Shown here piece after piece: positions 1-28,569 of a DNA stretch of 28,569 nucleotides (the stretch's first letter is position 1; each line of letters opens with the position of its first letter). The DNA is from a virus. The DNA lies in the IMG/VR virus record IMGVR_UViG_3300005935_002039, positions 1-28,569 of that record, one strand, 5' to 3'. Below the pieces are notes generated by a model. The model was given only the letters and a program-made list of their open reading frames with translations, ran no database searches and was not told the DNA's origin. A program made the position numbers and the translations under genes.

Positions 1-212
1 TCCTCCTCGTATTGTGGTCTCAGCTTGTCGGCATTAGTGACTCTGGCGATACATTCCCAATTACCCCTACCATCCTTTTCAGCGTCGATGCTACTGATTC
101 GGCATAGGGTCTCGGGGTCCACAGAGGCGGCACAGCATAGGCGGACATTCCCGTACTGTTTCTCGATCCCCGTCAGAAGAGAAATCGCCTCGGATATCTT
201 CATCGCTTCCAT
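1..212 (-). CDS. Hypothetical protein, C-terminus beyond window
   Basis: The reading frame starts at the ATG at 212 and stays open to the window edge (70 codons visible), so the C-terminus is missing. The peptide begins MEAMKISEAISLLTG and then has a small Cys pair (RLCCAAS). I recognise no family. The start is chosen because GAGGTG lies a good distance upstream and overlaps the end of the zinc-ribbon gene before it; the next ATG (203) is too far from that site. Only 3 nt separate it from the upstream stop, so it is co-translated with the recombination block. A function in DNA metabolism would be a guess from position only. Confidence 0.7.
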   Translation of the reverse strand, partial: MEAMKISEAISLLTGIEKQYGNVRLCCAASVDPETLCRISSIDAEKDGRGNWECIARVTNADKLRPQYEE

Positions 213-215
213 GGC

Positions 216-410
216 TTACACCTCGCCTTCGGGTCTTCGGCTCTCCTTGAGCTCGTTCCAGATTCTGATGTTATCCTTGTGACATTCCGGACAAATCGGG
301 AGCCTTCTTCTCTTGGGGTCCATTTGTGAATTACGGTAGGGCTTCCTTGCCGAAACAAAGAATTTGTACCCGCATTGGGCGCAGGTTGCTTCTTTTCTTG
401 GACGCTTCAT
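216..410 (-). CDS. Small zinc-ribbon protein (64 aa)
   Basis: A 64-residue basic protein with two CxxC knuckles, C10-x2-C13 and C40-x2-C43, spaced as in a zinc ribbon, with many Lys/Arg residues between them. Such mini-proteins are common in phage replication and recombination operons and may bind nucleic acid or a host protein; the specific role is unknown. The start overlaps the stop of the nuclease gene as ATGA, with GAGAGGGA a few bases upstream, so it is translationally coupled. It resembles the 80-aa zinc-ribbon protein at 2943-3185 in layout, but I cannot show homology beyond the metal-binding knuckles. Confidence 0.8.
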   Translation of the reverse strand: MKRPRKEATCAQCGYKFFVSARKPYRNSQMDPKRRRLPICPECHKDNIRIWNELKESRRPEGEV

Positions 411-1747
411 GACTTCCCTCTCCAGATGGCTGCATGATGCTGGTCGCCGGTATGATAGACCACGGCCAGCAGTTCATGATTGCCGTACTCAAACGCCTCC
501 CATTCGGCCGTTTTCTCCTGCGCCGTTGGCGTAATCGCAACGCTGAATCCAATCAGCCGAGTAATTTCTTCACCCAGGGCGGATGAAGGGCCGTCCCAAA
601 CGCGCTCAGAATCCTGCCAAGGATATTGCGCGAGCAATGAGAGGTCCTTGGGGAGCTCGAAGCCTGTGGGCTCCGGCTCGGGCTCGACCGACTGTACTCC
701 CTTGGCCTGTACTCTTGCAGCTCCGGGCGGTCCCAGCGGTCCAGCAGTGGTGATCAGCTCTTTGGTGCTGAACATCCCTTTACCCGGGCCGTGTCGCCAT
801 ACGGCAGCGTCCTCGTGGTTCGTGAACTCGATCCAGTCGTCGCCGGCATCGGTCGGTTCGGCAAAGGATACGAGATCAGGCAGCAGTAGGTGATTTTCGC
901 AACCGATTGCGCTCCCCACGGGGCTTACGTCGAAGTTATGCTTTTTGCACACCCATACGGCGTCCTCTCGCTCCGTGTCCGGCGTGGCGTGGCAGCATGT
1001 CCGGCAGGCTTTAGTCGGGATCGGGACGGCTATGTCGCTGGTTCCCCAGCAGAGTTCTTTCGCCGCGCAGAAGCGGCAATGAAAGCTGTCCTGACGTTTC
1101 GCTATCCGCTCGGGCGGAGCCGTGCTTTTGATGATCCGCTCGGCGCGGTTCATCAGGCACTTGAACGCCGTGCTATCATACGGGATTCGTTCGGCGTACA
1201 GTTGGTCGGTGTTCTTGTTCTTGCCGAGGTACAGAGCGCGAGTCAGGCCCGTCAGGCCCATGTAAACCATGACCTGAGCATAGTGCTGTGGCTTTGACGC
1301 TGCTACCCCGGCAGTGACGAGTTTAGCGAAAGACTTTTCGCTGTGAGTTTTGAACTCAAGCACGTGCCATGTCAGGGGCGCTTCCGGTATCCCGATCGCG
1401 CAACCGTCCATGTGTCCGGAGAAGTGCCCGCCCAGGGCCGACACCGCAAACTGTTCTCCGGTGTTGGGATCTACCTCGTGAACCTCGCAGCCAATGGCGC
1501 AAAGTTCCTTGACCATCCGAGGCTCTTCCAAGTTGCCGGTCTCGAAAAGCCGGAACATGCGGCCTGAGAAGGACCGGGGAACGCAGCCCCGGAAGTTGTA
1601 CCAAAGGTTCCGCTCGCACTCGTGCCCGAGGATGCTGGCACCGAGATATCCGCGGGAAGGTTCCGATTCGCCCATCTTCTTGTGCCAAGCGTAAATCCGC
1701 TTAACCGTATCGCTCTCTTGAGGTGCGAAGTTTGATAGGTCGCTCAT
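407..1747 (-). CDS. Cas4/RecB-like PD-(D/E)XK exonuclease with Fe-S cluster
   Basis: 446 residues from the ATG at 1747, chosen because AGAGGAACGG precedes it; the frame runs open another 26 codons to a TTG at 1825, but that extension has no ribosome site. The nuclease core is visible: D114 in GHMDG, E131-F-K133 as the E-x-K motif, and Q154-H-Y156 as the QxxxY-type helix. One Cys near the N-terminus (C44) and three near the end of the core (C224, C227, C233) match the four-cysteine iron-sulfur staple of Cas4 and AddB nucleases. A second Cys set (C248, C251/C252, C267, C283) follows and looks like an added zinc or metal-binding module. The last 140 residues are unrecognised. Phage Cas4-like nucleases act as 5'-3' exonucleases in single-strand annealing or recombination, which fits its place beside a Sak4-like ATPase and a DUF669 protein. 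Confidence 0.85.
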   Translation of the reverse strand: MSDLSNFAPQESDTVKRIYAWHKKMGESEPSRGYLGASILGHECERNLWYNFRGCVPRSFSGRMFRLFETGNLEEPRMVKELCAIGCEVHEVDPNTGEQFAVSALGGHFSGHMDGCAIGIPEAPLTWHVLEFKTHSEKSFAKLVTAGVAASKPQHYAQVMVYMGLTGLTRALYLGKNKNTDQLYAERIPYDSTAFKCLMNRAERIIKSTAPPERIAKRQDSFHCRFCAAKELCWGTSDIAVPIPTKACRTCCHATPDTEREDAVWVCKKHNFDVSPVGSAIGCENHLLLPDLVSFAEPTDAGDDWIEFTNHEDAAVWRHGPGKGMFSTKELITTAGPLGPPGAARVQAKGVQSVEPEPEPTGFELPKDLSLLAQYPWQDSERVWDGPSSALGEEITRLIGFSVAITPTAQEKTAEWEAFEYGNHELLAVVYHTGDQHHAAIWRGKS

Positions 1748-1760
1748 AGGTCCGTTCCTC

Positions 1761-1770
1761 TGTGGTGGTG
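1761..1770 (-). promoter_or_regulatory. ACCACCACA leader element, nuclease gene
   Basis: Minus-strand CACCACCACA abuts the GAGGA ribosome site of the nuclease gene. The identical 10-mer lies at 2946-2955, with close variants at 4037-4046, 4089-4098 and 2237-2247. Role unknown; the recurrence next to ribosome sites suggests a translational or RNA-binding function. Confidence 0.4.
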
Positions 1771-1793
1771 AAGAGGTGGAAGGCGCGGCGTCC

Positions 1794-1815
1794 CTGCCCA
1801 GCGGCAATCGGGCAG
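1794..1815 (-). promoter_or_regulatory. Small hairpin in nuclease leader
   Basis: CTGCCC and GGGCAG form a 6-bp stem around a 10-nt loop in the 87-nt space between the 129-aa gene and the nuclease start. No T-run follows, so it is not an intrinsic terminator. It may be a leader structure or chance. Confidence 0.25.
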
Positions 1816-1834
1816 AGGCGCACAACCCGTGCGG

Positions 1835-2224
1835 TTACGCCATTTTGATTGTCACCGAGGCCTTGAGCGGTTTGGTGGTAACGAACTCGGCCAGCTTCGC
1901 GCCGACGTCCGGATGATCCGCGAGTACGCGCTCGTACTCTTTCGGGTTGAACACATACTTGGCCGCTTGGACCTTGACCGGCATGGTTTCTCCAGGGATG
2001 TCCAGCCCCATGATAGAATCGAGGTCGGCCGAGTAGCTGAGGCCTCGTTTGACTGTGACCTTCAGCCCGTTCCCCGTGTCCACGGTTTTGCTGCCGTTGT
2101 CGTTGGTCTCGACCAGCGCGGCAATTTGCTCTTCAATCTCGACCCGCTCGATTTTTGCCTCCGCTTCGGCACGTTTTGCTTGAAACAACTGGCCGGCTAA
2201 TTCCTGTAGTGCTGACTCATTCAT
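1835..2224 (-). CDS. Hypothetical phage protein in recombination operon (129 aa)
   Basis: 129 residues. The N-terminal 40 residues are a charged helix rich in Ala, Glu and Lys. A short beta-rich stretch follows (GNGLKVTVKRGLSYSADLD), then a C-terminal region ending with another predicted strand. Small proteins of this plan (N-terminal helix plus a 'KVTVKRG' strand) are frequent in phage early operons, but I cannot attach a function. The start is supported by AAGGAAAAG six nt before the ATG. It sits between the DUF669 protein and the nuclease, so it is likely made with the recombination proteins. Confidence 0.75.
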   Translation of the reverse strand: MNESALQELAGQLFQAKRAEAEAKIERVEIEEQIAALVETNDNGSKTVDTGNGLKVTVKRGLSYSADLDSIMGLDIPGETMPVKVQAAKYVFNPKEYERVLADHPDVGAKLAEFVTTKPLKASVTIKMA

Positions 2225-2332
2225 TGGTCTTTTCCTTGTATGATGGTAAATAGTGCCGGCCTCTCACCGGCCCGGAGGTTCCGCTATTTTATCTTGGCTA
2301 TCAACACCTCTAAGTACCAGCCATTAAGTCGG
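2225..2332. other. 108-bp intergenic gap with possible -10 box
   Basis: No gene is visible. On the minus strand it contains AGATAAAATAG, in which TAAAAT differs by one base from a sigma-70 -10 box, but no convincing -35 lies 16-18 nt upstream. A 5-bp GCCGG/CCGGC stem lies nearer the downstream start. The gap ends with the variant leader ACCATCATACA directly before AAGGA (2237-2247). It may hold a weak internal promoter. Confidence 0.3.
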
Positions 2333-2926
2333 CTACTTTTCCCAGGGCATCTTGCTCTTGACGGGAGCCTTGACGGGGGGAGCAGCGGGGGGTGTCGCCT
2401 TGTAGGCCGTTGGGGCGGCTCCTACCGCAGCGGCTTGCTGTGGGGCAGGCGTATTGGCTTGGTCGGAGTCCGGGGCGGCTGCGGGCGGAGCCGCGGTTGG
2501 AACGTCGATCGCTCTGTAGGCCGTGACGTTATTGTCGGGCTCGCCGGTTCCCGATCTCTCGGCCGACGTGATCTTGACGCGGGCCATGATCTGCTGTCCA
2601 AGCAGCTGGTCCGAGTCCGCGATAGCCGCCAACCCGCAAGCCTGACCCAGCGCGGCCAGTTCGCGAATGCCGATCTCGACGGCTTTCGCGTTGGGGTTCA
2701 TGAGGTTGATGTTTGCGAAGATCCGCCGGCCGTTGAACGTCTCTCCGATCACGACCAGCTCCAGCTTCAGGATTTTTCCGGTCCCGGCCCGAGTGTCCTT
2801 TATCTCCGCGTCATCGACCATGACCGGATACCAACCGGGCGGGAGCGGCTCAAAGGAGCCGGTTGCCGCGTCCTCTCGGCGGGTGTCGAAGTCTTCTCCG
2901 TAAAGTTCGCTGATGTTACCGGGCAT
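2333..2926 (-). CDS. DUF669 family single-strand-binding-like protein
   Basis: 197 residues. The first 125 show the DUF669 pattern: 'PPGWYPVMVDDAEIKDTRAGTG', then alternating strands (LKLELVVIGETFNGRRIF), then the 'NINLMNPNAKAVEIGIRELAALGQACG' stretch of this family. DUF669 proteins are phage OB-fold-like proteins coded beside recombination ATPases and are thought to bind single-stranded DNA. The C-terminal 65 residues are Ala/Pro-rich and flexible and end in PWEK, like the short interaction tails of SSB proteins, though less acidic. AAGGAG lies ahead of the ATG. Neighbours are a Sak4-like ATPase upstream and a Cas4-like nuclease downstream. The DNA-binding role is inferred from family and context. 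Confidence 0.8.
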   Translation of the reverse strand: MPGNISELYGEDFDTRREDAATGSFEPLPPGWYPVMVDDAEIKDTRAGTGKILKLELVVIGETFNGRRIFANINLMNPNAKAVEIGIRELAALGQACGLAAIADSDQLLGQQIMARVKITSAERSGTGEPDNNVTAYRAIDVPTAAPPAAAPDSDQANTPAPQQAAAVGAAPTAYKATPPAAPPVKAPVKSKMPWEK

Positions 2927-2942
2927 GAATTCAATCTCCTTG

Positions 2943-3185
2943 CTATGTGGTGGTGCGGGTGCATCTCATTGACCGCGGTCGCGGCAGGATATTTCGGTTC
3001 AAGACTATTCCGTGAGGCGGAAATTCGTTAAGGATCTCCCTCCGGTGTTCGATGGTATCAGACTTGTAGCACCTGGGGCAGATTTTGTCTTTCCCGTCTC
3101 GGAACGTGCTATCAGCAGAGGTTGTTCTTCTGCACCGATCGCATTTGACGTGAAGCTGATCGGTTTTTCTCTCCCATGGACTCAT
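2943..3185 (-). CDS. Small zinc-ribbon protein (80 aa)
   Basis: 80 residues with C15-x2-C18 and C36-x2-C39 knuckles, a compact zinc ribbon, followed by a basic tail of about 40 residues. Its ATG overlaps the stop of the Sak4-like gene as ATGA, so it is translationally coupled. The last codons (Thr-Thr-Thr-stop) are themselves the ACCACCACA leader element of the next gene. Function is unknown; zinc ribbons in this setting often bind DNA or RNA polymerase, but nothing here decides that. Confidence 0.75.
   Translation of the reverse strand: MSPWERKTDQLHVKCDRCRRTTSADSTFRDGKDKICPRCYKSDTIEHRREILNEFPPHGIVLNRNILPRPRSMRCTRTTT
2946..2955 (-). promoter_or_regulatory. ACCACCACA leader element, DUF669 gene
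   Basis: Minus-strand CACCACCACA, identical to the copy at 1761-1770. It is followed by TAGCAAGGAG and the DUF669 start. It doubles as the last codons of the 80-aa zinc-ribbon gene. Confidence 0.4.
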
Positions 3186-4024
3186 TTCTCGCCCCCGATC
3201 GCTACGGCCTCCGCAGCAGCGGCCTCAACGGCGGTTTGAAAGGCCAAGTAATCGAGGGGGAGCTCGTACGGGAGCTGGCCGAACGCGCCGCGGCCGCCGC
3301 CGGGATGAGCGGGCCGCTTCTGCGTGAACAGGAAGCGCTTGCCGCCGGAGACGTCGATGCCGCGATGTGTCTCTTTACCAAAGCCCTGGTCCTCTTTCTT
3401 GACCACGACCTTGGTATTGCAGAAGAGTATCAGATCGGACCAGCGAAACAACAGGTTCGCTACCTTGTCGTGTACGTCGAACATGAACTGATCGTAGCTT
3501 TCGCCGGCGGGATCGTCGAAGCGCTTCACCTTGACGTGGCCGATGATGATGCTGGCCATGTTCTTCTCGGCGCGAAGGGCGTCGAGTCCGTCGAGCAGCT
3601 TCCGGAACTCGCTCACGGCTGCCGTGTACCCTTTTCCATATCCCCCGTCGACCTTCTCGATGGAGTCGACGTTGTACTGCTGGCAGACGGAATCCCAAAC
3701 CAACGGTTCCAAGGCGCTGGCCGAGTCCACGACAACGGTTCTGTACTCGTGCTCCTCCACGTAAAGCGCCGTAAGCGCTTCCATCAGATTTTGGAAGGAT
3801 GTGCAGGTGGGGAAGACTGGGACGTCCAAGGCGTCTACGCCCTCTTCGCCCTTGACCGGGATCACAACGGGTCCGTTTATCCCGGTCTCGATGATCTTAC
3901 CGTTCTCGTCAAAGGTCGTCCCACATGAGAAGGTCGTTTTACCAATCTTCTCAACGCCGAGTACGATGACCCGGGGCGCTCTCAGCCGGACGCCTCTCTG
4001 AAGTGAGGCAAGTGTGATGGACAT
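3182..4024 (-). CDS. Sak4-like RecA-fold recombination ATPase (AAA_24 type)
   Basis: 280 residues. A Walker A loop lies near the N-terminus (G23-VEKI-G28-K29-T30) and a Walker B strand ends in D100 (RTVVVDSASAL). A third core strand ends in H163 (SIIIGHVKV), the usual sensor position of this group. Length and motif spacing fit the short single-domain AAA_24/Sak4 ATPases of phages, which have a RecA core without long extensions and promote strand annealing or exchange with a partner SSB. The DUF669 protein and Cas4-like nuclease downstream complete a familiar phage recombination set. CAGGAG lies six to eight nt before the ATG. The gene is preceded by a 249-bp non-coding stretch and may begin its own transcript. 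DNA-strand activity is inferred from the family. Confidence 0.85.
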   Translation of the reverse strand: MSITLASLQRGVRLRAPRVIVLGVEKIGKTTFSCGTTFDENGKIIETGINGPVVIPVKGEEGVDALDVPVFPTCTSFQNLMEALTALYVEEHEYRTVVVDSASALEPLVWDSVCQQYNVDSIEKVDGGYGKGYTAAVSEFRKLLDGLDALRAEKNMASIIIGHVKVKRFDDPAGESYDQFMFDVHDKVANLLFRWSDLILFCNTKVVVKKEDQGFGKETHRGIDVSGGKRFLFTQKRPAHPGGGRGAFGQLPYELPLDYLAFQTAVEAAAAEAVAIGGEK

Positions 4025-4036
4025 ATCTCTTTCTCC

Positions 4037-4046
4037 TGTGGTGGTT
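4037..4046 (-). promoter_or_regulatory. ACCACCACA leader element, Sak4-like gene
   Basis: Minus-strand AACCACCACA directly abuts GGAG, the ribosome site of the Sak4-like gene. Confidence 0.4.
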
Positions 4047-4088
4047 CGACTCGCAAGGCTCGCAAGAAGGCTTATGGGCGTTCTCCTC

Positions 4089-4098
4089 TATGGTGGTG
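4089..4098 (-). promoter_or_regulatory. Orphan leader element plus GAGGAG
   Basis: Minus-strand CACCACCATA is followed by GAGGAG, the same arrangement as at the other leaders, but no ATG, GTG or TTG follows at the right distance (the sequence reads AACGCCCATA). It may be a duplicated leader or the remnant of a lost small gene. Confidence 0.3.
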
Positions 4099-4110
4099 GA
4101 GAAGGTACGG

Positions 4111-4148
4111 GGTAGCCCCGCGGCAGTCCCAGGGACCGCAGGGCTACC
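4111..4148. terminator. Long inverted repeat between giant gene and recombination operon
   Basis: GGTAGCCC with an adjoining GCGG/GTCCC block pairs with the reverse complement after a very short centre, giving a GC-rich stem of about 16 bp with a two-base bulge. No T-run follows on either strand. It is therefore a candidate RNA-processing site, factor-dependent terminator or operator rather than a classical intrinsic terminator. Confidence 0.4.
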
Positions 4149-4273
4149 GGGCCGTGCTTTACGCACCTTATGACCCCTAGCAGTTCGCTAAGCGGTACTG
4201 CTGCCGTAGTCAATACTACTGGTATGTCGCGAAAAACCGTAATCAACCCGGATCGGGAAAAAAAGGTGAGAAA

Positions 4274-7200
4274 TTATTCTGATAGCCTCAGTTTCTTCAG
4301 TTCGCGCAACCGTTTTCCGTATGCGGTCAGCTTCTTGGAAGGACCCATGATGGCGGTCGTCTTGCCTTTGCGGAATACCTTCAGCGCCGCCTTGATCTCT
4401 TCGCCGCCAACCGACCCGAGTAGATCCTGGGCGAGTTTTTTCTTGTCCGGCTCCGCGTTGGGAGAGGTGGCGTCATAGGCCAGCTTGCCTATCCCCGCCT
4501 TTCTGTGATCAGCCTTGGTCAGCTTCTTGGTCGTGGCGATAAGGGCCTGGGCCTCCTTGATCATGACCAAGGCTCCGGCTTTCTTGGCTCCGGCGTTCTT
4601 GCCGGATGATATCACGTCCCGCCGTTCAGACCAAACGCCCGACAGGTTCCTCGATACTCGATCCATCAAGATCCATTCGCCCAGCTCTTCCACGCTCGCA
4701 TCTCCAGACTTCTTCTTCCGTGATATCAGATCGAGCCGATCGTAGAAGTCGCCGATAGAACGGGACGTCTCCGGACGCAAGAAGAGCGTACCGAACAAGG
4801 GCAGCGAAGACGGCTTGGTCAGATCGATGTCCGATCGGTCGACCGCCAGCTTTATCGTGTCCAGCATACGCCGGTACAGGTTGCCGGTGTACCCGTTAAT
4901 CAAGTGATCGATCTTGGCAGGGCTGTATCCGCCCGGGACGTGTGCGCCTATGAGCTTGGCCAGCCACGTGGTCGTTACCTTGGCCTGATCTTTCTTCAAG
5001 CTGTACTTGGCGTACTGTGGGACGATGTCGGCGTCCTTCCAGTCCTTATTCGCAACCGTGTCCACGGCAGGAGAGAGAAGCGCCACATTTCTCAGGAACC
5101 CGCGGATCGAGGTAATCTCAAGGGGAAATGCGCCGTCAAAGAAAACTTTGAGCGCTTCATCGAGCGCTCCCGGGTTTCTCTTGTCTTCGAGGTACGCGCA
5201 CGGGATAGCCCCGAACAGAGATCCTACCTCAAACGGCAACGGAACGCGGAAGATAGGTTTGTCCATGCTCGGCCCGCCGACGTGGATATAGCCCCATTTC
5301 TCATGAGCCGGCAGGTCCTTCCACCAATCCTTGTCGCGGTTCCGGAAATAGTTCATCAACGACACGAACGTCATCCCGCCCAGCGTTCGCCGGGCTGTTC
5401 TCGCGAGGTTCCCCCTTTTGGTCTGGATCTTGCCCCACGGCAGGGGCTTTGCGACGCCCAGGGCTCGGGAGAGTTTCATCACGCTCTGAACCGAGGCGTT
5501 GAAGAATAACACGGTTTCGTTGATGGCTCGGCCGGCTGATCCGGACTGAGAAAAGTTGACCGTGATATCTTTGGCAGCACACGACGCCAACACGGCAGCA
5601 TCAGCGTCAGTGCCCCACGTCTTCAGGCCGTGCTTGTAAGCGCCCCTGAATTCCATCAGACGCGGGCCTACCTCGGAGTGCGATAGAACTTCCCTCAGCC
5701 CTGACAGGACCCCCATCGTTCTCAGCTTGCCCAGCTTCGTTGTCGCCGTCGCTCTCTTGGCCGCTCTCTTGGCTGCCGCCATGTCTTGCCCGATCATGCC
5801 GGCGATGTCGAGACCCAGGGCGTGATACATCTGCGCTTGGTCAGTGCCGGCGATGTCGAGAATCGATCCGTGGATAGTTGATATCACGGGAATATGAAAA
5901 TGATAATCGGCAAACGCAAACGCCGTCAGGGTATCGCGAAGTGGATTACGCAGCAGCCCGAACGCGGGATTGAGCCCGGTAGCGCCCAGGCGTTGCAGCG
6001 CGACGGCTCTTCTACTCAGTCCGCCAAGCGGGCCACCAAGAACGCTGTCTTTCGCCATGCCCTGAATGATCGGCATAAGCGTTGAGTCGAGCTCGAAGAA
6101 TCGACGCTTGCCGTTGACGGTGACTGCAACGACGTTGTCCTTTCCCTTGTACTCTTTGGCCGGCGTGAAGACTGTGAGCTGTTCTTGCCAAGTTTCCATC
6201 ATGGCGGCCGCGACTTCTTCCGGGTCGGCTCCCAGCTGGATAGCCTTCTCCGCTATCTCTTTCTTGATCTTTTCGATAGAGAAGGTGGTCGCCTCTTTCG
6301 GAGCGCTTACCTCTGCTATCATGCCGCCCAGCGCGTCGGCCGTGCCTCCCTCGCCTTTTTGCGAGTCATGGAACTTCACCAGCGCCCGGAGGACGTCTGC
6401 TTGCTGGGCTACCTTGATGATATGCTCAGCCTGAAGGACCATGGCGTCAAGCGGATTGTGGATCTCCCGGCCGCTTCCCTTGATACGATAAACGCCGCGG
6501 CCTTTGCCGGCGCGACCTTTGCGAAGCTCTTTCTCGCTGAACCGGCGGGAGAACGGAACGTACACGGGGTTCATCAGCTCGATCTTTTCAAACTCGGTTT
6601 CCGTCATGGCTCCGGACTCTACCAGTAGATGCAGGATACGCCGGCTCCAGGCGGTTACTTCGTCAAGGACGGCGTCAAACATCTCTGACCCCAGCTCTTT
6701 CACAACGGCGTCCGCCTTGGCCGGCGATATGCCCGATTGAATTCCGCGAGCATGCAGGTATGTGGCGCGTTTTGCGACGGCATAGGAAACCCAGTCATCG
6801 ACAACCTTGTCTCCTAGCTCTGCTATCGGCTCCAGCGCCTTTCTAAGCCCTATTCCCGTCTTCTGCCCGTAGAGATCCACGGAATCGCCAAGAACAGAAT
6901 GAAGGGTACGCCCGCCCGCGCTACGTGCGTGCATGGTGATCAACATAAATGGGTTGTCGCTTGGCCGCAGCTGGCTCAGGTCGGCCCCGGTACGTTGCAT
7001 AGCCTGAAGGACCGGCATGGCTGAGCTGTGTATCTTGGCGTCGAAAGCCTGTAGCACAGTCGAGATCCGTTGTACCGAGTAGTCTTTCTTGGGCGGAGCG
7101 ACAAAGGCCTGTACGGTTTCTTGCGGTGTCTGATGATTAAACCGTGATACCAGCAGTTCGACTTCTCGGAGCTTCTTGGCTTCGTCGGGATTGTCGGCCA

Positions 7201-10200
7201 GGTATTCAGTTGTGAACCATGCGTACAGCCTGGGCGCGCGCGCCTGGATCTCGTCACTGCCCGTCAGGTATTCTCGGATGAATTCGGCGAATCCTTCCGC
7301 TCGATATCCGCCAGCGGGCCGAGTGTCGCCGTAGAGATCGCGCCCCAACTGCGCGAGTTCTCTCGGGATGCCGGGCGGAAGCCCGTGCTTTTTGGACCAC
7401 CATTGGCGCTGATGATCGAAGTAATGCCCCAGCTCATGCAGTGCAGTGGTGATATCGCGGACGTCTTTCAGTCTCGCCAGCCCCAGCGCCGGGTTGTACC
7501 ATCCAAGAGCCTTCCGCCTGACGATGGTTGCGGGTCCTCGAACGGTCAACCGCGGCCACAGCCGCTTGATCGCGTTGATCACGTCTACTTTTTGAGTCTG
7601 GTCGCTGGCCCGCTTGGTCGGGTGGATCTTTCCTTTACTCAGGGCGTCTCTGCTGGATAAAGCGCCGGACGGGTTGGCGTACATGGCTTCGTCGTCTTCG
7701 GCCGCTACGACACTGTCCACTCTGGTATGAGCGATAAGGCGCTGATAGGCCGCGTCAAACTCAGCACCGACGGGGATGAAGGCCCGCATCCGATAGCCTT
7801 GCTTCTCGATCATCGCGCCCATGTTCCGGAGTAGATCAAACTCGGACGGCGACGTCAGGCCGACAACCTCTATCCGGAGATCCCCCGAGACCCTTCCGCT
7901 GATAATTGTCCAACCGTTCTCCAGCCCGATTTGTCCGCCGCCGCTCAAGAGCTGCTGAGCTTCGTCGGCAGACGGCGTCTTAATCTCCCGGTTGACCCCC
8001 AGCGTTTTAAGGGTCTCTTGGATCTTGGAGTTTGGCACCACGCGGCCGAGGTATCGCTCGCCGTCCACAGTGACAGCGCGACGAATCCGCGGAGATCCGG
8101 AGAGCTTAGTCCATACCGGCAGCAGCGCTCCGGTTATCAGGTGCATAGGACGTTTCTCAAGATCCGGAGCGGCCTCTAAGCGTTCATCCCATTCCTTCCC
8201 GACTTCTTCCTTTTCTGCTTTTTCATACCGAAAAGAGGCCTCGTCTCGCGTGATCATCTTCTTACCTGCCGCCGGGCTCCACCTTGCCCACATCCTCACG
8301 ATCCGGCCGTCTGCGTCGGTGCGGTCGCCTACGTCCTGAAGCACGTAAGACACCCCGCTGCGTTTGTTCCTTACGAAAAGAGCGCCGGATATCACCCTTA
8401 CCCGGTCCCATGAAACCTTTGACGCATGTTCGTACACTGCCAATTCTACGTGCCGAGTTTCAGCGCTCGTGTTTGCGTCTTTGCGTACAACGGTTTCGCT
8501 TACCTTCTCGATCCTAACGGCGTCGATCTCTTCCATGCCGGTGTCCAGCGTGTCGGTCGCTATTGCTATCTCGATCTCCCGGGCCAAGATTTTCGAGTAG
8601 GCGTCGAACACCTTATTTTGCATATCGATGTTCAACGAGAGAAGCCGGTTAAGGAACTTGTTGGTCTGCATCTCTTCGATGCCGTTCGACGCGGCTCCGT
8701 CATCAGTCCGCATCTTCAGTCCGGTCTGCCGCTCAAACTCGTCAATGTCTATATCGTTACTTCCGTCTACGATATCGTGCATCAGTTTTGACAGGGCGTC
8801 GTGAGCGTGAGACCCCTCAAGGTTATCAGACTCAGAGAACATTCCGCCGCCGCCGGTATCACGCTGGCCACGGGAGAGCGCCCCTAACTGCTCAAGCCGT
8901 CGCGCAATCGTTGAGATGAACCGCTTGTGCCCGGGAAGGTCTGTCTCGACCAGCTTGTATTCTGGAGTGTGTACCTGATTGCTTCGATGGCTCCGGCCCA
9001 ACCCCTGTATGGCTTTGTCGGCCCGCCAACCCGGCTGAAGCACGTAATGGACGCGAGGCTTTTGGTTTTTCCTTGTCGGGTCCGCGTGATACGAAGCGCC
9101 CGTCCCGCCGGCCTGGGAGAAGATCAAGATATCACGATCGCCGTCCATGAACGCTGCAATGTCTGCCGCGTTGGCGCGGCTTCCGCGTTTCTGGATCTCG
9201 CGCTTGCCGCTCTCCCCCTTGACAACCCGGCGTTTTCTGCCCGTAACCTCGGACACATTCTTGAATCCAAAATGGTTAATGAGCTGATCGAGCGGAGCCT
9301 CGGGCGTAGCGATTGACGCCATCTGCTCAAGCAAGGCATCTCTTTTGGCTACCGCTTCTCTGTTAAGGATAGGCTCGCCGTTGCTGTCAGCTGCGGCCCG
9401 GATTCGAGTATTCCCGTCCGCGTCTTGGTATTCCTCCATCTGCGTAACCGGGAAAGACTTCTCAATCATCTGCATCAGTTCATCGCGAGGCGTGATATCA
9501 AGAGACTCAAGACTGTCTTCGTCCGTCATACTGGCCAGCGCCCGCTCCGTTGACGCCTCAAGCGTGTTGACCAGCTGGACCACAACCGCTTTTCCGTCCG
9601 CGATATCTTTCTCGACGGCTTTGATTACGGAAGGCATCTGCAAGGACGTGAGCACTTGGTTAAAGAAGAGCTGATGCCTTCCCCAAAACGCCGACATAGC
9701 TTTCGCCCTGGCTCCGCGGTCAACTTGGACCTCCCCGCTTACATTCTCAAACCCGGCAGTCAGTTCAAGTGCTTCTTCGATGTTTTGCAGTACCGTCTGC
9801 CATCCCGAGGCCAGGGTGTTAAAGATTCCCTGTTGATCGACACTCAGAGCATGGGTAAGGCGCGAATACCCGACTCCCTTAAAGGACAGCGTTCTTGCCA
9901 AGTAAAGCCCCATCGCTTTCATGTCTCTTGCCGTTACCTCCATGGCAGCAAGCCCGCCGGTAGAGATTTGGTCTATGAAATCTTCCCGGTTCCTGAACGG
10001 CGTACCCTCTCCCCACAACCCGAGTCTATCAACGTACGCGAGATTGCTTACCTCAGTCGCGCCAGTGGCCGACATGTAAACGATCTTGGCCTTGGGCAAT
10101 CGGCGCTGGAGCTCGATCCCCATAAGCGCCTTGTTGCTTGGGGGCTTCCTTCCCCGTTTGCCGCGGCTGGTAGTGGCGTTACCCATGTTGTGAGATTCGT

Positions 10201-13200
10201 CCATGACGATCACGCCGTCATAGTCTTCGCCGAACCAGTCGGCTACCTGCTCTATCCGCGTTTTCTTGCCCTCCTTGCGGCCCGCGGCCGACTGGCCGAG
10301 GGTGTCGTAGGTCGCAAACAAGATCCCCTTGGATTCCTTGATATCATCGCCCACCTTTGTCTTGTTGATAAGAAAGACGTCCCCTTCGTCTTTGCCTGTA
10401 GCCGACCAGTCACGTTTAGCGTCCTTGAGTAGACTGGACTTCTCAGAGATCCAGACGGCTTTCTTGCGTCCTTGGTTCAGGTTGTCAAGGATAAAGCCAG
10501 CCGCTACCCTGCCTTTTCCGGACCCGGTCCCGTCTCCGACAAAGATGCCCTTTGTCTTGGCCTCGGGCACAGGTCGGCCCGGACGCAGCTCTTGAAATTC
10601 TTCCTGTTCTTCTGTGGAAAGAAGGATAGACTTCTGGTGCGCTTCACCGCCCAGGGCTATCGCCTCAAGCTGTGCATCCGAGAAGACACCTGCCTTGATA
10701 AGCGCGGCTGAAATCTTGGGCCGATACTTTACGGGCGGAGATTTGACGCTGGCCATGGCGGCAGACTCGACCAGGGGAGACGGATGCTCCTGCGCCCCCT
10801 TGACCAAGGTGCTCGGGGAGTAGGTCTCAAAGGCTCCTCCCTCTTCCTCTTCGTTTGCCCTTGACTCTTCGGCGGTCTCTACGTCTACCCCAGGAACGTC
10901 GGAGGGTACCCCTCCATCGTCGCCGACATCCTCAGATGCAGTGTGTCCATCAGTTCCTGAATCGTTTCCTCCGGATTGTTCCCCGGACTGTACTCCGGAC
11001 TTTCCTCCCCCAGTAGCCACGCCGCCGCCTTTTCCTCTTCCGCCCCTGCCAGTGTGTTCAGCATGTCCCTCATCGCTTCCATCGCCCCCCTCTTCACTTC
11101 CTCCATCGTCCCGCTCTCCATCGCCCACATCATCAGCGCTATCGGTGGCCACACCCCCGTCGGTAACGTCGCCTCCAGCTCCTTCGCCGCCTTCTGCGCC
11201 TTCAGGCTGATCGGTAACGTCCATGGATCTTGCATCTCGGACCTCCTTCAGTGTTTCAATCAGCTCGCTTATCGTTTCGACTTCGCCTGTAACCATCTCC
11301 CCGCCCGGGGTTGTCTTGTCAATCACGAGTAAGCGCGTCCCAAACCGAGTACCGTACTTGGCGTAGACATCTCCCGAAACTCCGACGTTCGCCCTTACCT
11401 TGTACGTCTTCCCAATCTTGCTCCACCATGCCGCAAACCTCGGACGCCCGGGAGCCATGCCGCGGCCTACGATCGAGACCAGCCGGCCGCCGGGCTGGAG
11501 AACCTTGAGAGCTTGCTCGATATGCTTTGCGCCGGTCAACGGCTGCATCTTGCCGCCCATCCGTTTGCCGGCTTGGCTAAACGGGGGGTTCATGACTACC
11601 ACAGTAGGCTTGATATCATCAGGCAAAACATTAGACAACTGCTCGGCGTCTTCAGTGAACACCCTGTCAGCGAACCAAGAAAGCAGAGCAGCCCGCCTCT
11701 TGGAAAGTTCGTTCCCGATAACCGTTGCCCCGGTAGTGGACGCATGAGTAGCCAAGCTGCCGGTCCCGCCGGAAGGTTCTAAGAGAACGTCTTGATCGGT
11801 TACGCCCGCAACCCAAACAGCGGCATAAGCATAGTCAGCAGGCGTGGAGAACTGCTGCATGAGATCCTTTTCCCCGGAGCGCATGGTTTGGGTCGGGACC
11901 TGCTGCAAGATCCCCTGGATCTCCGTTACGGCCTTCTGTGCGGTAGCGACATCGACGTCCACCTCTGAGCCCACCAACCTATTGACAGCGAACTCAAGCG
12001 CCTCGTAGGCGTCGGTGCTCCGGTACCTGTTCTCGGCCCGCGTCCCGCCATAGGCCAGATCGGCAGCCTTAAACAAGGCTTGCCAAGTCAACTTCTCTCC
12101 CGCTGCAATCTTCTCAATGAGCTTATCCGCCAAGGCCGCTACAGGCAGTTCTTTGTCAGAAACTTCACCCTCTTTTTCGGTCGGCTTGGATATCTCGGCC
12201 TTGAACGCCTTCAGATACTCGCGAGCACCCGCTCCACTCGACATCGCCCACCTCACAAAATCCTTGAGATCGCGACCGGCCGCGACGAATTCAGCATAGG
12301 CGGCATGCAGGTGGGGTTTTATCTTCTCGTAGGTCTCTTGGTCAAAGGACGGCATCCCCGCCCCCATCCTCTGACTACCCCCGAATAGCTCGTGCAACGC
12401 TTGCGCTGCTTCCCCTACTCCCTTGACTCCGTGCTTTGCCGCAGACTCGATCAGTACCCGGGGTCCGCGCTGTGCTTCGGTTTCTCCCTGGGCTGTCTCT
12501 TCGGCCTCGGGGGCGGGCTCCCCAGGCGTGATATCAGCTTCCTCTTCGTCCTTCATCTCTTCCTCGACTTCGTTGATGATATCATCGAAGTCCGCGTCCG
12601 AGACCTCCCCGAGATCCTCAGTCTTGACCGCTTGCTCTTCGGCTGCTGCCTCGGCTTCGGCGTCATCCGGAACCTCGACATCCCCAAGATCGTCCTCGGG
12701 CATGGCGTCCTGCATCTCAACCAGAGTCATCCCAGTCATGTCATCGACGGTTTCGTACAGGTCCGGCCGCGCCTCCTGAAGCGCCTGGGCCGCCTGCAAC
12801 CACTCCGGACCCTCTGTCACTGGCTCGGGCGGGGGAGGCAAGTCCTCTTCTGCCGGAGGTGCGGTCTCTTCTTGCTGCTGCTTCGGCGGCAGCGGGACTT
12901 CCCGCGCCTCGCGCAAGAGCTGAGACAACCGGGCCCGGTCCTCTGCTGCCATGGCCGGCAGCTTGTTGTCGGCGAAATCTTTCCTACTCGGCTGAACGAT
13001 GTCGGCCAGGGCGTCCGCCATTTGCGGATTTCGGAAAGCCCACGCCAAGGCTCCCGTCTTCGTGGTCAGTTGCGCCTTTTCGAGAGACCGGCCGAAAGCG
13101 ATATCGAAGTCCCATCCTTTTTTGTGTAGAGCCTCGGCTTCGTCATAGGCCGATCTCGTGGTTTGTTCCGGCAACCCGTAAGACTGCGCGAGACCGGATA

Positions 13201-14152
13201 CAACCTGATCCCTTTTCTTGAGCGCGTCCTGAACCAAGGAGGTTTTCACTATCCCGGTCATGCCCACTGCCATTAGGGTTTGAATGACCGTGTCGCGTAT
13301 GGTACGCATCTGATTCTCGGGCGTGATAGCATCCGGTTCAACGCCGCTGAAGGCCTGATTATAGTTGTCGACCATCTCGGTAAGGACCTCTTCCGGCAGC
13401 TCTTGTGCTGCGGAGATCCCCACGGCTTTCAGGATTCCTTTTATCCCCGCCTTACTCACAGTGCCCTTCCCCCCGAGGATCTTCTCAAAGCCGCCCCAGC
13501 CAACAGCGGAGAACGCCCCGGCTATTCCGCCCTCAATCAACGCAGCTCGGCCGACGTACGCCCGTTTGTCTTTCCCGGTAAGGCCGGCGTCGTTGGCTTC
13601 CGTGATAGCTTGGTTCCCCCGGATTATCCCGAACATGCCAATAATCCCGAACTCACCCAAGGGAGCAAACGCGGCGGCCGTCGCTACCGATCGGGACGCC
13701 CCGCGTACTCCGGTCAAGATCCACTCAGGGATAGCTCCCCCCTCGTTTGACTGCCTTGCCGCTTCGTCAAAGAGATTACTCTCGTGAGCCAGCCTGTCGG
13801 CCGTCTCTCCGCTGAACGGTCTGGCGGCAAGGCTCCCGGCATCGAGCACAGCTTGCGCTACGCCAGCGCCCGCACTGCGCCCGATCGGCTCATGCCTTTG
13901 CTTGAGACTCTTGCTCAAGCCTTCCAAAGTCTGCCGGCGCTCGCGGATTTCGTCAACGGCACGATATCGGTCTTGTGCGTCCTTCCGGACGGCCTTGTCA
14001 CCCTTGATCCGATCATACCGTATCAAGAACTGCTGAGCCTGATCTTCTGACCACGCGCCCAACGCCACCCGGGCCTCGGCGATAGCGTCCGGGCTCACTC
14101 CAGCAGTAAGAACGTCTGTGGCTTCTTTCGAGTAGTCCACGGGGTTGGTCAT
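4274..14152 (-). CDS. Giant large polyvalent protein: methylase, Strawberry-notch helicase, metallopeptidase
   Basis: One open frame of 3292 codons, a third of the window. In order: a charged N-terminus; glycine-rich hydrophobic stretches (about 155-178 and 203-220); an acidic Pro/Glu linker (about 420-570); an adenine-methylase-like domain with EPSGGTGS at 792 and NPPF at 855-858; a Gly/Asp linker (about 973-1090); a Strawberry-notch/DarB-type helicase with Walker A GDGTGSGKGR at 1206 (K1213), DESH at 1318-1321, SAT at 1361-1363 and arginine motif QGLGRSHR at 1716-1723; a gluzincin-like peptidase, H2239-E-L-G-H2243 with downstream E2286/E2290; and an LPD38-like C-terminal region including GLNPAFGLLRNPLRD near 2728. 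P1 DarB, with methylase and helicase, is carried in the virion and protects incoming DNA from restriction. A similar injected role is inferred here. The ATG overlaps the previous stop as ATGA; no strong ribosome site of its own is seen. Confidence 0.9.
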   Translation of the reverse strand: MTNPVDYSKEATDVLTAGVSPDAIAEARVALGAWSEDQAQQFLIRYDRIKGDKAVRKDAQDRYRAVDEIRERRQTLEGLSKSLKQRHEPIGRSAGAGVAQAVLDAGSLAARPFSGETADRLAHESNLFDEAARQSNEGGAIPEWILTGVRGASRSVATAAAFAPLGEFGIIGMFGIIRGNQAITEANDAGLTGKDKRAYVGRAALIEGGIAGAFSAVGWGGFEKILGGKGTVSKAGIKGILKAVGISAAQELPEEVLTEMVDNYNQAFSGVEPDAITPENQMRTIRDTVIQTLMAVGMTGIVKTSLVQDALKKRDQVVSGLAQSYGLPEQTTRSAYDEAEALHKKGWDFDIAFGRSLEKAQLTTKTGALAWAFRNPQMADALADIVQPSRKDFADNKLPAMAAEDRARLSQLLREAREVPLPPKQQQEETAPPAEEDLPPPPEPVTEGPEWLQAAQALQEARPDLYETVDDMTGMTLVEMQDAMPEDDLGDVEVPDDAEAEAAAEEQAVKTEDLGEVSDADFDDIINEVEEEMKDEEEADITPGEPAPEAEETAQGETEAQRGPRVLIESAAKHGVKGVGEAAQALHELFGGSQRMGAGMPSFDQETYEKIKPHLHAAYAEFVAAGRDLKDFVRWAMSSGAGAREYLKAFKAEISKPTEKEGEVSDKELPVAALADKLIEKIAAGEKLTWQALFKAADLAYGGTRAENRYRSTDAYEALEFAVNRLVGSEVDVDVATAQKAVTEIQGILQQVPTQTMRSGEKDLMQQFSTPADYAYAAVWVAGVTDQDVLLEPSGGTGSLATHASTTGATVIGNELSKRRAALLSWFADRVFTEDAEQLSNVLPDDIKPTVVVMNPPFSQAGKRMGGKMQPLTGAKHIEQALKVLQPGGRLVSIVGRGMAPGRPRFAAWWSKIGKTYKVRANVGVSGDVYAKYGTRFGTRLLVIDKTTPGGEMVTGEVETISELIETLKEVRDARSMDVTDQPEGAEGGEGAGGDVTDGGVATDSADDVGDGERDDGGSEEGGDGSDEGHAEHTGRGGRGKGGGVATGGGKSGVQSGEQSGGNDSGTDGHTASEDVGDDGGVPSDVPGVDVETAEESRANEEEEGGAFETYSPSTLVKGAQEHPSPLVESAAMASVKSPPVKYRPKISAALIKAGVFSDAQLEAIALGGEAHQKSILLSTEEQEEFQELRPGRPVPEAKTKGIFVGDGTGSGKGRVAAGFILDNLNQGRKKAVWISEKSSLLKDAKRDWSATGKDEGDVFLINKTKVGDDIKESKGILFATYDTLGQSAAGRKEGKKTRIEQVADWFGEDYDGVIVMDESHNMGNATTSRGKRGRKPPSNKALMGIELQRRLPKAKIVYMSATGATEVSNLAYVDRLGLWGEGTPFRNREDFIDQISTGGLAAMEVTARDMKAMGLYLARTLSFKGVGYSRLTHALSVDQQGIFNTLASGWQTVLQNIEEALELTAGFENVSGEVQVDRGARAKAMSAFWGRHQLFFNQVLTSLQMPSVIKAVEKDIADGKAVVVQLVNTLEASTERALASMTDEDSLESLDITPRDELMQMIEKSFPVTQMEEYQDADGNTRIRAAADSNGEPILNREAVAKRDALLEQMASIATPEAPLDQLINHFGFKNVSEVTGRKRRVVKGESGKREIQKRGSRANAADIAAFMDGDRDILIFSQAGGTGASYHADPTRKNQKPRVHYVLQPGWRADKAIQGLGRSHRSNQVHTPEYKLVETDLPGHKRFISTIARRLEQLGALSRGQRDTGGGGMFSESDNLEGSHAHDALSKLMHDIVDGSNDIDIDEFERQTGLKMRTDDGAASNGIEEMQTNKFLNRLLSLNIDMQNKVFDAYSKILAREIEIAIATDTLDTGMEEIDAVRIEKVSETVVRKDANTSAETRHVELAVYEHASKVSWDRVRVISGALFVRNKRSGVSYVLQDVGDRTDADGRIVRMWARWSPAAGKKMITRDEASFRYEKAEKEEVGKEWDERLEAAPDLEKRPMHLITGALLPVWTKLSGSPRIRRAVTVDGERYLGRVVPNSKIQETLKTLGVNREIKTPSADEAQQLLSGGGQIGLENGWTIISGRVSGDLRIEVVGLTSPSEFDLLRNMGAMIEKQGYRMRAFIPVGAEFDAAYQRLIAHTRVDSVVAAEDDEAMYANPSGALSSRDALSKGKIHPTKRASDQTQKVDVINAIKRLWPRLTVRGPATIVRRKALGWYNPALGLARLKDVRDITTALHELGHYFDHQRQWWSKKHGLPPGIPRELAQLGRDLYGDTRPAGGYRAEGFAEFIREYLTGSDEIQARAPRLYAWFTTEYLADNPDEAKKLREVELLVSRFNHQTPQETVQAFVAPPKKDYSVQRISTVLQAFDAKIHSSAMPVLQAMQRTGADLSQLRPSDNPFMLITMHARSAGGRTLHSVLGDSVDLYGQKTGIGLRKALEPIAELGDKVVDDWVSYAVAKRATYLHARGIQSGISPAKADAVVKELGSEMFDAVLDEVTAWSRRILHLLVESGAMTETEFEKIELMNPVYVPFSRRFSEKELRKGRAGKGRGVYRIKGSGREIHNPLDAMVLQAEHIIKVAQQADVLRALVKFHDSQKGEGGTADALGGMIAEVSAPKEATTFSIEKIKKEIAEKAIQLGADPEEVAAAMMETWQEQLTVFTPAKEYKGKDNVVAVTVNGKRRFFELDSTLMPIIQGMAKDSVLGGPLGGLSRRAVALQRLGATGLNPAFGLLRNPLRDTLTAFAFADYHFHIPVISTIHGSILDIAGTDQAQMYHALGLDIAGMIGQDMAAAKRAAKRATATTKLGKLRTMGVLSGLREVLSHSEVGPRLMEFRGAYKHGLKTWGTDADAAVLASCAAKDITVNFSQSGSAGRAINETVLFFNASVQSVMKLSRALGVAKPLPWGKIQTKRGNLARTARRTLGGMTFVSLMNYFRNRDKDWWKDLPAHEKWGYIHVGGPSMDKPIFRVPLPFEVGSLFGAIPCAYLEDKRNPGALDEALKVFFDGAFPLEITSIRGFLRNVALLSPAVDTVANKDWKDADIVPQYAKYSLKKDQAKVTTTWLAKLIGAHVPGGYSPAKIDHLINGYTGNLYRRMLDTIKLAVDRSDIDLTKPSSLPLFGTLFLRPETSRSIGDFYDRLDLISRKKKSGDASVEELGEWILMDRVSRNLSGVWSERRDVISSGKNAGAKKAGALVMIKEAQALIATTKKLTKADHRKAGIGKLAYDATSPNAEPDKKKLAQDLLGSVGGEEIKAALKVFRKGKTTAIMGPSKKLTAYGKRLRELKKLRLSE
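10885..11235 (-). CDS. Candidate overprinted ORF inside the giant gene (116 aa)
   Basis: A 116-codon ORF in the +1 frame relative to the giant gene, covering its Gly/Asp/Ser-rich linker. The ATG at 11235 is preceded by a perfect AAGGAGGT with five nt spacing. The predicted protein has mixed composition and helix-like stretches (for example KRGAMEAMRDMLNTLAG and EETIQELMDTLHL), four Trp and many Met, whereas the main frame here is low-complexity. Caution: the main frame's GNN codons force G into the third position of the +1 frame and make stop codons rare, so an open frame is partly expected, and the AAGGAGGT also encodes Leu-Lys-Glu-Val of the main protein. No family is recognised. Confidence 0.4.
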   Translation of the reverse strand: MQDPWTLPISLKAQKAAKELEATLPTGVWPPIALMMWAMESGTMEEVKRGAMEAMRDMLNTLAGAEEEKAAAWLLGEESPEYSPGNNPEETIQELMDTLHLRMSATMEGYPPTFLG

Positions 14153-15321
14153 TTGGACTTACCGCTCTCCCTGATCTTGGCGCTCAGTGCTTCTCGGAAC
14201 GCCTTGAGCCTTTTACGCTTGGCGGCAAACACAGTCTCCGCTATCAGCTGATCGCGCTTCATCCCGTCCAACTCAGGTCCGGCCACCTTGCCTGTCGCCT
14301 CTCGGACCTTGGCGCGAGCCGTGATAGCAGCGTCCTTGGCGGTGTTCACGATCCCCACAATATTGTTCCAGTTTGCGATGACCATGGGACGTGTGGCGGG
14401 CGCAACCTTGGAGAGATCGGGGATCTTGACGCCGCTTGCCTCTTTCGCTTTGAGCTTGCTATCCTCGAACATCCCGGGCTTCTTCCGACGAAATTCGACA
14501 AGCGCCCCGGTCTCGGGGTCCACGTCGTCCTCGTACTGGCCGGTTTGGTCCAAGTTGGGGTTGACCGGCGGAGGCGGCATGTTCAAGGCTTTCTTGAGCT
14601 GCAATAGTTCGACGGCCCTAGCCATGACGTCCTCGTGCTTGGGCAGGGTTTCACTGCTTGGATTAAGCATACCCTTGTAGGCGGAATCGTAGGCATCGGC
14701 CACGTCCTTCGACGTGATAACAGACTTGTCATCCCCTACCTTCTTGGGCACCCCGTCCTTGTCCCAACCTATCAGCATCCCCGTCTTGGGATCGAGGAAG
14801 GTCGTCTGCTCAAGCCGCTCGGCCGGAGTAGGCGTGTCGGCCTTCAGCGCCCCTTCCCTCTCGTTGTCCAGCTGTTTCGCTCTGAGCTTAGAAATAATCT
14901 CGGCCTTTTCCTTTGGCCGAAAGTCGTCGCTCTCGCGAACCTTTTGTATCGCCCGATTGTACTTCTCCCATTCGGCCTGATGCTTGGCCGTGTAAAAAAG
15001 GCCGATATCGCCGATCTTCAGCTTGTGCTCAAAGATCGCCGACTGTTCGCCTATCCGGGCCGCTAACTCAGCAGCTTCCAGCCGGTCCTCCTGGGCGCGG
15101 TCTTGGAGGTCGAGCTGATGCTCGCGATTGGCCTCGGCCGCGTGCTCTTGGTGGGCGAGCTTCTCCCGGGCCTGCTGATCCTGCCGGGCCCGCTCGCGCT
15201 CGGCTTGGTTGCTGGCCCGCTCTTCTTTGAGCCGCTTGCTCGCGGTCTGCCCGTATCCGGCACCGTACGCCAGTTGCGTCAGGGGAGTAACAGAAGCGTC
15301 ATGTTTGACTACGATAGGCAT
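14149..15321 (-). CDS. Coiled-coil protein, probable internal virion or tail component (390 aa)
   Basis: 390 residues, very rich in Glu, Lys, Arg, Ala and Gln. Residues about 28-105 form a long helical, coiled-coil-like segment (repeats of ER, AR, QD and EH). A middle region with small beta-like patches (TGMLIGWDKDG) follows, and the C-terminal third is again helical and basic. No catalytic motif is visible. It lies just before the giant polyvalent gene, and their stop and start overlap as ATGA, so the two are translationally coupled and may be packaged together like internal virion proteins of T7-like phages. AAAGGATG precedes the ATG. The assignment rests on position and composition. Confidence 0.75.
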   Translation of the reverse strand: MPIVVKHDASVTPLTQLAYGAGYGQTASKRLKEERASNQAERERARQDQQAREKLAHQEHAAEANREHQLDLQDRAQEDRLEAAELAARIGEQSAIFEHKLKIGDIGLFYTAKHQAEWEKYNRAIQKVRESDDFRPKEKAEIISKLRAKQLDNEREGALKADTPTPAERLEQTTFLDPKTGMLIGWDKDGVPKKVGDDKSVITSKDVADAYDSAYKGMLNPSSETLPKHEDVMARAVELLQLKKALNMPPPPVNPNLDQTGQYEDDVDPETGALVEFRRKKPGMFEDSKLKAKEASGVKIPDLSKVAPATRPMVIANWNNIVGIVNTAKDAAITARAKVREATGKVAGPELDGMKRDQLIAETVFAAKRKRLKAFREALSAKIRESGKSK

Positions 15322-15334
15322 AATGAATCATCCT

Positions 15335-15883
15335 TTAGATGAAGTTGCCGACAGCCCCGCCGTAGGCTTGCGCGAGCGCAATGATAGCAGACTGATCCGG
15401 ATAGGCGTCTGTACGTCCCTCGATTACCCGCATTTTGAGCTGCGTAGCAGCGTCTCCGGAACGATCGAGCGCCGCTTGTTTCTGCCGTTCGTACCCCAGC
15501 GCCATGGTCGGCGCGACGGTCGTGTTAGCCATGCCTGAGGACGTCAGCTGCTGTTGCATGCGAGCCCGCCCTTCATCGTACGAGGTGACGATATCATCGC
15601 GTCTCTGCCCGGAGACGTCGTCTGCCAGCCCAAGCAGCTGCCGATACCGTTTCTCGTTCGCACCCTTGGCATCGCTGTAGGCAGTGTTGTAGCCACGGGT
15701 AGCGCTACTTAAAGAACCCTTCATGCCGCGAAGATACCTTGCTGCCGCCTTCTGCCGGGTAGCTTCCGATTCTTTCTGCCAAGCAAGCAACTCGTGCTGA
15801 TAATCCCATTGCGCATTGTTCTGTGTGACCGCGCTCCGGCCCAAGGCGACATTGTTGTAAGCGGTTGGCTGGATGTACTGCAT
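15335..15883 (-). CDS. Hypothetical structural protein (182 aa)
   Basis: 182 residues, mostly helical and rich in Gln, Ala and Arg (AWQKESEATRQKAAARYLRGMKGS, then GYNTAYSDAKGANEKRY). The C-terminus is small and glycine-rich (AYGGAVGNFI). I recognise no family. Its place between the fibre/glycosyltransferase genes and the 390-aa coiled-coil protein, separated from the latter by 13 nt, makes it a likely minor virion protein such as an internal core or tail-tip component. AGAGGAAAC gives the ribosome site for the ATG at 15883. Confidence 0.7.
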   Translation of the reverse strand: MQYIQPTAYNNVALGRSAVTQNNAQWDYQHELLAWQKESEATRQKAAARYLRGMKGSLSSATRGYNTAYSDAKGANEKRYRQLLGLADDVSGQRRDDIVTSYDEGRARMQQQLTSSGMANTTVAPTMALGYERQKQAALDRSGDAATQLKMRVIEGRTDAYPDQSAIIALAQAYGGAVGNFI

Positions 15884-15935
15884 GCTCAGTTTCCTCTCGC
15901 TATTCGGTTAGATAATCACTGAAACTCATGTGTGA

Positions 15936-16541
15936 TCAAAGCTCCCGGCACCCGGCACATCTTGGCCCCGCCGCCAAGTCTGGAGTCGTATCCATATCAA
16001 TTGACTGGTATTTGTGGATGATGTACGCATCAACTGACGGCCATTCATGAAACCTGTCTGATACTGCACTTTGCGGCAGCATGGCTACTTCTGACGAAAG
16101 GGCCGACCAAGTGGATGCAATGTTGTAATGCCGTTTGCGCGGATAACGCTTTCCCAGGCACAGCTTAAGCGCTTTCTTCCAGACTTGTTCTCCAATCGGA
16201 GATCCCGCAAAACAGAAATATGGAGTTCCCGTGTCTGACGAAACAAACGCGCCGTGATCCAACAGCGTGTCGAACGGTCGAAGAGGAATAGTGTCGGCGT
16301 CCACGTAGAACCCGCCGAACGTCATCAGCATCCAGTAACGCACAACGTCAGCCAGAAGACGAGACGGCAGGTCAACATCGAGAAGGCCCCCCCAGCCGTC
16401 AGCGGAAAAACCTTTAGGCACTTCGTTATATACGCGAACATCATACGACGGCATGATGGACTGATAACGCTTGGCCGTCTCGTTTACGTCAGTCGCGCCA
16501 TCGCCCCAAAAGTCATGTAGCTGAATCAGTTTCGGTATCAT
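15936..16541 (-). CDS. GT32-type glycosyltransferase with DxD motif
   Basis: 201 residues. The N-terminus MIPKLIQLHDFWG matches the 'IPKxIHQxW' start of GT32/Och1-like and capsular polysaccharide transferases. The core shows D65-V-V-R68, then G76-G77-F-Y-V-D81-A-D83, the sugar-nucleotide and metal-binding DxD motif of the Gly_transf_sug family. These enzymes transfer a hexose from a nucleotide sugar. It lies directly after the putative fibre gene (17 nt gap), so it may glycosylate a virion protein or alter host surface glycan during infection; neither is shown. AAGGGGGG precedes the ATG. The DNA here and in the last part of the fibre gene looks somewhat less GC-rich than its surroundings, suggesting a mosaic exchange. 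Confidence 0.82.
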   Translation of the reverse strand: MIPKLIQLHDFWGDGATDVNETAKRYQSIMPSYDVRVYNEVPKGFSADGWGGLLDVDLPSRLLADVVRYWMLMTFGGFYVDADTIPLRPFDTLLDHGAFVSSDTGTPYFCFAGSPIGEQVWKKALKLCLGKRYPRKRHYNIASTWSALSSEVAMLPQSAVSDRFHEWPSVDAYIIHKYQSIDMDTTPDLAAGPRCAGCREL

Positions 16542-16558
16542 GATCGCCCCCCTTAATG

Positions 16559-18337
16559 CTAGAAGTCCCAGTCCAACAGTGCAAATCGTTGTCCGTCAAG
16601 TTTGAAGCCTTGCGTATAGGAATACGACTGGATGCCAAGGTCTTGATACGTGGCGATTCCGCTAATTTGACCACTCGACATGGCGTCGTGGCCAATCCAG
16701 TCAAAGACTATATTTGTATTGCTGCCCATGGCCGTTTCCTGTACGCTTCCAAAAGTATCCTTAGCCGGCAGAGACTCACCAAAAGTGCCATACGATTTAC
16801 CTTCGCCCGTAGAGTGATCTATTGGCTTAACGAAGAGTCTGGCCGTCTTCGTTATTCCCGCTGACACAGCGCCGTTCAAAGTGAATTTTGCTTGACCGGC
16901 CGCATGGTGGACGCCCCATAGGGCGGCTTCGCCGCCACAGGTTTCCGATAAGCATCCGACAAAGTTACACTCGTACCACCGCCCGTAGCAGCCATAAAAA
17001 GATGGAGAAATCGCGTACATTGCCGTATCTAGATTAGCGTAAGCGCTTCCCCAAGTTGCTTCGTGTAAAACCGGATAGCAGTCGTTCTCCTCGTCATATT
17101 CCCCAAGGCTTACGTCTGAACTGCTTGCTCCCAAATCGTTGGTGCCGCGTTCGCTATCCGTGCTCAAGTTGCAGAATGTCGTTGCCATGGCGTCGACCAG
17201 CGTTGCCAGCGCTGAGATATTCGCCGTCCCGTTCGCATACGTTGACGCCAGCATGTCGGGAACAGCCGCGCCACCCGTGTACGTTCCGTCCAGATACTCC
17301 GGGGCAACCTCGTTCACGTACGCGATTAAGTCGGCAATTTCGTACTCGTAGATATTCCAATCCGTACAGATCAACCTGTCTACTTCAGTCGGGTTCCCTG
17401 CGTCCCACGTACCCGTTATGCTGACGGCTACCTGCCGTTTATAGATCGCGTCCACGAGGCCCTGGTACGTTGTTTCCTCGTTATAAATCTCAGCAGTGTC
17501 AGACCCAGCCGCTTCACCGTCCCGGTTGGCGGTTACTCGCAACTGTTCTCGTTCCTCTTCGCTCGTGATCTTGACGGACCCGGTCCAAACGCCGTCGACC
17601 CAGTTGGCCGCCGGATCTATCGCCGTCCCGTCAGACATCTTTAGAGAGGAGAACGACACCCAGGCCTCGCCGTCATAACCGGCCACGGACAGCGTCGTAG
17701 GCGTCCCGTCATAGGTAGTATCGGTTGTGCCGTCAGACTTCTTGGCAGTCAGCGTCAGGTCGAACGCTTCATCTACCTCAACACTGGCCGGCAGAGCAAC
17801 AACGATTTCGGCCGTCTCAAGGATGTCGGCGGTATCGCTACCTGACGTTACCACTCCGTCGACAATCTCTACGGCAACCGTAAGCGTCTCGCCATTGTTG
17901 GCGGCCGTCACGTCCAGATCGAAGTCGTACGATTTACTCGCCCCGCTCGTGGCACTTATGAATACCCACCACGTAGTAGACCAAATGGCAGATCCCGCAG
18001 CCTTAACCTCGTGAGAAAACGTGAGCTTGAATTCAAAACTGCGCCAATCAGTTGACGGAGCGCCATCGAGCGTAAACGCCAGCGCAAGATTTGCGCCTGT
18101 CACGGTACTCACCGGATCATCGTCCAGCGTCACAACAACGGCGTAAACGCCAGTGCCGGGCATCTCCTCATCAAACCCCGGAGGGATTGGGGGCTCGGTA
18201 TCGCCGATCGGCGGAGGCTCGGGCCAAGTTTCTGGCCAGCCGCCGCCCGTCTCGTCAAAGCCGCCACCGCCGCCGCCAATGCCAATGTTGGCATCGGTTA
18301 TCGCCTTGGCCGTATATGCGTATCCGTAGTGTCCCAT
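16559..18337 (-). CDS. Putative tail fibre/receptor-binding protein with Ig-like domains (592 aa)
   Basis: 592 residues. A short N-terminal anchor is followed by a poly-glycine and Pro/Trp-rich hinge (about 20-60), then two beta-sandwich, Ig-like stretches rich in Thr, Val and Asp (about 62-180 and 180-285, with TAEI/TADI-type repeats), then a mixed C-terminal part. That part holds a cysteine cluster (C450, C457, C462, C467) with aromatic residues (FYGCYGRWYEC), probably disulfide- or metal-stabilised, and ends LLDWDF. No enzyme motif is visible. Size, Ig-like modules, hinge and the position after the tail genes suggest a fibre or adhesin, but there is no direct family match. It starts four nt after the preceding stop. 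Confidence 0.65.
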   Translation of the reverse strand: MGHYGYAYTAKAITDANIGIGGGGGGFDETGGGWPETWPEPPPIGDTEPPIPPGFDEEMPGTGVYAVVVTLDDDPVSTVTGANLALAFTLDGAPSTDWRSFEFKLTFSHEVKAAGSAIWSTTWWVFISATSGASKSYDFDLDVTAANNGETLTVAVEIVDGVVTSGSDTADILETAEIVVALPASVEVDEAFDLTLTAKKSDGTTDTTYDGTPTTLSVAGYDGEAWVSFSSLKMSDGTAIDPAANWVDGVWTGSVKITSEEEREQLRVTANRDGEAAGSDTAEIYNEETTYQGLVDAIYKRQVAVSITGTWDAGNPTEVDRLICTDWNIYEYEIADLIAYVNEVAPEYLDGTYTGGAAVPDMLASTYANGTANISALATLVDAMATTFCNLSTDSERGTNDLGASSSDVSLGEYDEENDCYPVLHEATWGSAYANLDTAMYAISPSFYGCYGRWYECNFVGCLSETCGGEAALWGVHHAAGQAKFTLNGAVSAGITKTARLFVKPIDHSTGEGKSYGTFGESLPAKDTFGSVQETAMGSNTNIVFDWIGHDAMSSGQISGIATYQDLGIQSYSYTQGFKLDGQRFALLDWDF

Positions 18338-18340
18338 GGG

Positions 18341-18568
18341 TCAGCTCGTTGTTACCGGGTTGAAGTCACAGGCCGTGATATCACCATCGTTCGCGTACAA
18401 CGTGTTTGCTCCGCCGCTGCGAAGCTGAAAGATCCCGCCGGCCGGGTATCCGACATTGCCGTCCGCCGGAACGGACCCGCCCCAGTCAATCCCCTTCAGC
18501 GCCTCGGCAATAAGCCGAAAGGCCTGCCGGACATCGGGGTCGACTGTGTTGGGTATCCTCAATCTCAT
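18341..18568 (-). CDS. Small virion-associated protein, paralogue of 20934-21155 (75 aa)
   Basis: 75 residues. The C-terminal 40 carry the pattern G-Y-x2-G-x2-F...G-G...L-Y-x-N-x-G...C-D-F-N, shared with the product of 20934-21155 on the other side of the 784-aa tail gene. This short beta-type pattern occurs in phage structural proteins, often near capsid or tail genes. The N-terminal 30 residues are helical (VRQAFRLIAEALKG). The ATG overlaps the stop of the 784-aa gene as ATGA, so the two are co-translated. Its exact place in the virion is unknown. Confidence 0.75.
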   Translation of the reverse strand: MRLRIPNTVDPDVRQAFRLIAEALKGIDWGGSVPADGNVGYPAGGIFQLRSGGANTLYANDGDITACDFNPVTTS

Positions 18569-20919
18569 GACGGCAGCCTTATCTTTCCGCCCCGCTTACG
18601 CTGGGCCGTGATTGTTTCGGCTGCCCACTTACGCACGCCGTCGCCCTCAATCTTGAGAGCAAAGGCTTGCCCCCGCGCCGGGGGCCTTGCTGTCAGGTTG
18701 ATCCCCTCATGCCAGGTTCCGGTCCCGGTTACGTCTCCCGTACGAACGCCGTGGAACGTCCGGGCTGGAACGAGACTCCACGTCACATCGCCGCTTTGGT
18801 CTGCCAAGATAGCATTGATTTCGGTTATCGTTCCCTCGTATCCGTCCGGAGCCAGCGGGATCGGGCCGTAAAGAACGTAAGAGGCAACGCTTGACCCGTC
18901 GTCGTTCTCGGCGTCCTCGTGGTAGTACCGGAGGTATCCGTCCCGGCAACCGAGGATAACATCTGATCCGCTTACGGACGCCGATTGATAGGTGCAAATG
19001 GCACACGGGTCATGGTCGGCCTGCAACGTAACAGGCCAGAAGGTTTTCGACGTCCAGTCAAACCACCAATGCACAGTGCCGGCGCTCTCGTCATCCTGAG
19101 TCACATAGATATGAACGCCACCATGGATAGCATCGAACTGCATAGTCACAATCTTATCTCTCAGCCCGGACCCTCGGAGATCACCGGGCAAGACTTCCAC
19201 CGATAACGCTTCAGGAAAAGCGGCTCCGGCCGCTGGAACCCCATAGAGTCCGTCAACAGCCAGAAACAAGAGAATTCCTTCCGGCGTCACGCACCAAGCG
19301 TCACGGCCAACTATGCCAACGGACCCGCTCAGAACGCTCAACGATCCGCCGAACGCGGGATCTCCGCGCATCCGCCACATGGAATTTTCGCAGCCGAAGA
19401 TCAAGTAATCGTCCGTATGTGGTATCATGGCCACGATCGGCTCCCCCGGAACGCCTGCATCGCTCGATGTACCGGCCACGGCTCGCTGTGCGTCCGTCTC
19501 CGCGTAATCCCAGTCGGCCGGATCGTTCTGCCGGCTCATGTACCACACGTGCGCAGCCAAGTCCGCTCCGCCCAGCACGAGGCGTCCACGATAACGACAA
19601 CAAACGGGATTCCCAACGGGAACTATGCCAGCTGTCGCAGTCAGGATGCTCAAGGTCCCGCCCAATGGATCGTAGGATTTCAAGCCACGCTCGATACTGT
19701 ATCCGCATGTGCCTGCCCCGCCAGCCGTTGATGTAAGGGTCAGCTTGGTCTCGGCAACAGACGCTATTTCGTATGTGCCATCCACTACATCGCCGGTCGC
19801 ATCCGATATCGCAACGACATCCGAGGCCGCATCAATGCCGTAGACGGTCCAATCGGACACGCCAGCAACCGTCAATTCCAAGCCGTCTGCGCTTATGACA
19901 CCATCCACTATGCCTGACACCCGTTTATCCCCATAGTCCGCTATGTAGAGTTTCTGCCCTGCCTGGGCAGCGCTCAGAGGAACATCGTCCCTTACCGTTA
20001 AATCAGATGTCACCTCGTCTAGTTTTCCGCTGAACGCTTCCCGGTAGAGTGAGCCCCCGGCGGACCCCACCAACAGCGCTCGACTCCCCTCGATAGAGCC
20101 CGCAGAATACTGCACGCGAAAAATGTTTGCCAAGCAGACGCCGTTATCCTGCGTACAGTTGAGTCCAAATCCCATGCGCGTACCCGTATGTGCGTCGACA
20201 GTCTGACTCACGAGCTCGGCCCCACGCCAGTAGCACGTCACATCATCCCCGCTGACTACTACCGTAAACCAACCCGCAATAGCTGACCCATCGTCTCCGG
20301 GCGTGAACGCGTACGCCGTAGAGACCTCCCCGTCATAAGACGTCAGAGTCCCGGTAAACGTCCCGTCGCCGTCTTCCATGACCAGCTCTGCCACGATACC
20401 ATCGGTCAAAATAGCCGGGGTAGTGTCGTGCAAGCGAGCGTAGAGCCGATACTTGCCATGAAAGGCGGCCTTCCAGGGAGTAATGAACATCTCCACAGCG
20501 TATGCCTCGCCGACATCGATCGGCAGCACTCCCCGAACCACGGCAGCCTCTTCCACATCATCGCTCACAGCCGAAGACAAAGAAGCGAGCAACCCCGGCT
20601 CCGCTTCTGCCCAGCTGGCCAGTGACCATACGCTGCCAAGCTCCGGCTCGTCAAACTCGTCTATCCAAGACGCATACCCGTCATCAAGGACTAGGTTCAT
20701 CTTGGCCAGCATACGCACAGGACTGCCGGAGCCCATGATATCATCATGAGACTTCAGCAGGCCGGGGCGGCTGCCGCCACGTTCGCGCCTCTCGATAGAA
20801 TCGAAAGGACGCACGTTCATGCAGTCCATGGAGGCGTAAGGGGGCTGCTGCCGGTACGAAGCCCGACGATTCAGCCCCCCCAAGGGAAACCCCAATCTGA
20901 TTGGTTCCGCCTTACCCAT
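18565..20919 (-). CDS. Tail tubular protein B-like structural protein with lectin-like insert (784 aa)
   Basis: 784 residues. The N-terminus (LGFPLGGLNRR, YASMDCMNVRPFD, ERRERGGSRPGLL) is the usual start of podovirus tail-tube B or tail-hub proteins. Residues about 84-272 look like an inserted LamG/concanavalin-type beta-sandwich (WFTVVVSGDDVTCYWRG, then GTRMGFGLN). Residues about 364-411 form a small beta module also present in the 352-aa protein. The C-terminal half has propeller-like repeats (LGGADLAAHVWYM, YLIFGCENSMWRMRGD, GILLFLAVDGLYG, VHWWFDWTSKTFWPVT) typical of these tail proteins. It likely forms part of the short tail; the lectin-like insert could touch surface sugars. It follows the 73-aa protein by 14 nt and overlaps the 75-aa gene. 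Confidence 0.75.
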   Translation of the reverse strand: MGKAEPIRLGFPLGGLNRRASYRQQPPYASMDCMNVRPFDSIERRERGGSRPGLLKSHDDIMGSGSPVRMLAKMNLVLDDGYASWIDEFDEPELGSVWSLASWAEAEPGLLASLSSAVSDDVEEAAVVRGVLPIDVGEAYAVEMFITPWKAAFHGKYRLYARLHDTTPAILTDGIVAELVMEDGDGTFTGTLTSYDGEVSTAYAFTPGDDGSAIAGWFTVVVSGDDVTCYWRGAELVSQTVDAHTGTRMGFGLNCTQDNGVCLANIFRVQYSAGSIEGSRALLVGSAGGSLYREAFSGKLDEVTSDLTVRDDVPLSAAQAGQKLYIADYGDKRVSGIVDGVISADGLELTVAGVSDWTVYGIDAASDVVAISDATGDVVDGTYEIASVAETKLTLTSTAGGAGTCGYSIERGLKSYDPLGGTLSILTATAGIVPVGNPVCCRYRGRLVLGGADLAAHVWYMSRQNDPADWDYAETDAQRAVAGTSSDAGVPGEPIVAMIPHTDDYLIFGCENSMWRMRGDPAFGGSLSVLSGSVGIVGRDAWCVTPEGILLFLAVDGLYGVPAAGAAFPEALSVEVLPGDLRGSGLRDKIVTMQFDAIHGGVHIYVTQDDESAGTVHWWFDWTSKTFWPVTLQADHDPCAICTYQSASVSGSDVILGCRDGYLRYYHEDAENDDGSSVASYVLYGPIPLAPDGYEGTITEINAILADQSGDVTWSLVPARTFHGVRTGDVTGTGTWHEGINLTARPPARGQAFALKIEGDGVRKWAAETITAQRKRGGKIRLPS

Positions 20920-20933
20920 TTTGCCTTTCTCTC

Positions 20934-21155
20934 CTACGCAACCGTGATTGCGTTGAAATCACACGAAGTTACGGACCCTTCGTTCACGTACAGGGCGGTT
21001 CCGTTCCCGCCATCTGTGTGCATGAACAGGCACCCGCACTCATACCCAGCCGTTGCGTCGGTCGGGACCGTGATCCCGTGCGCCCGGAGAAGCCCAGTGA
21101 CTTCGTCGGCCTGCGGAGGCTGGACTTTCAGTAAACTTGCGATTCTGCTCAGCAT
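20934..21155 (-). CDS. Small virion-associated protein, paralogue of 18341-18568 (73 aa)
   Basis: 73 residues from the ATG at 21155, preceded by GGGAGGA at eight nt; a longer frame to 21218 exists but lacks a ribosome site and overlaps the 58-aa gene. The N-terminus is helical (MLSRIASLLKV). The last 45 residues show G-Y-x2-G-x2-F...G-G...L-Y-x-N-x-G...C-D-F-N, matching the 75-aa protein at 18341-18568. The two copies bracket the 784-aa tail gene, suggesting an old duplication of a small structural module. Only one base separates its ATG from the stop of the 58-aa gene. Confidence 0.75.
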   Translation of the reverse strand: MLSRIASLLKVQPPQADEVTGLLRAHGITVPTDATAGYECGCLFMHTDGGNGTALYVNEGSVTSCDFNAITVA

Positions 21156-21156
21156 C

Positions 21157-21333
21157 TCAACTGTCCTCCCATTCTTGGACAGCGCCGTTGATTTCCCTCC
21201 GCGCTGTCTTGATGTCATCTTCCGTTACGGTCTCGCCATTTTCAACCCGCTTCGCGAGATCGGCGATCTCTACTGCCACGCCCACGCCTTCGGCGACAAG
21301 CCTGACGATCAACATTGCGGCTGCGATGTTCAT
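21157..21333 (-). CDS. Small hypothetical protein (58 aa)
   Basis: 58 codons from the ATG at 21333, which overlaps the stop of the lipoprotein gene as ATGA; CAGGAGAGAG is a good ribosome site. The peptide starts MNIAAAMLIVRLVAEGVGVAV, a hydrophobic or amphipathic helix, and ends with an acidic, helical tail (ITARRE-type, EWEDS). It has no recognised family. Tight overlaps on both sides make it a real member of the operon. It could be a small membrane-associated protein of a lysis set, but the hydrophobic stretch is broken by Arg11 and Glu15, so it may simply be a soluble helical protein. Confidence 0.7.
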   Translation of the reverse strand: MNIAAAMLIVRLVAEGVGVAVEIADLAKRVENGETVTEDDIKTARREINGAVQEWEDS

Positions 21334-21677
21334 GGGGCTCTCTCCTGTACTTGCGTCTTCAGTGCTATCAGTTCATCGAGAGCCCGAAATACTGCTCTGG
21401 CGATATGCGGCCGAGCTTCGCCGGCCAGTACTGCGGCCTCCCACTCCTTAAGGTAGTCGTCTACCTGATGGATTCCAGCTGAAACGATCGCGACCTCTTC
21501 GTTGCTGAAGAGCTTGGCTGCCTTCAGGGACGCGAGGCCCCGGACAACCGAAGAGAAAGACTTCTGCGCTGCAAACAGCTGCGCTTTCGGGTCATTCTGA
21601 ATGACCCTGCACCCGGCAGCCACCATTAGCCCCAGCAGAACCAACATCGTAAACATCGACCATCGAATCTGTTTCAT
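21330..21677 (-). CDS. Putative phage lipoprotein (115 aa)
   Basis: 115 residues from the ATG at 21677. A GTG seven codons upstream (21698) is in frame, but the ribosome site AAGGAGA lies downstream of it and serves the ATG. The N-terminus has Lys/Arg, a hydrophobic core (MFTMLVLLGLM) and a lipobox V-A-A-G-C23, so the mature protein is probably lipid-anchored at Cys23. The remaining 92 residues are mainly helical, unlike the proline-rich outer-membrane spanins, but a spanin or superinfection lipoprotein role is possible. It follows the transmembrane/coiled-coil gene and precedes the 58-aa gene. Confidence 0.75.
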   Translation of the reverse strand: MKQIRWSMFTMLVLLGLMVAAGCRVIQNDPKAQLFAAQKSFSSVVRGLASLKAAKLFSNEEVAIVSAGIHQVDDYLKEWEAAVLAGEARPHIARAVFRALDELIALKTQVQERAP

Positions 21678-21694
21678 TTTGCTCACTCTCCTTT

Positions 21695-21934
21695 TCACTT
21701 TTCAAGCAACCCCAGGACCCTGCTAACCTTATCGCCGATTTCATTTATCCTCTGGTCAACGCTTCGTATCCATTCCAGCCTGTTCCGACACTCTTCGCGC
21801 ATGGCGTCGAGCCGTGCCTTCAGCTCAGCGAGATTGCGCTCTTGTGCTATCACCTTGAGCGCCAGCCATCCCCACGCCGTAGCATGAATTGTGACCAACG
21901 CCATCATATCGGAATGTGCGGCAAGGAACTTCAC
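21695..21934 (-). CDS. Transmembrane plus coiled-coil protein, holin/spanin-like (79 aa)
   Basis: 79 residues from a GTG at 21934, which overlaps the stop of the connector gene by one base (TAGTG) behind GGGGGAG. One hydrophobic segment spans about residues 9-30 (ALVTIHATAWGWLALKVIA), followed by a heptad-like coiled coil to the C-terminus (about 31-76). This plan fits an inner-membrane spanin or a single-span holin-like protein. With a lipoprotein gene next, a membrane lysis pair is plausible, but neither function can be fixed from sequence and no endolysin is seen in the window. Confidence 0.7.
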   Translation of the reverse strand: MKFLAAHSDMMALVTIHATAWGWLALKVIAQERNLAELKARLDAMREECRNRLEWIRSVDQRINEIGDKVSRVLGLLEK

Positions 21935-22716
21935 TACCAGCTCTCCCCCTTGTAGTCGATTGGGTACGACGATCCCCAGCCCCTACGGGGGGTCCTTGAG
22001 ATCATGTTATCGTTTTCGCCCATGGCACCGAAATGCTTGGCTCCCGCCTGCCGATCTCGCTTGACGGCCGCAGCCAGCAAGCGCGTAAACTCGTCCCAGT
22101 ACACGCCACGCTCACCGTTCGCTCTCTGCTCTGCTATCGCCACACAACTTGACTCCAGCACCGGGGCGTACTTCATGCCGCCCAGGGGATACGGAGCAGC
22201 AGCAGTCAGCTTCCCGCTGAAGGTCTCATACTTATACGTCAAGGTATAGGCATCGTCAGGAGTAGGGTAGAACATGATTTCTTGCCGTTGCCCTGTCGTG
22301 CCCGTTCCGTCCTTGTACCGTGTGGCAGCCATCTCCGGCCGGCTATTGGTGCTATCGGCCTGAAGGCGAGCGAGGATCAGCCCCTGTCCAACCAGCGGGA
22401 TAGGGTAGCAATGGACCTCGGGCTCAAACGTCAAATCACCAATCAACCGGCTGAAGTCGTCCGGTAGATCCACCTCTCCCTCGCCTGAAACTGTGACCAG
22501 GGTCGTGGTCGGCCTCATGAACGACCATTCATAGCCTGATTCGATTCCTTCAACGGCCGGGGGAAAGTAGAACTGACGGACGCCAGCCTGAATGTACTCA
22601 TCGATCTGGCTTGTCTGCGCGGTTGTCCACGCTGAAGAGTCCCGGCCGTAGCCGAGATATCCGCCAACGGTAGCACACAGGTCGTGATAAGCGATTGACA
22701 GGGTTGACTCTGACAC
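21934..22716 (-). CDS. Head-tail connector / tail tubular protein A-like (260 aa)
   Basis: 260 residues from a GTG at 22716, preceded by AAGGAG. The N-terminal helices (LCATVGGYLGYG, then QIDEYIQAGVRQFYFPP) match the 'I-x-Y-x-x-x-G-x-R-x-F' opening of podovirus head-to-tail adaptor or tail tubular A proteins. A beta-rich middle (LVTVSGEGEVDLPDDFSRLIG and QEIMFYPTPDDAYTLTYKYE) and a helical C-terminal half are also typical. It would form the ring joining portal and tail tube. Its place after the capsid genes and before the tail-tubular-B-like gene is that of T7 gene 11. A strong hairpin stands 22 nt before its start. Confidence 0.72.
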   Translation of the reverse strand: MSESTLSIAYHDLCATVGGYLGYGRDSSAWTTAQTSQIDEYIQAGVRQFYFPPAVEGIESGYEWSFMRPTTTLVTVSGEGEVDLPDDFSRLIGDLTFEPEVHCYPIPLVGQGLILARLQADSTNSRPEMAATRYKDGTGTTGQRQEIMFYPTPDDAYTLTYKYETFSGKLTAAAPYPLGGMKYAPVLESSCVAIAEQRANGERGVYWDEFTRLLAAAVKRDRQAGAKHFGAMGENDNMISRTPRRGWGSSYPIDYKGESW

Positions 22717-22737
22717 CTTGACGGACTCCTTGAGAAA

Positions 22738-22769
22738 CCGGGGAAGGTGGGATAGTCCACCCTCCCCGG
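22738..22769 (-). terminator. Hairpin between capsid and connector genes, probable leaky terminator
   Basis: Minus strand: a 13-bp stem (CCGGGGAGGGTGG paired with CCACCTTCCCCGG, one G-U pair) around a 6-nt loop, followed at once by TTTCTC. The short T-rich tail suggests a partial terminator. Its position after the abundant capsid proteins and before the connector parallels the T-phi terminator of T7. Confidence 0.6.
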
Positions 22770-22772
22770 AGT

Positions 22773-22784
22773 CCTGATATCAGG
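22773..22784. repeat. Perfect 12-bp palindrome CCTGATATCAGG
   Basis: This palindrome lies directly after the stop of the 352-aa gene and three nt before the terminator-like hairpin. It contains TGATATCA, the enriched 8-mer of this window, and is the only intergenic copy. Confidence 0.5.
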
Positions 22785-23843
22785 TTACGCGGCCGTCGCG
22801 CCGCTGATAACCAACTCGCGCCAGATGCCGTCCCATTGCAGGATAGCAATCTCGGCGGCCGCATGGAAAACGATATTGGCCAGTGCCGTCGCGCCATCGG
22901 CCTGCATGCCGCCAGTCGCAAGAGTCACCTTGGCGTCATTGGTTCCGAGGGTTCCGAGGCAATAGAAGCCCTTCCTCTCTCCGTACATGGTCCCGTCCGC
23001 CAAGGCCCCATTGGCGTCCGCCGTGGCAACAGTCACACCACCGTTGATGTACGTGAAGCCGCCGACCATATACGTCATGACCGCAGCGCCGCCGTCCTCG
23101 GGGGTCGCTACGATTTCCTGAAGTCCGGACTCTTCTCCATCGAGAAGCCTCGCCAGACATTTGGGGTTGCCGTTCATGACGTAGTACGAGCACAGGAGCG
23201 CTCCGGCCGGCGTGGTATCCACGCAGGTCTCCGTGAGAACTACGATTGTAGAACTCGTAACGCTGGAGATGACGTACTTGCCGGGAACAATTTTTCCCGT
23301 ACCATCGTCTTCGCCGGCAGTGATGACAAGGATGTCACCAGCCGCGGCGGTTGCGAACTGAGCGTTACCGGCCGTGAGAGTCAGACCGGAGGTCGCCACG
23401 GACCCCGTTCCGTCCGTCTCTCCGCCGATCTGTCCGCTGGCGTTGGTCTGCGCCGGGATAGCCGACCCGCGGCCGGGGAAGCCGGCCAGCGTGAAGCGCC
23501 CTGCATCGGCTCCTACCGAACAGGTAATCATGCCAGTACCGACAACGACGTCGACGCCGATGGCGATTTGGCAGATGCTTCCGGGCTCGTTAATCTCAAT
23601 CAGCTGACCGCTGGCATGGGCGGAATAGTCGCGAGCTGCGACACCGGCAAAGTTGCGGTTGTTGGTTGTGGTCGGGCGCTCGACGTGATTGAATCGTCGT
23701 GCGTCAGCTTCCGTTGCGGTTCCGTAGTCCGAATTGTAGCACACGCCTTCGCCCTGGAGGAGGGCGTCGGTCCCTTCGTACTGCACCCATTGGGTGAAGG
23801 TACGAGAGAGTGCTCTGGGAGCGTTGATGCTTCTGTCAGGCAT
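22785..23843 (-). CDS. Putative capsid decoration/head protein (352 aa)
   Basis: 352 residues, rich in Gly, Ala, Thr and Val, with almost only predicted beta strands. Residues about 169-222 (GDILVITAGEDD, then PGKYVISSVTSSTIVVLTE, ending CSYYV) match in pattern a small beta module at 364-411 of the 784-aa tail protein. No enzymatic motif is seen. It follows the major capsid gene by 54 nt and precedes the connector, where phages commonly code for head decoration or cement proteins, so that role is inferred from position. AAGGAAGGAA supplies the ribosome site for the ATG at 23843. Confidence 0.65.
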   Translation of the reverse strand: MPDRSINAPRALSRTFTQWVQYEGTDALLQGEGVCYNSDYGTATEADARRFNHVERPTTTNNRNFAGVAARDYSAHASGQLIEINEPGSICQIAIGVDVVVGTGMITCSVGADAGRFTLAGFPGRGSAIPAQTNASGQIGGETDGTGSVATSGLTLTAGNAQFATAAAGDILVITAGEDDGTGKIVPGKYVISSVTSSTIVVLTETCVDTTPAGALLCSYYVMNGNPKCLARLLDGEESGLQEIVATPEDGGAAVMTYMVGGFTYINGGVTVATADANGALADGTMYGERKGFYCLGTLGTNDAKVTLATGGMQADGATALANIVFHAAAEIAILQWDGIWRELVISGATAA

Positions 23844-23897
23844 TGTCAGATTCCTTCCTTGGTTGTTGTCGCCTGTTGATCATGTCGGCGGCTATTC

Positions 23898-24938
23898 TTA
23901 GCCGTCGACATGGAATACCGCCTGCCGCCGAGGATCGGTGCAGACCATATTCAGGGTTGCGTCAAGATCCACGCGCCGGACAAGATGCTTGTTGGGCACC
24001 ATGTACGGAGCCTGAAGGTTGTTCTCCCAGCCTTCCAAGACGCCGACCGCCAACCACATCCAATCCAGCATGTACACCGGATTCTGAGTGTCGTTGTCGA
24101 GATACGGCGCGTACGAGAGCGGCGTCCCTTTGAACAGGGTCCGGCCGTCTTTCGCGGCCAAGTCGTTTCCGAGACTCATGTTATTGGCCTCAAGGACCTC
24201 TTCCATAAGTCCGATGACGGTATCATTGGTATAGATGCCGTTCTTGGAGCCGCCGACCTTGGGGGTTGCATGGGAGACAGGAGACCGGAATTTGATCTGA
24301 CGGGCAGCCCGCCGCATCTTCCGGATCAAGTCTTCCTTGGTGATCTTCGTGTACGCGGCCGTGTAATTCGCATACCGAGCATAGGTTCCGGTCGAGATCC
24401 CGCCACGTCCAGCAGTAAAGCCGGCCGGGTTGGCACCGTAGAATCCTTCGGTTGCGTTCTTCACAATCCAGTACCCAATGCCGTACGGGGTACGTTCGTC
24501 GGTCGAGTCCGTGGGCTTGCCCCACAGGGTTTCCTCAAGATACTCGAACCACGCAACCATCATGGCCACGTATTTCGTTTGAATCAGGTTCACGATTGCG
24601 GTTCCACCACGCTGAAACGCCTTCTCGCGCAGATCGTAGATGTAATGCGCGTTGACGTGTCGCGGAGCGACTTCGCCCTTAACCATGGTATCACCGATGC
24701 TCGACCCGTCGTCCTCATAGAGTCCAACGGCGCGAGCCGAGTGATTATGGTCCATCTGGTACTCGGTTTCCCAGTTTTCCCCGCCAGCGAATTTCTTCTG
24801 ACGGGCCTTCCACATCTCGCGGACGGCGACGTGATCTATAAGATCAGTCTGCATGTCCACAAATGCGCCTCTTTTGATCAACGTGTTCTGAGTCAACAGA
24901 ACAGCATCATCAATGTCACTGAATGCCAATCCGGGCAT
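23898..24938 (-). CDS. Major capsid protein
   Basis: 346 residues. Position after an acidic scaffold, length and composition fit an HK97-fold podovirus capsid protein. Visible features are an N-terminal arm with 'AFSDIDDAVLLTQN', an extended-loop-like acidic segment (YEDDGSSIGDTMVKGE), a long spine-helix candidate (GGTAIVNLIQTKYVAMMVAWFEYLEETLWGK broken by polar residues) and a C-terminal beta region (KHLVRRVDLDATLNMVCTD). It assembles into the head shell with the scaffold. AGGGAG lies before the ATG, and ACCATA sits just 5' of it, a partial match to the leader element of the recombination genes. No maturation protease gene is nearby. Confidence 0.82.
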   Translation of the reverse strand: MPGLAFSDIDDAVLLTQNTLIKRGAFVDMQTDLIDHVAVREMWKARQKKFAGGENWETEYQMDHNHSARAVGLYEDDGSSIGDTMVKGEVAPRHVNAHYIYDLREKAFQRGGTAIVNLIQTKYVAMMVAWFEYLEETLWGKPTDSTDERTPYGIGYWIVKNATEGFYGANPAGFTAGRGGISTGTYARYANYTAAYTKITKEDLIRKMRRAARQIKFRSPVSHATPKVGGSKNGIYTNDTVIGLMEEVLEANNMSLGNDLAAKDGRTLFKGTPLSYAPYLDNDTQNPVYMLDWMWLAVGVLEGWENNLQAPYMVPNKHLVRRVDLDATLNMVCTDPRRQAVFHVDG

Positions 24939-24959
24939 GATAAAGACTCCCTATGGTTT

Positions 24960-26018
24960 TTAGGTCTCGCCGAAGAATTTCTTGTCGATCTCTTCGGCGG
25001 CCTCTTCTTGTGCTGTTTTCGTCGGTTTACTGCCTTGTCTTTTTGTCGGCCTGCTCGTATGCTTTTCGCCCCGCTCGGCCAGCTTCTTTTTCACGGGACC
25101 AAGAACATCCTTCACGGCCTCTGCGAACAGAACCCCCCTCTCGGGAACGTCCTGCCCGATCGCGTGATACCCGGCAGCCAAGAAACTCATCCGGTCGGCC
25201 AGTTCGCCGCGCTTCTGGAATTCGGCGCTGTCAGGCTTGATATCCTGCCTACCGCCTTTTCCGAGAATCGGCTCAACCTCTTCTCCCAGCTTGGCGATTT
25301 CGCCATCGAACCAGAGCGTACCCTCTTCAACGGCTCGTGCCTGCTCTGCTTGCTTGGTAGCTTCGGTCTCTTTTCCGGCCGCACCCTTGAGTTCCTTGAT
25401 TGACTCGTGTTGCGTTCGGATCAGCTCTTTCAAGCCGTTGAACGTCTTCACGAGCGCGGGATCAAACTCGTTCGGGTCCAAGTCAGGGATACCAGCGAGC
25501 GGATCTTTCTCGCCCTCTTCGCCCTTCTTTGCGCCCTTCCCTCCTTCTCCTTCTCCGCCCTGGGCCTTTTGCTCCAAGGCAGAAATCGTCTCCTCAAGCG
25601 CCTCCACGCTGGCAAACCCCTTCACTGAGCTCGCGGGCAAGCCAGCCGTGATAGCACGAGAGATCAAAGCGTCGTCAATCGCGTCCAGAGCCAGGGGCTT
25701 AGGGGCGGCGGCTGCCGCGGCCTTGGCCGCTTCGGCTACCTTGACTGCTTCGGCTGCTTCGGCCTCCTTGACCTCCTCAGCCGCCTTGGTCTCCTCTTCC
25801 CCTTCTCCCTCGCCCTCGCCTTCACCCTCTCCGGTTCCTTCACCCTCTCCGGTTCCCCCGCCCTGTTCGCTTTCGGCCTTGCGGACGGCTTCGGCGTCAC
25901 TGGCGATAACGTCGGCCGCTGCGACGATCTCTTCGCTCAGGCCGCTGTCGACATTCGCGCTCAAAGCGCTGTCGATCTTTTCGATCTCTGATGTGGTGGT
26001 TTTCTTCTCGGCAGGCAT
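24960..26018 (-). CDS. Scaffolding protein, acidic
   Basis: 352 residues, strongly acidic in the first half, with a Gly-Glu repeat (about 54-75) and an Ala/Glu-rich helix (about 76-118). The middle has helical coiled-coil stretches (VKTFNGLKELIRTQHESIKEL, then a Lys/Glu-rich run), and the C-terminus is basic and Lys/Arg-rich (RPTKRQGSKPTK), the usual capsid-binding end of phage scaffolds. It sits between the portal region and the major capsid gene, 21 nt from the latter, as expected. It directs capsid assembly and then leaves the head. AGGGAGAA precedes the ATG at 26018. The repeats are coded by tandem DNA repeats. Confidence 0.8.
   Translation of the reverse strand: MPAEKKTTTSEIEKIDSALSANVDSGLSEEIVAAADVIASDAEAVRKAESEQGGGTGEGEGTGEGEGEGEGEGEEETKAAEEVKEAEAAEAVKVAEAAKAAAAAAPKPLALDAIDDALISRAITAGLPASSVKGFASVEALEETISALEQKAQGGEGEGGKGAKKGEEGEKDPLAGIPDLDPNEFDPALVKTFNGLKELIRTQHESIKELKGAAGKETEATKQAEQARAVEEGTLWFDGEIAKLGEEVEPILGKGGRQDIKPDSAEFQKRGELADRMSFLAAGYHAIGQDVPERGVLFAEAVKDVLGPVKKKLAERGEKHTSRPTKRQGSKPTKTAQEEAAEEIDKKFFGET
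25821..25856. repeat. Two tandem 18-bp direct repeats in scaffold gene
   Basis: The 18-mer TTCACCCTCTCCGGTTCC (plus strand) occurs twice in tandem, coding part of the Gly-Glu-Thr repeat of the scaffold. It continues as related 6-bp units from about 25798. Each change of one 18-bp unit would keep the frame, so copy number could vary. Confidence 0.9.
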
Positions 26019-26029
26019 GTGGATTCTCC

Positions 26030-26377
26030 CTAAATGAAACTTTGTCGATCAATCAGGCCCCGCGCCTTCAATGCTTTCTTACGGTGCGAGGCGTCTCGGT
26101 ATACGGGATCTCCGTCAGGCGTTACGTCTGTCGGAACCCCCTTGCGTCTCAGAAGGTCTCGGAGCGCCTGTGCCTGCTCCGGCTCTACCCCTGAAGCAAA
26201 GCACTCGATTGGCCAGCCTTGGCCGTTCTTCGCTCGGTTGTACATCTCAGCGGCGTGGTTTCGCTTTGCTGCCCGGCCGTCTGCAAGTCGTATGGTAAGC
26301 GGCGCTTCTCCGCATGGAAAGCTGCGCTCCACTATCTCCTGTGCGTCATCGATCGTCTTGTAACAGAATGTTGCCAT
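26030..26377 (-). CDS. FmdB-tail-like small protein between portal and scaffold (115 aa)
   Basis: 115 residues. The layout resembles phage 'FmdB family' proteins found next to portal genes: an N-terminal strand region, a middle 'E-x-F-x-C-G-x-A-P' part, then GWPIECFASGV-x-P-E-Q, GVPTDV-x2-DGDPV and RDASHRKKAL-x-ARGLIDR. The CxxC zinc knuckles of true FmdB proteins are absent here (only two lone Cys), so the metal site has been lost or never existed. Role unknown. The ATG follows the portal stop with no gap (TAAATG), so the two are translationally coupled. Confidence 0.6.
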   Translation of the reverse strand: MATFCYKTIDDAQEIVERSFPCGEAPLTIRLADGRAAKRNHAAEMYNRAKNGQGWPIECFASGVEPEQAQALRDLLRRKGVPTDVTPDGDPVYRDASHRKKALKARGLIDRQSFI

Positions 26378-28129
26378 TTACCCGACCCTTCTGTTAAGCG
26401 TTGCCGCTTCACTGCCTTGGACCGTGCCGCCCATAAGGAGCCTTGACATCACGTCGTCTTTCCCTGCCCTTGTCGCGCCCGGGCGATTGACCCGCTCATA
26501 GGTTCTGGTCGTGTGAGCCGGAGCCTTTACCCGCTCCGGTTGCGCGTTACCTTCCGGCTTCATTTCGCCCTCGGCGGCGATGTTGGAGTCAAACTCAACA
26601 ATCTCCGAGACTTCGGGCACGTTTGCGTATTGCGCAATGGTGCTGAACAGCTTGCTCAGGTTGATCCGCCCGCCTTGCTCCTGAATGTTGGGAAGAAGCG
26701 GGATGACGTACCTATCGAAGATAACCCCCAGCTTTTGCAGCTTAGCGCTGGGAGACTCGTCCTGCAAAGAGAACACGTCAATATCGAAGTTGTAGTCAAG
26801 AAAGTCACCCTCTCTCGTTTCGTCGGACCACTGTGACGTAAGCATGATATCACCGGGCGCGGCCTTTTCAAGCATTCGAACCCGGATCGGGTCCGTCCAT
26901 TCGTACCAAGCCAACGCACTGAATACGCCCTTGGCAAACTTCCGAACTTGGTCGGCCATGTCGGTCATCCTTGTCCCGGCCGCCTGTGATAGCAGCTGGT
27001 CCTGCCCGACCGTATCAGCTTGCGGAGCGAGCCCTCCAAGCGTATCGAGGTTGCCGCCGAAGTACGAGAACAGATCACGAGTCTGCAAGAAAAACGCAAG
27101 GTTGAGCTGGTCTACTCCGCCGGCCACTAGATTCTTGGGCTCGCCTCCCGTGTACAGGATGCCTTCTCCGTCCTTGGCGTCCGCAAACCGCTGAGCGGAC
27201 TCATCGTTCCCGCCGGCAAAGCCCATGACGTTCTTGGACGCCTGGGCCTGGCGAGCGAGCTTGCGGAAAAGCGCGTTGGACAGCTCGTGCATATCACGCC
27301 ACAGCGCTACCGGCGGCAGCGGCAACAGGTTGCCAGGGACGGAACTGAACCCGAGACGATGATACGGTCCCACTTCGGGACCGTCGAACTCAATCGCGCG
27401 TACCTGCTTTTTGCCCTTCACTGTATACGTGATCAGCTTGTTCCGATCGGGGAGCCATACGTCCCTGAGCCAAATCTTGTCCTCGTACAGATCCGCGCCC
27501 TCGGACGTCGAGATCCCCTCAGCCCGGGCTTCGCCCTGGTCGCCGGTCACAGTAGGCTCATCAGCCTCGACGCTATCATCGATCTTGAACTGTCCGGAAT
27601 TTTTGAAGACGTCAAAGGGTACCCAATAATCGTTTCCCTCAAACTGGATCTTATCATAGCTATTGGCGGACATATCAACGAAATAATCGTCAATGCTCAC
27701 CAAGTCGACGTACGGCTGCCCGTAGTCGTGCCCGAGAGCCGTACCAACGGTGCTTATGCCTACCTTCACGATGCCAAGGCTGAACATCGCTTCCATCACC
27801 ACAGCGCGGAGCGTGTCGGCCAGCCCTATCTCTGCCGGAACCTGATTGATCGCCTGAGCCATTTCCTTGGCGGCAATCTTGAGAGTCGGATACGGCGTGG
27901 TCACAAGGACCCGCGGAGCCTGCGGAGCGAGCTGGCGAGTGTAGATCGTGATAGCAAGCTCCAGCAGATCAACCGGAACACGCTTCTCGGAATCGTTGTC
28001 AGCGTAATGGCTGCCGACGTATTCCTTGATAGCACTGACCCGTTGCTCACGCGGCTTGGCCAGCTGCGTAATTGACCAGTCAACGGCCGTTTGAAGGGCC
28101 GTGAATTCGCTTGCGGAAAGAAGGCTCAT
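26378..28129 (-). CDS. Portal protein
   Basis: 583 residues, within the range of podovirus portals. An N-terminal helical region holds 'VPVDLLELAITIYTRQLAPQ'. The middle, beta-rich wing has 'DLVSI-like' acidic strands (YVDLVSIDDYFVDMSA) and 'WLRDVWLPDRNKLITY'. The stem/crown helices include a Gln/Asp/Ala-rich tract (PQADTVGQDQLLSQAAGTRM) followed by 'DQVRKFAKGVFSALAWYEW', the pattern seen before the crown of portals. It forms the dodecameric DNA entry ring. GAGGGGC lies before the ATG. The next gene, in TAAATG overlap, is the FmdB-tail-like protein, and the scaffold and capsid genes follow in canonical order. Confidence 0.85.
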   Translation of the reverse strand: MSLLSASEFTALQTAVDWSITQLAKPREQRVSAIKEYVGSHYADNDSEKRVPVDLLELAITIYTRQLAPQAPRVLVTTPYPTLKIAAKEMAQAINQVPAEIGLADTLRAVVMEAMFSLGIVKVGISTVGTALGHDYGQPYVDLVSIDDYFVDMSANSYDKIQFEGNDYWVPFDVFKNSGQFKIDDSVEADEPTVTGDQGEARAEGISTSEGADLYEDKIWLRDVWLPDRNKLITYTVKGKKQVRAIEFDGPEVGPYHRLGFSSVPGNLLPLPPVALWRDMHELSNALFRKLARQAQASKNVMGFAGGNDESAQRFADAKDGEGILYTGGEPKNLVAGGVDQLNLAFFLQTRDLFSYFGGNLDTLGGLAPQADTVGQDQLLSQAAGTRMTDMADQVRKFAKGVFSALAWYEWTDPIRVRMLEKAAPGDIMLTSQWSDETREGDFLDYNFDIDVFSLQDESPSAKLQKLGVIFDRYVIPLLPNIQEQGGRINLSKLFSTIAQYANVPEVSEIVEFDSNIAAEGEMKPEGNAQPERVKAPAHTTRTYERVNRPGATRAGKDDVMSRLLMGGTVQGSEAATLNRRVG

Positions 28130-28150
28130 TCAGATGCCCCTCTTGGTGCG

Positions 28151-28432
28151 CTACAACACATCTTCCATGTCCGAAAACGGCGGTTCGTTCTTCAGTGCAG
28201 CGTACCCGGCCGCGATCAGATTCTCGCGCCGGGACATTTTACCATCCGCCGGCTTATCCAATTCACCTGCCAACTTCCCGCAATGGATACTGTCTGCTTC
28301 AGCCGCACCAAAACGCCGATCTCCACGATCGCTCGCCGCCTTGCTAGCGTACGTCTCGGTCTTCACGCGACCACGTTCGGCGTCAACCGCTACAATTCGC
28401 GTGTACTCATTGTTCTCCGCTCGCAGTGCCAT
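28151..28432 (-). CDS. Hypothetical protein upstream of portal (93 aa)
   Basis: 93 residues, charged and probably helical, with no recognised family. The frame has two close ATGs: the first (28438) overlaps the stop of the preceding gene and is too near the ribosome site GGAGGT, while the second (28432) is spaced by seven nt and is preferred. The C-terminal third contains KMSRRENLIAAGYAALKNEPPF. The spacing to the portal start is 21 nt. Small genes at this place in podoviruses often code for minor head proteins or terminase-linked proteins, but nothing here confirms that. Confidence 0.65.
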   Translation of the reverse strand: MALRAENNEYTRIVAVDAERGRVKTETYASKAASDRGDRRFGAAEADSIHCGKLAGELDKPADGKMSRRENLIAAGYAALKNEPPFSDMEDVL

Positions 28433-28437
28433 GTCCA

Positions 28438-28569
28438 TTACCTCCGTGTGTCTACGAGTTCTGCAACCACTGTGACCGATACTTCAAAATCGTGAGTGTC
28501 TGAGTCGTTGCCGAGAAAGGAGACCTTCAGCGATTCGTTCGTGTCGTCTGCGGCTATCGTCAAATCCCA
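28438..28569 (-). CDS. C-terminal end of a gene extending beyond the window
   Basis: The last 43 codons of an open frame that enters from the right edge and ends in a TAA overlapping the ATG of the next gene (TAATG). The visible peptide (WDLTIAADDTNESLKVSF, then TVVAELVDTRR) alternates polar and hydrophobic residues like a beta-sheet protein. The family cannot be judged from this part. Confidence 0.7.
   Translation of the reverse strand, partial: WDLTIAADDTNESLKVSFLGNDSDTHDFEVSVTVVAELVDTRR

Follow-up and report, generated by a model that had tools for sequence, protein, structure and literature searches.

The polyvalent proteins of phages were defined by Iyer 2017 (PMC5512222), who named a methylase-SNF2 pair among their domains and recorded its Strawberry-notch version "in a few instances". 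In the same study the zincin occurred more often than any other domain in the polyvalent proteins of phages and plasmids and was proposed to process the chain, zincins were described in fusions with SWI2/SNF2 ATPases and with adenine methylases, and LPD38 was restricted to phage-type polyvalent proteins (PMC5512222). The coupling of a methylase to a helicase has a proven anti-restriction role in P1 DarB (Iyer 2017, PMC5512222), which has an N-terminal capsid signal and is present at about 40 copies per virion (PMC9024508). In Burkholderia phage JC1, gp69 comes after gp67 and gp68, and 51 unique peptides of it were detected in virions purified on CsCl (PMC9144972). P22 ejects gp7, gp16 and gp20, and putative ejection proteins of very large size, such as the 5007-aa Pavtok gp27, have been noted before (PMC8402733). 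How very large enzymes pass the narrow phage portal is unsettled, as is the division of such proteins into carrier and payload. A search of the literature on phage Strawberry-notch methylases returned Iyer 2017 alone, and no description of the exact protein reported here was found.

The window, the whole stretch of DNA analysed here, is a 28,569-base IMG/VR virus record, and its minus strand carries a giant ORF (start 14152, end 4274) that encodes a polyvalent protein of 3292 aa in one uninterrupted frame. An earlier sequence-only reading of this DNA had reported the frame but not its strand. A chance ORF or an assembly artefact was considered and rejected: the longest ORF on the opposite strand of 4274-14152 is at most 258 aa, and a second contig, L005, has an identical 3292-aa ORF (100% identity), so the giant ORF is neither chance nor a one-off artefact. 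From the N- to the C-terminus the domain order is N6-adenine methylase, Strawberry-notch helicase, zincin metallopeptidase and LPD38. The sequence-only reading had put a methylase, helicase, peptidase and LPD38 in one chain, and profiles, motifs and predicted folds bear it out in all four, as they do in the motif positions it gave (EPSGGTGS 792, NPPF 855, GTGSGKG 1208, DESH 1318, SAT 1361, QGLGRSHR 1716 and HELGH 2239). It had also named a profile search and structure prediction as checks. The former found AAA_34, Helicase_C_4 and LPD38 in Pfam and the methylase via PHROGs; the latter, carried out for two segments, returned a methylase fold and a zincin fold, but a C-terminal model whose LPD38 region matched no known fold. 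With at least two unrelated enzymatic domains, an LPD/zincin hub (LPD38 at E 1.5e-23, and the zincin) and adjoining virion genes, the giant is a member of the described polyvalent class, and presence in the virion and injection are suggested by analogy. Like the subset in Iyer 2017 that it most resembles, it combines a methylase-SNF2 fusion, a zincin, LPD38 and virion-gene neighbours.

All features of the giant lie on the minus strand. Its N-terminal conserved region (residues 1-415; 12908..14152) was delimited by identity to relatives: residues 11-415 are 35% identical to L060, and matches extend over residues 355-415 in L053 and L055 and 318-415 in L057. The N-terminus is mildly hydrophobic, with a best 19-residue Kyte-Doolittle mean of only 1.72, which gives little reason to call it membrane-like, as had been done from sequence. 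A small helical domain, to which no function is assigned, occupies residues 556-660 (12173..12487) and is found in a different place in P0003, between the methylase and the helicase.

Residues 635-990 (11183..12250) comprise a four-helix N-terminal piece and a gamma-class N6-adenine methylase, as judged from AlphaFold2, structure matches, motifs and phrog_6263, a phage DNA-methyltransferase family that PHROGs places at residues 766-917 (E 3.4e-8). FSTP (768-771), EPSGGTG (792) and NPPF (855) correspond to the TP cap, motif I and NPP(Y/F) of the gamma class (HsdM/TaqI). In the AlphaFold2 model of this segment (38 relatives in the alignment; pLDDT 88.5) the predicted fold is that of a gamma-class N6-adenine DNA methylase of the HsdM/TaqI kind, and the best structure matches are the PacII M subunit (HsdM-type; Z 18.1), M.TaqI (17.6) and type I HsdM proteins (17). 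The four helices at model positions 36-115 recall the LPD36 layout, in which GXG(G/A/S) lies between helices 2 and 3 of four, but the giant has GGTxAEG, not GXGU. No target-recognition domain was identified for the methylase, and the usual gap of 124-158 residues between methylase and helicase is, in the giant, an acidic Gly/Asp-rich linker evident in the sequence (residues 990-1110; 10823..11185).

The helicase is identified by its profiles as the Strawberry-notch type, both AAA_34 and Helicase_C_4 having been found. AAA_34, the first ATPase lobe, spans residues 1122-1445 (9818..10789; Pfam E 1.4e-104) and contains the Walker A motif GTGSGKG (1208), DESH (1318) and SAT (1361), and Helicase_C_4, the second lobe, spans residues 1620-1874 (8531..9295; Pfam E 1.5e-83) with QGLGRSHR at 1716. 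The segment that follows (residues 1875-2150; 7703..8530) is a candidate SnoC wHTH and is conserved alongside the helicase in P0002 and P0003, which have the methylase-helicase in common with the giant at 42-51% identity and do not share its C-terminus. Searches of PDB sequences with the helicase segment or the methylase segment gave no matches. Across 41 unique methylase-helicase proteins, collected with scan patterns that excluded the counted motifs apart from a few members from a separate scan with zincin patterns, NPPF was retained in all 41, EPSxGxG in 40, FSTP in 39, DExH and SAT in 38 each and Walker A in 35. Since the catalytic motifs are retained in most of these proteins, their conservation suggests that methylase and helicase are active enzymes.

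The zincin metallopeptidase (residues 2188-2322; 7187..7591) was recognized by alignment, model and structure matches, and by HELGH (2239-2243), D2246 and the zinc ligand E2286. H2239, E2240, H2243 and E2286 are invariant across 48 sequences, a conservation that is partly built in because most loci were picked by the pattern EGFAEF or HExxHY; many loci whose HExxH variant fails the HExxHY pattern nonetheless keep HExxH. The model (pLDDT 84.9) has the elements H14-24, E29-31, E43-46, E51-54, H60-74 and H109-123, the same succession of helix, three strands, HExxH helix and Glu helix as the polyvalent zincin layout of Iyer 2017 (PMC5512222). The solved structures that it matches are zincins, lethal factor at Z 8.9 (125 residues, 3.4 A) and PPEP-1 at Z 8.3, in agreement with the relationship reported there, and in HELGHYFD an aspartate lies three residues past HExxH, as in the phage-type clade of that study. 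A C-terminal profile searched against PDB sequences gave only weak PPEP-1 matches (E 0.013).

The C-terminal conserved region, mostly helical by alignment and model, covers residues 2480-3292 (4277..6715), the conserved block around LPD38 beginning near residue 2480. LPD38 itself is present (Pfam E 1.5e-23), at residues 2941-3114 (4811..5332), some 210 residues further on than the position of about 2728 at which an LPD38-like segment had been proposed. Foldseek comparison of the 1118-aa C-terminal model with the PDB returned nothing significant, so the LPD38 region has no known fold by this comparison, a result that does not prove a new one. We mapped domains on giant ORFs in 35 viral loci (methylase-helicase), 80 viral loci (zincin-C-terminal block) and seven genome loci, the window gene being present once in each of the two viral sets. 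The zincin precedes the C-terminal block at a spacing of 161-230 (median 173) in 77 of the 80 unique proteins having both, most of which were found with zincin patterns, which biases retention but not spacing; in the other three the zincin falls inside the match of the block. The part N-terminal to this module is anywhere from 451 to 4369 residues long, and wherever a methylase was found it lies N-terminal to the zincin (27/27). By this domain mapping, the zincin and the LPD38 block, about 1,000 residues together, are a fixed C-terminal module, and everything N-terminal to it varies. The window's architecture is not unique, because the order methylase, Strawberry-notch, zincin and C-terminal block recurs in L021, L028, L031, L046, L050, L080, L085 and L129.

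Among the near relatives, payloads have been exchanged on one C-terminal end, which is retained at 41-48% identity. L053, L054, L055 and L057 are syntenic with the window, having downstream of the giant homologues of its Sak4 and DUF669 genes and of two further genes, at 38-73% identity; in L056, a fifth near relative, no homologues of the window's downstream genes were found in the stretch compared. L057, which lacks the entire Strawberry-notch segment (residues 976-2152), is 61% identical to the giant over 562-975 and 48% identical from 2153 onwards. Both L057 and L054 are truncated at a 5' contig edge, and their N-terminal content is incomplete. L053 has the C-terminal end at 47% identity with an inorganic pyrophosphatase and neither methylase nor helicase; the payload of L055 is a pyrophosphatase, an N6 methylase and an ordinary SNF2 motor, and that of L056 a methylase and an SNF2 motor. 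The lineage is a natural experiment, in which near relatives differ in the presence or type of payload on one carrier, so that the carrier, the zincin's role and the advantage brought by the methylase-motor can each be tested separately.

Two further observations concern related giants. One in L003 (7352-16222) has the methylase and Strawberry-notch helicase without LPD38, and a PBECR2-like nuclease match at its N-terminus falls slightly under the Pfam cut-off (E 6.5e-6). L137, a contig of Sporomusa ovata DSM 2662, encodes a 3915-aa methylase-helicase giant with the C-terminal block in the layout of viral locus L049; it sits in the genome of a cultured bacterium and is a possible laboratory prophage. 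P0005 as query gave no match in the viral contigs.

The three-gene ejection layout is exemplified by P22, with genes in the order 7, 20 and 16, and by T7, with genes 14, 15 and 16. Comparably, the giant closes a run of three adjacent same-strand genes within the window's tail cluster, the position of gp16, although no P22 gp16 or T7 gp16 domain was found in it with Pfam. The proposed ejection trio begins with a 182-aa gene (15335..15883, minus strand), which has same-slot homologues in seven loci, and continues with a 390-aa gene (14149..15321, minus strand), which has them in six and overlaps the start of the giant by the four bases ATGA. Iterative profiles stay in register: all matches of the 182-aa family are first-slot genes (seven loci), and all those of the 390-aa family are second-slot genes (six loci). 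Of the 68 zincin-block loci whose upstream DNA is long enough, 67 have two same-strand genes directly upstream of the giant. VvAW1 and BA3 encode first-slot proteins of PHROG 598 (DNA ejection), and that of ct8d5349 falls in PHROG 418 (internal virion protein); the window's own 182-aa and 390-aa genes had no family match, and their putative ejection role is assigned by slot. BLASTP of the window's neighbours against those of JC1 and ct8d5349 found no homology, and the evidence for a shared slot is therefore positional, together with the same-slot homologues seen among viral contigs. An SU10-type tail adaptor (21934..22716, minus strand; Pfam PF24175, E 1.1e-11) marks the virion gene cluster, and together with the two genes in the ejection slot it upholds the virion setting that the sequence-only reading had presumed.

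Elsewhere on the minus strand, the virion cluster includes a glycosyltransferase gene (15936-16541; Gly_transf_sug with DXD, E 1.4e-8) between a fibre-like gene and the gene that opens the proposed ejection trio. Two short ORFs (18341-18568 and 20934-21218), also on the minus strand, have a similar C-terminal pattern, LYxNxGxxTxCDFN, and lie on either side of a tail gene (18565-20919). A tandem repeat coding GEGEG (25801-25864) lies within a scaffold-like gene. The genes for the Sak4-like annealing protein, the DUF669 protein and two further products (407-4024, minus strand) form a conserved block, which follows the giant in L053, L054, L055, L057, L118 and L119.

An injected multi-activity protein is the likeliest role of the giant, and we think it probable that it serves a short-tailed-type virion as third ejection protein and carries an anti-restriction payload. 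The giant would be made together with the virion genes and, along with the two short upstream products, be brought into the head near the portal by the conserved regions at its two ends. From its position and its relatives, we infer packaging and subsequent exit with or before the DNA. The fold, the motifs and the P1 DarB precedent suggest that the Strawberry-notch motor then travels along the entering duplex as the linked N6-adenine methylase marks it, and that DNA so marked is spared by host restriction enzymes. The zincin, nearly always placed between payload and C-terminal block, would most likely cut the payload off its carrier. More tentatively, the zincin-LPD38 block and the N-terminal region may be a general ejection chassis that fills the third ejection slot of several short-tailed lineages, with payloads swapped in and freed in the host by the zincin, a generalization that we regard as possible rather than probable.

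Other roles for the zincin deserve consideration. Once injected, it could cleave a host protein as an effector, with the methylase-helicase as one among several independent payloads: conflict systems commonly use zincin effectors, the option is listed in Iyer 2017 (PMC5512222), and the fold is similar to that of secreted zincins. Yet the distance from zincin to C-terminal block is near-constant (77/80 proteins), and the zincin is retained in forms of about 1430 aa with no recognised payload; a processing or structural role therefore fits better, and we consider an effector unlikely. The zincin might instead mature the giant within the procapsid before DNA packaging, only a fragment being injected, as proposed for P1 DdrB, which is cleaved before packaging (Iyer 2017, PMC5512222). 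We think this improbable, as the N4 virion RNA polymerase has a zincin and is nevertheless packaged whole (PMC5512222), an observation that also weighs against the payload-release step of our preferred explanation.

The methylase-motor, for its part, might act on the chromosome of the host or on proteins bound to it, serving takeover of transcription or replication and not protection of phage DNA, given that Strawberry-notch belongs to the SWI2/SNF2 clade, another member of which, RapA, frees RNA polymerase once transcription is over (Iyer 2017, PMC5512222). The predicted methylase fold is, however, that of the HsdM and M.TaqI DNA adenine methylases, and DarB is a proven anti-restriction precedent for methylase-helicase coupling, which makes host takeover distinctly unlikely. 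It is very unlikely, given the strong conservation of the catalytic motifs, that the giant is mainly a structural ejection protein whose payload adds little in this lineage, even though ct8d5349 and HTVC204P keep only an LPD38 protein (1280 and 1253 aa) in which no enzyme was found.

P1 DarB likewise joins an adenine methylase to an SNF2-clade motor; it is a head protein that protects DNA in cis, and it is plausible by analogy that the giant works in the same way. A direct homologue of DarB was nevertheless rejected at the sequence level: the best BLASTP match is to the DarB methylase part (E 0.12), with nothing significant to its helicase, and no LPD38-block or zincin match was detected in DarB by BLASTP. 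Of the Strawberry-notch/DarB similarity that had been anticipated, the former therefore stands on its two profiles and the latter falls. JC1 gp69 (4515 aa; PMC9144972), which does match DarB (6e-22), has a methylase, a helicase and a C-terminal LPD38 and is the last of three consecutive genes (196, 510 and 4515 aa), as in the window; it shares the LPD38 region with the giant (BLASTP E 1e-9) but differs in its DarB-type COG4646 helicase, LPD3 and N-terminal transglycosylase. Bacteroides phage BS-TP4 gp3 (5391 aa) has a methylase, Strawberry-notch helicase, HExxxH motif and LPD38, but is 23% identical and its gene directly adjoins the portal gene. Vibrio phage VvAW1 gp01 (NC_020488; 3640 aa), annotated as DarB-like antirestriction, has the giant's order of methylase, SF2 helicase, HExxHYLD peptidase and LPD38 and is likewise third after a DNA-ejection gene, whereas its methylase is called Eco57I-type, its helicase is SNF2 and not Strawberry-notch, and identity is 23% over 2164-3088. 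The addition of a peptidase to the methylase and helicase, singled out as notable in the sequence-only reading, is thus shared with VvAW1 and involves the commonest polyvalent domain of Iyer 2017. The polyvalent class, the zincin fusions and the VvAW1 domain order were already known; what this locus adds is the anatomy of carrier versus payload, in an unusually clean comparison within a known class.
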